A DNA stretch of 64,000 bases from Burkholderiales bacterium. GTDB lineage: Bacteria; Pseudomonadota; Gammaproteobacteria; Burkholderiales; Burkholderiaceae_C. The stretch lies in contig JACPOK010000016.1 in the NCBI GenBank assembly GCA_016191525.1, forward strand, positions 1-64,000. The letters run 5' to 3'. Positions 1 to 64,000 of the stretch are shown here, one piece after another (within the stretch, counting starts at the first letter, position 1; every line of letters starts with the position of its first letter). The notes beneath the pieces were generated by a model. It had not been told where the DNA came from and made no database searches. It saw nothing but the letters and a program-made list of their open reading frames with translations. The translations under genes and the position numbers were made by a program.

Positions 1-1169
1 ATGCCGGTCTGCGCCCGCCCCAGGATCAGCGCATGCACGTCGTGCGTGCCTTCGTAGGTGTTCACCACTTCCAGGTTGACCATGTGGCGGGCCACGCCGA
101 ACTCGTCGCTGATGCCGTTGCCGCCCATCATGTCGCGCGCCAGCCGCGCGATGTCCAGCGCCTTGCCGCAGGAGTTGCGCTTCATGATGGAGGTGATCTC
201 CACCGAGGCCGTGCCCTCGTCCTTCATGCGCCCCAGGCGCAGGCAGCCCTGCAGGCCCAGGGTGATTTCAGTCTGCATGTCGGCCAGCTTTTTCTGGATC
301 AGCTGGTTCGCCGCCAGCGGCTTGCCGAACTGTTTGCGGTCCAGCACGTACTGGCGGGCACGGAACCAGCAGTCTTCCGCCGCGCCCAGCGCGCCCCAGG
401 CAATGCCGTAGCGGGCTGAATTGAGACAGGTGAACGGGCCCTTCAGGCCGCGCACATCGGGGAAAGCGTTCTCTTCGGGGCAGAACACCTCGTCCATGAC
501 GATCTCGCCGGTGATGGAGGCACGCAGGCCCACCTTGCCCATGATCTTGGGGGCGGACAGGCCCTTGGCGCCCTTGTCCAGCACGAAGCCGCGGATGGCG
601 CCCTCGTCGTCCTTGGCCCAGACCACGAACACGTCGGCGATCGGGCTGTTGGTGATCCACATTTTGGCGCCCGACAGGCTGTAGCCGCCGGGGACCTTCT
701 TCGCGCGCGTCACCATGCTGTTGGGGTCGGAGCCGTGGTTGGGCTCGGTCAGGCCGAAGCAGCCTATCCACTCGCCGGTGGCCAGCTTGGGCAGGTACTT
801 CTGCTTCGTCGCTTCATTGGCGAACTCGTTGATGGGCACCATCACCAGCGAAGACTGCACGCTCATCATCGAGCGGTAGCCGGAATCGACCCGCTCCACT
901 TCGCGCGCGACGATGCCGTAGCACACGTAATTCAGGCCGGCGCCGCCGTACTGCTCGGGGATGGTGGAGCCCAGCAGGCCCAGCTCGCCCATCTCGCGGA
1001 AGATCGATGCATCAGTGGTCTCGTTGCGGAAGGCCTGCACCACGCGCGGCGCCAGCTTGTCCTGGCAATACGCGGCCGCCGATTCGCGCACCATGCGCTC
1101 GTCATCGGTGAGCTGCTCGTTCAGCAGCAGCGGGTCTTCCCAGTGGAAGGATGCTTTAGTGAGAGTCAT
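1..1169 (-). CDS. gcdH: Acyl-CoA dehydrogenase, glutaryl-CoA dehydrogenase type (3' end cut by window)
   Basis: FAD-dependent oxidation and decarboxylation of glutaryl-CoA to crotonyl-CoA is the expected reaction, in lysine, tryptophan and aromatic catabolism. I translated the minus strand from the ATG at 1169: 389 residues are visible. They include the N-terminal helical domain, the FAD-domain stretch [13 protein letters not shown], the substrate-loop sequence [19 protein letters not shown] typical of GcdH, and the C-terminal [18 protein letters not shown], where the glutamate of YEGT is the catalytic base in GcdH. Only a few C-terminal residues should lie beyond base 1. The codon use is that of the high-GC chromosomal flank, unlike the catabolic genes that follow. 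The assignment to GcdH rather than a general acyl-CoA dehydrogenase is by eye. Confidence 0.88.
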
Positions 1170-1446
1170 CAGAAGTTTTCGCTGCGGTTGAACCAGACGA
1201 AGGAATAGCCGATTCGCCTTTTGCTTGACTGCAAAATACAGTTGCGGGCCAGACCCTGTCCGGCGCCCCAGTGATCCAGATTTGCCAAGACGAAGCCAGC
1301 ACTTGCCGCGCAGGGTCTGCACAGAACGCCTTGAGCTGTCGTTTGCCGTCGATGCCGGGTTCTTCACGACGACTCATCGCGGCTATCAGCGTTAGCGCGA
1401 TGGCTACGAACGCAAATACCCAGAGCAGGGACGTGGAAATCTTCAC
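1156..1446 (-). CDS. Small single-pass membrane protein, hypothetical
   Basis: Ninety-six residues from a GTG start that overlaps the stop codon of the upstream TetR gene by four bases (GTGA), the usual layout for translational coupling. Residues 4-24 form one hydrophobic segment ([17 protein letters not shown]), followed by a polar tail containing three cysteines. I recognise no family. Its end overlaps the first codons of the gcdH-like gene by 14 bases. It could be a chance frame: the tail is low in complexity and there is no separate ribosome site. The coupling to the regulator gene and the clean membrane segment are the only support. Confidence 0.35.
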
Positions 1447-2147
1447 CCAAATGAGCCAAAGCCGGCCACCAGGAAAGGAAGCATGCTTGCAAAGACGCGC
1501 TCTAGGTCGCTAGACCCGTAGCGACCGGAAGACAAGCTTTCTACGCGCCCAGGCTCGGCAACGAGGGACAGCATGGTCCCCACCATAAAGCTAAAGGCTT
1601 GATAGATTCGCTCCTCTTCTACGTTTGGCAGCGTCCGGCGAAACTCGGCAACAAACTGGCGGGCAACCGCGTTGTAGTGGACGCCTATCACTTTGGCGTA
1701 GTCCGGCGCATTGGAGGCTCGCGCAACAAGGAGGGCGTAGTGTTTCCACCCCCGCCCGCCATTGCTGCTGCGTTCGACGAATGGATGCACGTAAGCTGTG
1801 ATCAGATCCCCCAAGGAAACGGGTGCGGCCCCAGCCCGGCTTCGCGCGGCGTCCAGCAGTTGCATGCGCTGATGTGCCATATAGGCGGCACGACGTTCGA
1901 CCACCTTGTCGAACAATGTGTCCTTGGTGCCAAAGTGATAGGCAACTAGCGCCAATTGCGCTTCCGACTGCTGCGCCACATCCCTCATGGATGTCCCATG
2001 GAAGCCATGGAGGGCAAAAAGAATTTCCGCGGCGTCGAGCACACGTTCCCTTGTCACGTCGCCGGACTTACGCCCGTTGGGCCGCACGACACCGGGTACG
2101 GCAGCTGGCTTGCTGGGAGTAGACGCTCGTTTTGCTGTAACCATCAT
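1443..2147 (-). CDS. TetR/AcrR family transcriptional regulator
   Basis: A 234-residue regulator. The N-terminal helix-turn-helix covers roughly residues 32-80 (TRERVLDAAEILFALHGF, then TSMRDVAQQSEAQLALVAYHFGTKDTLF), the classical TetR pattern with the YHF-KD signature. The C-terminal half is the ligand-binding and dimerisation part; its signature VERRAAYMAHQRMQLLD is seen in the CerR-like branch. It ends the minus-strand run that begins with the hydrolase at 5238 and sits 31 bases after the dehydrogenase gene. It probably controls that run or the larger catabolic region, but no operator can be assigned to it. ATG codons at 2147 and 2144 are both possible starts. Confidence 0.9.
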   Translation of the reverse strand: MMVTAKRASTPSKPAAVPGVVRPNGRKSGDVTRERVLDAAEILFALHGFHGTSMRDVAQQSEAQLALVAYHFGTKDTLFDKVVERRAAYMAHQRMQLLDAARSRAGAAPVSLGDLITAYVHPFVERSSNGGRGWKHYALLVARASNAPDYAKVIGVHYNAVARQFVAEFRRTLPNVEEERIYQAFSFMVGTMLSLVAEPGRVESLSSGRYGSSDLERVFASMLPFLVAGFGSFG

Positions 2148-2178
2148 TCAATTGTGCATTGATCGCTAGTGGCCGCTT

Positions 2179-3042
2179 TCAACCTAGGCCCGCAGCGCGT
2201 TCAACGCAACGAATGACGGCGGCGTAGTCCGCGTCCGCGTCGCCGTTGGCGGCGGCTGAGTGAAGCAACTGCAGGGTCAGTGCCGTCTGCGGGATCGGCA
2301 CTCTCAGTCTTTCAGCTTCGCCCAGGATCAAATTGACGTCCTTGGCCATCTGGGTGACGGTGAAGGTCGGCGTGAAATTGCGTTCGAGGAGTTGCACCGA
2401 CTTTGCCTTCACGATCGGCGAGGCGACCGCGCTGTTCGTCAGCACCTCCCACATATCGGCCCAGAGCAGTCCACCCTTCGCTCCGAGCGTGAGCGACTCG
2501 GCAAGCATTGCGCTCGTTTGCGCGATCATGAGATTGACTACGAGTTTCATGAGCCTTGACTGCTCGCCGTCACCCAGCCAGTACTGACTCGGCCCGAACA
2601 GTCGCAGCACAGGCAGCATGCGATCGTAGGTAGTCCTTGGGCCAGAAACCAATAAGGTCAACTGGGCGGCGTCTGCCATCGCATTGTTGCCGGACACCGT
2701 TGCACGCAAATAGGCGATCTTGCGCGTCGCCAGCAACTCGGCTACGCGCGCGGACATCGCTGGCGACACCGTGCTGGTATCCACGTAGACAGTGTCCGGT
2801 CGTGCGTGCCGGCTGACCTGCTCCGCGACTGTCCAGAGAATTTCGTCGTTGGGCAGCGACGAGAGAATGATCTCAGCCGCCTCAATTCCCAAAGCTCCCT
2901 GCGCCACGCGCATCCCCACAGCATGAGCTGCTTTCAACCTGCCTTCATCGGTATCGTCGACGGAAACTTCATGCCCCGCGGTCAGGAGGTGCCGCCCCAT
3001 GGGGTGACCCATCTTCCCCGCTCCGATCAAGTGCACCTTCAT
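2179..3042 (-). CDS. NAD(P)-dependent dehydrogenase of the 3-hydroxyisobutyrate dehydrogenase family
   Basis: A 287-residue beta-hydroxyacid dehydrogenase. The N-terminal Rossmann motif is GAGKMGHPMGRHLL (about residues 7-20). The substrate signature DTSTVSPAMSARVAE follows, and the conserved lysine lies in LMKLVVNLMIAQTSAMLAE (about residue 168). The usual DAPVSGG loop reads ATVSGNNAMAD here, so the substrate is probably not 3-hydroxyisobutyrate itself. The gene lies 21 bases after the Bug receptor gene and before the TetR gene, so it likely reduces or oxidises a small hydroxyacid in the same catabolic route. A glyoxylate/tartronate-semialdehyde reductase-like role is an alternative. Confidence 0.85.
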   Translation of the reverse strand: MKVHLIGAGKMGHPMGRHLLTAGHEVSVDDTDEGRLKAAHAVGMRVAQGALGIEAAEIILSSLPNDEILWTVAEQVSRHARPDTVYVDTSTVSPAMSARVAELLATRKIAYLRATVSGNNAMADAAQLTLLVSGPRTTYDRMLPVLRLFGPSQYWLGDGEQSRLMKLVVNLMIAQTSAMLAESLTLGAKGGLLWADMWEVLTNSAVASPIVKAKSVQLLERNFTPTFTVTQMAKDVNLILGEAERLRVPIPQTALTLQLLHSAAANGDADADYAAVIRCVERAAGLG

Positions 3043-3063
3043 CCTAGATCCTGTTCAAACCGT

Positions 3064-4026
3064 TCATTCATCGCCTTTGATACCGAGTTCGGGCAATACC
3101 TTTTTGAATCGCACGACGTCGGCTTCGAGAGACTTCCGGAACTCCTGTGGAGGCGTAAGCACTAGTTTGGCCTGGCTGACTTTCAGATAGTCCTGGTAGG
3201 TCGGCAGCTTCGCCGCCTCCGAGACCTGCTTGAACAGCGCCTGTGCCTTGGCCGGCGGCATGCCAGCCGGTGCGAGCAGCCCCGACCAGGCAGGGACGTC
3301 GACATCCTTGAGTCCCAGTTCGCGGAAGGTCGGGACGCCCGGGAAATCCGGGTCCGGCTGTTCCGACGAAATCGCCAGTGCGCGGACTCGGCCATCACGC
3401 AACAGCGGCAGCGCGGTCGATGCGCCCATGAAGACCATATTCACATGCCCACCCAGGAAGTCCGTTACGGGAGACTTGTACGGAACATGAAGAAGCTTGA
3501 CGCCCGCGGAACGTGCAAACATGGCGCCGATCACATGGGTAGTGTTGCCGTTGCCGAACGAGCCATAACTCACCTGGTCCGGCTTGTCCTTCGCCGCCGC
3601 GATGAGATCCTGAATGGTCTTGTAGGGGGAGTTGGCTTGCACGAGCAAGGCAAATCCAGAAGACCGCGTCACCACGCTTATCGGGGTGAAACTTTTGACC
3701 GGATCGTACGGCAGCTTGTTGTACAGCCCTGCGTTGGTCGCATGACCAGCCGTCGTGAACAAGAGCGTCGTTCCGTCGGGCTTCGCCTTGGCGACTTCAG
3801 CCGTGGCAATTCGGCCACCTGCGCCGGCCTTATTTTCGACGATCACACTTTTGCCGGTTGTTTTGGACAGCGCTTCAGCAAATGCGCGCGCCGAAGTGTC
3901 GAACGGATTGCCAGCACCGATCGGCACGACAATTCGAATGACGTCGGTTTGGGCGAAGGCCAAAATGGGCAGAATTGCGACGGCGAGTATCGCCCCACGA
4001 AGCTTGGCACCTATCGGGTTGAACAT
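3064..4026 (-). CDS. Bug/TctC family periplasmic solute-binding protein
   Basis: A 320-residue periplasmic receptor of the tripartite tricarboxylate transporter type. There is an N-terminal signal peptide (hydrophobic AILAVAILPILAFA then QTD). The family landmarks are IRIVVPIGAGNPFDTSARAF, VENKAGAGGRIA, TTLLFTTAGHATN and LLHVPYKSPVTDFLGG. The Bug family binds carboxylates and aromatic acids and is greatly expanded in Burkholderiales, often without its own TctAB membrane partners; none are present here. The start at 4026 has a good AAGGAGA site. It lies between the hydrolase and dehydrogenase genes, so it probably captures a substrate or intermediate of this pathway. Confidence 0.9.
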   Translation of the reverse strand: MFNPIGAKLRGAILAVAILPILAFAQTDVIRIVVPIGAGNPFDTSARAFAEALSKTTGKSVIVENKAGAGGRIATAEVAKAKPDGTTLLFTTAGHATNAGLYNKLPYDPVKSFTPISVVTRSSGFALLVQANSPYKTIQDLIAAAKDKPDQVSYGSFGNGNTTHVIGAMFARSAGVKLLHVPYKSPVTDFLGGHVNMVFMGASTALPLLRDGRVRALAISSEQPDPDFPGVPTFRELGLKDVDVPAWSGLLAPAGMPPAKAQALFKQVSEAAKLPTYQDYLKVSQAKLVLTPPQEFRKSLEADVVRFKKVLPELGIKGDE

Positions 4027-4089
4027 AAAGTCTCCTTACGTCTTGAGTTGAGAGTGCGCACCCCTGGCGAGCCCGCACACAGGGATTAG

Positions 4090-5238
4090 TCAGGCAGCGT
4101 TCAAAACTTCTGCAATCCAGTCTGACATTGCGTTCGTCGCCAAGCTCATGTTGCCGATGCTGCAGTGCTGGTCGCCGCCTTCTGCGACCGTGAAAATTCG
4201 CAAGTCTCTCTTCGGTGAGTTCACGCAGCCGTCGTGCGTTTTCACGGCGTCCGCAACCGGGATTTGGCGGTCGTCCTCACCGTGTGTGATGTAGATCGGC
4301 ACACGGATGCGATCCAGAACACCGTCCAATGTGAACTTGTCCGTCACCTGGATGCAGTCCTCAACAGTTTCCCGGCCGAGGACCCACTTGACGTGGTCGA
4401 CGTAGTGGGGGACAGATTTCTGGGAGGAACTCGCACCTGATATGCGAGCGCGGAATCGCTTTCCCCAGTCGTAGTTGGCGCCCCAAGCAACACAGCAAGC
4501 AAATCTCGGCTCGAACGCGGCGGCTCGGGGCGCGTGGTAACCCCCAAGGCTAAGCGCCATCATTCCTATGCGGCGGCCGTCAACGTCCTTGCGTCGTTCA
4601 AGGTAGTCGACACACGCGCCTGCCGGCACCTCCGCCTCCGGAGCGTTGTGCAGATCGTTCTTGCGCAGCGCCTCGCCTACGCCCGGATTGTCGACAAGCA
4701 GGATCGATACCCCGCGCTGCGCGAGCATCCCCGGCAGGCCGCACAGATACAGATACTCCTTCACCCCATCAAGTCCGTTGAAATGGACGATGCATGGCGC
4801 GGGCTTGGCCTCTGTCCCTGAGGAGACCATCAGCGCCGGCAGAAACGACTGCCCGAAGGGGACCCGCACCTTCTCACAGTTCATTCCAGAGCACTGCACG
4901 TACTTGTCGAACGTTGCGAGCAGTTCGTCGTAGGCGGCAAGCCGGGGCAAATAGTCATGAGACGGGATACGCTCGGCCGTGATGTACATCACGCACGCGC
5001 GACGATACTTCTCTGCCGCTGAATTCAGGTGTCCCGCCCGTTCATCCTCTGCAGCCGATTTGGCAAGCTTGGTGGCGGCCTGCTCCCACGCGCGAAAAAA
5101 GTCGTTCGCCTGCGCCTGGTCATCGACCACATCTCGCAACTCACGACAGGCGCGATCGATTTCGTCCATGTTGGCACCGGCGTCCAGAGCCATGGAGAGC
5201 GCCAAGTTCCAAGAATAGACTTTGAAATAGCTAAACAT
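4090..5238 (-). CDS. Alpha/beta hydrolase of the FrsA / 2,6-dihydroxypseudooxynicotine hydrolase-like group
   Basis: A 382-residue alpha/beta hydrolase with a long N-terminal helical region (residues 1-110) ahead of the catalytic core, the layout of the family that includes 2,6-dihydroxypseudooxynicotine hydrolase. That enzyme cleaves a carbon-carbon bond between a dihydroxylated ring and a ketone. The nucleophile is Ser230 in ALSLGG, the acid is in HGEDDRQIP (about 322-323), and the base is His358 in GGDQHC. No signal peptide is seen, so it is cytoplasmic. It is first in a four- or five-gene minus run (hydrolase, Bug receptor, dehydrogenase, TetR, small protein). A repeat shared with 18125 lies 36 bases upstream of its start. 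Esterase activity is the alternative; the substrate is unknown. Confidence 0.8.
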   Translation of the reverse strand: MFSYFKVYSWNLALSMALDAGANMDEIDRACRELRDVVDDQAQANDFFRAWEQAATKLAKSAAEDERAGHLNSAAEKYRRACVMYITAERIPSHDYLPRLAAYDELLATFDKYVQCSGMNCEKVRVPFGQSFLPALMVSSGTEAKPAPCIVHFNGLDGVKEYLYLCGLPGMLAQRGVSILLVDNPGVGEALRKNDLHNAPEAEVPAGACVDYLERRKDVDGRRIGMMALSLGGYHAPRAAAFEPRFACCVAWGANYDWGKRFRARISGASSSQKSVPHYVDHVKWVLGRETVEDCIQVTDKFTLDGVLDRIRVPIYITHGEDDRQIPVADAVKTHDGCVNSPKRDLRIFTVAEGGDQHCSIGNMSLATNAMSDWIAEVLNAA

Positions 5239-5386
5239 TTGCCCACCATTTTCAAGCAGTGATTGATATAATAACTGAACGACTGAACAATTAAATTAGG
5301 GTTATCACTGACAATGCATGCCCAGCAAGATTTCATTTCATCGTCTGTTTTAATATTCATCCGTTCAGCTTTAGAAGGACCCGTCC
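5239..5386. promoter_or_regulatory. Divergent promoter region with a 17-base tandem operator-like repeat
   Basis: An AT-rich spacer between the minus-strand hydrolase gene (start 5238) and the plus-strand YCII gene (start 5387). Bases 5274-5290 read ACTGAACGACTGAACAA, two direct copies of ACTGAAC with an 8-base period, followed by an AT stretch and TTAGGGTTA. The identical 17 bases followed by a similar AT stretch and TTAGGGTT occur at 18125-18141. On the minus strand the motif reads TTGTTCAGTCGTTCAGT and is followed by TTATTATATC, which resembles a -10 region. The site is therefore a good candidate for a shared regulator or promoter element. The plus gene has its own ribosome site (AGAAGGA, 5372-5378). 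Confidence 0.55.
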
Positions 5387-5695
5387 ATGCTCTTCACTTT
5401 TCACCTCCTGGACCGGCGCGATGCCGCCGATCTTCGGACCCAGTTGCGCCCCGAACACAAGGCCTATCTGGCAGGTGTCGCCAGTAACATCGCGTTCGCC
5501 GGCCCGCTTCTCACTGATGACGGCCAAACGATGATTGGCAGTTTGCTGGTGATCGATTTCACCGACCGTGCCGCTGCGCTGCGGTGGCAAGCTGATGAGC
5601 CATTTACCCGTGCCGGCATCTATGCGTCGATCTCGGTCCATCCATTCTCAAACCTGTGGCCCCAGCGGGCGGGCTTCCCTCCATCGCCTGCCTGA
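5387..5695 (+). CDS. YCII-domain protein
   Basis: A 102-residue protein of the YciI fold, a small ferredoxin-like dimeric alpha/beta barrel. The family pattern is visible: MLFTFHLLDR at the N-terminus, LRPEHKAYLA, AGPLLTDDGQTMIGSLLVIDF in the middle, and DEPFTRAGIYASISVHPF towards the C-terminus, where the conserved DPF/DEPF and histidine-aspartate positions of the family lie. Such proteins act as small lyases, hydrolases or dehalogenase-like enzymes in aromatic degradation (for example muconolactone isomerase-like folds). It stands 37 bases ahead of the next plus gene and probably shares its transcript. The exact reaction is unknown. Confidence 0.82.
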   Translation: MLFTFHLLDRRDAADLRTQLRPEHKAYLAGVASNIAFAGPLLTDDGQTMIGSLLVIDFTDRAAALRWQADEPFTRAGIYASISVHPFSNLWPQRAGFPPSPA

Positions 5696-5732
5696 CCACT
5701 CGGCTTGACGTGCTACTCCAAAGGGTATCCAG

Positions 5733-6497
5733 ATGAACAATGCAATGGAAGTCAGGATCGACCGAGTTCTGGTGACTGCGGAGCAAATCGCAAATTGGGA
5801 GGCCGGCCGCGCGCGAGCGGTACTCAGGAAGCTGAGGCGAATGATGGGAATCAAGCGCGACGCTATCGGCTCCTCGGGCGAGCTCTCGGCGATGCGAAAT
5901 GAACTATTGCGCCTGAAGGAGGAGTGCGGCCGGCAGCGAATGCGCTCGGCGCTAGAGCGTGACACACGCATCTCGGGTTTCATTTCCAAGTTCGTTGTGC
6001 TGCTGTCCGGAGGGCGCCGCAAACAGTGCGTGGTGGAGATCAAGGTAGCCGGCGCTACTGCGAAGCAGGTTTTCGAGGGCATTGATGACCTGATGCGCAG
6101 CGACACCAACGAAAACAGGCAAAGTAACCTCCTGGCCTGTCCGGATCACTACGTATTGGAACCACGCGGCACGGTTCTGGAAGTGATCGAGACAACGGGC
6201 GGCTCGCCCTTCCCCGCACAGTTCTTCATGCAGTTCGGAGATGAATCCGGCATCAAGACTGCACGCGACCCCTTGTTTCCCTACCAGTCCGTAGGAACGG
6301 CCCGCGCGAGCGATGGCGCTGTCCTTGGCGGAGTCCGGCATCAATTCCGCGACGAAGGAGACGGCGGCACCCTGGTCAGGCTTATGGTCGAGTTTCCGCT
6401 GCTGACGCCGAACTATATGATCCGCGATCACCAATGGCACCTCAGCTGCGAATTCTCGCACTGGCTGGGCCATGTGCTGAAGGATCGACACCTCTGA
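5733..6497 (+). CDS. Unknown protein; C-terminal part weakly resembles PhlG-type C-C hydrolases
   Basis: A 254-residue soluble protein. Residues 1-75 are basic and helical (for example EAGRARAVLRKLRRMMGIKR) and read like a coiled segment. From about residue 115 a beta-rich domain follows, with CPDHYVLEPRGTVLEVIETTGG and VGGVRHQF-like elements (actual text LGGVRHQFRDEGDGGTLVRL). It ends with an HLSCEFSHWLGHVL helix in which His and Glu are four residues apart. That order of His/Glu elements and the closing helix recall 2,4-diacetylphloroglucinol and phloretin hydrolases (zinc, Bet v 1-like fold). The likeness is by eye only and weak. It follows the YCII gene and converges on the CocE gene. Confidence 0.6.
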   Translation: MNNAMEVRIDRVLVTAEQIANWEAGRARAVLRKLRRMMGIKRDAIGSSGELSAMRNELLRLKEECGRQRMRSALERDTRISGFISKFVVLLSGGRRKQCVVEIKVAGATAKQVFEGIDDLMRSDTNENRQSNLLACPDHYVLEPRGTVLEVIETTGGSPFPAQFFMQFGDESGIKTARDPLFPYQSVGTARASDGAVLGGVRHQFRDEGDGGTLVRLMVEFPLLTPNYMIRDHQWHLSCEFSHWLGHVLKDRHL

Positions 6498-6526
6498 GGG
6501 AGAGCCTGGCCGCGGGATTCATTCAG

Positions 6527-8356
6527 TCACGGCCTTGGCGACACGGCGGGCAGCAACAGGTAGGCGTCGTATTGGCCGCCGGAGTGCAGAGTTTGCTGTC
6601 CCCCGTAAACCTTGGGATCTCGGCCGAGGTGCAAAAACGGCGCCGAGCCCTTGAAGAATCCATTGGAGATGTGCGGAAATTCGAAGTCTTTGCCTTGAAC
6701 GGTCAAGGCTAGGGTGTATCCACGCGGCACTACGATGCTGGTTGGCCAGATTTCAACATCCGCCTGATAAGGCTTGCCGGGCTCCATGGGCTGCGCTTCC
6801 TGGTGCAGATACACCGGCCGGTGAGGCAGGCTGCGTTTCTCATCACGATCCCGGTGGGATAGACGCAACCATCCTTGCGCAACCGGCACTGCTGGAGCGA
6901 CCGTTCCTTCAAACGTGATTTCCTTGCCGGCCGGATCGAAAAGTCGAATCGTCAGGAAGAGGTCGGCATCTGTCGTCGTGCTGCTGACCCACAGTCGAGC
7001 CATCAACGGTCCAGTGAATTCCCGGTCTTGCTCCGACGGCGGAATCGTAAAGGTTTTACCCGCGGACAAGGCCTCGTAGCTGGCCTTGCTGACACCAGCC
7101 GGTGCGGCGCGACTCAGCGAGGCCGTGCCCGCGTCGAGGTACCACTTCTCGAAATGTGTGCCCGTCAACGGCCACTGGGTGTCTTCGCGCTTGAAGTCAC
7201 CACGAACAGGGTCGCGTACGGTGACTACCACGTTTGATTCATTGCTGAAAGCTTTGGTGTCACCCTTCAGGTGACGATCGAAGAACGCTTTCTGCAGTGA
7301 GAAAGCCGACTCTTCGTAAAACGGAGTGAAGTGATCTCCCGTATGCATCCTCAACCACTTGTCTCTGGAGGCAATCTGCGTGTAGCCTTCAATGTTCCCG
7401 CGCAAATGCAGGCCCATGCCTGTCCAGTTCCCCACGGACAGCGTTGGAATTGTGATACGTGAAAGGTCGGGCGTGCGCTGCCGGTGGTAGGCATCGAGGA
7501 ACGGATGTTTGACCTCGTCCCACGAGAAGCGGCTGCCGGCCAGTGTCGCCGGCGTGCGCGGCTCACCCGTAGCCGCGCCACCAACGATGGCGTCACGGAA
7601 CGTGGTGGTGCCGTTGCCGTTCTGGTTGGGCAGCACCTGCGCCTTTGCCCACAAGGCCGTGAACGTCCCCGATTCGATACCCCCGTGGTAGCCGGAATCC
7701 CGATATGGATCGGCCGCGCCCTCCCAAGGGATCATGGCCGCGAGCCCCTTGGGCTGCAGGGCGGCGACATTCCATTGGCCGATCGCGTAGTAGGAAATCC
7801 CGATAAGGCCGACTTTTCCGTTCGACCATGGCTGGCGCGACGCCCATTCGATGAGCGCCTTGTAATCCTGCGCTTCACGAGGACTTTGCGGGTCGAGGTA
7901 CCCGCCGGTCTTGCCGGAGCCACGCGCGTCCGCCTGGATCACGACGTATCCAGCAGGAACCCAGCGCTCCGGATCCGGCATCTCCCAGCGCATGAAGGAG
8001 CAGGTGGATTCCTTGCACAGGTCGGGAAGTCTTGCGGTCACCTTGCTCCACGTCGGCTTGTAGGGTTCGGCCTCCTGCCAGGCGACGTCCTTCCCGTATA
8101 TCCCATGGGTAACGATTACCGGGTATTTGCCGCTCGTGCTCGGGCGGAAAATGTTGACCCGCAATGGCAAGCCATCATCCATCACCACACCGGCGTTGTA
8201 CTCGAAGACGACGTTTGGCTTCGGGAACGGTTTGATTTCACCGGCAAACTGTTCACCCGCCATGGCGTACGGAGACAGGAAAACCAGCAGACTCGTCGTA
8301 GCGAGAACGCCCGCATGCGTCATCAGGCGGCGTTTGAAGCTGAGTTGGTAAGACAT
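6527..8356 (-). CDS. Secreted CocE/NonD family alpha/beta hydrolase
   Basis: A 609-residue hydrolase with a signal peptide (basic KRR followed by a hydrophobic run ending near AMAGEQ), so it acts in the periplasm or outside. The N-terminal catalytic domain (about 50-380) contains VTHGIYGKDVAWQ, the RGSGKTGG loop, and the nucleophile elbow GLIGISYYAIGQW with Ser188. The family's usual glycine two positions after the tyrosine is alanine here. GDHFTPFYEES carries the probable catalytic histidine. The C-terminal jelly-roll domain (about 400-600, TGPLMARLWVSSTTTDADLFLTIR) is the X-Pro dipeptidyl-peptidase/CocE C-domain. It is last in the ten-gene run, three bases after the chalcone-isomerase-like gene. 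It may cleave an ester of the incoming substrate. Confidence 0.88.
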   Translation of the reverse strand: MSYQLSFKRRLMTHAGVLATTSLLVFLSPYAMAGEQFAGEIKPFPKPNVVFEYNAGVVMDDGLPLRVNIFRPSTSGKYPVIVTHGIYGKDVAWQEAEPYKPTWSKVTARLPDLCKESTCSFMRWEMPDPERWVPAGYVVIQADARGSGKTGGYLDPQSPREAQDYKALIEWASRQPWSNGKVGLIGISYYAIGQWNVAALQPKGLAAMIPWEGAADPYRDSGYHGGIESGTFTALWAKAQVLPNQNGNGTTTFRDAIVGGAATGEPRTPATLAGSRFSWDEVKHPFLDAYHRQRTPDLSRITIPTLSVGNWTGMGLHLRGNIEGYTQIASRDKWLRMHTGDHFTPFYEESAFSLQKAFFDRHLKGDTKAFSNESNVVVTVRDPVRGDFKREDTQWPLTGTHFEKWYLDAGTASLSRAAPAGVSKASYEALSAGKTFTIPPSEQDREFTGPLMARLWVSSTTTDADLFLTIRLFDPAGKEITFEGTVAPAVPVAQGWLRLSHRDRDEKRSLPHRPVYLHQEAQPMEPGKPYQADVEIWPTSIVVPRGYTLALTVQGKDFEFPHISNGFFKGSAPFLHLGRDPKVYGGQQTLHSGGQYDAYLLLPAVSPRP

Positions 8357-8359
8357 TGA

Positions 8360-8983
8360 TTAACGCCCTTCTTGTGTTGGATCGCCCGACGCAGATGGCA
8401 GGCCAAGGAGACTTCTCCTAAGCGCCGCATCGTTTGCCTTGTCTCCCGCAACGATGCGGAGGAAGACTGAGAAGAATTCCTGTTCCTTGATCGGCTCAGG
8501 CATCGCCAATTTGTCGTTGATGTAGACGTAGGTACCCTCGTTGGGCACCCACTCGAGGGAATAGGATTCACCCGTGGCCATTCGCTTCTTCCTGGCGAAC
8601 ACCTCCCCCATGCGAACCAGCGCTGGAATGAGCTTCACGAACTCGCCTCGGGTCGCGTTGCGCTCCACTCCTGACGTGAAGTTCTTCCCGACTTCGTTCC
8701 CGTCAAGCTCCCGCAGGAACACAACGTGGTAGCGCTTGATGCCCTCCTGGCCCAGCACATCTGGAAGGCTTCTGGCGCGCCTGGGGACATACAAACCCGC
8801 GGCGGCCACCTTCTGAAAAAATATCTCCCGGACCCCGGCACCGTTGAGGATCAACCGGCTACCCCGTACAGTGACTTCAGAATCGAACTTGACGCCCGCT
8901 ATATTGACTGGAGTCGATGCGCTGGCCATGGTTGCGACCAGCGCCAACGCGGCATAGCACCAGAAAGGGCGGCTCGAGGTCAT
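8360..8983 (-). CDS. Secreted chalcone isomerase-like domain protein
   Basis: A 207-residue protein with a signal peptide (YAALALVATMASA then STPV). The body follows the bacterial chalcone-isomerase-like pattern: VNIAGVKFDSEVTVRGSRLILNGAGVREIFFQKVAAAGLYV at the front, then a central DGNEVGKNFTSGVERN segment and FFSVFLRIVAGDKANDAALRRSLLG at the end. Most members of this family are periplasmic proteins of unknown role. Some relatives bind fatty acids, and true chalcone isomerases act on flavonoids. The ATG overlaps the preceding oxidoreductase gene by four bases (ATGA), so it is co-translated with the hydroxyquinol genes. Whether it isomerises a polyphenol or only binds a ligand cannot be read from the sequence. 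Confidence 0.82.
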   Translation of the reverse strand: MTSSRPFWCYAALALVATMASASTPVNIAGVKFDSEVTVRGSRLILNGAGVREIFFQKVAAAGLYVPRRARSLPDVLGQEGIKRYHVVFLRELDGNEVGKNFTSGVERNATRGEFVKLIPALVRMGEVFARKKRMATGESYSLEWVPNEGTYVYINDKLAMPEPIKEQEFFSVFLRIVAGDKANDAALRRSLLGLPSASGDPTQEGR

Positions 8984-10011
8984 GCCGAAGGCGTCTCTAA
9001 CTCGACTTGCGCTCCGCCGTTCCGCCCGGAGCGAACAATGGCTTCGAACAGTTTGATGTTTTCAAGCAGCTCGGCGGATGTGAAAGGATAGGGAGAGCCC
9101 TTCGTAACAGCATCCGCCCACGACTCGAAGTTGGCCACTACCGCGCTGGTCGCTTCGTAGCTGCGTTGAACGCGTGCCACGCCAGTCGCCGTACAGTGCG
9201 TGAAGATCGTCGGCAGGCCTTGATCGACGTTCCCGAGCGATACCAGCTCCACCCAACCCTTGTCACCGAATACGGCGATGCGGCCATGGAACGGCGTTGC
9301 CGAAATGAAGGTGATGGTGCCGCGCGTGCCAGACCGGAACTTGATGGTGGCCGTAACGTAGTCTTGCGCTGGCGGCTCAAAGGTCATCGAGTCCGTGACG
9401 CAGCACACGCTCTCCGCGGGCCCCGCCAGCGCGACAAAGATGTCCGTAATGTGAATCCCGACCGCGGTCATCATCCCAGCCGGTGCATCCTTCTGGTCAA
9501 GCCGCCAGTTGGCTTTGTCGAGTTTGCGGAACAGGTCGTGGCTCACGTTCGTCTCAACGTGGAGCAGGCGGCCCAATTCGCCCGCGCGCACCATGCGCAT
9601 CAGCTCGGCCACGGCGGGCTCGAAACGCCGCTCGTGGCCCATACCGAGGACACGACCCCCGCTAGCAGCCGCTTCCAGCATACGGCGTGCTCCGGCGCTC
9701 GTCATCGCCAGCGGCTTTTCGCAAAACACCTGCTTGCCAGTCTCCAGTGCGGCTAGCACCTGCTCCTCATGCAAGGAATGCGGCGTGGCGAGGATGACGC
9801 CGTCGATGTCGCTGCGCGCCAGCACCTGCGCCAGATCCGTGGCGAGTTCGACGTCAGCCTGCAGCAGGAAGGCCTTCGCTTCCTCGGTTGGGAAAGGGTC
9901 GATGCCGACAACGACCTCGAACTTCCGGCTCGCTGCCAGCGAACGGATGATCTCTTTTCCCCACCAGCCCAAGCCGGCCACCGCGACCCTCATTGAATGT
10001 GCTTGCTTCAT
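8980..10011 (-). CDS. Gfo/Idh/MocA family NAD(P)-dependent oxidoreductase
   Basis: A 343-residue cytoplasmic oxidoreductase. The Rossmann fold begins with VAVAGLGWWGKEIIRSL (about residues 8-24). LATPHSLHEEQVLAALETGKQVFCEKPLA carries the family EKP motif with the conserved lysine near residue 98. The C-terminal alpha/beta domain has GMMTAVGIHITDIFVAL with the usual G-H-D spacing. Such enzymes act on sugars, inositols, dihydrodiols and bile pigments. Its place between maleylacetate reductase and the chalcone-isomerase-like gene suggests it modifies a glycosyl or cyclic intermediate of the same substrate. The start at 10011 has a strong GAGGAG site. Spacing to the upstream gene is 27 bases. Confidence 0.88.
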   Translation of the reverse strand: MKQAHSMRVAVAGLGWWGKEIIRSLAASRKFEVVVGIDPFPTEEAKAFLLQADVELATDLAQVLARSDIDGVILATPHSLHEEQVLAALETGKQVFCEKPLAMTSAGARRMLEAAASGGRVLGMGHERRFEPAVAELMRMVRAGELGRLLHVETNVSHDLFRKLDKANWRLDQKDAPAGMMTAVGIHITDIFVALAGPAESVCCVTDSMTFEPPAQDYVTATIKFRSGTRGTITFISATPFHGRIAVFGDKGWVELVSLGNVDQGLPTIFTHCTATGVARVQRSYEATSAVVANFESWADAVTKGSPYPFTSAELLENIKLFEAIVRSGRNGGAQVELETPSA

Positions 10012-10038
10012 TTCTCGTACTCCTCAAAATATGAATCT

Positions 10039-11106
10039 TTAGTCCCGCGGCCGCACGCCTGCCCAAGCGTCGTCGAGCAGTTCCGCAAGCGCGCCGGCTT
10101 CGAGCGGGCGAGGGTTCCAGTACGGGTTGGCCAACGCGAGCTCCAGCGTCCTCCGCAAACCTTCTTTGGGCATGCCAAGCTCTCTCAGCGAGATGGTTGC
10201 GCCCAGTTCACGCGCCAAGTCGAACAGACCGGTGGCCGCGCCCGGAGCCCCAATGGCCGCCGCAATTCTTGCAATAGCCTGGGGCGCCGCGGGTGCGTTG
10301 TAGGCGAGCGCGTGGGGCAGAACTACCGTGTGCGTTTCTGCATGCGGCAGGTTGAAGGTTCCGCCCAGGGTGTGGCACAGCTTGTGGTGCAATGACATGC
10401 CCACATGGCCCAGTACCGATCCACACAGCCACGCGCCATAGAGGCAGGCGCTGCGCGCGGCCGCATCTGCCGGCGCTCGATGGATTCCACGCAAGCCCTG
10501 CGCCAGCGCGCGGATGCCCTCTTCGGCCATCAATGACATTACCGGATTCCCATCAATGGCATAAAGGCCTTCGGCAGCATGGGCGATGGCGTTGATGCCG
10601 CTGACAACCGACATCGGCACGGACAGGCCTTGGGACAATTCCGGGTCGTACAGCACGGTTTTGGGCAGTACCCGCGGGTCGCGACCTGTCTTCTTGACGC
10701 CGGCCTCCGTGATGCCGTAGATCGGCGTCATCTCCGAGCCGGCGTAGGTAGTGGGCACCGCGATGATCGGCAGCCCGGACTCCAGCGCAATGGCCTTGCC
10801 CAGGCCAACCGTCGAGCCACCACCGATGGCCACCGCACAATCCGCTCCCACTTCACTGGCGTGCTGCCTTGCCCGTCGCGCCGACTCGATCGGAACATGC
10901 ATCTCCGCGCCGCTAAACACACCCGCACTCGCGGGCCCAAGCAAGGCGGAGGCGGCTTGAGCGACCTCCATTTGCTGAGGCGTGCACAGCACCAGCGCGC
11001 GTCGAGCGCCGAGCGCCGCCACCTCCTGCGCGAGCCGGCCCAGGCTGCCCCGCGCGAACACCACCCGCGATGGCTGGGCGACAAATACGAAATCATTCCA
11101 TTGCAT
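10039..11106 (-). CDS. Maleylacetate reductase (iron-containing alcohol dehydrogenase family)
   Basis: Reduces maleylacetate to 3-oxoadipate with NAD(P)H, the second step after hydroxyquinol ring cleavage. The 355 residues show the dinucleotide motif AIGGGSTVGLGKAIAL (about 95-110) and PTTYAGSEMTPIYGIT, typical of maleylacetate reductases, plus the C-terminal metal region MSLHHKLCHTLGGTFNLPHAETH. I chose the ATG at 11106 (MQWNDFVF) over a longer frame extension because it matches the family start. It overlaps the end of the Dabb gene by 14 bases. The pairing with the intradiol dioxygenase at 15865-16794 and PcaIJ makes the assignment firm. Confidence 0.92.
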   Translation of the reverse strand: MQWNDFVFVAQPSRVVFARGSLGRLAQEVAALGARRALVLCTPQQMEVAQAASALLGPASAGVFSGAEMHVPIESARRARQHASEVGADCAVAIGGGSTVGLGKAIALESGLPIIAVPTTYAGSEMTPIYGITEAGVKKTGRDPRVLPKTVLYDPELSQGLSVPMSVVSGINAIAHAAEGLYAIDGNPVMSLMAEEGIRALAQGLRGIHRAPADAAARSACLYGAWLCGSVLGHVGMSLHHKLCHTLGGTFNLPHAETHTVVLPHALAYNAPAAPQAIARIAAAIGAPGAATGLFDLARELGATISLRELGMPKEGLRRTLELALANPYWNPRPLEAGALAELLDDAWAGVRPRD

Positions 11107-11398
11107 AGTCCACCTGGTGTCGGTTGATGCGCAAATCGCCGAGTTCCTCACGCACGCGCAAGTGCGCGGGATGCGTGGCATACAGGGCCAGGGATTCCCG
11201 GCTGTCGAAGACGCTGTACAGGACGACATCGCAGGCGTAGTCCACGCCACTCGAGTCCACCCCCACCTCGAGATGCAGCAACCCGGGAATTTGGCCGCGC
11301 AGACTCTCGAATCTGTTGCGCAGGAACGCAATGGCCCGCGCCTTCTCCTGGGTAGACTCGCCGCGCAGGTTCCACATCACGATGTGCTTTATTGCCAT
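11093..11398 (-). CDS. Dabb (stress-responsive alpha/beta barrel) domain protein
   Basis: A 101-residue single-domain protein of the dimeric alpha/beta-barrel fold. The family opening MAIKHIVMWNLRG, the middle IPGLLHLEVGVDSS, and ALYATHPAHLRVREEL with its conserved H-P-H histidines are all present. Bacterial members are often small decarboxylases, cyclases or chaperones in aromatic operons, for example beside resorcinol or hydroxyquinol genes. It lies between the ABC receptor gene (7 bases away) and maleylacetate reductase, which it overlaps by 14 bases. Its role here is inferred only from the context. Confidence 0.85.
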   Translation of the reverse strand: MAIKHIVMWNLRGESTQEKARAIAFLRNRFESLRGQIPGLLHLEVGVDSSGVDYACDVVLYSVFDSRESLALYATHPAHLRVREELGDLRINRHQVDYAME

Positions 11399-11405
11399 TG
11401 GCCGG

Positions 11406-12377
11406 TTACGACTTGACGGCGTCTTCCCACTTTGGACAGCTGCGGGCTTCGACGGGCGTTTCCAACTGTTGGTAGTTGGTCTTGTCGATCACCATCGCAG
11501 GAAAGACAATTTCCTTCTTGACGGGAAGCTTTCGCAGATCGCGCACCGCCGTCAGTACCGACATGCACCCCTGCATAAAGCCGTTGTAGTCTCCCGTGGC
11601 TAGCATCTTGCCGGCCTTGATCGCCTCGATCGCCTCCTTGGTGCCATTGATGCCGACAACCAGTGCTTTGCGGTTGGCGCCATCGAGCGCCTCGATCGCG
11701 CCCGCAGCCATGGCATCGTTCGCAGCGAATACACCATCGATCTTCGGGTGCGACTGCATCAGGTTCTCCATCACCTGCAATGCTTGCAGGCGCTGGTAGT
11801 TGCCTGGTTGCGATGCAAGCACCTTGATGCCAGCTGCTTCCTTGATCGCATCATTGAGCCCGCGCACGCGGTCAATGCTGGTGAGTGCTCCTTTAACCCC
11901 TTCGAGCACCACCAGGTTGCCCTTGCCACCCATGGCCTGGATCAGATACTTGGCTGTTTCGAATCCCAGCTTGTAGTCACTGGCGCCGACAAAAGCGACG
12001 AAGTTGCCGCTCTCGCTTCGATCGGTGACGTTCACAGCCGGAATTTTGGCCCCATTGATCTTGGCTACGGCAGGCACCATGGCCTTGTAGTCGACCGGCG
12101 TGAAGACGATCGCGTCAGGCTTCTTGACAATCACGTCTTCCACCTGGCTCATTTGCTCGGGGATGCTGTCAGGCTTGGTCGGCACGTAGTGCGTGACCTT
12201 GGCGTTCATCTGCTTGGCGGCAGAATCGGCACCGAGCCGCACCGCTTGGAAGAACGGGTTGGTTTGGTTCTTCGTGAACACTGCAATGCGTTCGCCCTCA
12301 GCGAAGCTCGGCACGGCAGCGCAGGCCGTAGCCGCCGCGATTGCGGCACGGACCATCGTCATCTTTGTCATCTTCAT
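11406..12377 (-). CDS. Rbs-type ABC transporter periplasmic receptor
   Basis: A 323-residue periplasmic binding protein of the ribose/galactose (Peripla_BP_4) type. A signal peptide is visible (MVRAAIAAATACAAVPSFA then EGERIAVF). Landmarks are IAVFTKNQTNPFFQAVRLGAD, IVKKPDAIVFTPVDYKAM, IDGVFAANDAMAAGAIEAL and ALVVGINGTKEAIEAIKAGKM. It completes a full importer with the two permeases and the ATPase upstream, all overlapping by four or eight bases. The relatives bind sugars. A phenolic glycoside or a polyol would suit the enzymes around it, but the ligand is unknown. Confidence 0.9.
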   Translation of the reverse strand: MKMTKMTMVRAAIAAATACAAVPSFAEGERIAVFTKNQTNPFFQAVRLGADSAAKQMNAKVTHYVPTKPDSIPEQMSQVEDVIVKKPDAIVFTPVDYKAMVPAVAKINGAKIPAVNVTDRSESGNFVAFVGASDYKLGFETAKYLIQAMGGKGNLVVLEGVKGALTSIDRVRGLNDAIKEAAGIKVLASQPGNYQRLQALQVMENLMQSHPKIDGVFAANDAMAAGAIEALDGANRKALVVGINGTKEAIEAIKAGKMLATGDYNGFMQGCMSVLTAVRDLRKLPVKKEIVFPAMVIDKTNYQQLETPVEARSCPKWEDAVKS

Positions 12378-13387
12378 CGTCCATCTCCTTTACGAGTAAG
12401 GTTGTCCAGAAATACCGCCATAACCACGATCGCGCCCGTCATCACGGGCTGCCAGTTGGCATTGATCGCTAACAGGTTCATGCCATTGAGTACGAGGGTG
12501 AGGATCAGCGCACCGACCAGCGTGCCGAACACCGACCCCACGCCACCGAACAGCGAGGTGCCCCCGATCAACACCGCCGCGATCGCGGGCAAGGTCAGTG
12601 ATTCACCGATATCGCCTTCGGCCGAATTCAACCGCGCCAGGAAGATCAGGCTGGCCAGGCCCGCCATCGCGCCGCTGACGGCGTAAACGAGCACGAGACG
12701 GCGCTTCACAGGCACGCCGGACAGCCGTGCGGCCTCGGGGTTGGCGCCCACCGCGTAGATCTCCTGCCCCCAACGGGTGCGCTGCGCGAAGACAGCGCCA
12801 ATCAGAAGGAAGACCACCATCAGGTACACCGGGATGGGAATGCCAAGCCAGTAGCCGCTGCCGAGAGCGCGGAAGGAAGCCGGAAAGCCGTGAATTGTCT
12901 CGCCCTTCATGAACCAGTACGTGATGCCGTGGAGAATCCAGAGCATCCCGTAGGTCGCGATGAACGGTGGAATACGGATCAACGTGATCAACAACCCGTT
13001 GGCGATGCCGATCAGGAGGCCACAGCCCAGGCCGGCGAACACGGCCAACGCAATCGACCCCGTGGCCTTCATCAAGGTCGCGGCCAGGCACGCGCTCATC
13101 GCGACATTGGCCCCTACTGAGAGGTCGAGACCAGCCGTGAGGATCACCAACGTGAGGCCGGACGCCAACAGGAACAGCAGCGCCGCCTGTCGCAGCACGT
13201 TCAGGATATTCGGGTTGGTGAGGAAGGCGCTACTGGCGAGGCTGAGCACCAGGCACAGAAGTCCGAGCGCCAGCAGCCGAAAGACCACGCTGCGTACCGG
13301 ATCGGGCAGCGAATACCACGGGCCACTCGACGGGCTCACGGGCTCGGTGGTTGCGGCCGGCTTGGTTTGATTCATGATTGCGCTCAT
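12374..13387 (-). CDS. Rbs-type ABC transporter permease 1
   Basis: A 337-residue inner-membrane permease with eight to ten hydrophobic segments, starting after a polar N-terminus of about 30 residues. It carries the RbsC-family block LTLVILTAGLDLSVGANVAMSACLAATLM and the loop YAVGANPEAARLSGVPVKRR that meets the ATPase. It ends with AVLIGGTSLFGGVGSVFGTLVGALIL. It overlaps the receptor gene at the ATGA sequence 12374-12377 and the second permease gene at 13384-13387, so the four transporter genes are translationally coupled. Confidence 0.9.
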   Translation of the reverse strand: MSAIMNQTKPAATTEPVSPSSGPWYSLPDPVRSVVFRLLALGLLCLVLSLASSAFLTNPNILNVLRQAALLFLLASGLTLVILTAGLDLSVGANVAMSACLAATLMKATGSIALAVFAGLGCGLLIGIANGLLITLIRIPPFIATYGMLWILHGITYWFMKGETIHGFPASFRALGSGYWLGIPIPVYLMVVFLLIGAVFAQRTRWGQEIYAVGANPEAARLSGVPVKRRLVLVYAVSGAMAGLASLIFLARLNSAEGDIGESLTLPAIAAVLIGGTSLFGGVGSVFGTLVGALILTLVLNGMNLLAINANWQPVMTGAIVVMAVFLDNLTRKGDGR

Positions 13388-14370
13388 GCCTGCTTCCCGC
13401 GGAACGCGTCGATCGTCAGTGCGAAGATGACCAGGAACCCGATGGCCGCAACTTGGACAGCCGAGGTCACGCCCATCAGATTGAGCCCGTTACGCAGCAC
13501 ACCGACTGCCAGCACACCGACGAGGGTGCCCAGCAACCATCCTTTGCCCTTCTCGAAAGAAGTGCCTCCCACGGCCACCGCAGCGATGGCATCGAACTCC
13601 ATGCCCAGCGCAGCCGTGGGGTGACCCGAGCTGATGCGCGCCGTCAAGAGCAGCGCGGCGAGTCCCGCCATCAAACCGCCGATGACGTATACGCCAACCA
13701 GATACCAGCGAGCGTGCACACCGGCCAGGCCCAGCGCCTCACAGTTGCCACCGAGCGCGAACACATATGCGCCGAATCGCGTGTGGTAGAGCGCAAAGTG
13801 AAATGCCAGGTAGGCGGTGGCGGCAACCCACAACGGCGATGGCACACCGAGCGCGGAACCGGTGTAGAACATCTGCACCACGTCGGGAATACCGACGACG
13901 CTCCGCCCGTCGGTGACTACCAGCGCCAGGCCCTGTGCCACGCCGAGCGTACCCAGCGTAGCAACGAAGGGCGGGATCTCCAGCCGGGCAATCAGGGCGC
14001 CATTGAGCAGACCGAAAAGCAGGCCGACCCCGAGCGCCGCAAAAAGGGCCAGTCCGACCCCACCCGTCTTCACCGCAACTGTCGCCAGCACCACGTTGGC
14101 CAGCGTCAGAACCGCGCCAATCGATAGGTCGAGCCCTTCGGTCATGATGATCAGCGTCATCGGGAGTGCGATGAGTAGCAGTATGGTCGACTGCATCGCG
14201 ACGTTCACAATGTTGGCACTTGCCAGGAAGTTCGGAGTCAGCAGCGCAAACGCCACGCACAGTACGGCCAGCATCAGAAATGCACCGCTCGCGCTTCCGC
14301 TGCGCCCAAGGCGTCGCACCAGATCAAGAACGCGACGATCAGCACAGTTGTTGGCGGTCAATTCATGCAT
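13384..14370 (-). CDS. Rbs-type ABC transporter permease 2
   Basis: A 328-residue membrane permease of the same family as its neighbour. It has the block MTLIIMTEGLDLSIGAVLTLANVVLATV, the coupling loop FALGGNCEALGLAGVHARW and the closing AVAVGGTSFEKGKGWLLGTLVGVLAVGVL. Two different permeases in one Rbs-type operon indicate a heterodimeric channel. It overlaps the ATPase gene by eight bases and the other permease gene by four. The divergence between the two permeases is clear from the loops. Confidence 0.9.
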   Translation of the reverse strand: MHELTANNCADRRVLDLVRRLGRSGSASGAFLMLAVLCVAFALLTPNFLASANIVNVAMQSTILLLIALPMTLIIMTEGLDLSIGAVLTLANVVLATVAVKTGGVGLALFAALGVGLLFGLLNGALIARLEIPPFVATLGTLGVAQGLALVVTDGRSVVGIPDVVQMFYTGSALGVPSPLWVAATAYLAFHFALYHTRFGAYVFALGGNCEALGLAGVHARWYLVGVYVIGGLMAGLAALLLTARISSGHPTAALGMEFDAIAAVAVGGTSFEKGKGWLLGTLVGVLAVGVLRNGLNLMGVTSAVQVAAIGFLVIFALTIDAFRGKQA

Positions 14371-15865
14371 GGTGCATCCCCAGGGTCAAGATGGCCTGCT
14401 CGTTCATCTGACTTCGTGAAAGGTGGCCCGCGACACGGCCTTCACGCATGACATAAGTACGGTCGCACACGTTGACAATCTCGGACAGTTCCGAGGAAAT
14501 CATCAGTACTGCGGCGCCTTTCTTCACCAGCGAGTCGATTAGCGCAAAGATTTCGGCCTTCGCGCCAACGTCAATGCCGCGGGTGGGTTCGTCGAAGATG
14601 AAAAGTCTGGATTGCGCGCTAAGCCACTTGCCGATCACGACCTTCTGCTGATTTCCCCCTGAAAGCAGCCGCACCCGCCGGTCCGGCCCCGGGGTTGCGA
14701 TGCGGAGGCGGTCAATCAGCGCACGCGTCTGTTCCGCGGCCTTACCCGGTGAAAACCATCCCCGCGGAAACAGGAGCGGCAAACTTGCCAGAACCATGTT
14801 CTCGGCCACGGAGCGGATCAGCGCAAGCCCTTGCGTCTTTCGACTCTCGGGTATGAGCGCAACGCCTAGCTGGCGCGCGCGGGTGGGCCCGCCTTCTTGG
14901 CGCTGGCCAAAGACTTCTATGCTGCCGGATTCGATAGGATCCGCACCAAAGACGGCACGGGCGACCTCTGTCCGGCCGGAGCCGACCAGACCGGCCAGCC
15001 CGACAATCTCCCCGGCACGCACCTCAAGGTCAATGGATTGGATACCGCTGCGGGCTGTGACGCCCTGCATCCGCAGCGCGATCGCGCCTGGTTTTTCGCA
15101 AAACTTGCGCGCATAGGACATGTCAACCTTGCGTCCGACCATCAGACTCACCAATTCGTCCGGCTCGGTTTCGCCTGGCATCCGATAGCCGACCTTCTTG
15201 CCATCGCGAAGCACCGTGATGCGATCTCCCATCGAGAAGACTTCGGCCATACGGTGGCTGATGTACACCATCGCCACGCCCTGCTGCTTGAGCTTGTCGA
15301 TCATGCGAAACAACTTCTCGGTCTCATTGTCTGAGAGTGCCGCGGTCGGCTCGTCCAGCACCAGGATGCGCGCATCCTGCGACAGCGCCTTGGCAATTTC
15401 CACCATCTGTTGTTGCGCCACGCCCAGCGCGGCCACCACGGTGTCGGGGGTGAGCGTCATGCCGAGCTGGTCCATGATCGCCTGCGCCCGCTTCCGCATG
15501 CGCGCGTGATCGACCGTGCCCGGGAGGCGGCCTCTCGGTTCCCGGCCCAAGTAGATGTTCTGAGCTACGCTGAGATACGGAACCAGCGTGAACTCCTGGA
15601 AGATCACTGCGATGCCAAGCCGCTTCGCATCAGCCGGGCCAGCCATTGCGACCGCTTGGCCCTGGTGGATGAACGTACCGGCGTCGGCTTTGTGTGCGCC
15701 GCACATGACTTTCATGAGCGTTGATTTTCCTGCACCGTTCTCGCCCAGGAGCATGTGCACCTCGCCCGGGAAGAGTTCGAACGACACATCGTCGAGTGCC
15801 TGGACACCAGCAAAGCGCTTACTGATGCCGCGCAATTCCAGCAGGGGGGTTTTGTCGGACGTCAT
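14363..15865 (-). CDS. Rbs-type ABC transporter ATPase (two nucleotide-binding domains)
   Basis: A 500-residue ATPase with two ABC domains, as in RbsA. Domain 1 has Walker A GENGAGKST, signature-like GVAQQQMVEIAKAL and Walker B ILVLDEPTAALS. Domain 2 has the degenerate Walker A LVGSGRTEVARAV, signature LLSGGNQQKVVIGKW and LFIFDEPTRGID. I chose the ATG at 15865 (MTSDKTPLLELRGISKRF). Longer readings of the frame run into the dioxygenase gene. The stop codon of the dioxygenase and this start share one base (TGATG), so transporter and ring-cleavage enzyme are tightly coupled. Confidence 0.92.
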   Translation of the reverse strand: MTSDKTPLLELRGISKRFAGVQALDDVSFELFPGEVHMLLGENGAGKSTLMKVMCGAHKADAGTFIHQGQAVAMAGPADAKRLGIAVIFQEFTLVPYLSVAQNIYLGREPRGRLPGTVDHARMRKRAQAIMDQLGMTLTPDTVVAALGVAQQQMVEIAKALSQDARILVLDEPTAALSDNETEKLFRMIDKLKQQGVAMVYISHRMAEVFSMGDRITVLRDGKKVGYRMPGETEPDELVSLMVGRKVDMSYARKFCEKPGAIALRMQGVTARSGIQSIDLEVRAGEIVGLAGLVGSGRTEVARAVFGADPIESGSIEVFGQRQEGGPTRARQLGVALIPESRKTQGLALIRSVAENMVLASLPLLFPRGWFSPGKAAEQTRALIDRLRIATPGPDRRVRLLSGGNQQKVVIGKWLSAQSRLFIFDEPTRGIDVGAKAEIFALIDSLVKKGAAVLMISSELSEIVNVCDRTYVMREGRVAGHLSRSQMNEQAILTLGMHHA

Positions 15866-16794
15866 CAAGTCTCCAGTTCTTTTCGCGGCTTCCAGCCCAC
15901 GCTGTTTGCCTGGCGCCGACCCGATTCGCCCGCTGGCGCCGGATTCAGGACGAACCGGAAGCTCAGCGTGTTGAAGGGGACGTCGCTGGGCGTCCCATCT
16001 GGCGCGACTCCGGCCGGGTGCTGGACCCAGTCGGCAATGAGAGAGGAGCGAACGCCGAAGACAGCGTCCGAGTCCAGGTAGCGATCCCCTTCGCGAAACA
16101 CGTGTGTGATCAGTCGCTCGTAGCCGGGCGCTGTGATCATGAAGTGCAGGTGGGCCGGACGCCACGGATGGCGTCCCAGGGCCTTGAGCATCCTGCCAAC
16201 CGGGCCGTCATGGGGAATCGGATACGCCTCGGCCCGGATGCTCTTGAAGTGAAAAGCTCCATCTGCGTCCGCAACGAGCGTGGCACGCGCGCGATGCACA
16301 TCGCGGTCGGCGTACTGCACGTCGTAGTTGCCCGCAGCATCAGCCTGCCACACCTGCAGCTCCGCGTGCGGGATCGGATGGCCAGCGAGGTTAACGATCG
16401 TCCCGCGCACAAAGCAGGGCTCGCCTTGCGCGCCGTTAGCGACGTCGCCACCCAGCTCAACGTGTGGGGAGTTCTCGATGTGGAAGGGGCCAAAGACGGT
16501 GGATTCGGTACACCCATGCGGCTTCTTGTTGTTGAGCGCAGTCACCAGCATGGAGAGACCCAGCGTGTCCGAAAGAAGGATGAACTCCTGGCGCGCGTCG
16601 CTCGTGATGTGTCCGACCTCAGTCAGGAATTGAATCCCATGAAACCACTCTTCCTCAGTCAACGCGATTTCGCGGGCGAAAGCGTGCAGATGCTGAACCA
16701 AGCTCGTCATCACCTCACGCATACGCGAGCTTGCGGCTTTCGCATGCGCGCCGATCACGGCACGCGTGATGTTGTCCTCGTCAAGATTTCGCAT
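15865..16794 (-). CDS. Intradiol ring-cleavage dioxygenase, hydroxyquinol 1,2-dioxygenase type
   Basis: Cleaves hydroxyquinol (1,2,4-trihydroxybenzene) between its ortho hydroxyls to give maleylacetate; iron(III)-dependent and cytoplasmic. The 309 residues contain the N-terminal dimerisation domain of the catechol dioxygenase family (about 20-95), the STVFGPFHIENSP signature, then the iron ligands: Tyr157 in GNYDVQ, Tyr191 in AEAYPIP, His215 and His217 in RPAHLHF. Length and the absence of any muconate cycloisomerase gene favour hydroxyquinol over catechol or chlorocatechol. Maleylacetate reductase lies in the same run. It is the first gene of the ten-gene run. The upstream 120 bases hold a minus-strand terminator of the preceding gene. 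Confidence 0.9.
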   Translation of the reverse strand: MRNLDEDNITRAVIGAHAKAASSRMREVMTSLVQHLHAFAREIALTEEEWFHGIQFLTEVGHITSDARQEFILLSDTLGLSMLVTALNNKKPHGCTESTVFGPFHIENSPHVELGGDVANGAQGEPCFVRGTIVNLAGHPIPHAELQVWQADAAGNYDVQYADRDVHRARATLVADADGAFHFKSIRAEAYPIPHDGPVGRMLKALGRHPWRPAHLHFMITAPGYERLITHVFREGDRYLDSDAVFGVRSSLIADWVQHPAGVAPDGTPSDVPFNTLSFRFVLNPAPAGESGRRQANSVGWKPRKELET

Positions 16795-16886
16795 TCGTAT
16801 GTCCGTGAGTTCAGCGTGCCGGGACTGTAGATTTCGGATCGAAGCTCGCCTAGTGGTGTGGCCGGAAAGCGCGCTTCCGCAGGGCG

Positions 16887-16910
16887 GAAAAGGCCGGGTT
16901 TTCCCGGCCT
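16887..16910 (-). terminator. Rho-independent terminator after the branched-chain-type receptor gene
   Basis: Inverted repeat AGGCCGGG (16891-16898), loop TTTT, CCCGGCCT (16903-16910). Read on the minus strand the stem is followed by a short T run (complement of 16888-16890 and the stem edge). It lies six bases beyond the stop of the receptor gene that ends at 16916, and separates that gene from the dioxygenase operon. The T run is short, so termination may be partial. Confidence 0.6.
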
Positions 16911-16915
16911 CTGTG

Positions 16916-18055
16916 CTACTTCAATAGGCGTCCATCTGTGCCAATGATCACAAGCTCGACGAAGCTGGAGCCGCGGCGGCTGCCACTTGAGTACTCCACC
17001 TCAAAGCCCCCAAGATCGATCTTCCGCAAACGCTCAATTGCCTCCACCAGCCCTTCACGACCTGGTGCTTTCATGTTTCGAAGACCTTCCAGAATGACTT
17101 TGACCTCCAAGAATCCTTCGAAGCCGTAGAAGGAAGGCGGATGCCCGGCGGCTCGGGCCAACTCCAGGTACTCGCGGACCACCTTTTTTGACCCGTTTAC
17201 AGGCAAAGGAACAATCTGCGAAAAGGCCGTTCCGCGCCCGGCCGGGCCTGCCAGTTTTGCAATCTGGGTAGCGTCGGTAACCGACATCGCGTATAGGCTG
17301 GCGCCTCCTCCGCTCGCGCGATAGTCCTTGATGAATTCGCTCGCCGGCATGGCATTGGCGGCCATCAGGATCGCCTGTGGCTCGAGCGGCTTGAGCGTAC
17401 GGATGATTGAAGTTGTGTCCGGCTTGTCCCGTTGGTACTTGATCGTGGCCGTCAGACGGGCATCATTGACCTGGGCTGCGTGGCGAAAGGCATCCGCCAC
17501 CGTCTTCCCGAACAGATCGTCCTGCTCAAGCAGGACGATGCGCTGGATGCCGAGCGTGCGCAGCAGCCGGACAATGTGGTCGGCCTCTTCGCGGTAGCCT
17601 GCTCGAACAGGAATGACATAACGTTGCGCAGGCTCGCGCACCAGTGGAGAGCCCGACGACAGGCCGACAGCGGGGAGCCTTAGCTCCCCCAGGACCGGCA
17701 TCAGCTTTGCGACGACCGGAACCCCGATGACGTTGGTGAGAACGATGGCGCTGTGCTTCTGATCGAGCTCGCGTGCATTGGCGATGGCCTTTTCCGGATC
17801 GTATGCATCGTCCAGAGTAACCAGCCGAAGCCGGTGCCCGTTGATGCCCCCGCTTACGTTGGCCTGGTTTATGGCCAAGTCGCCCCCCTCCATCTTTGCT
17901 TTGCCGTACGCCGCAATGGCCCCGGTTAAGGGAATCGTTCGTCCGATTACGTAGTCCTCGGCCTGCACTCCTATTGAAAAAGACCATAAGAGAAAGGCGA
18001 AAAGGCTGGCCTTCGCGCACCGCGCGATCATGTGTTCTGCATCCGTTGGGTTCAT
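16916..18055 (-). CDS. ABC transporter receptor of the branched-chain amino acid / aromatic type (Peripla_BP_6)
   Basis: A 379-residue periplasmic receptor of the LivK type. A signal peptide is clear from residue 9 on (ARCAKASLFAFLLWSFSIGVQA then EDYVIGRTIPLTG). The body shows GAIAAYGKAKMEGGDLAINQANVSGGINGHRLRLVTLDDAYDP and LEQDDLFGKTVADAF. This branch in Burkholderiales often binds aromatic acids. No LivHMGF genes are present, so it must borrow a transporter or serve as a lone receptor. The ATG at 18055 and the one at 18031 are both possible. The 17-base repeat at 18125 lies 69 bases upstream of the former. Confidence 0.88.
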   Translation of the reverse strand: MNPTDAEHMIARCAKASLFAFLLWSFSIGVQAEDYVIGRTIPLTGAIAAYGKAKMEGGDLAINQANVSGGINGHRLRLVTLDDAYDPEKAIANARELDQKHSAIVLTNVIGVPVVAKLMPVLGELRLPAVGLSSGSPLVREPAQRYVIPVRAGYREEADHIVRLLRTLGIQRIVLLEQDDLFGKTVADAFRHAAQVNDARLTATIKYQRDKPDTTSIIRTLKPLEPQAILMAANAMPASEFIKDYRASGGGASLYAMSVTDATQIAKLAGPAGRGTAFSQIVPLPVNGSKKVVREYLELARAAGHPPSFYGFEGFLEVKVILEGLRNMKAPGREGLVEAIERLRKIDLGGFEVEYSSGSRRGSSFVELVIIGTDGRLLK

Positions 18056-18376
18056 CGTTGTCGCCTGTGAAGGTTGAACTGAAAAGCCTTTACCGCGCTT
18101 CAGCAGTAGTTCGAGCGGATTATGACTGAACGACTGAACAAGTATTTAGGGTTTGCCCGTACGCCTGCAAAATGTGTACGCGACCAACAGGCGAAGGACG
18201 CCGGGGGACCAATTCCTAGAGGTAACCAACCCGTCAAGCATGGCGCGCCATTGACGCTCCAAGGCGTTTTGATAGGGTTTTACCCAATCGTGTACTTGTT
18301 CACTCGTACAGATAATTGTTGATCAAGTGCGGCCGCCAAGAATGGCGGCTTTCCCCACATACAGGAGCGCCATGCC
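18056..18376. promoter_or_regulatory. Divergent intergenic region with second copy of the 17-base tandem repeat
   Basis: A gene-free spacer of 321 bases between the minus-strand receptor gene and the plus-strand hydrolase gene. Bases 18125-18141 are ACTGAACGACTGAACAA, identical to 5274-5290, and again followed by an AT-rich stretch and TTAGGGTTT. Further right, AATTCCTAG and a TTTACCC-rich stretch may hold the plus-strand promoter. The hydrolase start is preceded by AGGAG (18363-18367). The small reading frames inside the spacer have no coding signature. Confidence 0.55.
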
Positions 18377-19288
18377 ATGCCGACGCAGAGAGAAGTTGAA
18401 TTCCTGAGCAAAGGTCTCAAGGTTCGAGGAGACCTAGCGCTGCCCGACGGAGAGGGACCGTTCCCCCTACTGGTAATGGGCGGCGGCTGGTGCTACGTAA
18501 AGGAGATCGTCATGCCCCACTACGCCAAGGCGATTTTGGAGAAAAAGGTCGCGGTACTCATGTTTGACTATCGCTGCACGGGTGCCAGCGAAGGAATGCC
18601 CCGCCAGCATATCGACCCGCATGCACAGATCGAAGACTACAAGAGCGCCGTGACTTTCGGCGAGACCCTTCCTGAGATCGATCCTGGCCGCATCGGCATC
18701 TGGGGAATCTCTTACGCGGGAGGCCACGTGGTGGTTGTCGGGGCCACAGATCCGCGTGTCAAGTGCGTGATCTCCAACATTCCGGTTGTGAACGGCTACG
18801 AGAACATGCGACGCGTCCATGGCTCACAGCGCTTCCAAGAGCTAAACGAGTTGATCCTTGCCGATCGCCGTGAGCGCACAAGCGCCGGATCCGCCGGCGG
18901 TCGCATGCCGATGTCTTCTTTGAAGCCCTTTGAAGAACTGAGTACCTGGCCTTTCCCCTTGATCCACGAGATCTTCCACGACATCAAAGAACGGGAAGCG
19001 CCCCGTCACGAGCACTGGAGCACCGTCGAGTCGACCGAGTTGCTGTTGTCGTATGACGTCGCGCCTTATGCCAAGCGCCTCTATGACACCCCGACTCTCA
19101 TGGTCGTGGCCGAAGGTGATGAGATCACGTTGTGGGACCTGGAGATCGCCGTTTACAACAGTATCCCCACGTCACGCAAAAAGCTGGCGGTGCTTCCAAA
19201 GGTCTCGCACATGAGCCTGTATTCGAGAGAGAACGATCTCGCCGTTGCAGGCCGGCTCGCTGCCGAATTCGCCAGCGAACACCTATGA
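18377..19288 (+). CDS. Alpha/beta hydrolase, dienelactone-hydrolase/acyl-peptidase-like
   Basis: A 303-residue cytoplasmic alpha/beta hydrolase. The nucleophile elbow is GIWGISYAGG with Ser112. The oxyanion strand is LLVMGGGWCY, the turn FDYRCTGASEG is typical, the probable acid is in VVAEGDEITLWD, and the histidine is in LPKVSHMSLYSRE. No signal peptide is present. It is first in a plus-strand unit with an SDR and a LysR gene and has a strong ribosome site. Relatives act on esters, lactones or C-C bonds. It is the third hydrolase of the region, and its substrate is unknown. Confidence 0.83.
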   Translation: MPTQREVEFLSKGLKVRGDLALPDGEGPFPLLVMGGGWCYVKEIVMPHYAKAILEKKVAVLMFDYRCTGASEGMPRQHIDPHAQIEDYKSAVTFGETLPEIDPGRIGIWGISYAGGHVVVVGATDPRVKCVISNIPVVNGYENMRRVHGSQRFQELNELILADRRERTSAGSAGGRMPMSSLKPFEELSTWPFPLIHEIFHDIKEREAPRHEHWSTVESTELLLSYDVAPYAKRLYDTPTLMVVAEGDEITLWDLEIAVYNSIPTSRKKLAVLPKVSHMSLYSRENDLAVAGRLAAEFASEHL

Positions 19289-19289
19289 A

Positions 19290-19379
19290 GGCAACCTTCT
19301 CAGAGCCAACGCCGCCATCGACTTCATGTGTGTAGATGGAGGCATGAGCGCGACGTGCCTGCTCGAAAAGCTGCTATGA
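19290..19379 (+). pseudogene. Remnant of the 3' end of an SDR gene
   Basis: Translating the frame that ends at the TGA 19377-19379 gives a tail reading ANAAIDFMCVDGGMSAT and then CLLEKLL before the stop. The VDGGMS signature is the usual C-terminus of short-chain dehydrogenases. There is no room for the rest of such a gene, because the hydrolase stop lies at 19286-19288. The stop of this fragment overlaps the ATG of the intact SDR by four bases (ATGA), as expected if two SDR genes once stood in tandem and most of the first was deleted. It is short, so chance resemblance cannot be excluded. Confidence 0.5.
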
Positions 19380-20149
19380 GTGCTCAAAATCTCTTTTACC
19401 TAGGCGGGCAAGCGGCGCTCATCTCGGGGGCGTCCAGCGGGATCGGGTTGCACATAGCTCGCACTTTCGCGGAAGCTGGAGCCAGTGTCGTCCTGTGCGC
19501 CAGGCGCGGCGACCGCATTCACGAGGCAGCGTCATCGTTGCGGGCTGAAGGGCACACGGCCTATGCAGTTGCCCTCGACGTCACAAAGCCGGAAACTTTC
19601 CCCGCTGTTTTTTCACAAGCAAGGGAGGCGGTTGGGCGGCCGATCGACATCCTGTTCAACAACGCGGGGGTACTTTATGCGGAGCGCTTCCTGGATCAGG
19701 CCATTGACCGCATAGATCAGGTGCTTGATACCGATCTTCGCGGAGCATTTCTGCTTGCCCAGGAGGCGGCTCGAAGCATGGCCGAAGCCGCGGGTGGTTC
19801 GATCATCAATGTGGCGTCAACTGCCGGCCTACGAGCTGGCGGGTCGCTCTCCAGTTACGGAGCGGCAAAGGCTGGCCTGATCCATCTGACAAAAGTAATG
19901 GCGCTCGAACTCGCCTCAAAGCGGATTCGAGTCAATGCACTCTGTCCCGGCAACTTCGAGACCGACATGCACGCTCAATTCGAGGACAAAGGGTTCGCGG
20001 AGTCGCTTCGCAAGCGCATCCCGATGCGTACCTTTGGTCAACCCTCACAGCTGGATGGCGCGGCGCTGCTACTCGCATCCGATGCGGGCAGCTACATCAC
20101 GGGGGTGGCTCTCGCGGTGGACGGCGGCCAGACCCTTACCTGGATGTAG
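19376..20149 (+). CDS. Short-chain dehydrogenase/reductase
   Basis: A 257-residue classical SDR. The NAD(P)-binding motif is SGASSGIGLHIARTF (about 15-29), NNAG is in the middle (LFNNAGVLYAE), the catalytic Ser is in IINVASTAGL, and the Tyr/Lys pair is in SSYGAAKAGL. The C-terminus is ITGVALAVDGGQT. The ATG at 19376 was preferred over an upstream extension because it starts the family's usual N-terminus. Its start overlaps a remnant SDR tail. It probably oxidises or reduces a hydroxyl or keto group of the substrate handled by the hydrolase upstream. Confidence 0.9.
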   Translation: MSAQNLFYLGGQAALISGASSGIGLHIARTFAEAGASVVLCARRGDRIHEAASSLRAEGHTAYAVALDVTKPETFPAVFSQAREAVGRPIDILFNNAGVLYAERFLDQAIDRIDQVLDTDLRGAFLLAQEAARSMAEAAGGSIINVASTAGLRAGGSLSSYGAAKAGLIHLTKVMALELASKRIRVNALCPGNFETDMHAQFEDKGFAESLRKRIPMRTFGQPSQLDGAALLLASDAGSYITGVALAVDGGQTLTWM

Positions 20150-20178
20150 CCCTTGCCGGGTGGCGACGAGGAGACAAG

Positions 20179-21111
20179 ATGGATCGTTGGACGGAAATGG
20201 AATTGCTGGTCCAGACCGCAGAACTGGGTAGCATGACGCGGGCCGCCGAAGCATTGGGCCTCTCAAATGCGGCGGCCAGTCGCCACTTGGGCGCGCTGGA
20301 AAGGAGGATCGGCGCGAGACTGATGCAGCGGAGCACGCGCGGTCTCACGGTAACCGAGGTCGGGGCCGATTTCTACCGAAGCTGCAAGAGTGTGCTCGCC
20401 GACTTGCGGGATGCCGAGGCCACGGCAGGCGCAACCGCGCTGAACCCGACCGGGACGCTACGCGTCACCGCGTCGCTCTCGTTCTCGGTGCATCACATCG
20501 TCCCGTTGCTCAGGGGGTACACAAGTCGCTACCCGAATGTGACAGTTCATGTCGAGACTGCGAACCGGTACTACGACCTGATCGACAACAACATCGACGT
20601 GGCCATCCGGACGCGCGAGTTCGAGAATGACTCCAGCACCACCGTACGGCGCTTGGCGACCACGCGGCGTATCCTGGCAGCTTCGCCCGGCTACCTCGAC
20701 ACCTTTGGCGCTCCTCGGACCGTCGAAGAATTGGCTAACAGGCCGATTCTGCTGTACACCTACAGCAACAATCCCAATGAGTTCGCGTTTCGACGGCAAG
20801 ACGACGTACGGAACATTCACATCAAAGGGCTGCTCGAATCGAACGACGGCCAAGTCTTGAGGGCGGCAGCGCTGGATGGAATGGGTATCGTGGTGCAACC
20901 AAAGTACATCCTCTATGACGATCTCGTGGCCGGCCGCTTGGTTTCGGTTCTGGACGAGTGGGACTTGCCGAGATTGACAATCAACATCGCCTTTCAGAGC
21001 CGACGGCACCTATCCGCCAAGGTGCGGACGTTCATCGACTTCCTGGTGGAGCACTTCGAGCAGATGAACTACGAGCGAAAGTGGACGAGCTTCGATGGGG
21101 TGGCCGCGTAG
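20179..21111 (+). CDS. LysR-type transcriptional regulator
   Basis: A 310-residue regulator of the LysR family. The N-terminal winged helix is ELLVQTAELGSMTRAAEALGLSNAAASRHLGALERRIGARL (split here: SMTRAAEALGLSNAAASRHL is the recognition part). The effector-binding domain has the two-lobed pattern starting at GTLRVTASLSFSVHHIVPLL. The start has GAGGAG seven bases upstream, and the gene is 29 bases after the SDR. Being transcribed together with catabolic genes rather than divergently is less usual for LysR. It may respond to a pathway intermediate and control this unit, the adjacent pcaIJ genes or the ten-gene run. Confidence 0.92.
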   Translation: MDRWTEMELLVQTAELGSMTRAAEALGLSNAAASRHLGALERRIGARLMQRSTRGLTVTEVGADFYRSCKSVLADLRDAEATAGATALNPTGTLRVTASLSFSVHHIVPLLRGYTSRYPNVTVHVETANRYYDLIDNNIDVAIRTREFENDSSTTVRRLATTRRILAASPGYLDTFGAPRTVEELANRPILLYTYSNNPNEFAFRRQDDVRNIHIKGLLESNDGQVLRAAALDGMGIVVQPKYILYDDLVAGRLVSVLDEWDLPRLTINIAFQSRRHLSAKVRTFIDFLVEHFEQMNYERKWTSFDGVAA

Positions 21112-21202
21112 GCGGTCCCTGATTGATCCGCTAACTTGGCCGAACGCTCTTACTTTTCGAAGGAAGAACACGCCGGTGCAGATCATGCAAGGCGCAGGGA
21201 AT

Positions 21203-21844
21203 TCAGCCTCGAACTGGAAGGCCAATCAGCTCTTCCAGCACGCTATGAATGAGCCCATCGACCACGTCGACAAGTTGCAGGCCCTCCGGGGTGCATTCCA
21301 ACGTCGCGAGATCCGAGTACACGCGCCTGACACAGCCGATGCCCGTCAGCGGGTAGGTACATTGCTTGACCAACTTGCTCTCACCCTTCTTGGTCAAGAG
21401 GTCCATCATGACCCAGGTTTGCTTGGCACCAATGGCCAAATCCATGGCGCCGCCCACGGCTGGAATGGCATCCCTTTCCCCTGTATGCCAATTTGCCAAG
21501 TCCCCGGTAGCAGAGACCTGAAATGCGCCCAGTACGCAGATGTCCAAGTGGCCTCCACGCATCATGGCGAAGCTGTCGGCGTGATGAAAGTAGGACCCGC
21601 CGGGCAGCAGAGTGACTGGTTGCTTGCCAGCGTTGATGAGGTCGTAGTCTTCCTGACCCACAGAAGGCACGGGGCCCATTCCTATGAGGCCGTTCTCGCT
21701 TTGCAGCACAATCTCGCGGCCGGGCGGGAGGTGGTTTGCCACCAACGTAGGCTGGCCAATACCGAGGTTGACGACGGCACCATCGAAGATGTCTTGCGCT
21801 ACCCGCGCGGCTAGTTGATCTTTGGATCGTCTCACATAACTCAT
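21203..21844 (-). CDS. pcaJ: 3-oxoadipate CoA-transferase, beta subunit
   Basis: Second subunit of succinyl-CoA:3-oxoadipate CoA-transferase, which converts 3-oxoadipate to 3-oxoadipyl-CoA. The 213 residues carry VNLGIGQPTLVANHLP, the catalytic glutamate Glu50 in LQSENGLIGMGP, LLPGGSYFHHADSFAMMRGGHLD and VVGG-like AVGGAMDLAIGAK, all family hallmarks. I took the ATG at 21844 (MSYVRRSKDQ), one base after the pcaI stop, instead of an upstream in-frame extension. It closes the route from hydroxyquinol. The thiolase for the last step is not in the window. Confidence 0.92.
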   Translation of the reverse strand: MSYVRRSKDQLAARVAQDIFDGAVVNLGIGQPTLVANHLPPGREIVLQSENGLIGMGPVPSVGQEDYDLINAGKQPVTLLPGGSYFHHADSFAMMRGGHLDICVLGAFQVSATGDLANWHTGERDAIPAVGGAMDLAIGAKQTWVMMDLLTKKGESKLVKQCTYPLTGIGCVRRVYSDLATLECTPEGLQLVDVVDGLIHSVLEELIGLPVRG

Positions 21845-21845
21845 T

Positions 21846-22559
21846 TCACGCCACCTTTTTGACGCCACCGCCTTGCGTTGCGATTCTGGGGATCTTTACA
21901 ACGCGGTGGACGAAGATACCCGGTGTGACGATAGCTTCCGGGTCCATGCTTCCAAGTTCTGCCACCTCGTGCACGGTAGCGATCGTCTTTGCGGCGGCCA
22001 TCGCCATCACAGGGCCGAAGTTGCGCGCCGCCTTGCGATAGGTCAAATTGCCCCAGCGGTCGCCGCATTCAGCTTTGATGAGCGCAATGTCGCCGCGAAT
22101 GGGGTATTCCAGCACGTACTGCTTGCCGCCAATCGCGCGAGTTTCCCGCGGCTCCCCGTCCGTGGTGGCCAAGTCGGTTCCGAAACCGGTGGGGCAGAAG
22201 AAAGCACCGATGCCCGCGCCTGCTGCGCGCATCCGCTCGGCAAGATTCCCCTGTGGGACAAGCTCGAGTTCTATTTTTCGGCTTCGATAGAGCTCGTCGA
22301 AAATGTGGCTATCTGCTTGCCGCGGGAAACTGCAGATGATTTTTCGAACACGGCCAGTCTTGAGCAAGGCGGCCAGGCCCGTGTTCCCGTTTCCGGCGTT
22401 GTTGTTGACTACGACGAGGTCTTTTGCGCCTTGCTTGATCAAGCCATCGATTAGTTCGTTAGGGATGCCGGCGGTGCCGAATCCACCGATGAATACGGTG
22501 GCACCATCAGGCGTGCCCGCCAGCGCCTCTGCAACTGAGGCCGTTATCTTGTCAATCAT
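21846..22559 (-). CDS. pcaI: 3-oxoadipate CoA-transferase, alpha subunit
   Basis: The 237-residue first subunit. ATVFIGGFGTAGIPNELIDGL, VVNNNAGNGNTGLAALL, CSFPRQADSHIFDELYR and LVPQGNLAERMRAAGAGIGA follow PcaI closely; a general 3-oxoacid transferase alpha subunit is the only alternative. A gap of one base separates it from pcaJ. Upstream on the minus strand lies an inverted repeat (22583-22604) with one copy of ACTGAACG in its loop, a possible operator related to the tandem repeats at 5274 and 18125. Confidence 0.92.
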   Translation of the reverse strand: MIDKITASVAEALAGTPDGATVFIGGFGTAGIPNELIDGLIKQGAKDLVVVNNNAGNGNTGLAALLKTGRVRKIICSFPRQADSHIFDELYRSRKIELELVPQGNLAERMRAAGAGIGAFFCPTGFGTDLATTDGEPRETRAIGGKQYVLEYPIRGDIALIKAECGDRWGNLTYRKAARNFGPVMAMAAAKTIATVHEVAELGSMDPEAIVTPGIFVHRVVKIPRIATQGGGVKKVA

Positions 22560-22886
22560 GTAGAAATGTCTAAAAAAGATACGCCGAGGACTGAACGCTC
22601 GGCGTTGCCACGAGGCTTGTGCTCGCCTGGCTGCCCCCGACCGTTCGAGTTGTGTACGAGCCGAGCATGGCTCGACGAGGATCTAATCGCAAGCCAGGAA
22701 AGCGGAAAGTTGCTTTCCGGTAGATGGAACCGCTTATCGTCCCATGCGTGAACCACTAGGTCTGCTTCTGGCCGAAAGCAGCCCTGTGCAGCGGTCCTTC
22801 CCTACCAACAGCTTCCAGACAGGTTCGTGTTCCTTTTTTCGAGCGCGAGCAAGACGCGATCAACATCGATGCCGCGTCGGGCAAGT
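22560..22886. other. Intergenic region, no intact gene; one inverted repeat
   Basis: No convincing coding region. Bases 22582-22604 hold an inverted repeat, CGCCGAG and CTCGGCG around a GACTGAACG loop, upstream of pcaI. The half-site ACTGAACG in the loop matches one unit of the tandem repeats found elsewhere. The right part (about 22740-22886) may contain decayed sequence continuing the PIN pseudogene, since basic residues continue in one minus frame, but nothing is recognisable. Confidence 0.4.
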
Positions 22887-23372
22887 ACTTCAGGTGTCCA
22901 GCTCGATCAGCATGGCATCTGCAATCGAGTTCTTATCGTGCTGACAGGGAGCCTTTCTGTACAACGCCCCTTGTGCAGCTGCAGCCGATACAGACGACGA
23001 GATTCCGAACACAGGTGATCCGTCGATGATCTTCTCGATCCGCTTTAACGTGTCTTCCGCTACCGAGGCAACCAATGGAAGCCGCTGGCTTACATCAGAC
23101 AGTTGGTCAAGGATTCCCGCTCGCCTAGTGTTGTCACGCTCACCGTGGGCAATCGCTTACCGGACTTGTTGGAAGTGCTCACTGAAGCCGCGCGTAGTCG
23201 CCGTCGCTACTCGCTCTTTGTTCCGCTTGAACTCGTCACGAACAACGGGAGGGGCCATCAGGTGGAATGACTGGTCTTTAAGCAGTTGCTCAACGACCGA
23301 GAGAAGCGGTGTGAGCTTGGGGTCTTGTGCGAGGTCAAGCCAAACGCAGGTGTCAATGAGAACGTGGAACAT
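22887..23372 (-). pseudogene. PIN-domain protein interrupted by an in-frame stop
   Basis: The ATG at 23372 starts MFHVLIDTCVWLDLAQDP, the first acidic motif of a PIN-domain nuclease. APPVVRDEFKRNKERVA follows with the second acidic residue. A TAA at 23157-23159 stops the frame after FSEHFQQVR, but the same frame goes on without a shift: a stretch beginning AIAHGERDN, then VASVAEDTLKRIEKIIDG, and finally CQHDKNSIADAMLIEL, the third acidic motif expected of a PIN domain, before a TGA at 22887-22889. A single nonsense mutation thus breaks an otherwise intact gene. Such proteins are RNA nucleases, often toxins. No antitoxin gene is evident beside it. Confidence 0.72.
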
Positions 23373-23416
23373 GAAGCCTCCGGAGCGCATCCTACCGTTG
23401 ATGCAGAATCCACCAC

Positions 23417-23560
23417 ATGCCAAACATCGCATCGCTTCTCAAGGAAGAAATGCGCGTCCTGCTCGCAAGGAACTCAAGGCCAACACCGCAAGCCTCAAGA
23501 AGGCAGTCAGTGCCTACAGGTCCGAGATTGCGGCGCTCAAACGCAGGGGATGGTCGACAG
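23417..23560 (+). pseudogene. Frameshifted fragment of a small DNA-binding protein
   Basis: The ATG at 23417 starts MPNIASLLKEEM. After a frame change near 23455 the reading continues ARKELKANTASLKKAVSAY and then RSEIAALKRR. This is the N-terminus of a widespread Burkholderiales family of small XRE-like DNA-binding proteins whose members begin MPNIAS-LKEEI and carry a similar charged coiled region before the HTH. The HTH itself is missing: the frame becomes unrelated sequence after KRR. So the gene has both a frameshift and a lost 3' part. The family match is from memory, not from a search. Confidence 0.6.
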
Positions 23561-23610
23561 TCGGGATCACTTTGGATTGGACCCCGTACATAGTTAATAA
23601 CTCAGTTCCC

Positions 23611-23679
23611 TACAGCCAGAAACGGCTGCTTTCGCCGGCGAAAGCAGGCCCACCCTGACGGCCGCCATCAGGGTGGGCC
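23611..23679. repeat. Cluster of three adjacent palindromes
   Basis: Three inverted repeats follow each other. CAGCC/GGCTG lies at about 23613-23628. A perfect 22-base palindrome centred on GCCGGC lies at 23626-23647 (CTGCTTTCGCC / GGCGAAAGCAG). A 12-base stem, GGCCCACCCTGA (23647-23658) and TCAGGGTGGGCC (23668-23679), has a 9-base loop. No T run follows, so this is not a standard terminator. It separates decayed genes from the AlbA_2 gene. It may be a recombination site, a regulatory structure or a REP-like element. Confidence 0.55.
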
Positions 23680-23728
23680 GCGACGCACGCCCAAAGAAGG
23701 CGAGAATCCGCTTCGGAGGATTCGTTTG

Positions 23729-24886
23729 ATGACGTGGATCGACCATGACCTATCCGGACAGCTCCTGACGCTGTGCCAGTCCGGTGAAAGCCAGAAGCTT
23801 GACTACAAGCAGGAGATGCCGGCACAGGCCCGCGATCTCGCGAAGGCCATCGCCGCTTTCGCCACCTCTGGCGGGGGCCTTATTCTCCTGGGCGTCCGCG
23901 ACGACGGGTCCACTGTTGGAATGCCAAACGCCGACCAACCCGGCGTGCGAGACGCGCTGTCGCAGAGGATCGCTGGCATCTGCAAGGCAATTGACCCACC
24001 TGTGCGGCCCAGGCTGCGGTGGGCGGTGGCAAACGACCAGGTCGTACTCGCAGTAGACGTGCCCGCAGGAAGCGAGCCGATGTACTACGTCGACCACAAA
24101 CCCTACCTGAGGCATGAGACAACGTGCCGGCCTGCCAAGCCTTCCGAGGTGTACGCAGCAGTCAAAGCCCACACGCAGGAACCGGCAGACTCTGGAGGCA
24201 ACACAAATGCCACCCTGACCCGCCTGGCTGGGGTTTTGGTGACGCTGCTGCGCTGGGCTCACACCGATTCTGATGCGCGCAATCTGAAGCCATGGGTCGA
24301 TGAGTGGGAATGGGACGCGAAGAATGCGGCCGGTACCCTGCGCGACTTGGCGATCGAAGAGTCAGTCAACGGTACAGAGCTGGAGGCCGAATTGCGGACG
24401 CTCGCAGAGGCGCTCGACGAGGTAGCGAACTTCACCCACACCCTAGGCAGTGGGCGCGATTTCGACGAGGTCACAGAGCACGTCGGTCGTATAGCGCAGG
24501 AAATGGTAGACAAGCGCATTTCACCTGTTCCTTTTAGCGCGGAGGCGGAGGGCAGCATCCGGCAGGCAATCCTGAAGTACAGCCGCAAGCTCAAGGATCT
24601 CTGGGCCCGCGCAGAACAGGCCCCGTTCACCAATCAAGTGCCGCAAGCGCAGACGGAGTCGGGCGAGATGGGCCGACGGCTCGTCGAGTTCAGCTTTTAC
24701 GGCGTTACTCTGCTTGAAGGCCAACTGCGTGAGCAGGTCCGGGAAGTTGGTTTACGACTGTTTGAAATCGAGACGCGCACCATGTACTGCGACGGCGGGG
24801 ATTCGCAGCGACGCGCCATTGCCGAAGGGCTTGCTTGTTCGGCATTGCTCTCTGATGTTGCCGCTTCCATCGAGAAAACTCAGTAA
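23729..24886 (+). CDS. Schlafen/AlbA_2 domain ATP-binding protein
   Basis: A 385-residue protein. The N-terminal 130 residues are an AlbA_2 (Schlafen-like) domain: GESQKLDYKQEMP, LAKAIAAFATSGGGLILLGVRDDG, and a strand with the PMYYVDHKPYLRHETTCRPA pattern. These domains bind nucleic acid or act as nucleases and occur in regulators and anti-phage systems. Residues 150-385 are helical and not recognised. The ATG at 23729 has GGAGGA eight bases upstream; a TTG one codon earlier is less likely. It converges with the minus gene ending at 24880, overlapping by seven bases. It may form part of the accessory defence region. Confidence 0.75.
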   Translation: MTWIDHDLSGQLLTLCQSGESQKLDYKQEMPAQARDLAKAIAAFATSGGGLILLGVRDDGSTVGMPNADQPGVRDALSQRIAGICKAIDPPVRPRLRWAVANDQVVLAVDVPAGSEPMYYVDHKPYLRHETTCRPAKPSEVYAAVKAHTQEPADSGGNTNATLTRLAGVLVTLLRWAHTDSDARNLKPWVDEWEWDAKNAAGTLRDLAIEESVNGTELEAELRTLAEALDEVANFTHTLGSGRDFDEVTEHVGRIAQEMVDKRISPVPFSAEAEGSIRQAILKYSRKLKDLWARAEQAPFTNQVPQAQTESGEMGRRLVEFSFYGVTLLEGQLREQVREVGLRLFEIETRTMYCDGGDSQRRAIAEGLACSALLSDVAASIEKTQ

Positions 24887-25623
24887 GCTGCAGTAGCCTG
24901 GTACCGAACGCTGAAACTCCAGGGAGCGTATTTCTCCAGCGTGAGCAACAGTTCATGAGTGATCGTACGGACACATGGATACTGAGGACTTTTAAGCAAG
25001 CCTTCTCCGTTATCTGCATCAACCGTCGACGGTGTTTTTGACTCCAAGATTGGGAGAGTCATACGAATCTGCCCGCTTCCGATTGAAACCGCCTTCATCC
25101 CCAGGAGACGCCCTGAACGAAAAGCCTCATAGAGGGAGGAGAGGCCGGGATCGACGTGTGCCCCGCCGTCAGTGTCCGCAACTGCGGTGACGATGTCCAT
25201 TCGACACATTGTTTCTCCCGTAGGTGCTCTCAATACGACCCCAGTCCACCATTCCGGAAAAGGCAGGCGACTGCGAACATCCGGCACTTCCAGCAGCGGC
25301 ACGTAATGGCCACCTCGCTCCGCATTGAACGACATAGGAGTCAGTGCACAACCCACTGGCAAGACATTCGAACGGTGCCGGCCCGGTGCACTGTAGAACC
25401 GCCCGCTGCGAAGGCCAAGTTGCTGTAGCAAGGAATTGGACCGACCGGTCTGATGCAACGCAATCCGAAGAGACGCCGCCATGGGCTTGGCAAGCGCCAA
25501 CGTTCCTCTGTCGTAGCCAGCGCAGTAATGCACCATCAAGGAAACCTGCTCAACTAGAGCGGAGCGAAGTTGCTCCCTCGTTTGCTGAACACGGTCTTTG
25601 CGCGGTGGATCAGCTTTCAGCAT
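24880..25623 (-). CDS. Unknown protein coupled to the KAP NTPase gene
   Basis: I chose the ATG at 25623 (MLKADPPRKDRVQQTREQL), giving 247 residues. It lies 14 bases inside the end of the KAP NTPase gene, so the two are translationally coupled. A longer in-frame extension would read through the NTPase gene and is unlikely. The sequence has an N-terminal helical part (QLRSALVEQVSLMVHYCAGYD) and a beta-rich C-terminal half, without membrane segments, and I recognise no family. Its constant link to a KAP NTPase is the only clue. A partner or effector of that ATPase is the natural guess. Confidence 0.72.
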   Translation of the reverse strand: MLKADPPRKDRVQQTREQLRSALVEQVSLMVHYCAGYDRGTLALAKPMAASLRIALHQTGRSNSLLQQLGLRSGRFYSAPGRHRSNVLPVGCALTPMSFNAERGGHYVPLLEVPDVRSRLPFPEWWTGVVLRAPTGETMCRMDIVTAVADTDGGAHVDPGLSSLYEAFRSGRLLGMKAVSIGSGQIRMTLPILESKTPSTVDADNGEGLLKSPQYPCVRTITHELLLTLEKYAPWSFSVRYQATAAY

Positions 25624-27856
25624 CGGCGTCTTCGGGTTCGCCAGCCTGGTTTGCTGCTTTGTGAATGTAAGCAAACTGATGCGCGATCTTCCGAGCCATC
25701 GGACCATCAGCGCGGTACTGTGGATTGTCCATCTCGGCACCATACCGCGCGCGTAGATTGGCGATCAGGTATTCAGGCGTGATGAGAGATGCGATCTGGT
25801 CGTAGCTCTCACGCCGGAGGTCTGAGCGAACGGGCAGTCCACTTTCCATTTCCCAGCCTTCTCCGACATAGGTATCGAGAAACTCATCCAAAGCCTCCGG
25901 TCTCGCGTCGAATGCTTGGCGCAAATGTGGCTCGACGCCTTCCTTGCCGTCAGCCTTTAACCAAAGCCAGTACAACCCAGGAGCATCGGTACCGAACTGC
26001 TGGAATATCGGTGAACCGTTGTTGGCCGTTCTGACGCGATCAGCAAGGAGCGCATAAATTGGCGGGTCGCCCGCCTCCGGCAGAACTACGTACTCTTCTG
26101 TTCGATCATGAGAGTGCGTAAGCCAGCGGCTACATTCCATCGCGAATGACAGAGGCTGTGCGCTCTGTACAACGCTCTCTACGGCTGCCTGGCGATCGGC
26201 TTGAGGTATCCGGCGCATCAGTTGTGCCAAGAGAAATCCGGCTTGCATTCGCGTGCCGCCAAGCACGAAGGCCCCGCGCTCGCGCGGCAGCTGGCCGCCA
26301 TTGCGCGCCACGGCCAAAGCCAGTGGCAATGCGGCTTGAACGTCCAGTTGATCGGCGCGCTCTCGCAGCACTTGGATGAGTTGCGGGATTGCGCGTTTCG
26401 GATATCTAGCTAATCGTGCGTCCTGGTCCGCCACGGCGCCCGTGGACAGCGCGACGATGAGAGTTGCGACCTCGGTGTCTGAAATGTCCCCCTCGGGAAC
26501 GCCGTAGACAAAGTACCGCCTGAAATACCGCCCCGAGCAGATGCGTTGGGTTGAGGCCCAAATCTCGTCCCACTCGCCACCGTAGTTCATATTCCCGGTT
26601 CTTGGAAAAAGGCCTTTGATCAACCGCTCGCGGACGACTTCGCGTTCATTGCTGGTTGACCCTGGCATGGCATCCACCAGCAAATCATTGATTCGGGAGG
26701 GCGGTGGCTCCAGGTTTCGAACTCGCCTCTCGCCTTCGCCCTTCAGGAAGAGGTCGGGGTTGTCGCGGATCGCCGCATAGAGTTTGGGGTACAAGACTCT
26801 CAAACCTTCGACGAGCATGAATTCAGCGATGTTGACCTCACCCTTAACGAGCGGCAAGGCGAACATGAGGGAGTTGGCATAAAGCTTTGCGACTCGCGGA
26901 GTTTCCAGTTTGGGCTCCAGGCCATCCACAAAGTGGCGCATGAATATATCGACCTGTTGCTTCTCTAGCGTGATGCCAGCTTGACCGAGGGCCTGCTCTA
27001 CCCCTTCAAAAGCAAGCTGGCGAAGGCTTATCCGATCCACAGGGGGCAGGTGCAACGGGACCTGAATGATCTTTTCCAGGAATGCGCGCCCTGCCTCGTC
27101 ACCTCCGGCGCCGTATCTTTCTCCAAGCGCGGCCGCGACCACCGAATCATCGAATGCCAGCACATAGCAAGTGCGCCTGAAGCTGGCTGACAACTTCACA
27201 AGCTTGAAGATCGCGTGCGTCTCGTCTCGGTCTAGCCGGTCGATGTCATCTATGAGAATGACCAGGCGCTTCCCGCTATGTCCAAGCAGCGCATCAATCT
27301 TTTCCTTCAGCTGATCCAGGCTGACGCGAGACAGGGACTCGCCCATGTTCTTGGCAGCCTCCCCCGGGTTGAGGTCTACGCCTGGCAATGAAACTGAAAT
27401 CAACGATAGAACGCCTCCATATGTTTCGAGAAGCGCTGCGACTTTCTCCTTGAGTGCGGGTTCCTCTCCCAGAGCCTGAGACAGGGTGGAAAAGAATCCG
27501 CGCAGCAGCGCGTCCTCGGAAGGGAAATGCCATGGATTGAATCGGATGGTGATGACGTGCTCGTGTTGATCTAGCGCTTCCTCCATCATTTTCAGGACGG
27601 AAGTCTTTCCGTCGCCCCATGGTCCGAATAAACCGATGACGATGCTGGAAGGGTCTGCGCGATGGGCAATGGTTTGGGCGATCCGTGCGGCAAACGGCGC
27701 GCGTCCAAATCGGTCTTGCGTCTTGGATGTGATCGGTTCGTCCGATGAATAGGGATCTTTTGCTTCTGTATCCGGATCGGCACTGGCCGTGTCCTCGACT
27801 TTTGGCACATCCTCCGGAGGAGTCGTTTTGCGGATCAATCGGTCTAGCCACTTCAT
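25610..27856 (-). CDS. KAP family P-loop NTPase
   Basis: A 748-residue P-loop NTPase of the KAP group (STAND/AAA-like, usually membrane- or defence-associated). Walker A is GPWGDGKTS at residues 78-86, preceded by the KAP-type FAARIAQTIAHRADPSSIVIGLF. The helix VLKMMEEAL follows, and Walker B is LVILIDDIDRLDR (about 196-208), with the family DR-L-D. The membrane insertion seen in many KAP proteins is not obvious; LSLISVSLPGVDLNPGEA is the nearest equivalent. The C-terminal half is helical. It has an AAAGGA ribosome site. In bacteria KAP NTPases are common in plasmid and anti-phage islands, which fits the surroundings. Confidence 0.87.
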   Translation of the reverse strand: MKWLDRLIRKTTPPEDVPKVEDTASADPDTEAKDPYSSDEPITSKTQDRFGRAPFAARIAQTIAHRADPSSIVIGLFGPWGDGKTSVLKMMEEALDQHEHVITIRFNPWHFPSEDALLRGFFSTLSQALGEEPALKEKVAALLETYGGVLSLISVSLPGVDLNPGEAAKNMGESLSRVSLDQLKEKIDALLGHSGKRLVILIDDIDRLDRDETHAIFKLVKLSASFRRTCYVLAFDDSVVAAALGERYGAGGDEAGRAFLEKIIQVPLHLPPVDRISLRQLAFEGVEQALGQAGITLEKQQVDIFMRHFVDGLEPKLETPRVAKLYANSLMFALPLVKGEVNIAEFMLVEGLRVLYPKLYAAIRDNPDLFLKGEGERRVRNLEPPPSRINDLLVDAMPGSTSNEREVVRERLIKGLFPRTGNMNYGGEWDEIWASTQRICSGRYFRRYFVYGVPEGDISDTEVATLIVALSTGAVADQDARLARYPKRAIPQLIQVLRERADQLDVQAALPLALAVARNGGQLPRERGAFVLGGTRMQAGFLLAQLMRRIPQADRQAAVESVVQSAQPLSFAMECSRWLTHSHDRTEEYVVLPEAGDPPIYALLADRVRTANNGSPIFQQFGTDAPGLYWLWLKADGKEGVEPHLRQAFDARPEALDEFLDTYVGEGWEMESGLPVRSDLRRESYDQIASLITPEYLIANLRARYGAEMDNPQYRADGPMARKIAHQFAYIHKAANQAGEPEDADAES

Positions 27857-28052
27857 GGTTGTTTTTCCTTTGGGCCAACGTTAGCGGCCGCGGGCAAAGC
27901 GCGCAAGGCGGCCAGAATGCGCATATCAGAGCTTTGCTGGCGTCCAGTACACCGTCAGGCGTGTTTGGGCTTGCTAACAGACTTGCCGGGAATATGCTGT
28001 CTATCGCTGGACGTACGTTCACCGCTGAATCAGAATAAGGCCGCGAGGAACT

Positions 28053-28508
28053 ATGAAATCCAACTACTGGGTAGGTAATCGCCCGTCGGGCGGCAAGGCG
28101 TGGGCATACACCGATCGCGGCTGCGAGATCGCAGACCCTGCGATCCAGGCGACAGTGACGGAGATATATCGCCACTACGCGCGCCTGTGGAATGAGATCG
28201 AACTCGATCGCGATCGATCTTTGGAAGAACACACGCACCAGATCGCGGGCGCGTCGGCCGTCAACGGGGGCGGCAGGATGTTTGCGCTCCACGCTCAGGA
28301 CGGAGATACACATTGGGTCCTGGAGCTGCTGTTTGCGCGAGGGTTTGACCTGTTCGGCGAAGGCATGTCATTCGCAATGACCGAGCCAGATTCGCTTTCT
28401 GCGTTCCGGTCCATGCGTCTACACTGGAATGAGGGCGGCCAGGAAGCCTTCTCCAACTGGCTGAAAACTGCCCCGAAGGCATCGGTGCGCGAAGGGAGTC
28501 TCGCGTAG
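28053..28508 (+). CDS. Hypothetical protein
   Basis: A 151-residue soluble acidic protein, divergent from the KAP gene 196 bases away. It starts MKSNYWVGNRPSGGKAWAYTD with GAGGA four bases upstream of ATG. It has no membrane segment, repeat or motif that I recognise. Codon use is biased to GC at third positions, as in real genes of the region. Its role is unknown; it may belong to the accessory cluster. Confidence 0.6.
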   Translation: MKSNYWVGNRPSGGKAWAYTDRGCEIADPAIQATVTEIYRHYARLWNEIELDRDRSLEEHTHQIAGASAVNGGGRMFALHAQDGDTHWVLELLFARGFDLFGEGMSFAMTEPDSLSAFRSMRLHWNEGGQEAFSNWLKTAPKASVREGSLA

Positions 28509-28842
28509 GGCCGTCCAGCTTCTCCCGCGTTGCTATGCGCGCATCCGCCAATGAAGATTCGCAGATTCAAGCGCAAGGCGTTTCCTTCACCGCGACTCGA
28601 TTCATTGATCTCGAAATTGTCGGGGACCGCCCATGATCTGGACGTCCACAAAGTGCTTCCGGAAGTCGCCGGCATTACGTTGCAATCCCCGCTGCAGGGC
28701 TTGCGCGTTCCACCGGATCCAGTGTCCTCAAAGCCAATTCGCGCCGCACAAGGGAAACGGCGACCTCGAATCTTGGTGAGAAATTCACCAGAATTTGAGC
28801 GTTACAGTCTGTATCCTCCGGGTACTACCACGTGCGCATGCA
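28509..28842. other. Intergenic region with no supported gene
   Basis: A 334-base stretch before the PRTase-CE gene. A plus reading frame crosses it but has no family likeness and an arginine/proline-rich composition typical of chance frames. No strong terminator or repeat was seen. The promoter of the next operon should lie in its last 100 bases. Confidence 0.4.
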
Positions 28843-29739
28843 ATGTCACTGTCCGAAGACGAGTCTGAATACATCGACCTGGTTCGAGACAGGGCGATGC
28901 GTCAGATCGACAGCAACGTCTGGGAGGGCATCCAGCGCGACCGGCTGACCCACTGGCTCGGTTCGCTGAAAAACATCGATGCGGAGCTCCTGGGCGCCTA
29001 CCTTCTGGACAACCTCTGCTACCGCTCCCGCGGCCAGTACAACGCGATGCTCGATGCGTTGTTTCTGGACCTGCCCATGCCAGGCAGCGCGGCCGGCGAC
29101 CTGCTGGTGGACACCCTGCGGGGGAAAAAGGCCGCCAACCCCACATGCGGCGTGCGCCTCGCACCGGTGATCGGGCACCTAGCGCCCCCGACCAAGTCCG
29201 GCCCCTATATCCTGCGGCTCGTGCAGCGCCGGTTTCTGGTGGACAGCGACTGGCTGGTCTGGCCCCACTTGCTGGGTCAGGCGAGCAACGTCACCGACTT
29301 GTACTTTGTCGATGACTTCTGCGGCACGGGGGAGCAGTTTGACAAGTTCCTCAAGGGCATCCACTTCGGCCGGTTCCTGCAGGCCAACCCGAAGATCAAG
29401 GTGACCTACCTCGTGACCACGATCCACACCAAGGGCAGGGATCGTATCGTCAACGACTACCCGTACGTCCAGCTCAAGTGGGCCGAGCTGCTTGAAGACA
29501 GTCACGCCGTGCTGGACGCTTCCTGCCTGGCCCGCTACAAGGTCATAGGCTTCGCGGAGAAGATCAACGCTCAGTACACCCAAGCCGTGAAGGCGCTGGG
29601 CCTGCCGCAGGGCGGCAAGATGGCCGACGGCTTCGGCGAGCTGGCACTGGCGTATTCCTTCGCCCACGCGACCCCGAACAACACGCTGCCCATCTTCTGG
29701 ATGGGTACGCAGCACCTGACCCCCTTGCTGGATCGCTGA
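28843..29739 (+). CDS. PRTase-CE-like protein of a conflict system
   Basis: A 298-residue soluble protein. Residues 152-170 (DLYFVDDFCGTGEQFDKFL) are a phosphoribosyltransferase-type PRPP loop: two aspartates then GTG. NLCYRSRGQYNAMLDALF near residue 57 and the C-terminal IFWMGTQHLTPLLDR match the layout of the PRTase-like family described in bacterial conflict systems next to an ORC/CDC6-type ATPase, which is exactly the next gene. I chose the ATG at 28843. The next gene starts four bases after the stop. Biochemical action is unknown; a base- or ribosyl-transfer to a target is possible. Confidence 0.8.
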   Translation: MSLSEDESEYIDLVRDRAMRQIDSNVWEGIQRDRLTHWLGSLKNIDAELLGAYLLDNLCYRSRGQYNAMLDALFLDLPMPGSAAGDLLVDTLRGKKAANPTCGVRLAPVIGHLAPPTKSGPYILRLVQRRFLVDSDWLVWPHLLGQASNVTDLYFVDDFCGTGEQFDKFLKGIHFGRFLQANPKIKVTYLVTTIHTKGRDRIVNDYPYVQLKWAELLEDSHAVLDASCLARYKVIGFAEKINAQYTQAVKALGLPQGGKMADGFGELALAYSFAHATPNNTLPIFWMGTQHLTPLLDR

Positions 29740-29742
29740 GCC

Positions 29743-31707
29743 ATGATGCAAAACGCGTTCATCCGCAACCGGGCCGAAGAATTCGACCACGACGTCTGGT
29801 CCACGTACGTACTGCCGCTGTACTTCCCGCAGCTGGGCCTGCATGAAGCGCGCAAGTCACAGGTGCTGCAGGGCGGCCGTGGCTGCGGCAAGACAGCCTT
29901 GCTGCGCTACTTGTCGTATCCGAGCCAATTCTCGCCTTCGCGAATGGCGGTGCCGTCCTCCGCGCTGCAGACCATTGGGCTGTACCTGAAGGCTGATTCG
30001 ACCTACTTCAGCGGATTCACCGGCTATGGTGAGAGTGAGGAACGCTGGCGCGACATCTTTGAGCATGCGCTCACCTTGGCGCTCGCCGAGCAGATCGTCG
30101 GCTCTGTCCGTGCGCTCAACTGCACGTCCGAGCGCCTAGGCCACTTCGGCAAGCTGACCCAGTTGGACTTCAAAGACGCCGTGCAGGGATTTGCCGGAGA
30201 CGAGGTGCCTGCCGACTTGGTAGGCTTCGAGAAGTGGCTTCGGTTGCAGCGCCAGTTCCTGTCCCGCTGGTTCAAAAATTTCGACTCTACTCAGCCGCCG
30301 ACGCTCCTGCCGCTCAAAGGCTTCCTGAGCGCACTGATCGGCGAGCTGCGTGGCAAGCTGCCCTATCTGTCCAACAGCGTGTTCGCCGTCTACGTGGACG
30401 AGTACGAAAACCTGCTGGACTACCAACAGCGGTTCGTCAATACGATGATCAAAGGCGGCGAGCCGCCGCTGATCTTCCACGTCGCCATGAAACCCAATGG
30501 CATGCGCACACGGCAGACCATCGGGACCGAGTCGATCCAGGAAACCGCCGATTACCGCCTGATCCGGCTGGACGAAGAACTCAAACCCTCTTTCAGCCAG
30601 TTCTGCGCCGAGCTGTTCTTCTTCCGGCTGATCAGCGAGGCCGGCCTCCTGGAGGAGCTCACGCCGGTCGTCGCCCAAGAGCTGCGAGAGCAAGAAGGCC
30701 TCGTTCGCCGCCGGTCGCCCGAGTATCAGGGGCGTGTGCTTGATGAGATCAACCGAATCCTGCCGGGGCAGCGGTACAGCGAGGTGGCCAGCCAGGTGCT
30801 CAGCGACACCGCGCTGCGAGGACGCTGGGAGAGCATCGTTGCCCAGGCGCTCAAGGACGAAGGTTCCAAGCTCACCCCCGACGACTTCCGCGATGTGCAG
30901 TTCCCCGAGGAGTCGGTGGTCAACGCGGCACTGCTGCACCAGCGGTCCAAGCGATCCAAGGAGGTGCAGGAGGAGTTCGCCAAGCTGCGCGCCGGCAAGA
31001 CGTCAAAGTACAAGACCGCCGACTGGACCCACCACATCCTCGTCGGCACGCTGCTATTGATGTACCTGCCGCTGCGCCAGAAGCCCTGTCCGATCTACGC
31101 CGGCTTCGACGCGTTCGTGCAGCTGTCGGGCATCAGCGTGCGGCACTTTCTCGAGCTTTGCCACCTGTCGATCGGCGACAGTGCCCCTAAGAATTCGCTG
31201 GCCAACTTCAGCGTTCCCGTCAAAGAGCAGGCCGAAGCGGCCGTTCGGGCGAGCCGCAAGTTCCGCGGCGAGGTCTCCAGCTTTGGCGATCAGGGCAACC
31301 GCCTGCTGGCGCTGGTCAACCTGCTCGGCAAACTGTTCCGCCTGTCGCAGGGCCGCTACTCACAGAGCGAAGCCGAGCGGACCCATTTCTCCATCGTCGG
31401 CGAGGAGCTCACGATTGCCGCCGACCAAGTGCTGAAGGAAGCGTTGAAGTGGTCGGTCCTGCTGGACGTGCCCGAGACCAAGGTCAAAGGCAACCGCTAC
31501 GAGTCCAACGATTACATCCTCAACCCCATCTACGCACCGTTCTTTGGCCTGTCGTACAACAAGGGGCGCAAGCTGGAGATGCCGTCGGCGGAGGCGGAAA
31601 CCATGTTGGTCGGCAAGCTCGACGACTTCACCAAACTACTGCGCCAGTACGAGGTCAAGTGGGGGGCCGACAGCGGCGACCAGTTCTCGCTGGGCCTGGA
31701 GGGCTGA
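29743..31707 (+). CDS. ORC/CDC6-like AAA ATPase of a conflict system
   Basis: A 654-residue P-loop ATPase. Walker A is GGRGCGKTALLRYL (44-57), Walker B is FAVYVDEYENLL (214-225), and a sensor-like stretch FHVAMKPNGMRTRQT (about 244-258) follows. It starts with the sequence AFIRNRAEEFDHDVWSTYV typical of the bacterial ORC-CDC6 ATPase group. The C-terminal 350 residues are largely helical and end in a winged-helix-like region. It stands between the PRTase-CE gene (3 bases) and an unknown gene (1 base), so the three form one operon. It likely acts as the switch that senses or assembles on a target. Confidence 0.83.
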   Translation: MMQNAFIRNRAEEFDHDVWSTYVLPLYFPQLGLHEARKSQVLQGGRGCGKTALLRYLSYPSQFSPSRMAVPSSALQTIGLYLKADSTYFSGFTGYGESEERWRDIFEHALTLALAEQIVGSVRALNCTSERLGHFGKLTQLDFKDAVQGFAGDEVPADLVGFEKWLRLQRQFLSRWFKNFDSTQPPTLLPLKGFLSALIGELRGKLPYLSNSVFAVYVDEYENLLDYQQRFVNTMIKGGEPPLIFHVAMKPNGMRTRQTIGTESIQETADYRLIRLDEELKPSFSQFCAELFFFRLISEAGLLEELTPVVAQELREQEGLVRRRSPEYQGRVLDEINRILPGQRYSEVASQVLSDTALRGRWESIVAQALKDEGSKLTPDDFRDVQFPEESVVNAALLHQRSKRSKEVQEEFAKLRAGKTSKYKTADWTHHILVGTLLLMYLPLRQKPCPIYAGFDAFVQLSGISVRHFLELCHLSIGDSAPKNSLANFSVPVKEQAEAAVRASRKFRGEVSSFGDQGNRLLALVNLLGKLFRLSQGRYSQSEAERTHFSIVGEELTIAADQVLKEALKWSVLLDVPETKVKGNRYESNDYILNPIYAPFFGLSYNKGRKLEMPSAEAETMLVGKLDDFTKLLRQYEVKWGADSGDQFSLGLEG

Positions 31708-31708
31708 A

Positions 31709-32635
31709 ATGCGGCGTTTCCGCATCCAGTCGCGCACCCACGATGAGCCAGTGGCGCCGGCAGCGGTGGCGGGCAGTTGGGAGATGGCCGTCATTGGCGA
31801 GGACGGCGACCTGGACGAGCGGTCCAAAGCCGCCGGCACCTACGTCCGCGCCAATGCGAAAACGACGCACATGGTTCGTTTCGACATCGCGGGACACAAG
31901 AACGAACTGCGGCTCAATGGCACGGCGCTGCGTCTGGCTGCCTTGAAGGGGCGGTTTGCCGGCGTCAAGAGCCTGCTGGTGGAAGCCAGTAGCCTGAGCT
32001 TTCCAGAGATCCTCTACGTGACACTGGCAGCCATTTATGCCCGCATCCCCGCGCTTCGCTTTGTCTACGTGGAACCCCGGGAATACCGCCGCGACATCCA
32101 GGGCCGCCTTTGCGACCAGCGCAACTTCGAGTTGAGCGACAACCGCCGCTTCCAGGCCATCCCCGGCTTTCAGACCAACCTCAGTGAAACCGAAGTGGGG
32201 CAGGCCGTCTTCTTCCTCGGCTTTGAAGGCTCCAGGCTGGGGCAGGCGCTAGAGCAGCAGGAGGTGCTGCGCGGCTGGGGCAAGCATGCGGTGTTTGGCG
32301 TGCCCGCGTTCTCGCCGGGCTGGGAGATCGACGCCATGGCCAACAACGTGCAGTACCTGGGCAAGGGCGATCAGGTGAAATACGCCTCGGCCGCCAGTGC
32401 CGACGCCGCCTACCGCTTGCTCAGCACGCTTCTTGAACAGGACAAAGAGGAGCGGCCGATCTTGGTGGCGCCGCTGGGTACCAAGCCGCATGCGATTGGC
32501 GCGGCGCTGTTCCTGATCGAAAACGAGTCCATGGACCGGGCATTGCTGCTGTACGACCACCCGACGCGCTCGAGCGGCCGGTCCAGCGAAGTGCGCCGCT
32601 GGCACTTCTTCGACGTCAGCGACGCCGGGGGCTAG
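31709..32635 (+). CDS. Third protein of the PRTase-CE / ORC operon, unknown
   Basis: A 308-residue soluble protein. The ATG at 31709 is one base after the ATPase stop; the longer frame upstream is a shadow. The first 90 residues are beta-rich (SWEMAVIGEDGDLDERSKAA). The centre has LLVEASSLSFPEILYVTLAAIYA, and the C-terminal part ILVAPLGTKPHAIGAALFLI followed by ALLLYDHPTRSSGRSS has the rhythm of a Rossmann-like, CARF-type ligand fold. That reading is my inference; no known family is certain. Its 3' end overlaps the convergent methyltransferase gene by four bases. Confidence 0.75.
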   Translation: MRRFRIQSRTHDEPVAPAAVAGSWEMAVIGEDGDLDERSKAAGTYVRANAKTTHMVRFDIAGHKNELRLNGTALRLAALKGRFAGVKSLLVEASSLSFPEILYVTLAAIYARIPALRFVYVEPREYRRDIQGRLCDQRNFELSDNRRFQAIPGFQTNLSETEVGQAVFFLGFEGSRLGQALEQQEVLRGWGKHAVFGVPAFSPGWEIDAMANNVQYLGKGDQVKYASAASADAAYRLLSTLLEQDKEERPILVAPLGTKPHAIGAALFLIENESMDRALLLYDHPTRSSGRSSEVRRWHFFDVSDAGG

Positions 32636-33795
32636 GCGGCAAACACCGGCATCTGCAGCAGCTCGCGCTTGGTCAATACCGTTGCGCAGACACCCTTGCT
32701 CGCGCCCTGCAGCCAGGCACTGAACTCCGGGTGACACAGGGACTGGTACACCAGATCCCGCACCCGCGCTGGCGCCCGGATGCGGAACACGTGATCGGTG
32801 ATCGCTGCCTCGCCGGAGGACATCATCACCGGCTCCCAGCGCACCCTTGAACCGGTGCGAGGCAGAAGGATGTCTCCCTTGCGGGCCGTGAGCACGCCCT
32901 CATAGGTGGGCTCATGCATCGGGCTGGTGATACGGCGGTTCCTGGCGCGATTCAGGTCGGTGGTGTGCACGGCCGGGATGCAGAGATCCTCGGCTTCCTT
33001 GCGCGACAGCACGCCGCGGTCGATCGACACGTCCAGGTCCTTGAGCTGCGGCCCGCCGACTGGGCCCGCCAGCCTGGCCTTGTGGTACCGCGCATCCAGC
33101 CGCGCACCCGGTGCAAGCTTGGCCTTCAGCACCAAACGGGGGGTGGCGTCGGCTCGGCTCATCTCGCAAATTTCGGTTTCCACACCACCCTGTCCCTTGG
33201 TATCGACGACCAGCACCACGGTGCGGGCTTCGGTGTCCAGGAAGGCGCGACCGCCCGACACCTCAATGGCCTTGACCAGTTGGTACTGCTCCATGAGCAG
33301 GGCGCGGATGCGGCGGTAGACGTCGCCGTCCGCGAAACCGATCGGCATCACAAAGACTACCCGGGCACCGGAAACTCGCGCCGTCACCAAGGCACGCGCC
33401 AGGAATTGCACTTCGGCCCGGTCGGTGCCTAGCTTGCCGCCCAGCCCTGCAAACGCTTTGGGCAGCCAGGCAAGGCCCGCCTCGGTCGCGCCTACGAAGG
33501 GCGGGTTGCCGACGCAGCCCAAGCGCATGCCGGCGAGGGGAGCCAGCTTGACTGTCAATCCGTTGCCCTCACGCAGGTGGGCGTCCACCAGATTCGTGGC
33601 GGCTTCCGCCAGCCGCTGGCCGTCAATGTCAAACCCGTAGAGCTCCACTGGCCGCCGGGCCCGCTGGGCGACCGCCTGCAACAGCGCACCTTCACCCACG
33701 GCGAAGTCCACCACAGCGTCGCAGGGGCCTAGCTCGCGGGCCACGGTGCGCGCGATGCTGTCGGGTGTCATGAACTGACCGAGTTGTCTCTTCAT
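32632..33795 (-). CDS. N6-adenine-type DNA methyltransferase with a target-recognition-like C-terminus
   Basis: A 387-residue gamma-class methyltransferase. It begins RQLGQFMTPDSIARTVAREL, the usual N-terminus of type I/IIG modification enzymes. Motif I is VVDFAVGEGALL (about 28-39) with the acidic FDIDG after it. Motif IV is NPPF (97-100). From about residue 240 the sequence resembles a specificity domain: LKDLDVSIDRGVLSRKEAE then GDILLPRTGSRVRWEPVM. No restriction nuclease gene is beside it. It may protect or mark DNA for the conflict operon it converges on. It is transcribed divergently from the HTH gene. Confidence 0.85.
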   Translation of the reverse strand: MKRQLGQFMTPDSIARTVARELGPCDAVVDFAVGEGALLQAVAQRARRPVELYGFDIDGQRLAEAATNLVDAHLREGNGLTVKLAPLAGMRLGCVGNPPFVGATEAGLAWLPKAFAGLGGKLGTDRAEVQFLARALVTARVSGARVVFVMPIGFADGDVYRRIRALLMEQYQLVKAIEVSGGRAFLDTEARTVVLVVDTKGQGGVETEICEMSRADATPRLVLKAKLAPGARLDARYHKARLAGPVGGPQLKDLDVSIDRGVLSRKEAEDLCIPAVHTTDLNRARNRRITSPMHEPTYEGVLTARKGDILLPRTGSRVRWEPVMMSSGEAAITDHVFRIRAPARVRDLVYQSLCHPEFSAWLQGASKGVCATVLTKRELLQMPVFAA

Positions 33796-33799
33796 GTGG

Positions 33800-33829
33800 T
33801 TGCGGCGTGCATTTGCCTAATGATAATAT
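33800..33829 (+). promoter_or_regulatory. Probable promoter of the HTH gene
   Basis: TTGCGG (33800-33805) and GATAAT (33822-33827), spaced by 16 bases, resemble a sigma-70 promoter. The start codon at 33838 is only 10 bases beyond, so the transcript would have almost no leader. GATAATATC at the -10 box has its reverse complement GATATTATC inside the gene near 34163, which could serve as an autoregulatory site. The region also contains the start of the divergent methyltransferase gene (33795). Confidence 0.4.
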
Positions 33830-33837
33830 CGCGCCGC

Positions 33838-34239
33838 ATGCCACGTCAACAACGTTCGGATAAAGCGGTTGCCGAAATCGCAAAGCGCTTCATCACGGCC
33901 GCCCAGGAACACCTGGGCCTGGCCCCTGCGGACCTTTGGCGAGCCTTGGGGTACGCCAACTCCAGTACGGTGCACTCTGTGACAAAAGGGGAAACTCTGC
34001 CCGATTTCGTCCGTATCGCTGAGCACCAAGCCTATATGCGAGACGCGCGCGGGCGTTCGCTGAACCTGCACTGGGTGATCACAGGCCAAGGCAGTCCCGT
34101 AGTGGAGCCGGGGCAAGCTGGCAGGGTAGGGCGTGCGAGCGCCAAGGAATCGGCAGAGAACGATATTATCGTGAAATTGCGACGCATGAAACCGAGCCGG
34201 CGAGCCACACTGGTGAAGTTCCTGGACGAGTTTTCCTAG
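33838..34239 (+). CDS. Helix-turn-helix regulator (phage-repressor-like)
   Basis: A 133-residue protein. Residues 12-60 form an XRE-like HTH (FITAAQEHLGLAPADLWRAL, then SSTVHSVTKGETLPDF), followed by LNLHWVITGQGSPV, the phrase seen after the HTH in phage-type repressors. The C-terminus is basic and helical (IVKLRRMKPSRRATLVKFL). I prefer the ATG at 33838 (MPRQQRSDK) to an in-frame upstream start because the promoter-like sequence ends just before it. It converges with tniE, sharing the last four bases. It probably controls the methyltransferase and itself. Confidence 0.75.
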   Translation: MPRQQRSDKAVAEIAKRFITAAQEHLGLAPADLWRALGYANSSTVHSVTKGETLPDFVRIAEHQAYMRDARGRSLNLHWVITGQGSPVVEPGQAGRVGRASAKESAENDIIVKLRRMKPSRRATLVKFLDEFS

Positions 34240-35852
34240 GCACCGAGCCTCGCCCGCAGCACGGGCTTCACGTGGTGATCCACGGCGGACGCCGACAGAC
34301 TGTCCATCAGCATTCGCCCCGCGAATAGCAGCGGGTCGGCATCCAGGCCAGCTCGCCATTGCGGCGACGGCAGCGACGCCAGGATCGGGAGAAGGACCTC
34401 CGGCAACTCAAGCCACTCGCCGTCCAGCCTCAAATTGCGGAAGTCCTTGAGATCAAGATCGCTGTGGCGCAACTGCAGGATTCGGTCCAGCGGCGCATTC
34501 AGCAGCTTCGACAGGAGTTTCGCAGTGAGCGCCAGCCGCGCCGGCCGATTCGGCGACGACTCGATTGCGTCGCATATGGTCCGTACATACTGTGCTTGGC
34601 GCACCAAAGAAACCGGGGTGGCAGATTTTGGCTTCAGCTTGAGCCGCAAGCCATGTAGACCGTTCAGATGTGAGACGAAGGTGCTCAGTGAGGCTTTCAA
34701 TCCCGGCTTCTTCGCGACGAAGCTGTCCAGCGCCTTCTGGCCGACTTGAGTAGCGCGCGCGACCTTCGCCTGCGTGAGAAGCGCTACTGCGGCGTGGACA
34801 TAGCCTCTACGTGATCGGAGTGAAACGATGGGCTCACGGGCCAACAGAGCCCGTTCAAACCGATCTATGTCCTCCGCCCAAGGTTGGCCAGTGATGGCGT
34901 CACGCTTTGTGGAAAGGAGCCGCTCTTCGCTATGCCGTCGTCGCGTGGCGGCGTCGTCGTTCAGCAAACCCGCTTCCGCTAAGTACTGTGACAGCAAGCC
35001 CATCCGCCTCAATTCCTCCGTCGAGAAAATCTGCACTATCAGGGCCCCATCCAGCGGCACTGCGCGCTGCTCAAGCGCGACGTCCATCTTGGCGAGAAAT
35101 TGCAGGTACCGGGAGGCGCCAGCCGCCAGCTTGCTTGCGCGTCCGCTCTCGTTTCCCCACTGGGTGAAATTGGCATAGACGTCGCGTACCTCTTGCGTGG
35201 CCAGCAGGTTCTGGGCGCCATGCAACCGAGACAGATTTGCCCGCTTGATTCCACAAGACATGCACGGCAGTACGCCAGCGCCGCCCACTGTTACTCCGCA
35301 GTCGGGGCAGGGATGATTCGCCTCGGGAGCGGCAGCGCAGGCAGTGCACAACGGCCGCCGGTCCAAGGTCATCAGATTGACTGTCCGGTGTTTGCCGCAG
35401 CAACTGCAGGTGGCACCGACCGTTGACCTCAGGCACTTGTCGCACATTCGGCCGTTTTGGGGATGGCCGCTTGAACGGCTCAGCCGCGTACTTGGTGTGG
35501 CGCACACGTCGCATGGCTCAGGCGTTCGGTAGTAGCGCGCGCAGGCGGCACAAGCCACGCGCTGGCCAACGCGCAGGGATGCCTTGGGCGTGATCTTCCC
35601 GCATCTCAGACAATTGCGGTCCTCCCGCAGGCATTCGCCGCAAGTGGGTCTCTCGTCATTGCGGTGCGCCCGCGCTGTTTTTCCGCACACGTGACATGTT
35701 CTTGCCGGAAATACTCGCGGGTAGCAGATCGAGCAGTAGCCCGTACCCAAATGCACACGGTGAGCCTTTTCCATTTTCGTGCCACAGTTGCCACAGTCGG
35801 CACTGCGAGCCCGTGCCAGATAGACCCTTTCATCGATATCGAGCGGTGTCAT
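34236..35852 (-). CDS. tniE: Transposition-associated zinc-ribbon protein (TniE-like)
   Basis: A 538-residue protein, last of the five-gene tni operon and starting inside the tniD stop (ATGA). Residues 15-230 hold at least seven CxxC pairs in a row (for example CGNCGTKM, CHVCGK, CGECLRED, CLRCGK, CDVC, CSCCGK, CPDCG), a string of zinc ribbons. The C-terminal 250 residues resemble a tyrosine-recombinase core (LLSKLLNAPLDRILQLRHSDLDL, HHVKPVLRARLG) but end without an active-site tyrosine. The order tniC-A-B-D-E and the target comM are those of Tn6022/AbaR-type elements. Its function there is not settled. Confidence 0.75.
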   Translation of the reverse strand: MTPLDIDERVYLARARSADCGNCGTKMEKAHRVHLGTGYCSICYPRVFPARTCHVCGKTARAHRNDERPTCGECLREDRNCLRCGKITPKASLRVGQRVACAACARYYRTPEPCDVCATPSTRLSRSSGHPQNGRMCDKCLRSTVGATCSCCGKHRTVNLMTLDRRPLCTACAAAPEANHPCPDCGVTVGGAGVLPCMSCGIKRANLSRLHGAQNLLATQEVRDVYANFTQWGNESGRASKLAAGASRYLQFLAKMDVALEQRAVPLDGALIVQIFSTEELRRMGLLSQYLAEAGLLNDDAATRRRHSEERLLSTKRDAITGQPWAEDIDRFERALLAREPIVSLRSRRGYVHAAVALLTQAKVARATQVGQKALDSFVAKKPGLKASLSTFVSHLNGLHGLRLKLKPKSATPVSLVRQAQYVRTICDAIESSPNRPARLALTAKLLSKLLNAPLDRILQLRHSDLDLKDFRNLRLDGEWLELPEVLLPILASLPSPQWRAGLDADPLLFAGRMLMDSLSASAVDHHVKPVLRARLGA

Positions 35853-36772
35853 GCTGTCTTCGCCAACCGGGCCTTCGCGCGCCGAGGAAACTTCACCTTG
35901 GCAGCAAGTCGAATCAGCATTTCCGCTCGAAGGACGCGGTTCCGCGGCAACTTGGCACAGCGTCTTCGACCTTCCTTTACAACTCGCCTGATGGCCTGGA
36001 CTGCGGGTCCGGCGGTCGCCCGAACAAGCGTTGAAGCACCTACCGTGACAAGGAGCGGGCGCCGCTGCGCCAACCGCCAGTAGCTCCAGGGCTCGACGCT
36101 GGGGGCAAAGGTTGGGTCGCGCTGTGCGGCATTGCTCAATGCCGCATGGAATCCGTCCAACATCTCTGGCTCGCCGTTCGATGCACGGTGCCAGACGGAG
36201 CGAACCCGCATCTGCAGGACCTGCTCTTCACGTGAAGGGCGCTCAATGCGGCCGCGGTAAAGAGGAATGGTGCATCTGTCGCAACATGCCGTCATCAATG
36301 CGTCCCGCCTGTACGGTGCGAAGGGAGCATCACAATGAGGACAACTGTCTCGCAGTGCTATCAAATGTACGCTGCAGATCCAGGTTGAGGCCAGGCGCCA
36401 CTCCAGCGGCAGTTGACGCGCGTCGGCTGACAGACAGACCGGGCAGTACAGTTGCCCATACCGCAGCCGCTTACGGTGATAGATGCCCACAGGATTGAGC
36501 CATCTCTGGAAGCCACTGCGCTGCGTCGTTAACCCCGCCGCAGCAAGCATCGGAAGGACCGTCATGGCTTCGACTTGCGTCGTATCCAGATCAGCCCATT
36601 TCGCGATTTGGCCAATTGCCGCGGATCCGATACTCCGGTCGAGGTCGCTACTCCAAATCGACCAGCCCAAGCCGATGCGCTGCGCCATCGATGACGGTGC
36701 GTCGCCTTGCTGCCAGGCACAACGCACGAGAAATGAGCCGAGAAGCTCGCCGTCGAATGGTTGCGCGGTCAT
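35849..36772 (-). CDS. tniD: TniQ family target-selection protein
   Basis: A 307-residue TniQ/TnsD-type protein. The N-terminal TniQ domain has GELLGSFLVRCAWQQGD, and YGQLYCPVCLSADARQLPLEWRL then CSVHLIALRDSCPHCDAPF gives the zinc-binding C-x2-C/H signature, followed by ACCDRCTIPLYRG. In Tn7-like elements this protein binds the attachment site and recruits the ATPase. Here the site is within comM. I start at the ATG 36772, one base after the tniB stop; a GTG at 36784 would overlap tniB. Confidence 0.85.
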   Translation of the reverse strand: MTAQPFDGELLGSFLVRCAWQQGDAPSSMAQRIGLGWSIWSSDLDRSIGSAAIGQIAKWADLDTTQVEAMTVLPMLAAAGLTTQRSGFQRWLNPVGIYHRKRLRYGQLYCPVCLSADARQLPLEWRLASTWICSVHLIALRDSCPHCDAPFAPYRRDALMTACCDRCTIPLYRGRIERPSREEQVLQMRVRSVWHRASNGEPEMLDGFHAALSNAAQRDPTFAPSVEPWSYWRLAQRRPLLVTVGASTLVRATAGPAVQAIRRVVKEGRRRCAKLPRNRVLRAEMLIRLAAKVKFPRRAKARLAKTA

Positions 36773-36773
36773 C

Positions 36774-37676
36774 TCATGCGTCACTGGGTTGTGGCGAAGC
36801 CGTCAACGAAGCTGCCTGGCGCCACTTGCGCGCATTAGTCAGGATATCGAAGGTAATTCGATCATTGCCGGTCCTGAGCGCGACCTGCGCTGCACGCATG
36901 ATCAGCTTGCGGACGGATCCAATCGTGCCGTTGCAGCCCTTGTAAATCTCGAACACCATTCCCGGGGATGTCAGGTTTGATGGTTTTGGCAGCGGGATCA
37001 GCTGTTCGAAGGCGGCCACCAGGCTGACGAAGTCCTCGTTGGCCGACCACAGCGGAAGCGGCAACCGCAGAAACCGGTTGACGAACTGGGGATCGATCGC
37101 CAGTGCGCGGGTGACGTCGCTCGTTCCACAAGCAACGATGCTGAGCTGGCGCATATTCGACAGCCGCTTTAACGACGCCATGAACAGCTTGTGCTGCTTG
37201 GCGGGACTGTTCAAGATTGCGTGGAGTTCATCAATCACCAGCACCGATGTCTGGCTGATCGCCATTTCCTGGTGGACGATGGCCTCAAGCCGCTCCGGCC
37301 GCGCATCGGCTCGATGGGAGACACCCATTGCGGTCAGGATGGCGCTGTAGAGCCTGCCTTCGTCTGCGGTCGGGGGAGCTTCGACCCAAAGCACTTTGGC
37401 TATGGGATAGTCCGCCTCGTCCAACACGATGGGATTCTTTCTCATGAAGTGTCGTGTCAGCGTGGTCTTGCCGTTGTCGCTGTCAGAGATCACGGCGCGG
37501 CACTCCGGCTTGATGCTGCGCGGGCGGTCGACCAGGTCCTGTAGCTCACGCAGGATGTAATCGCTCGCCGGATAGTCGATGTGCGGAGGATCTTGCGCGA
37601 TGAACGCGAGCTTGTCGCTCAACGGCGCTTCCAGGAGCTTCGCCGCTTGCTTGGACAAGTGATCACGGGAAATCAT
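36774..37676 (-). CDS. tniB: TniB/TnsC-type AAA ATPase
   Basis: A 300-residue transposition ATPase. The P-loop is VISDSDNGKTTLTRHF (about 63-78), and Walker B is VLVIDELHAIL (about 145-155). Both are embedded in the TniB pattern PASDYILRELQDLVDRPRS and MRQLSIVACGTSDVTRAL. It links the target-recognition protein to the transposase. The ATG overlaps the tniA stop by four bases. The gene is full length for the family. Confidence 0.9.
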   Translation of the reverse strand: MISRDHLSKQAAKLLEAPLSDKLAFIAQDPPHIDYPASDYILRELQDLVDRPRSIKPECRAVISDSDNGKTTLTRHFMRKNPIVLDEADYPIAKVLWVEAPPTADEGRLYSAILTAMGVSHRADARPERLEAIVHQEMAISQTSVLVIDELHAILNSPAKQHKLFMASLKRLSNMRQLSIVACGTSDVTRALAIDPQFVNRFLRLPLPLWSANEDFVSLVAAFEQLIPLPKPSNLTSPGMVFEIYKGCNGTIGSVRKLIMRAAQVALRTGNDRITFDILTNARKWRQAASLTASPQPSDA

Positions 37677-39619
37677 TGCTCCTCGCTGACGTTAAATGCC
37701 CGAACCTTTTTGCCGGCGAACGCCGCGAACGGGTTGCTTGTGGTGTCCACTTCAGCAGACTGGGGATCCATTTGTTGCTCGATGCGTGAACGATCCTGCT
37801 TACCGGGAGCCGTAGGCGTCGTCTGCTTACGCTTGGAACGGGCGCGCTTGGTGGCCGCCACCGCCTCCTCCTGGCGCTTGGCGCTGCGATCACGGTAGCC
37901 TCGCTTGGCTACTTTGTCCTCCATCTGCTTGCCGTGCGCGTGATCGCGGGAGTCGATGGCCATCAGCTCGTCCACGCTGATCCGGTCTTGCTCATCATCC
38001 TCGGCGGCTTGCAAAGGCCATCGATCGAGCTTCACGTACTGCTTGATGTCGGGGTCAAGGAACCACACGTTGCGCGGGTAGTTCGGGTGGTACTTGATGA
38101 CGAACTTGCGTTTGACCGTGGGATGATCCAAGTCTGGAGCGTTCACCCAGCGATTGAGGGACTCGTGGTAGTAGTCCGCCTTTCCGAAGCGGACGCCCGA
38201 GGGCGATACCACGCGCATCTCGAATGGCAGGAAGTCCAGCTTGAGTTTTTCAGGGTCAGAGATCTGCACGGGGAGACCAGCGCCGCGGACAGTCGCTGTG
38301 CCCATGATTTCATTCTCCCAAGCGTTCTTGGGTGGCATTTTCAACATGCGATGCTTGTCCACGTGGTAGTAGTTGACGATCCAGTCAGCTACTTCCACCT
38401 CGAGCTCCCACAAGGTGTAGACGGATTTCTTTCGTGGGTCGTATGTGCCGCGCTGGGCTGGATTGGCGAACGTTGTGCCAGGCTTCTTTCGCAGCATGGC
38501 GTTGACATTGCCCACCATCCGTTCGATGTGAGCGCCATAGCGCGGCTGCTTGACTGGTCGCAGCTCCAAGTCGATGCCGTGCTCCTTGCAGCCGAAGCGA
38601 AGGGTCTCGCCACGGAATTCCTTGGCGTTATCGCAATGGAGCTTGAGGATCTTTCCCTGTACGGGCCAATTGCCCGAGATGCCGAGTGAACCGAGGTAGC
38701 CCTTTTTGGGCAGCATGCCCATAGCGATTGCCATACCGGCGGCGACGGACGAAGGTGCCCGCATGCTGAGGTAGAAGCCCACGATCATGCGCGTCTTCAC
38801 GCAGATTAAGAGCGTAAGCCACGGCCGGCCCCAAGGCAGCCGGGTGTCCGAGTACACCGCCATCATGTCCAGACGGACATGGTCCATTTGGACGGGATTT
38901 AGCGGGCCAACAGGCGTTGGGAACGTTCCCGGCGTGGGCAAGTTGAGATCCGCATCTTCAGGATGCCCTCGCCGCCGAGATACGACATCCCTTGGAACTG
39001 CGGCGATCCGGTTTCGAATAGTGTTTTCGTGGGGTACCGGCTTGTTCTCCGCTTCACACCGTTCGCCAACAGTCGTGATGATTTCTGCCGGAACGAGTTG
39101 CTGCGAATCCAGATAGAGAGTGTCAATTGTGTCCTGGATGATTTCCTCAACACGCGGATCCAGCTTGCTGCCCGATTTGGGGCCACGTGTTTCATCGGTC
39201 AAGGCAGCTAGCCCACCGCCTTCGAAGCTCTTGATCCAGGCATAGATCGTCACAACGCTTTTTCCGGCGACCTTGGCGACCGCTTCTACGTCCTTGCGTT
39301 TTCTTCCCCTCATAGTCAGCAGCGGCAAGATGACGTCAAGCCGGCTCTCCGCCTTGGCGATTTCAGCCTCTGAGTACCCCAGAATTTCCAGGCGTCTACG
39401 TGGAGTCGCATCAGATTCTGCAGGCCCACACTCGTCGACGATTTGCGACGCATGAACGATCTGATCGAGGAATGCCACTTCTGATCGCCCATTGGTCGGG
39501 TCTTCCACCAGGATTCGCTCGGAGGTGAGAACGCGCCGCACGGTGTGCAAGCGACCCTTGAAGCCGACGTGAACGCCAGGGCGGACGGCAAAGCCGCGGA
39601 AGTCAGCGCTCGAGGCCAT
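37673..39619 (-). CDS. tniA: TniA/TnsB-type DDE transposase
   Basis: A 648-residue transposase of the Mu/TnsB family. After N-terminal HTH parts (VEAVAKVAGKSVVTIYAWIKSF) the catalytic core has the first Asp in MDHVRLDMMAVYSD (about 270), the second Asp in LKLHCDNAKEFRG and the Glu in GAHIERMVGNVN: a complete DDE triad. The Mu C-terminal beta-barrel follows, with VRFGKADYYHESLNRWVN. The basic tail would bind tniB. ATG at 39619 is used; it overlaps tniC by 17 bases. The enzyme looks intact, so the element may be active. Confidence 0.92.
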   Translation of the reverse strand: MASSADFRGFAVRPGVHVGFKGRLHTVRRVLTSERILVEDPTNGRSEVAFLDQIVHASQIVDECGPAESDATPRRRLEILGYSEAEIAKAESRLDVILPLLTMRGRKRKDVEAVAKVAGKSVVTIYAWIKSFEGGGLAALTDETRGPKSGSKLDPRVEEIIQDTIDTLYLDSQQLVPAEIITTVGERCEAENKPVPHENTIRNRIAAVPRDVVSRRRGHPEDADLNLPTPGTFPTPVGPLNPVQMDHVRLDMMAVYSDTRLPWGRPWLTLLICVKTRMIVGFYLSMRAPSSVAAGMAIAMGMLPKKGYLGSLGISGNWPVQGKILKLHCDNAKEFRGETLRFGCKEHGIDLELRPVKQPRYGAHIERMVGNVNAMLRKKPGTTFANPAQRGTYDPRKKSVYTLWELEVEVADWIVNYYHVDKHRMLKMPPKNAWENEIMGTATVRGAGLPVQISDPEKLKLDFLPFEMRVVSPSGVRFGKADYYHESLNRWVNAPDLDHPTVKRKFVIKYHPNYPRNVWFLDPDIKQYVKLDRWPLQAAEDDEQDRISVDELMAIDSRDHAHGKQMEDKVAKRGYRDRSAKRQEEAVAATKRARSKRKQTTPTAPGKQDRSRIEQQMDPQSAEVDTTSNPFAAFAGKKVRAFNVSEEQ

Positions 39620-40316
39620 AGGCAACTGGCTCTTCGTGCCAGATCTCGGACGACATGTTGAGCCTGGCTGTCAGGTTGGCGCCGATCGCTCTACTGGTGA
39701 TGAGCCGCCACATAACACCGACAGCTTCCATGCGGTTGGTCAAGTCCATGAAGGTGGCCGCCAACAGTTCAGACGGCGTGGCGATCTTCAACTGCTCCAT
39801 GGTGCGGAGGAGCATCAAGCTTTTGGCGCCGTCGTCGGGATAGGAGCGGTAGTTGCGCAGGAACTGAACGTTCTCAAGATAGGTGTTGCGGATAAACCGC
39901 TCCGTCAGTACCCTGAATTTCCACCCCTTTGACCGGCAAACCATACGCGCTGCAGCGAAGCCCGGGGCCAAGTCTTCCCGGCGGTCTAGCAGTTCCTCCC
40001 TGTACTTGACTTCGAAAAGCGCGGGGCGCCACGGCTTGGAATCTCCGACTGCACGGTATCTGGCAAGGAAGTCGGGTGTATAGCTTCTGATCTCACCTCC
40101 GTCTACCCGGTAGCGGATCTTGAGCGGCTGGCTCACGACCTTGGCCACCCGCGCGTTGAAGTCGAGAAGATGCACAAGGTCCCGCTCCAACGTGCTCTCA
40201 TATTCAACGGTGTCGCCTTCGAGAGTTTCCACTCGTCCCGTCACCGCCCGGTAGTTCTTCGGAATGCGCCGAACACCTTCGTCAGATTCAGTTAAGTCAA
40301 TGATTGTGATTTTCAT
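39603..40316 (-). CDS. tniC: TnsA-type heteromeric transposase endonuclease (TniC)
   Basis: A 237-residue endonuclease of the PD-(D/E)xK type. The catalytic residues are Glu in YESTLERDL, Asp in SYTPDFLARY and the E-x-K in LFEVKYREEL, as in TnsA, which cuts the 5' ends of Tn7 so that it excises fully. The C-terminal part (MLLRTMEQLKIATPSELLAA) binds the partner ATPase. Starts at 40379 and 40334 are also possible; 40316 (MKITIIDLTE) is preferred as the usual family N-terminus. It is the gene nearest the right transposon end. Confidence 0.87.
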   Translation of the reverse strand: MKITIIDLTESDEGVRRIPKNYRAVTGRVETLEGDTVEYESTLERDLVHLLDFNARVAKVVSQPLKIRYRVDGGEIRSYTPDFLARYRAVGDSKPWRPALFEVKYREELLDRREDLAPGFAAARMVCRSKGWKFRVLTERFIRNTYLENVQFLRNYRSYPDDGAKSLMLLRTMEQLKIATPSELLAATFMDLTNRMEAVGVMWRLITSRAIGANLTARLNMSSEIWHEEPVAYGLER

Positions 40317-40423
40317 ATCAGTTCGATCAATCATTGTTGCCAGTATGATAAATAGGAGTGTAATTGAGCTACTCTGCATTGGGAACTGTTCAGATCCAGT
40401 TCAACAAATTATTAGAATCCACA
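40317..40423. mobile_element. Right terminal region of the transposon
   Basis: A 107-base AT-rich segment between tniC and the comM remnant. GAACTG (40384-40389) and CAGTTC (40396-40401) form an inverted pair, and TTCAACAA with related GAACTG near 40322 may be transposase-binding repeats. It ends ACA at 40421-40423. Base 40424 on can be read in frame as comM (GC-GGC-TCA-CCG). A shift of the junction by up to seven bases is possible, since the target duplication cannot be checked without the left end. Confidence 0.6.
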
Positions 40424-41085
40424 GCGGCTCACCGCCGCGGCCGGGCGAAATTTCACTGGCGCACCACGGTGTGCTGTTCCTGGACGAGTTGCCGGAATTC
40501 CCGCGTGCGGCGCTGGAGGCGCTGCGCGAGCCGCTGGAGGCAGGCCACATCACCATAGCCCGCGCGGCACGCCGCTCCGAATTTCCGGCGCGCTTCCAGT
40601 TCATCGCCGCGATGAACCCCTGCCCCTGCGGCTGGCTGGGCGCGGCCCACCGCAACTGCCGCTGCACGCCCGACCAGGTGGCGCGCTACCAGGACAAACT
40701 CTCGGGACCGCTGCTGGACCGAATCGACCTGCACGTGGAGGTACCGGCGCTGGCCCAGGGCGAGTTGCTGGCAGCGGCGGCCGGCGAAGCCAGCGAGAGC
40801 ATCCGCCAGCGCTGCACCGCCGCGCGCGAAGTGGCGATCCGGCGCCAGGGCAAGCCGAACCAGGCGCTGCAGGGCAAGGAGATCGACGGCCACGCCGGGC
40901 TTGAGGCCACCGCCGTGAAGTTCCTCAACACAGCCTCCGCACGCCTGGGCTGGAGCGCGCGCTCGACGCACCGGGTGATGAAGGTCGCGCGCACGATTGC
41001 CGACCTGGCGGGGGCTGCCGTCACGCAGGCCACGCACGTGGCGGAGGCGGTGCAATACCGCCGCGCGCTGTCGGACCGAAAATAG
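40424..41085 (+). pseudogene. comM: 3' part of comM (YifB/ComM, competence-related Mg-chelatase-like ATPase), truncated by the transposon
   Basis: The fragment reads GSPPRPGEISLAHHGVLFLD, ELPEFPRAALEALREPLEAG, then the Zn/Arg-finger region AAMNPCPCGWLG and ends SARSTHRVMKVARTIADLAG and EAVQYRRALSDRK with TAG at 41083-41085. This is the last 220 residues or so of ComM. The first part, including the Walker A motif and the start, is absent from the window. ComM is a hexameric helicase that widens recombination tracts in natural transformation, so this insertion should cripple that role. The remaining frame is intact and would need a promoter in the transposon end. Confidence 0.9.
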
Positions 41086-41090
41086 CGGGC

Positions 41091-42290
41091 ATGACCGCTC
41101 CAGCGCCGCCCGCCATTTCCTATAACCGGCGGCTGGTGGGCTGGCTTTCGCTGGCGCAGCTGATCACCTGGGGCAGCGTGTTCTACACCTTCGCCCTGCT
41201 GATGGAGCCGGTGGAGCGCGAGCTGGGGCTGACGCGGGCCCAGTCTTCGCTGGCCTTCAGCCTGGCGCTGCTGGCCGAGGGCGCGATGGGCTATGCGGTG
41301 GGCCGCTGGATCGACCGCGGCCATGAGCGCGCCGTGATGACGGGCGGTTCGTTGCTGCTGGCCGCCTGCCTGGTGGGGCACAGCCTCGTGACCAGCCTGG
41401 CCGGTTTCTACGCCGCCTGGATCGGCATGGGCGTGGCCCTGTCGGGCACCCTGTACACACCGGTCTTCGCGGTGGTGACGCGGCGCTTTCCCGATGACTA
41501 CCGCCGCGCCATCATCACGCTCACCTTTTTGGGCGGGCTTGCCAGCACGGTGTTCATACCGCTGTCGGCCTGGCTGATCCAGTCGCTGGGGTGGCGGCAC
41601 GCGCTGTGGGTGCTGGCGGCGCTGCACCTGCTGGTGTGCGCGCCGCTGCACGCGCGGGTGCTGCGCAACGCGCCGCGCACGGTGGCCCATGCGGCCGGCA
41701 CGGCGTCCTCGCCCGCGTCATACCTTCGCAGCGCACCGTTCCTGCTGATCGGCGTTTTCGTCATCATCATGATGGCGGTGACCTCGGCGCTGCCGGCGCA
41801 CATGATCAGCCTGCTGCGCGAGAACGGCTTGTCGGAAGTCTGGGTTGTGGCCATTCCCGCGAGCATCGGGGTGGTACAGGTGCTGGGGCGGCTGCTGCTG
41901 TTTTTCTTTGAGCACCGGTTCGACGTGCACCTGGCCAACCGGCTCATCCCCTGCCTGATCCCGGTGGGGCTGGCGGCCCTGATCGCGGGCAGCGGCCACG
42001 CCGCGGCGGCGCTGCTGTTCGTGCTGTTCTACGGGCTGGGCAATGGCATGCAGACCATCGTCAAGGGCACGGCCATTGCCCTCTACGTCAGCCGCGCGCA
42101 TGTGGCCTCGCTCAACGGCGCGCTGGCCCTGCCCACGGCGCTGGCCCGCGCGCTGGCGCCCTGGCTGCTCGGCGTAATGTGGAGCCCGGCGGGCGGCTAC
42201 GCCAGCGGCCTGTGGCTGCTGCTAGGCGCGAGCGTGGTCGCGGTCATCGCTTTCATCGCGGCCCAGCGGCGCGCCTTGCCCGCGGCCTGA
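41091..42290 (+). CDS. MFS transporter
   Basis: A 399-residue membrane protein with about twelve hydrophobic segments, of the major facilitator superfamily. The MFS motif is near residues 60-75 (GYAVGRWIDRGHERAVM). It is related to the oxalate/formate-antiporter or monocarboxylate branch. It starts five bases after the comM stop, so it was probably cotranscribed with comM. Its last 69 bases overlap the convergent yihY-type gene, an unusually long tail-to-tail overlap. Confidence 0.88.
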   Translation: MTAPAPPAISYNRRLVGWLSLAQLITWGSVFYTFALLMEPVERELGLTRAQSSLAFSLALLAEGAMGYAVGRWIDRGHERAVMTGGSLLLAACLVGHSLVTSLAGFYAAWIGMGVALSGTLYTPVFAVVTRRFPDDYRRAIITLTFLGGLASTVFIPLSAWLIQSLGWRHALWVLAALHLLVCAPLHARVLRNAPRTVAHAAGTASSPASYLRSAPFLLIGVFVIIMMAVTSALPAHMISLLRENGLSEVWVVAIPASIGVVQVLGRLLLFFFEHRFDVHLANRLIPCLIPVGLAALIAGSGHAAAALLFVLFYGLGNGMQTIVKGTAIALYVSRAHVASLNGALALPTALARALAPWLLGVMWSPAGGYASGLWLLLGASVVAVIAFIAAQRRALPAA

Positions 42291-43199
42291 GGCGGCGGCA
42301 TTGCGGCCGTCCCGCAGCTGCCGCTCTTCCTCCACCGCCCGGGCGCAGCCCGCCGCGTAGAGCAGCACGGCGGCAGAGAAATAGATCCACATCAGCAGCA
42401 CCACCAGCGAGCCCGCCGCGCCATAGGCTGAAACCACGGCCGCCGTGGACAGGTAGACGGCCAGCAGGTGGCGCCCGACCGTGAACAGCGTGGCGCCGAC
42501 GAATGCGCCCAGCACCAGGTAGCGCATGCCGGGCTTGGGGCCCGCGCTCATGCGCATCAGGCCGAAGAAAAGCGCAGCGCAGATGAAGAAGGCGACGATT
42601 TCATTGAGCACCAGCAGCACTTGCTCCACCGGCAGCCGGGTGCCGGCCCAGCCGGCGAACAGGTTCAGCAGGGTGGAGATGGCCAGCGACACCAGCAGCA
42701 GGAAACCGAAGGCCAGCACATAGGCCACACCGCGCAGGCGCAGCGAGGCACCGTGCCACCACTGCTGCCGGGCCGCGGCCGGCTTGCCCTGCAGCCACAG
42801 GCGCTCGAACGCTTCCTGCAGTTCGCTGAACACATTGGTGGCGCCGAACAGCAGCACCGCGAAGCCGGCCAGCGAAGCGAGCAGGCCATCGGCCGGCTCC
42901 TTCGCGCTGGACAGTGCCTGGCGGATCAGGGCGCCGCCCTGGTCCCCGACGATGGTGGCGATCTGCGCGACCAGGCCGCGCTGCAAGGCGTCGCGGTCGA
43001 TCCACCAGCCCAGCACCGCCACCAGCACGATCAGCAGCGGCGCCAGGCTGAGGATGCCGTAGAACGACATCGCGGCGCTCATGCGCATGCCGCCGGCCTC
43101 GTTCCACAGCTGCGCGGCGCGCACCAGCGGGTAGGCCGGGCGAAACGCATTGAGCAGCGGGGCGGGGATGCGCGACGACAGCGATGAAAGGGATGCCAT
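42222..43199 (-). CDS. YihY/BrkB family inner membrane protein
   Basis: A 325-residue membrane protein with six hydrophobic segments, of the family once called ribonuclease BN (not a nuclease in fact). The signature AAMSFYGILSLAPLLIVLVAVL and FGATNVFSELQEAFERLW, then YGAAGSLVVLLMWIYFSAAVLLYAAGC, is clear. The start ATG at 43199 is preferred to a GTG six bases upstream. The hydrophilic C-terminal tail overlaps the MFS gene. The 3' genes face each other. Confidence 0.88.
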   Translation of the reverse strand: MASLSSLSSRIPAPLLNAFRPAYPLVRAAQLWNEAGGMRMSAAMSFYGILSLAPLLIVLVAVLGWWIDRDALQRGLVAQIATIVGDQGGALIRQALSSAKEPADGLLASLAGFAVLLFGATNVFSELQEAFERLWLQGKPAAARQQWWHGASLRLRGVAYVLAFGFLLLVSLAISTLLNLFAGWAGTRLPVEQVLLVLNEIVAFFICAALFFGLMRMSAGPKPGMRYLVLGAFVGATLFTVGRHLLAVYLSTAAVVSAYGAAGSLVVLLMWIYFSAAVLLYAAGCARAVEEERQLRDGRNAAASGRGQGAPLGRDESDDRDHARA

Positions 43200-43272
43200 C
43201 GGCACAGCCTAGCGATCGCAGAGCCCGCGGCCATAGGCCCGGCGCGAAGTCCCGCGTAGGCGAAAGCCGACG

Positions 43273-45996
<2,724 letters not shown>

Positions 45997-46133
45997 GCGG
46001 CTCACCTTTGTCACCGGCCGGGCCGGTTGTTGATTGCGGGTGAGCGCCGTTGGGGTCACTCAAGCCTGACGGCCTTAAGGCATTTGCCTGTAGCCGCTGC
46101 AGCGCTCCTTGAGTTAGGATGATTTTAAACGCT

Positions 46134-46733
46134 ATGTTCAACAGGATCTTTGGAAAAAAGCCCGACGATGCGCCCGAGTCCCGCATTTCCGCCCAGCGGA
46201 TGCGCACGATAGAGGGTTCATCGGCCGCCGACCGCGCCGCCGAAATGCTTTCGGCGCCCAGCGCGGCGCTGAAACTGAGCCACGAGGAAGCCCGGGCCGT
46301 GGTGGCCTACATGCGGCCGCACAAGATCGCCGAAGGCACCCGCTTCATCAAGGAAGGCGATACCGCCAACACCGACTTCATGCTGCTGGTGCTGGACGGC
46401 GAGGTAACCATCGAGACCATCGTGGTCAGCCGCACCGAGCCGATCACGGTGACGGTGCTGGGACCGGGCAACCTGATCGGCGAGATGGGCCTGCTGGACG
46501 GCGAGCCCCGCTCGGCCTCCTGCACCGCCATGAGCGAGGTGCGCTGCGCCATCCTTACCCGGGACGCGCTGAACCAGCTGCTGGCCGATGAGCCGCGCAC
46601 CGCCGCCAAGCTGATGATGTCGATCTCCCTGCGTATCGCCGAGCGCATGCGCGAAAGCCAGGACAAGCTGAAGATGTACGCGCAGCTGACCCAGGCGATG
46701 CAGGAAGAGATCAACGCGCTGATGCCCATCTGA
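46134..46733 (+). CDS. Cyclic-nucleotide-binding domain protein
   Basis: A 199-residue protein with a single cNMP-binding beta-barrel (about residues 55-170: HKIAEGTRFIKEGDTANTDF, GEMGLLDGEPRSASCTA with the family phosphate-binding motif). A C-terminal helix (MRESQDKLKMYAQLTQAM) follows. No DNA-binding HTH, kinase or channel part exists, so it may regulate a partner protein. An ATG 15 bases upstream (46119) is possible; I chose MFNRIFGKK as the usual start. It is divergent from metH-C. Confidence 0.82.
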   Translation: MFNRIFGKKPDDAPESRISAQRMRTIEGSSAADRAAEMLSAPSAALKLSHEEARAVVAYMRPHKIAEGTRFIKEGDTANTDFMLLVLDGEVTIETIVVSRTEPITVTVLGPGNLIGEMGLLDGEPRSASCTAMSEVRCAILTRDALNQLLADEPRTAAKLMMSISLRIAERMRESQDKLKMYAQLTQAMQEEINALMPI

Positions 46734-46746
46734 GGCCCTGCGGCTT

Positions 46747-47196
46747 TCAGATCGGCAGGTCGGCCTTTTTCAGCGTACGCAGCACGAAGCTGGACTTGCT
46801 GTGCCGGATGCCCTTGATCTTGTAAAGCCGCTCGCGCAGCAGCCGCTCATAGTCGCGCGTGTCGCGCACCGCCACCCGCAGCAGGTAGTCGTACTCGCCT
46901 GACACCAGGTAGGCCTCTATCACCTCGGGAATCGCGGCCAGGGTTTCGCCGAATTTCTCCAGCGTGTTGTCGGAGTGGCTGTCCAGGGTGACCTGCACCA
47001 GCACCGTGTCGCTCAAATCCAGCGCCTGGGCGTTCAGGCGCACTGTGTAACCCTCGATCACGCCGGCCTGCTCGAGCTTTTTGATGCGCTCCCAGCACGG
47101 CGAGGCGGACAGGCCCACCGCCAGGCCCACCTGCTGAAGGCTGGCGCGGGCATCGGCTTGCAATACCCTGAGGATTTTCCGATCAATGACGTCCAT
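46747..47196 (-). CDS. Lrp/AsnC family transcriptional regulator
   Basis: A 149-residue Lrp regulator. The HTH is DRKILRVLQADARASLQQVG followed by LSASPCWERIKKLEQAGVI, and the RAM ligand-binding domain has VLVQVTLDSHSDNTLEKF and YLVSGEYDYLLRVAVRDTRDYERLL. The C-terminus has IRHSKSSFVLRTLKKADLPI. It is convergent with the cyclic-nucleotide-binding gene. Amino-acid-responsive control of metabolism is typical; its targets are not visible here. Confidence 0.93.
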   Translation of the reverse strand: MDVIDRKILRVLQADARASLQQVGLAVGLSASPCWERIKKLEQAGVIEGYTVRLNAQALDLSDTVLVQVTLDSHSDNTLEKFGETLAAIPEVIEAYLVSGEYDYLLRVAVRDTRDYERLLRERLYKIKGIRHSKSSFVLRTLKKADLPI

Positions 47197-47460
47197 AGAG
47201 TTTAATTATCTGCCTTCACGTGCATGACAGCATGATTTTCTGCGTTTCTCCACTCGCACCGAAATTTCAGCACGTATTTCCGGCTCTTGCCGCCCATACT
47301 TGGATGCACGGACGGTGGCGCTTACCGGTGCCGCCGGGCTGACAAGGTGCCAGCAGGTTATCGCCTGCTGGCCAACCTGGTCTATACAAAAGTTCAAAAC
47401 TGATTGCAGAAATTACGATTTGTCACTAAATTCGAGGCCCTAAGTTTTACGGAGGCTTCC
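47197..47460. promoter_or_regulatory. Intergenic region with a hairpin ahead of the VCBS gene
   Basis: A 264-base gene-free region. GCCAGCAGG (47349-47357) and CCTGCTGGC (47364-47372) form a perfect 9-base stem with the loop TTATCG. No T run follows, so it may be an operator rather than a terminator. The VCBS gene has GGAGG at 47451-47455. AT-rich sequence between 47400 and 47445 may hold its promoter. Confidence 0.45.
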
Positions 47461-50400
47461 ATGACGACAAATCACAAGGCGACCATGTCCGGCGATACGC
47501 GGGGCACCCTGCAGGAAGACGGCTGCACCAACATTGCGCGAGGCGACCTGGACGTCAAGGATGCGGACAAGGGCGAAGCACAGGTTCAGGCCATCGCCAG
47601 CAAGGCGGGCAAGTACGGAAAGTTCAGCATCAGCGCCGATGGCAACTGGACTTATGTGCTGGACAACGGCCTGGCCGCCACGCAGGCGCTGGGCGAAGGC
47701 AGGAAAGTCACCGAGAGCTTCGTCGTCCTGAGCAAGGACGGCACGGCCAGCCAGACCGTGGTGGTCACGATCAATGGCGAAAATGACCAGGGCCACATCA
47801 GCGGTACCGCCACCGGGAGCGTGAAGGAGGGCTTGGCCGTCAATACCGCCACCGGCAAGCTGGTGGTGACTGACGCGGACACAGGCGAAGCCGCCATGCT
47901 CGCGGTGAACGGCAAGGCCGGCAGTTACGGCGTGTTCAGCCTGGCCGAGGACGGCAGCTGGACCTACACCCTGGACAACGGCAACAGCTCGGTGCAAAAG
48001 CTGGCCGAGGGCGCCACCCTGACCGAGCGCTTCACGGTTTACTCCAGGGACGCGGGCGGCGATTGCGACCGGACTTCCAAGACCATCGTCGTCACGATCG
48101 TGGGCACCAACGATGCCGCCGTGGTGGGCGGCAAGACCTCCGGCGCCGTGGCTGAAGACGGCGTCCTGGCGGCGTCGGGCCAGATGACGGTCAAGGACAT
48201 CGAGGCCGGCCAGGCATCCTTCGTCGCACAGAAGAACGTGGCCACGGCTTTCGGAACGTTCAGCCTCGGCACCGACGGCAAGTGGACCTATGCACTGGAC
48301 AACAACAAGTCCGGAGTCCAGGCGCTGGGGGCCGGCGAGACCGCGTTGGACACCATCACCGTCAAGACCAAGGACGGCACCAGCCAGCTCATCACCATCA
48401 CGGTCACCGGCGCCAATGACGCGGCCTCCATCAGCGGCCCGGCCAGCGGCAGTGTCGCGGAGAATGGCACACAGACAGCTTCCGGCCTGCTGGCCGTGAC
48501 CGACCGCGACCACGGCCAGGCGCAATTCCAGCCGCTGGCGGACGTGGCGGGCACTTACGGCAGCTTCAGCATCACCGCCGCGGGGCAGTGGAACTATGTG
48601 CTGGATGCCGCCGATGCGGACTTGGTAGCGCTGAACTCGGGAGAGGCGCGCACCGAAAGCTTCACCGTCCGCAGCAGCGACGGCACTGCAAGCAAGACCG
48701 TGATTATCAACGTCGCCGGTGACGGCGCGCCCGGACCGGTGCTGAACAACGATCCTGCCGCGGCGCGGGGCGCCGTGGTGGAAGACGGCAGCGCGCTTGC
48801 GGGCGGCCAATTGAGCGCGGCGGGCCTGGCCGGGGCAACCGCACCCTGGAGCCTGGTGGGCGGCGGTGCCGGCCAGTACGGCACGCTGACGCTGGATGCG
48901 GCCACCGGCGCCTGGAGCTATGCCCTGGACAACAGCGCTGCCCAGGTGCAGGCGCTGAACGCGAACGACGTGCGCACCGAGAGCTTCATCGCCCGGGCCA
49001 CGGATTCACATGGCCAGTTCGTCGAGCAGGCCGTGGTCGTAACGGTCAGTGGCGCCAACGACGCGGCCACGATTTCCGGCAACGCTACCGGCGGCGTTGC
49101 CGAAAACGGGGCGGCAAGCGCCAGCGGCCATCTCGCCATCTCGGATGTGGACCAGGGCCAGGCCGCCTTCCAGGCGGTCAATCACGTGGCCGGCACCTAC
49201 GGCAGCTTCAGCATCACCGAGCAGGGAAACTGGACCTACGCCCTGGATGCATCGGACCCCGACCTCGTCGCGCTCAACACGGGCGACGTCCGCACCGACG
49301 CGTTCACCGTCCTGAGCAGCGACGGCACCGCCAGCAAGCTCGTGTCCATCAGCGTGGCCGGTGACGGCGGCAGGCCCGTGGCCACCGACGACACCGTCCT
49401 TCCCGTCGTGCTGACCTTCGAGCCGGGGAGCTACACCTCCACGCGCGACCACAGCAACGACGGCTATGGCTTTGCCGGGGACCAGGAGGGACTCATCATC
49501 ACCAGCGAGGGGTTCCAGCTGGCACGCAGCGGCACGCCGGGCGCTGGGTACGGCGCGTTCGTGGGCCCCGCGGGCTCCACGACCGTTGCGTACAGCTACG
49601 GGCGCATGGAGATCCAGCCGGCGGACATGGCGCTCACCCGCGCCGATGGCGGCGCTTTCTCGCTCCTGTCGTCCAACATCCTTTCGGATGTCAACACCAA
49701 CTTCAACGCTTCGTCCTACTGGGGCACCATGGGCCACGCCACCGTAGTGGGCTACCTGCACGGCCAGCAAGTGGCCGTGCAGGCGCTGGATGCGCCAAAC
49801 TTCCGGCTGGACAACAGCAACGTGGCCAGCTTCACCGACGCTGCCTGGCAGGGAGTTGACCGGGTGGTCTTCCACATGGAGGTGAACGTCGACTTCGACA
49901 ACTACTTCACCATGGCCAACATCCTTGACGACATCACGCTGCAACGCGATGTCGCGCACACGGTGGACATCAATGTTCTGGCCAACGATGCGCCGCACGC
50001 AGCGGGCGATACGCTTTCCGTCGCCAGCTTTTCCGCCACCAGCGCCCGCGGCGCGGCCATCACGCTCAACGCGGACGGCAGCCTGCACTACGATCCGCGC
50101 GGCTCGGCGCAGCTGCAGGCCCTCAGCCTTCGCGAGACGGTCACCGACACCTTTACCTACGCGGTGAAGGACCAGAACGGCGTCACGAGCAACATCGCCA
50201 CGGCGTCGATAACGGTGGTGGGCGACAACCACGCCCCAGTCGCGCACGCGGACAGCGTCACGGTCACGGGCACGCCGCGCGCGGCCGCGCCCGCAGGCTT
50301 CATCTACAACCCGGACAACGGCCACTACTACGCGATGACGAACGACTTCGTCTTCGGCTTCGGCAGCTGGCCGAGCATGCAGAACATCGCGGGCCAGGTG

Positions 50401-51030
50401 GGCGGCTATCTCGCGACCATTACCTCGGCGCAGGAAAATGCCTTCGTTCAGGAGCATGTGCTGCGGGGGCAGCAGGGCTACATCGGCGCCGTCTACGAGC
50501 CTGCGGGTGCGGACGGAACGCAAGGCCGCTGGGTATGGGCCGGCGGACCGGAGGCCGGGACCGGAATCTGGAGCGGCGGCGCACCCGTGGGCGGCGCCTT
50601 CAGCAACTGGTCATCCGCGCCGCAGGGTGATGCCAGCACGCCGTACGGCACGCTGATCAATCCGTCGACGGGAGATTGGAGCGTCTACTATGCCGCGCAG
50701 CTGGGTGTCGTTGAAATCGGCGGCCGGCCGGGTGATCCGGACCAATCCGCTTTCTCCGCAATCGATGTCGCGGTACTGGCCAACGACACGGACCCGGACC
50801 AGGGCGCCCACCTCGCGGTCACGCAGCTCCAGGTGCTGAGCGCCTTTGGCGCCAATGTCTCCCTCAACGCCAACGGAACGGTGCACTACGACCCCACGCA
50901 TTCGGCGCAGGTGAACGCGCTGGCGGCGGGACAATCGGTGACGGACACCTTCAGCTATCGCGCCATGGATGAATACGGAGCGCTCAGCGCGCTGGCAACG
51001 GTATCCGTCGTCCTGGTCGGCGCGGCCTGA
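47461..51030 (+). CDS. Large VCBS-repeat protein with a lectin-like domain
   Basis: A 1189-residue putative surface or secreted protein. Six VCBS repeats of about 100 residues run from residue 10 to about 640; each has the pattern AGxYGxFSI-DGxWTYxLDN-ES F-DGTAS-VVTINGxND (for example GKFSISADGNWTYVLDNG). Residues about 650-810 are a separate beta domain (FEPGSYTSTRDHSNDGYGFAG), then an Ig-like domain, then a C-type lectin-like segment (GGYLATITSAQENAFVQEH, RWVWAGGPEAGTGIW), then a last Ig-like domain. The ATG at 47461 has GGAGG. No signal peptide and no RTX tail is visible, so the export route is unclear. Adhesion is likely. Confidence 0.87.
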   Translation: MTTNHKATMSGDTRGTLQEDGCTNIARGDLDVKDADKGEAQVQAIASKAGKYGKFSISADGNWTYVLDNGLAATQALGEGRKVTESFVVLSKDGTASQTVVVTINGENDQGHISGTATGSVKEGLAVNTATGKLVVTDADTGEAAMLAVNGKAGSYGVFSLAEDGSWTYTLDNGNSSVQKLAEGATLTERFTVYSRDAGGDCDRTSKTIVVTIVGTNDAAVVGGKTSGAVAEDGVLAASGQMTVKDIEAGQASFVAQKNVATAFGTFSLGTDGKWTYALDNNKSGVQALGAGETALDTITVKTKDGTSQLITITVTGANDAASISGPASGSVAENGTQTASGLLAVTDRDHGQAQFQPLADVAGTYGSFSITAAGQWNYVLDAADADLVALNSGEARTESFTVRSSDGTASKTVIINVAGDGAPGPVLNNDPAAARGAVVEDGSALAGGQLSAAGLAGATAPWSLVGGGAGQYGTLTLDAATGAWSYALDNSAAQVQALNANDVRTESFIARATDSHGQFVEQAVVVTVSGANDAATISGNATGGVAENGAASASGHLAISDVDQGQAAFQAVNHVAGTYGSFSITEQGNWTYALDASDPDLVALNTGDVRTDAFTVLSSDGTASKLVSISVAGDGGRPVATDDTVLPVVLTFEPGSYTSTRDHSNDGYGFAGDQEGLIITSEGFQLARSGTPGAGYGAFVGPAGSTTVAYSYGRMEIQPADMALTRADGGAFSLLSSNILSDVNTNFNASSYWGTMGHATVVGYLHGQQVAVQALDAPNFRLDNSNVASFTDAAWQGVDRVVFHMEVNVDFDNYFTMANILDDITLQRDVAHTVDINVLANDAPHAAGDTLSVASFSATSARGAAITLNADGSLHYDPRGSAQLQALSLRETVTDTFTYAVKDQNGVTSNIATASITVVGDNHAPVAHADSVTVTGTPRAAAPAGFIYNPDNGHYYAMTNDFVFGFGSWPSMQNIAGQVGGYLATITSAQENAFVQEHVLRGQQGYIGAVYEPAGADGTQGRWVWAGGPEAGTGIWSGGAPVGGAFSNWSSAPQGDASTPYGTLINPSTGDWSVYYAAQLGVVEIGGRPGDPDQSAFSAIDVAVLANDTDPDQGAHLAVTQLQVLSAFGANVSLNANGTVHYDPTHSAQVNALAAGQSVTDTFSYRAMDEYGALSALATVSVVLVGAA

Positions 51031-51033
51031 CCC

Positions 51034-51303
51034 TCAAGGCGGGGCCAGGTCGGCCCCGGTCGTGCGGCGGGCGTCCGCCAGGACCGTCGCGAGCAACTGG
51101 GCCAGCGTCGTCTTCATGTGGGCGCGCTGGTCGTCGCTGAGCAGGAACTGCAGCGTCACGTCGTCCAGCTGGGGCACCAGCAGCTTGAGCCGCTGCACGG
51201 CCTCGGGGTTCTCCGCCAGCAGGAAGCCGACCACCAGGCGCATGGCCTTGGCCTCGGCGTCCAGCTTCATCACCGCATTGACCAGCTCTTCCTGCGGGCT
51301 CAT
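51034..51303 (-). CDS. Small hypothetical protein behind metH-N
   Basis: An 89-residue helical protein ([20 protein letters not shown] then [20 protein letters not shown]). The ATG at 51303 shares one base with the stop codon of the metH homocysteine-module gene (TGATG), which argues that it is translated with it. It has no membrane segment. I do not recognise a family. It may be an accessory of the split methionine synthase or an unrelated rider. Confidence 0.7.
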
Positions 51304-52352
51304 CACGCGGCTTCCTTGTAGAAAAACTCGCGCCGCAGCGAGCGCGCGGCCAGCGGCTGCACCGCCTCGCGGATGGCGCCAATGTGGTCGGGCGTGGTGC
51401 CGCAGCAGCCGCCCACGACGTTGACCAGCCCCTCGGCCGCGAACTCGCGCAGCAGGCGCGCGGTGACGTCAGGCGTTTCGTCAAAGCCGGTTTCGCTCAT
51501 GGGATTGGGCAGGCCGGCGTTGGGGTAGCAGCTGATGAACGTATCCGGGGCCACGCGGGCCAGTTCCTGGATATAGGGGCGCATCAGGGCCGCGCCCAGC
51601 GCGCAGTTCAGGCCGATGGCCAGCGGCTGCGCGTGGCGCACGCTGTACCAGAAGGCGGTGACGGTCTGGCCCGACAGGATGCGGCCCGAAGCGTCGGTGA
51701 CGGTGCCGCTGATGATGAGCGGCAGCCGCTGGCCCGATTTTTCAAAGTATTCGTCCACCGCGAACAGGGCCGCCTTGGCGTTGAGCGTGTCGAAGATGGT
51801 CTCGACCAGCAACAGGTCGGAACCGCCCTCGACCAGCGCCTCGGTCTGCTCGTAGTACGCGGCGCGCAGTTCCTCGAATGTGACGTTACGGGCGGCCGGG
51901 TCGTTCACGTCAGGGCTGATGCTGGCGGTCTTGGGGGTGGGGCCCAGGGCGCCGGCGACGAAGCGCGGCTTGTCGGGCGTGGCGTACTTGTCGCAGGCGG
52001 CCCGCGCGATCTTCGCGGATTCGAGGTTCATCTCGCGGGCCAGGTGGCCCAGGGCGTAGTCGTCCTGGGCGATGCTGGTGGCGCCGAAGGTGTTGGTCTC
52101 GATGATGTCGGCGCCGCAGGCCAGGTAGCCCTCGTGGATGTCGCGGATCACGTCGGGGCGCGTCAGGCTGAGCAGCTCGCCGTTGTTTTTCAGGTCCTTG
52201 CGGTGGTCCTTGAAGCGCTCGCCGCGGAAATCGGCTTCGGTCAGCTTGAAGCGCTGGATCATGGTGCCCATCGCGCCGTCGAGAATCGCGATGCGCTTTT
52301 CGAGGATGCCGGGCAGTGCCTGGCCGCGGGTGTAGGGGATGGGCTGTTTCAT
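51303..52352 (-). CDS. metH: Methionine synthase, homocysteine-binding module
   Basis: A 349-residue homocysteine S-methyltransferase domain, the first module of MetH as a separate protein. [16 protein letters not shown] opens the barrel, [16 protein letters not shown] follows, and the zinc ligands are Cys in GLNCALGA and the two in [11 protein letters not shown]. It must cooperate with the larger chain at 43273-45996, which supplies folate, cobalamin and reactivation modules. The two genes are about 5.3 kb apart, with four other genes between them. Confidence 0.93.
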
Positions 52353-52412
52353 GGTCGTCCAATTGTAGGAACAAAGCGTTGTTCATGTGGCATCCCGGAC
52401 AATAGGCTCACT

Positions 52413-54278
<1,866 letters not shown>

Positions 54279-54330
54279 TAGCTGCCTACGCACAGCTGGC
54301 GCGCCTCGCAGGCCTTTTCCCCTCTGAAGA

Positions 54331-56631
54331 CTACTGCAGGAAGCCGATGTTGCGGGCTTCCCGCACCTCGGGCTTGATGCGGTGCTCGGCCTCCAGCTGG
54401 TCGAGGAATTCGCCGGCGGTGAACTGCGCCTCCAGGATGTCCACCTGCCGCTTGACGGCGGCGAAGTCGCCGGGGCACAGCTGCTCCAGCCGCGCCAGCC
54501 GCGCACCGGCTTCGGATGTCAGCAGCGAGGCGTCGCCGGCCAGCGCCTCGGTCACGAACATCTTCTCGCGCTGCGGCGCGGTGAGCGGCTTGAACCGGAT
54601 CTTGAAGGTGAAGCGCCGCAGCGCCGCCTGGTCGATGCGGTCCATCAGGTTGGTGGTGCAGACAAAGATGCCGGCGAAGCGCTCCATGCCCTGCAGCATC
54701 TCGTTGACCTCGGTCACCTCGTAGGTGCGCTGCGCGCCGCGCCGGTCCTGCAGGAAGCTGTCGGCCTCGTCCAGCAGCAGCACGGCCTTCTCGTTCTCGG
54801 CCTCGCGGAACATGGCGGCCATGTTCTGCTCGGTCTCGCCGACGAACTTGCTCATCAGGTCGCTGGCCTGCTTGATGAGCAGCGGCCGCTCCAGGCTTTT
54901 GGCGATGTGCTCGGCCAGCGCGGTCTTGCCGGTGCCCGGCGCGCCGTAGAAGCACAGGCTGCCGTGGCCGCGGCTTTTCAGCGCCTGCACGATGCGCGGC
55001 ACCTCGAAGCGGGTTTCCACGTTCAGCATGTCCAGGTCGTAGGTGGTGACGCTGCGGCGCAGGCCGCTGTCCTGCGCGGGGTTGCCCAGCGCCTGGTCGG
55101 AGTTCTTCAGCTGGCGCTCGATCAGGCTTTCCATGCTGGCCTGCTCCGAGCGGGCCAGGCCGGCGAAGCGCACCGCGGTGCGGATCTGCGCGGGCGTCAG
55201 GCCCTTGCGTTCGGTGAGCTTGGCCACGAAGGCTTCCGACACGGCCACGCCGTCCAGCGTCTTGCGCACCAGGCCTTCGCGCGCGCCGGGCGGCGGCGAC
55301 TTCAGTTCCAGGTGGTAGGCAAAGCGGCGGCGGAAGGCCGGGTCGATCTGCTCGATGCGGTTGGTGACCCAGATGGTGGGCACCGCGTTGGATTCCAGGA
55401 TCTGGTTGACCCAGGCCTTGCCGCTGACGCTGCCGCTGCCGGGGGCCACAACCTGCTCGGCCCGCGCCATCAGCTGCGCGGCCTCGCTGGAGATCGGCGG
55501 GAACACGTCTTCCACTTCGTCAAACAGCAGCGCGGCCTGCGCGCTGCCCTTCAGGAACACCTGCGCGATCTGCAGCGACCGGTAGCGGTCGCGGCCGGAA
55601 AGTGAATTGCCGTCGCGGTCGGCGTATTCCACCTCGAACAATTCCAGCCCCGCCGCCTGCGCCACCACCTTGGCCAGCTCGGTCTTGCCGGTGCCGGGCG
55701 GGCCGTACAGCAGCACGTTAACGCCTGGCTCCTTTTGCGCGACGGCGTTGCGCAGCAGCGAGCACAGCACCTGCGCATCTTCCTCGGCGAAGGTGAAATC
55801 GGTGAGCGACAGCGCGCTCTTGGCCGAGGGCCGGGTGAACACCGCCATCAGCTCGTTCTGGTCGCGGTACTCGCGCATCAGCACCGGCGGCAGCTTTTCG
55901 CTGACCTTCATCAGGTCGGCCAGGTCGGTGATGTTGTGTTCGGAGATCAGGTTCTCCACCAGGCCGATGCGTTCCAGCCGCGAGCCGGCGCGCAGCGCCT
56001 CGCCCACCTCGGTGGCGTTGACGCCGGCGATCTCGGCGATGGCGGCATAGGCCTCGGGCGCGTTGTTGACCTTGAACTCCACCAGGATGCTGCGCAGGTC
56101 GCGCTGGTAGCGCGCCAGCGTGCCGTACAGCAGCAGCGCGCGCTCGGCCTTGTTCAGCTGCAGCAGGCCGGAGAGCGCGTCGATGTTTTTTTCCACCAGC
56201 GTGGAATGCTTCTTCAGCGCGTGCGTGAGCCAGTCGCCGGTGACGGCCAGCACCGACAGCAGGTCCTTGGGCTGGTCCTTGGCGTATTCGTCCAGGTAGA
56301 AAAAGAGCGTGCCCTCTTCGTAGGGGCCGCGCCAGACGCCGTGGCGGTCCAGGAAGTCGCGCGTGTCCAGCGATTCGTGGCCGCGCCAGAACTCGTTGTC
56401 CTTGCAGCGGCGGCCCAGGAACTCGCGCAGCCGGCCCAGCGCCGAGGCCGGCCACACCAGGTGGCGCCCGGCCAGCGAGAGCAGGCCGTTCAGGTCGCGC
56501 CGCACATTGAACTTGCCGCCCTGCTTGGCGGCCAGCGTCAACACGAAGTGCGAGCACATCAGGTCCAGCACCGGCGCGTCTTTCAACCCGGGTGAGGGAA
56601 GTACCTGCACATCGACCGAACGCTTGACCAT
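54331..56631 (-). CDS. Double AAA-type ATPase
   Basis: A 766-residue cytoplasmic protein with two AAA domains. The first P-loop is LLYGPPGTGKTELAK (about 306-320) with Walker B AALLFDEVEDVF. The second is FYGAPGTGKTALAEH (about 560-574) with VLLLDEADSFLQDR, and the arginine-finger stretch is IFVCTTNLMDRIDQAALRRF. Residues 1-290 are an unrecognised helical region. It belongs to a family of uncharacterised bacterial CbxX/VCP-like remodelling ATPases. A protein-remodelling role is inferred. Confidence 0.87.
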   Translation of the reverse strand: MVKRSVDVQVLPSPGLKDAPVLDLMCSHFVLTLAAKQGGKFNVRRDLNGLLSLAGRHLVWPASALGRLREFLGRRCKDNEFWRGHESLDTRDFLDRHGVWRGPYEEGTLFFYLDEYAKDQPKDLLSVLAVTGDWLTHALKKHSTLVEKNIDALSGLLQLNKAERALLLYGTLARYQRDLRSILVEFKVNNAPEAYAAIAEIAGVNATEVGEALRAGSRLERIGLVENLISEHNITDLADLMKVSEKLPPVLMREYRDQNELMAVFTRPSAKSALSLTDFTFAEEDAQVLCSLLRNAVAQKEPGVNVLLYGPPGTGKTELAKVVAQAAGLELFEVEYADRDGNSLSGRDRYRSLQIAQVFLKGSAQAALLFDEVEDVFPPISSEAAQLMARAEQVVAPGSGSVSGKAWVNQILESNAVPTIWVTNRIEQIDPAFRRRFAYHLELKSPPPGAREGLVRKTLDGVAVSEAFVAKLTERKGLTPAQIRTAVRFAGLARSEQASMESLIERQLKNSDQALGNPAQDSGLRRSVTTYDLDMLNVETRFEVPRIVQALKSRGHGSLCFYGAPGTGKTALAEHIAKSLERPLLIKQASDLMSKFVGETEQNMAAMFREAENEKAVLLLDEADSFLQDRRGAQRTYEVTEVNEMLQGMERFAGIFVCTTNLMDRIDQAALRRFTFKIRFKPLTAPQREKMFVTEALAGDASLLTSEAGARLARLEQLCPGDFAAVKRQVDILEAQFTAGEFLDQLEAEHRIKPEVREARNIGFLQ

Positions 56632-56749
56632 TGACAGCCCTCGTGAAAAGGTGGCTCGTCTTTACGATAACGCGAGTTGATGCTACATGGAAGACACTGA
56701 TTGTGGGGAAACCCCGCATTTCGGTTGTTTTCGCGCTGACAATCCCGCC

Positions 56750-57952
56750 ATGGTCTCCATCGACGATATCCGCCAGGCCGCCGCGCGCCTGCAGGGCCAG
56801 GTGCTCGCCACGCCCTGCGTGGAGTCGCGCACCATCTCGCAGATCGCGGGCGCGCAGGTGTTCCTGAAGTTCGAGAACCTGCAATTCACCGCCTCGTTCA
56901 AGGAGCGCGGCGCCTGCAACAAGCTGGCCCAGCTCAGCGATGGGGAGCGGGCCCGGGGCGTCATTGCGATGAGCGCGGGCAACCATGCGCAGGGTGTGGC
57001 TTATCACGCGCAGCGGCTGGGGCTGCACGCGGTGATCGTGATGCCGCGCTTCACGCCGGGCGTGAAGGTCGAGCGCACCCGCAGCTTCGGCGCCGAGATC
57101 GTGCTGCACGGCGACACGCTGGATGAAGCGCGCAACCACGCTCTGGAACTGGCGCAGGCACGCGAGCTCACTTTCGTGCACCCCTATGACGACGAGGCCA
57201 TCGTCGCCGGCCAGGGCACGGCCGGGCTGGAGATGCTGGAAGCGGTGCCGCAGCTGGACACGCTGGTGGTGGCGGTGGGCGGCGGCGGCCTGATCGCCGG
57301 CATCGCGGTGGCGGCCAGGGCGCTCAAGCCCGGCATCGAAATCATCGGCGTGCAGGCGCTGCGCTTTCCCAACATGTTCAATGCCATCAAGCACGGCAGC
57401 CTGCCGCAGGGCAGCAGCACCATCGCCGAAGGCATCGCCGTGGGCACGCCGGGCAAGATCACCCGCGCGCTGATCGAGAAGCACGTGGACGACATCGTGC
57501 TGGTGGATGAGGGCGACATCGAGCAGGCGATCGTGATGCTGCTGGAAATCGAGAAGACGCTGGTCGAAGGCGCGGGCGCCGCGGCGCTGGCGGCGGTGCT
57601 GAAGTACCCGGAACGCTTTCACGGCCGCAAGATCGGGCTGGTGCTCGGCGGCGGCAACATCGATCCGCTGCTGCTGGCCGCCATCATCGAGCGCGGCATG
57701 GTGCGCGCCGGCAGGCTCGCGCGCATTCGGGTCAGCGCGCGCGACGTGCCCGGCTCGCTGGCGAAGATCACCGCCACAGTGGCCGAAGCGGGCGCCAACA
57801 TCGACGAGGTGCACCACCAGCGCGCCTTCACGATGCTGGCGGCGCAGAACGTGGAGATCGAACTGGTGGTGCAGACCCGCGGGCCGGCCCATATTGCGGC
57901 GGTGCTCGACGCGCTGCATGCTGTGGGCTTTGTGGCGCAGGAGCAGAAATGA
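56750..57952 (+). CDS. Threonine ammonia-lyase with ACT domain
   Basis: PLP-dependent deamination of threonine to 2-oxobutyrate. The 400 residues have the PLP lysine Lys51 in FTASFKERGACNKL, the glycine loop AVGGGGLIAGIAVAARAL, and the C-terminal ACT domain (about 325-400: RIRVSARDVPGSLAKITATV, then GPAHIAAVLDALHAVGF). I chose ATG at 56750 (MVSIDDIRQ); a longer frame upstream has no homology. The next gene overlaps it by four bases. TdcB and IlvA labels both occur for this type. Confidence 0.9.
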   Translation: MVSIDDIRQAAARLQGQVLATPCVESRTISQIAGAQVFLKFENLQFTASFKERGACNKLAQLSDGERARGVIAMSAGNHAQGVAYHAQRLGLHAVIVMPRFTPGVKVERTRSFGAEIVLHGDTLDEARNHALELAQARELTFVHPYDDEAIVAGQGTAGLEMLEAVPQLDTLVVAVGGGGLIAGIAVAARALKPGIEIIGVQALRFPNMFNAIKHGSLPQGSSTIAEGIAVGTPGKITRALIEKHVDDIVLVDEGDIEQAIVMLLEIEKTLVEGAGAAALAAVLKYPERFHGRKIGLVLGGGNIDPLLLAAIIERGMVRAGRLARIRVSARDVPGSLAKITATVAEAGANIDEVHHQRAFTMLAAQNVEIELVVQTRGPAHIAAVLDALHAVGFVAQEQK

Positions 57953-58377
57953 CAGCGGAAAGCTTGCAGGGCGTGAGCACGGAAGTGCTCCAGGGCGCAT
58001 TGGCCGAGTATTTCGCGCCCTGGGTGCAGGACCTGGGGCTGAAGGTCGAAGCCTTCGATGAAGGCAGCGTCACGCTGCGGCTGCCGCAAGACAGCCGGCT
58101 GTCGCGGGTGGGCGGCATGCTGTGCGGCCAGGCCATGATGGCCGCCGCCGACACCGCCATGGTGCTGGCGCTGATCAACCAGCAGGGCCGGTTCCGGCCC
58201 TGCACCACGGTGCAGATGAATACCAGCTTCCTCAAGCCCCTGTCGGGCCAGGACGCGCTGGTGCAGGCGCGCATCGTCAGGGCGGGCAAGACCCTGGCGT
58301 TCGGCGAGATCGACATCCGCGGCGCCGACGACGGCAAAAGCGCCTGCCGGGCCAGCACCACCTACGCCCTGCTTTGA
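57949..58377 (+). CDS. PaaI-type hotdog thioesterase
   Basis: A 142-residue single hotdog domain. The segment LSRVGGMLCGQAMMAAADTAMVLAL holds the helix with the catalytic aspartate/glutamate region, and CTTVQMNTSFLKPLSGQDAL is the second half. It cleaves acyl-CoA or similar thioesters. It starts in the threonine dehydratase stop (ATGA), so the two are coupled. The link may be to acyl-CoA products of threonine breakdown, as an inference. Confidence 0.88.
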   Translation: MTAESLQGVSTEVLQGALAEYFAPWVQDLGLKVEAFDEGSVTLRLPQDSRLSRVGGMLCGQAMMAAADTAMVLALINQQGRFRPCTTVQMNTSFLKPLSGQDALVQARIVRAGKTLAFGEIDIRGADDGKSACRASTTYALL

Positions 58378-58453
58378 CCGCCCGGGCGCACGGGCCGGGG
58401 CTCGCGGTAAAATCGCGGCAACCCCCGAATCCGCCAGACTTCAAGGAACGACC

Positions 58454-58606
58454 ATGTCCAGCCCCCAGACCAGCCACAGCCACGGCGAAGAAGAGTATCC
58501 GGTTGACGGCGTGGAAGCCATCGTCCCGCTGATTCCCATCGTGCTGCCGGTGGTGGGCGGCGTGCTGATGTTCCTGTTGGCCTTCATCGCCATCTACATG
58601 GCCTGA
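58454..58606 (+). CDS. Small membrane protein of 50 residues
   Basis: A short gene starting MSSPQTSHSHGEEEYPVDGV and ending in one membrane segment (IPIVLPVVGGVLMFLLAFIAIYMA), stop at 58604-58606. AAGGAACG stands seven bases ahead of the ATG. The His/Glu-rich head and the hydrophobic tail recall short membrane subunits of respiratory complexes or transporters, but I recognise no family. A hairpin with a T run follows at 58664. Confidence 0.72.
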   Translation: MSSPQTSHSHGEEEYPVDGVEAIVPLIPIVLPVVGGVLMFLLAFIAIYMA

Positions 58607-58663
58607 TGGGCCGCTAGCCCGCGCCGCTCGGGCGCGCCGCGCTACCCGATTCATAGCAATTCC

Positions 58664-58690
58664 AGCCGGCACGGGACCTGTGCCGGCTTT
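58664..58690 (+). terminator. Probable terminator after the small membrane protein
   Basis: AGCCGGCAC (58664-58672), loop GGGACCT, GTGCCGGCT (58680-58688), then TT. The stem is perfect, the T run short, so the terminator may be weak. It lies about 60 bases past the stop of the small gene. Confidence 0.55.
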
Positions 58691-58749
58691 GCCGTGCGCG
58701 CCTGCCGCGCGCTGCCCGGCGATTGACCCCACGCCGGTTAAAGCTGACC

Positions 58750-58775
58750 TGCATAACCCTATGCAAGTTTTGCAT
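58750..58775. promoter_or_regulatory. Operator-like repeats ahead of pckG
   Basis: TGCATA (58750-58755), TATGCA (58760-58765) and TTGCAT (58770-58775) form overlapping palindromic half-sites with a period of about 10 bases. They lie 145 bases ahead of pckG, in the 300-base gene-free spacer behind the small membrane gene. This is the layout of a regulator site for a gluconeogenic gene; the regulator is unknown. Confidence 0.45.
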
Positions 58776-58918
58776 TGTTTTCCCGCCGGTTGGCGGACAA
58801 GATACAGCCCCGCTTCATAAAATTGACTTCAGCCAAGCCTGTTTTCAAAAGGGTGCGCCCGCCTGACTCGCCATCAGCTCCTTTTTGAATACCGGTTTTT
58901 AACTTCAGGAGCTTTTCG

Positions 58919-60769
<1,851 letters not shown>

Positions 60770-60786
60770 TCTCGAACGGCGCCATG

Positions 60787-60814
60787 AAAAAAGCCACCGC
60801 GAGGTGGCTTTTTT
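60787..60814. terminator. Bidirectional rho-independent terminator
   Basis: Perfect 12-base stem AAAAAAGCCACC (60787-60798) and GGTGGCTTTTTT (60803-60814) with the loop GCGA. T runs on both strands let it end pckG from the left and the 156-residue membrane protein gene from the right. Confidence 0.92.
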
Positions 60815-60832
60815 GCGGGCGGCGCAAAACGC

Positions 60833-61303
60833 TCAATAGTCGGCGCGCATCAGGCGCTGGGCCCGGGCACTGACGTTGACGCCGGCGGCCGCGCCGGCGC
60901 TCATGGCGCGGCTGATGTCGGCCATCACGCGGGCATCGGTCAGGGCCACGTTCCACAGCTGTTCGTCAGCGGCATCCTGCTTGCGCTCGGCGGCCCAGGT
61001 GTTCAGCTGGCCGCGGATTCGCTGGCCGGCGGTGCGGGCGGGAGAGGCCAGCAGGGCCAGGGCGGCGAAGCCGACGGCCCACATCACGATCCAGGCGGCC
61101 AGCAGGTGCCCCTCGGTCCAGGTATCGATCACCTGGTTGGCTACCACCAGCAGGGCGGAGACGATTGCCGCGAGCAACAGCGCCGCCGTGCCGCGGGCGC
61201 CGTCGAAATTGCGGGCCGCCAGGGTGACGGACTGGGCCACGCGCCCGGCGCGCACAACACCGGGGTGTTCGTTCGGTTGTTCGACGTGGACAAAGCTGGT
61301 CAT
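60833..61303 (-). CDS. Hypothetical protein with two membrane segments
   Basis: A 156-residue protein with two hydrophobic helices (TAALLLAAIVSALLVVANQVI and LLAAWIVMWAVGFAALALLA) and a charged C-terminal helix (WAAERKQDAADEQLWNVALT). No family is recognised. CTAGGGTTA lies at 61359-61367, about 56 bases before its start, at the same distance as the matching element of the small gene at 63613. It is divergent from the LysR gene. Confidence 0.75.
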   Translation of the reverse strand: MTSFVHVEQPNEHPGVVRAGRVAQSVTLAARNFDGARGTAALLLAAIVSALLVVANQVIDTWTEGHLLAAWIVMWAVGFAALALLASPARTAGQRIRGQLNTWAAERKQDAADEQLWNVALTDARVMADISRAMSAGAAAGVNVSARAQRLMRADY

Positions 61304-61381
61304 GGTGGGTTCCCTCTCTTAACGCTTGTGGCGGTATTGCCGGGTGCGTAGGGCAATACTAGGGTTAATACTGATATTTTG

Positions 61382-61395
61382 CCAATTTAGATTGG
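61382..61395. promoter_or_regulatory. LysR-box-like palindrome
   Basis: CCAATTTAGATTGG, a perfect palindrome of five-base arms around TTAG, lies 19 bases before the LysR gene. It contains a T-N11-A core, the usual binding site of LysR proteins, and is placed for autoregulation. The divergent gene may also respond. Confidence 0.5.
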
Positions 61396-61413
61396 TGATG
61401 GCTATCATTCACC

Positions 61414-62382
61414 ATGGTGATGAGGCCTCCCAACTTCCGAACGCTGGACCTGAACCTGCTGCGGGTGTTCGACCAGGTCATGGCGGAACGGAATCTGACA
61501 CGCGCCGGGCACAACCTGGCCATGACCCAGCCGGCCGTCAGCAACGCCCTGAACCGCCTGCGCGAGGCGCTGGGCGACAAGCTGGTCACGCGCAGCGGCT
61601 ACGGCATCGAGCCGACGGCACGGGCGCTGGCCCTGTGGCCGTCCGTCTCCGATGCCCTGCGCCAGCTGGAGGTGTCGCTGGCGCCCGGCGATTTCGTCGC
61701 CTCGGAAGCCGGCAATACCTTTGTGCTGGCCATGGCGGACGCCACCGCCGCGGAGCTGATGCCCGGCCTGGTGGAAATCATCGAAAAGGACGCACCGGGC
61801 GTTTCCATGCGCGTGCTGCCGCTGACCACCCGCGACCCGCGCCGCCTGCTGGACGAAGGCCAGATGGACCTGGCGGTGGGCTTTTTCCCGGCCGTGCTGG
61901 CCGACTTGGTTTCGCAGGCGCAATCGGGCAGCATGGCCGCCTTTGACCACCAGCGGCTGTATGACGGTGTCTATGTCTGCGTGATGCGCAAGGGCCACCC
62001 CCTGGCCAGCGGGCCGATGACGCTGAAGCGCTATTGCGCGGCGCATCACCTGCTGGTGAGTTTTTCCGGCCGGCCGTTCGGCTTCGTCGATGAGGCGCTG
62101 GCCTCGCTGGGCAAGAAGCGCCGCATCGTGCTCACGGTGAACCAGTTTTTCACCGCCGGCCGGGTAGTTTCGGCCTCGGACCTGCTCACCGTGCTGCCGC
62201 GGCACTTCGTCGGGGTGACGGGCATGGCCGACGAACTGGTGATGCGCGAGCTGCCGTTCGACGTGCCGCCGGTGCACGTGGATTCGCTGTGGCACCGGCG
62301 CCAGGGGCAGCGCAGCGACCACGCCTGGCTGCGGCTGGCGGTGGCCGCCGCCTCGGCCAAGGCCTTCGGCCCGGTGCGCTGA
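61414..62382 (+). CDS. LysR-type transcriptional regulator
   Basis: A 322-residue regulator. DLNLLRVFDQVMAERNLTRA followed by MTQPAVSNALNRLREALG is the winged-HTH, and the effector domain starts near GNTFVLAMADATAAELMP. The type is the NodD/NahR/PcpR branch, whose members sense aromatic compounds. The start at 61414 is close to two other start codons (ATG GTG ATG). The Bug receptor gene follows after 55 bases and probably depends on it. Confidence 0.92.
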   Translation: MVMRPPNFRTLDLNLLRVFDQVMAERNLTRAGHNLAMTQPAVSNALNRLREALGDKLVTRSGYGIEPTARALALWPSVSDALRQLEVSLAPGDFVASEAGNTFVLAMADATAAELMPGLVEIIEKDAPGVSMRVLPLTTRDPRRLLDEGQMDLAVGFFPAVLADLVSQAQSGSMAAFDHQRLYDGVYVCVMRKGHPLASGPMTLKRYCAAHHLLVSFSGRPFGFVDEALASLGKKRRIVLTVNQFFTAGRVVSASDLLTVLPRHFVGVTGMADELVMRELPFDVPPVHVDSLWHRRQGQRSDHAWLRLAVAAASAKAFGPVR

Positions 62383-62437
62383 ACTGGCGGTGGCACGGGG
62401 CTTGCACAACAATGGGCCACACCCCGAGGAGCTTTTC

Positions 62438-63418
62438 ATGCATGTCCCCCGTCACCAGCCCGGCCGCCGCGCGGCCCTGAAAATCCTGGCGGCCGGCGCC
62501 GCCGCAGTGGCCCTGCCCGCGCGCGCCTGGCCGGACAAGGCGGTCAAGATCGTCGTCACCTTCCCCGCGGGCGGCGCCAGCGACATCGTGGCGCGGGTGA
62601 TGGCCGAGCAGCTGGGCCGCAAGCTGGGGCAGGCGGTGGTGGTGGACAACCGCCCGGGCGCGGGCGGCAGCGTGGGCGGCCTGGCGGTGACACAGGCGCC
62701 GGCCGACGGCTACACCCTGATGCTGAGCAACTCCACCCCGATTTCCATCGGGCCCTTCGCCCTGGAAAAGCAGCCCTATGACCCGGTCGAAGGCTTCACC
62801 CACATCGCGCTGATCGGCAATGCGCCCTGCGTAGTGATGGCCAATCCCCGGGCCGGCATTCGCGCGCTGCCCGACCTGGAAGCCATGGCCCGCCGCGGCG
62901 GGCGGCTGGACTTCGGCTCGGGCGGGCCGGCCTCCATCGGCCATATCTACGGCGAGCTGATGAAAAAGACGATGGGCATCAACATGGTCCACGTGCCCTA
63001 CCGGGGCGGCGCGCCCATGACGACCGACCTGATCGCCGGGGTGATCCCCGTGGGCATCGACGTGCTCACGGCATTCGTGCCTTATTTCAAGAGCGGCCAG
63101 CTGGTGCCGCTGGCCGTGACCTCGGCCAACCGGTCGCCCCTGGTGCCCGACGTGCCCAGCGTGGTGGAGGCAGGCTACCGCAAGCTGGTGCTGGACAACT
63201 TCTTCGGCCTGTCGGGTCCGCCGAAGATGCCGGCCGACGTGGTGGCGCGGCTCAACTCGGCGTGCAACGAGGTGCTGGCCCAGGCCGACGTGAAGCAGAA
63301 GATGGCCGAGCTGGGCATCGCCACCTCACCGGTCAGCCCGGCGGCGTTCGCGGGCTTCGTCAAGGAGCAGGTGGCGCAGCTGTCGCCCACCGTCAAGGCG
63401 GCAGGGGTTCGCCTGTAA
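62438..63418 (+). CDS. Bug/TctC family periplasmic solute-binding protein
   Basis: A 326-residue receptor. A twin-arginine-like signal peptide is visible (GRRAALKILAAGAAAVALPA then RAWPDK). The body has VKIVVTFPAGGASDIVARVM, VVDNRPGAGGSVGGLAV and MVHVPYRGGAPMTTDLIAG. The start ATG at 62438 has GAGGA. Its ligand is probably a carboxylate. No TctAB partner is in the window. Confidence 0.92.
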   Translation: MHVPRHQPGRRAALKILAAGAAAVALPARAWPDKAVKIVVTFPAGGASDIVARVMAEQLGRKLGQAVVVDNRPGAGGSVGGLAVTQAPADGYTLMLSNSTPISIGPFALEKQPYDPVEGFTHIALIGNAPCVVMANPRAGIRALPDLEAMARRGGRLDFGSGGPASIGHIYGELMKKTMGINMVHVPYRGGAPMTTDLIAGVIPVGIDVLTAFVPYFKSGQLVPLAVTSANRSPLVPDVPSVVEAGYRKLVLDNFFGLSGPPKMPADVVARLNSACNEVLAQADVKQKMAELGIATSPVSPAAFAGFVKEQVAQLSPTVKAAGVRL

Positions 63419-63436
63419 GCAGGCGCTCGCTTTAGG

Positions 63437-63613
63437 TTAGCGGATGACGCTGAGGTAAGCCCGGGCTGCATCGCGCAGTTCCTGGGCCTGGTGCGGGTTG
63501 GAGCCGGCGCGGGCCTCGGCGCGCTCCAGCAGCTGATGGGCCACGCCATTGTTTTCGGCGGCCCCTTGGGCGGCGGGGAACAGGCGGGCGATCTGGGTAA
63601 AAACGGCGTACAT
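63437..63613 (-). CDS. Small helical protein of 58 residues
   Basis: A short gene from ATG 63613 reading MYAVFTQIARLFPAAQGAAE, continuing NNGVAHQLLERAEARAGSNP and ending AYLSVIR. It is alanine-rich and helical, without membrane segments. CTAGGGTTA lies 54 bases before the start, as in front of the 61303 gene. Codon bias is that of real genes. Function unknown. Confidence 0.65.
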   Translation of the reverse strand: MYAVFTQIARLFPAAQGAAENNGVAHQLLERAEARAGSNPHQAQELRDAARAYLSVIR

Positions 63614-63757
63614 GGTGGTTCACCCGGCGGGTGAGAGTTGCGATGAATCAAGAATAGGGGTTTTCCCTAGGGTTACAACCCCAATCCAGGCCCGGGACCA
63701 TGCCCTTTGTGCATGGGTTGGCGGGGCCCCCAACATGGCAGAGGCTATGCTCCAGAT

Positions 63758-64000
63758 ATGACGCCCAGCACCCACGATGCATTGGCCGGCCCGGCACGCA
63801 GGCCCGCCGAATGGCTGGCCAGGGTGGCCGAGGTCGTCGAGGAAATGGTCTGGGTCTGGGACGATGCCAGCGGCAGCGTCACCTATGCCAACCCGGCGTT
63901 CCAGCGCTTCTGGGCGCTGTCGCCCACACAGGTCAATGCGCGCGATGCCATTGTCGGGCTGACCCATCCGGAGGACCAGGAGCGCATGCGCCAGGCCCGT
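63758..64000 (+). CDS. PAS-domain sensor protein (3' end cut by window)
   Basis: The first 81 residues are visible: an N-terminal helix (WLARVAEVVEEMVWVWDDAS) and a PAS domain (SVTYANPAFQRFWALSP). The rest lies outside the window. A histidine kinase or diguanylate cyclase is likely, but the output domain cannot be seen. ATG at 63758 is chosen; upstream spacing is AT-poor. Confidence 0.75.
   Translation, partial: MTPSTHDALAGPARRPAEWLARVAEVVEEMVWVWDDASGSVTYANPAFQRFWALSPTQVNARDAIVGLTHPEDQERMRQAR

Follow-up and report, generated by a model that had tools for sequence, protein, structure and literature searches.

What does a predicted CARF/SAVED-like receptor bind in a genome in which no cyclic-oligonucleotide synthase was found? 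This question is raised by a gene trio in the window, i.e. the whole stretch of 64,000 nucleotides from a Burkholderiales bacterium that was analysed. The three open reading frames lie in one direction with intergenic gaps of 3 and 1 bases, as confirmed by their coordinates, and their GC content at the third codon position (0.83-0.87) is coding-like. The three-gene observation made in the earlier note is real, and its view of the trio as a conflict-type system is accepted here as the likely reading, the function itself being predicted. Its interpretation as a whole was partly supported.

The first gene (28843..29739, plus strand) encodes 298 amino acids from an ATG. The DDFCGTG motif from which a PRPP-loop protein had been proposed was located in this reading frame, as VDDFCGTG, and the protein matches the Pfam family PRTase-CE (PF24390) with 127.7 bits against a curated cut-off of 27 (E 9e-37). 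Both the PRPP-binding DD motif and, in the predicted structure, the phosphoribosyltransferase (PRTase) fold were found, and the DD pattern is kept in 85 of 88 homologues in the surveyed loci. The structure alignment used 69 of 72 proteins plus that of the window, after removal of near-duplicates (L074, L094 and L111 were left out). Likeness to uracil PRTases is weak by sequence (best E 0.007) and is also seen in the predicted fold. The protein belongs to the PADLOC family PRTase_III-A, in which 'III-A' is taken by us to denote a retron type. The PRTase-CE family was reportedly named in 2023, and its members are predicted to destroy free nucleotides; the window protein is a predicted nucleotide-targeting effector.

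The ATPase partner recognized earlier as ORC-like (29743..31707, plus strand, 654 amino acids) was borne out by a match to the Pfam family ORC-CDC6-like (PF24389) over residues 4-612, with 353 bits against a cut-off of 27 (E 4e-105). Among the ORC homologues of 93 loci the Walker A pattern was found in 91 and the Walker B pattern in 88. This AAA+ protein is a predicted switch or DNA-associated ATPase.

The third protein (31709..32635, plus strand, 308 amino acids) had been described as lacking a clear family. It does have one: residues 22-302 match the PADLOC model CARF6--CARF_CARF_CARF (E 3.7e-65), the predicted structure has a Rossmann CARF fold, and the protein is a predicted CARF6-type, SAVED-like tandem Rossmann ligand sensor. 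A housekeeping fold, named beforehand as an outcome that would speak against the proposal, was not seen; in structure comparison the folds closest to the predicted structure were CARF proteins, several of them solved with cA4 or cA6. The guess that the LVAPLGTKPHAIG region binds a ligand also fared well. This sequence was found in ORF 3, and across 69 sequences conservation reaches 90 % or more at P255, G257, T258, K259 and P260, consistent with predicted binding at this place. The alignment comprised 68 of 70 proteins plus that of the window, after removal of near-duplicates (L101 and L129 were left out). Of 89 loci, 85 have a [GAS][TS]K pattern in the CARF homologue and 72 the longer P.GTKP-type one; GTK is a known CARF motif. 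The PADLOC CARF6 models presumably originate from Makarova et al. 2020. A fused effector domain was looked for in the CARF protein and none was found.

Co-occurrence of the trio was analyzed in 93 ORC-anchored loci (including the window), a design by which the constancy of ORC is given. In 87 of these, ORC has a PRTase homologue at most 300 nt away and a CARF homologue at most 600 nt away, so that the neighbourhood survey left the three-gene link standing. All three members exceeded a stricter threshold in 86 loci, and in these they are co-directional. Co-occurrence of the trio is well above chance. Of 168 confirmed genome loci the best 80 were surveyed, with a bias towards the branch of the window. 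Outside the count stand L002-L031, where longer stretches of the main loci were used and most others were weak ATPase matches; L045-L051, which were searched but gave no ORC match at E < 1e-20 when the final profile was used; and L046, L171 and L178, which carry the trio (L046 lies below the ORC threshold, the other two were added later). Outer neighbours of the loci are mixed among the 25 matched families listed.

As a trio the proposed operon is sound; as a full set it is not, most relatives having four genes including a DNA methylase. The methylase profile was derived from matches in these surveyed loci themselves. With it, 76 of the 93 loci were found to have a methylase homologue no more than 300 nt from the trio, and 82 to have one no more than 3 kb away; the 709 kb of flanking sequence showed none at a greater distance, by which chance adjacency was rejected. 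It is placed downstream and co-directional in 40 loci, downstream and opposite in 27 and upstream in 9. For the 81 loci with all four genes, distances in the PRTase, ORC and CARF trees show mutual correlations of 0.87-0.90, and those in the methylase tree correlate with each of the three at 0.61-0.66; 200 permutations gave at most 0.12. In one pair of close relatives (L066 and L068) the trios are 66 % identical and the methylases 26 %, which amounts to replacement of the whole methylase.

The methylase gene of the window (32632..33795, minus strand, 387 amino acids) converges with the trio, its stop codon and that of the third gene having the palindrome CTAG in common. The protein was identified as an N6-adenine-type DNA methylase by Pfam N6_Mtase (E 1e-7, above cut-off), PADLOC MTase_II (E 1e-24) and an NPPF motif; the [NDS]PP[YFWV] pattern is kept in 82 of 82 homologues. 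Its C-terminus has a specificity (TRD)-like region, weakly matching Specificity_I (E 0.011). In a comparison within this family alone, this region is as conserved as the catalytic part at all divergence levels, as would be expected if the remaining system reads the same site. The same comparison was examined for hypervariability of the specificity domain, such as type I restriction shows, and gave no sign of it. Divergent from the methylase lies a small gene (33820..34239, plus strand; the start codon is uncertain, with the mechanical open reading frame running from 33784) for a helix-turn-helix-like protein, a possible controller. Homologues adjoin the methylase in 10 loci, that of the window among them. 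In 14 further loci, with three weak matches, the same position is taken by a second small family, whose member in L034 is annotated as a helix-turn-helix regulator. The small protein of the window had no Pfam match, and the helix-turn-helix label therefore derives from its position and the related family. Upstream of the methylase a sigma-70-like promoter match (33820..33849, minus strand; TTGACG-18-TATCAT, 10/12) is the sole one in 28400-34300; shuffled sequences average 0.9 such matches, which makes it a weak one. A promoter and terminator scan of the trio gave nothing exceeding shuffles.

DNA marking cannot be universal in these systems, since PRTase-ORC-CARF loci lacking a DNA methylase exist. 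In five of them (L043, L044, L046, L171 and L178) the trio is flanked by HAD-type proteins, and in four of these five also by PfkB-like proteins; in L127 a DNA methylase was looked for and none was found. The first slot is also variable. It is usually taken by PRTase-CE, by HD-CE in L039 and L042 and by a calcineurin-like phosphoesterase in L040, with ORC and CARF homologues retained in all three. PRTase-CE was also followed outside the trio, in 15 loci in which ORC and CARF are not both adjacent. One neighbour was scanned in 10 of these and proved to be a reverse transcriptase (RVT_1) in 7, NADAR in 2 and a helicase in 1. Adjoining reverse transcriptases in most of these loci, PRTase-CE behaves as a portable effector.

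The system is spread over genome assemblies of many phyla, many Klebsiella plasmids and one archaeal metagenome bin. Of 36 other genomes in the genus, 4 have PRTase-CE above the cut-off, one of them (G439, locus L171) together with ORC and CARF; in the phylum sample the count is 18 of 398, own genome included. Copies also lie on plasmids, where 137 of the 154 records matched are predicted conjugative. The window copy adjoins Tn7-like transposition genes; inverted repeats searched for as transposon ends were not convincing. E. coli genomes scanned with the ORC DNA of the window gave no match, and the Klebsiella-type copy, plasmid-borne in every case, was found in 4 of 5,426 such genomes, in strains whose names suggest conjugation tests. 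A housekeeping role was rejected because the PRTase is patchy, adjoins transposition genes and changes partners. A phage origin was also rejected: ORC had no match in 50,697 phage records and the trio no PHROG match, with two viral contigs recorded.

The gene cluster probably acts against viruses. We give a probability of roughly 0.5 to the reading that it is a mobile four-gene, methylation-linked anti-invader module, in which ORC and CARF would sense and a nucleotide-attacking effector would be released. The methylase, an enzyme class assigned from sequence with its activity predicted, would mark host DNA. Sensing and switching may fall to a core of the ORC-like AAA+ and CARF/SAVED-like proteins, constant in the loci observed, which would detect unmarked invading DNA or a nucleotide signal that invasion brings about. 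The PRTase-CE effector would then be set free as CARF binds its ligand and ORC undergoes an ATP-driven rearrangement. Judged from its family and the slot exchange, this effector could destroy or divert free nucleotides via phosphoribosyl chemistry, so that the invader, and probably the cell as well, would stop replicating. The module may be likened to restriction-modification with the cutting enzyme swapped for a ligand-gated nucleotide-destroying effector.

In an unlikely alternative the methylase would not shield DNA from attack; its mark would be freed as methylated mononucleotides when an invader digests the host chromosome, and the CARF/SAVED-like protein would bind these and activate the PRTase through ORC. 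A system named Metis is said to sense methylated mononucleotides, which offers a precedent. The coupling of a nucleotide-type sensor to a methylase in a module without a known nucleotide cyclase agrees with it, as do the missing Cas1, Cas10-palm and SMODS matches in the window genome, the small-molecule enzymes (PfkB-like, HAD) of the methylase-less relatives and the ThyX or dUTPase that joins some loci. However, a specificity-like region conserved like the catalytic one would be unneeded if only a free methylated base were read. A more detailed version, slightly more doubtful, has the system's own methylase marking host DNA, the SAVED-like sensor reading marked mononucleotides from the invader-digested chromosome and the phosphoribosyltransferase draining the nucleotide pool, with distant relatives swapping the writer (adenine methylase, cytosine methylase, possibly PfkB/HAD chemistry) along with a much-diverged reader. 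That PRTase-CE is itself the signal maker, building an unusual nucleotide sensed by CARF while the ORC ATPase works on DNA, appears improbable. Its kept catalytic motif, its likeness to uracil PRTases and the nucleotide-type sensor encoded in the same operon would suit this role, but HD-CE and the phosphoesterase, for which the slot is exchanged, would not yield the same product, and PRTase-CE adjoins reverse transcriptases where a CARF homologue was undetected.

There is little probability that the module serves post-segregational addiction or stabilisation of a plasmid or transposon, with a trio that is toxic to hosts whose DNA the methylase no longer marks. The frequent location on conjugative plasmids, the Tn7-like genes beside the window copy and a methylase often divergent from a small helix-turn-helix-like gene fit such a role, which is compatible with defence rather than opposed to it; the system is also present in many assemblies of varied bacteria. 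Least probable of all is a module ancillary to type III CRISPR or CBASS, whose CARF protein would respond to cyclic oligoadenylate produced elsewhere in the cell. The CARF folds solved with cA4 or cA6 speak for it, whereas the window's own genome, having no Cas1, Cas10-palm or SMODS match, does not support CRISPR or CBASS as ligand source. Among 38 genomes (own plus 37 host genomes of loci) Cas1 was found in 9 and SMODS in 6. Cas10-palm matches at E 0.001 occurred in 23 of the 38; with 38.5 bits at best these are weak, and E. coli is matched by the model too, which makes the counts in other genomes poorly informative.

The survey turns a two-family hint (PRTase-CE and ORC) into a defined four-gene system of modification enzyme, ligand sensor, switch and exchangeable effector. 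If the anti-invader reading is true, DNA marking, nucleotide second messengers and nucleotide depletion would be joined in a single module. A 2023 paper by Nicastro et al. in NAR (doi 10.1093/nar/gkad879) reportedly treats PRTase-CE, HD-CE and Calcineurin-CE nucleotide-targeting effector systems; PRTase-CE, HD-CE and ORC-CDC6-like families are common to these and the present system (Pfam), and PF24389, PF24390 and PF24391 are consecutive accessions. PMC12839542 and PMC10853773 both cite that paper as a reference. A literature search with the 2020 CARF survey and the 2023 effector paper outside its scope yielded no recognised description of a PRTase-ORC-CARF-methylase system, and a prior description is quite possible.

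With restriction-modification and BREX-like systems the locus shares a methylase with a specificity-like region, a companion ATPase and a small divergent helix-turn-helix-like gene; in some restriction-modification systems, too, the methylase is divergent from such a small gene. It differs from them in the DNA-cutting enzyme, as Pfam, PADLOC and NCBIfam gave no nuclease domain in the trio. Unlike in the SAVED receptors of CBASS (Cap4, Cap5), the effector is not fused, and a CD-NTase (SMODS) had no match anywhere in the window genome; from type III CRISPR it is set apart by the lack of Cas1 and Cas10-palm matches there. Retrons with a phosphoribosyltransferase effector (PADLOC PRTase_III-A) use the same PRTase family, the one adjoining RVT_1 elsewhere. 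A reverse transcriptase is absent among the scanned neighbours in the window, where ORC and CARF would replace it in sensing. The third protein falls within the CARF6 clade, and its presumed effector is a separate protein of the operon instead of a fused domain.

Three genes on the plus strand of the window, separated by gaps of 3 and 1 bases, encode a PRTase-CE protein (28843-29739), an ORC-CDC6-like AAA+ ATPase (29743-31707) and a third protein (31709-32635). Their coding nature is supported by a third-position GC content of 0.83-0.87, and Pfam bore out the family identities that the earlier note had given to the first two. The third protein, previously described as having no clear family, was matched by the CARF6 model of PADLOC 2.0.0 (E 3.7e-65), whose protein models also include PRTase_III-A, while no significant family was found for it in Pfam or NCBIfam. 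PRTase-CE, HD-CE and Calcineurin-CE were reportedly named as nucleotide-targeting effectors in a 2023 study, and CARF6 is said to come from a 2020 survey. The combination of PRTase, ORC, CARF and methylase may already be present in the 2023 study. A DNA methylase gene (32632-33795), convergent with this trio, is the counterpart of the methylase adjoining the trio in four of six annotated plasmid relatives (Klebsiella, Enterobacter, Diaphorobacter and Moraxella); beside the trio of the two rhizobial plasmid relatives no DNA methylase is annotated. The motifs of the four-gene module are intact.

Relatives were gathered by ORC alone from genomes (80 loci, the best of 168 confirmed) and from viral contigs (two loci), and plasmid and phylum-sample loci were added. 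Profiles were built iteratively for each protein, starting from the window sequence, and 93 loci had a strong ORC match, the window counted and at least five near-identical pairs included. The trio is complete in 87 of these. The methylase lies within 300 nt of the trio in 76 and at 0.3-3 kb in 6 more; it was undetected in the other 11, some of which are cut by contig ends, and no homologue was found more than 3 kb away in 709 kb of flank. Its placement varies, downstream on the same strand (40), downstream on the opposite strand (27) or upstream (9). Among the 81 loci with all four genes, pairwise correlations of tree distance are 0.87-0.90 within the PRTase, ORC and CARF set and 0.61-0.66 between the methylase and each trio protein, versus at most 0.12 in permutations. 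In a comparison confined to the methylase itself, its specificity-like C-terminal region and its catalytic region are equally conserved at each level of trio divergence, unlike what would be expected of a hypervariable specificity domain. Whole-gene replacement of the methylase was found in some loci. Divergent to the methylase, 10 loci carry a small HTH-like gene of the window type and 14 carry one of a second type. One locus (L084) has a second N6-type methylase (6775-7929) upstream of the trio, in addition to the convergent downstream one.

The first gene of the trio is exchanged as well. It encodes an HD-CE protein in L039 and L042, the former with a C5-cytosine methylase immediately upstream, and a calcineurin-like phosphoesterase in L040, the scanned member of the near-twin pair L040/L041. 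Fifteen PRTase-CE loci without the ORC-CARF pair were fetched, and one neighbour scanned in each of ten was a reverse transcriptase (7), a NADAR protein (2) or a helicase (1). In the phylum sample, 18 genomes have PRTase-CE above cut-off, and in 6 of them (G000, G043, G026, G187, G384 and G190) it stands beside ORC and CARF homologues. Because the slot is exchanged and PRTase-CE occurs with other partners, the core is likely to be ORC-CARF, with PRTase-CE as an apparently portable effector, in a survey itself anchored on ORC. In two genomes of the window's genus (L168, L169) PRTase-CE adjoins NADAR-domain proteins; a type I specificity domain and a methylase-like gene accompany it in L168.

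Further partners were found. Six loci (L035, L071, L073, L076, L094 and L121) encode a dUTPase_2-type protein immediately upstream of PRTase; the five gaps measured span -6 to 22 nt. A ThyX homologue adjoins the module in L036, which also has an N6/N4-type methylase-like gene upstream, L122 and, as a weak profile match only, L119. These neighbours hint that the PRTase effector may touch the dUMP/dTMP pool. In four Pseudomonas loci (L093, L095, L099, L112; L093 copy scanned) a SIR2_2-domain protein, possibly a second effector, lies between CARF and methylase. Between methylase and trio, L085 (5167-6888) and L118 (11892-13580) carry a second, shorter ORC-CDC6-like ATPase, over the Pfam cut-off and with zinc-ribbon matches below it.

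By record title, the 80 genome loci were placed in Pseudomonadota, Planctomycetota, Bacteroidota, Bacillota, Actinomycetota, Campylobacterota and others, one being a Methanoregula metagenome bin. ORC was matched in 154 plasmid records, 130 from Klebsiella and 137 predicted to be conjugative. In most of these, as in the one Klebsiella plasmid read in detail (L032, NC_016846.1), ORC is ~33% identical; the L032 module is whole, methylase included, and repA is nearby. In the window itself the module adjoins Tn7-like transposition genes (34236-40379) for a 538-aa cysteine-rich protein with no Pfam match, TniQ, TniB, a Mu-type transposase and a TnsA-like protein. This element seems to stop at ~40.4 kb, within a Mg-chelatase (ChlI/ComM-like) gene, the N-terminal part of which may be on another contig. 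Approximately 1 kb upstream of the operon lies a PifA-like KAP-type NTPase gene (25610-27856, minus strand; PADLOC PifA, E 1e-70); a Schlafen/AlbA_2 domain protein is encoded at 23726-24886 (plus strand). Outer neighbours of the module are mixed: phage-type integrases were found in 4 of 116 scanned, and restriction-modification, AbiEii, QatD, mad5-like and TnsD proteins are single matches among the families listed (25 of 166 and 25 of 90).

The sequences establish the enzyme classes, their conservation and the swapping of effector and mark-writing genes; we infer a defence role for the module, and likewise its trigger, ligand and substrate. The methylase would place a mark, ORC and CARF would sense and then switch, and PRTase-CE would act as the effector. 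This mark would not always be DNA methylation, since loci without methylase exist. In L043, L044, L046, L171 and L178 no methylase homologue was detected beside the trio, which is flanked by a HAD-type protein (below cut-off in L171) and, in four of the five, by a PfkB-like protein. The HAD-type proteins measure 632-647 aa, with weak, below-cut-off SIS matches in two. In the window's genus PRTase-CE is above cut-off in 4 of 36 other genomes, of which only G439, of this PfkB/HAD class, has ORC and CARF alongside. Such methylase-less loci keep alive the alternative that the CARF/SAVED-like protein binds methylated mononucleotides freed from digested host chromosome. For the module as a whole, we think that it operates in the manner of restriction-modification, with which it would share methylase marking and from which it would differ in that the place of the cutter is taken by a ligand-gated, nucleotide-targeting effector.
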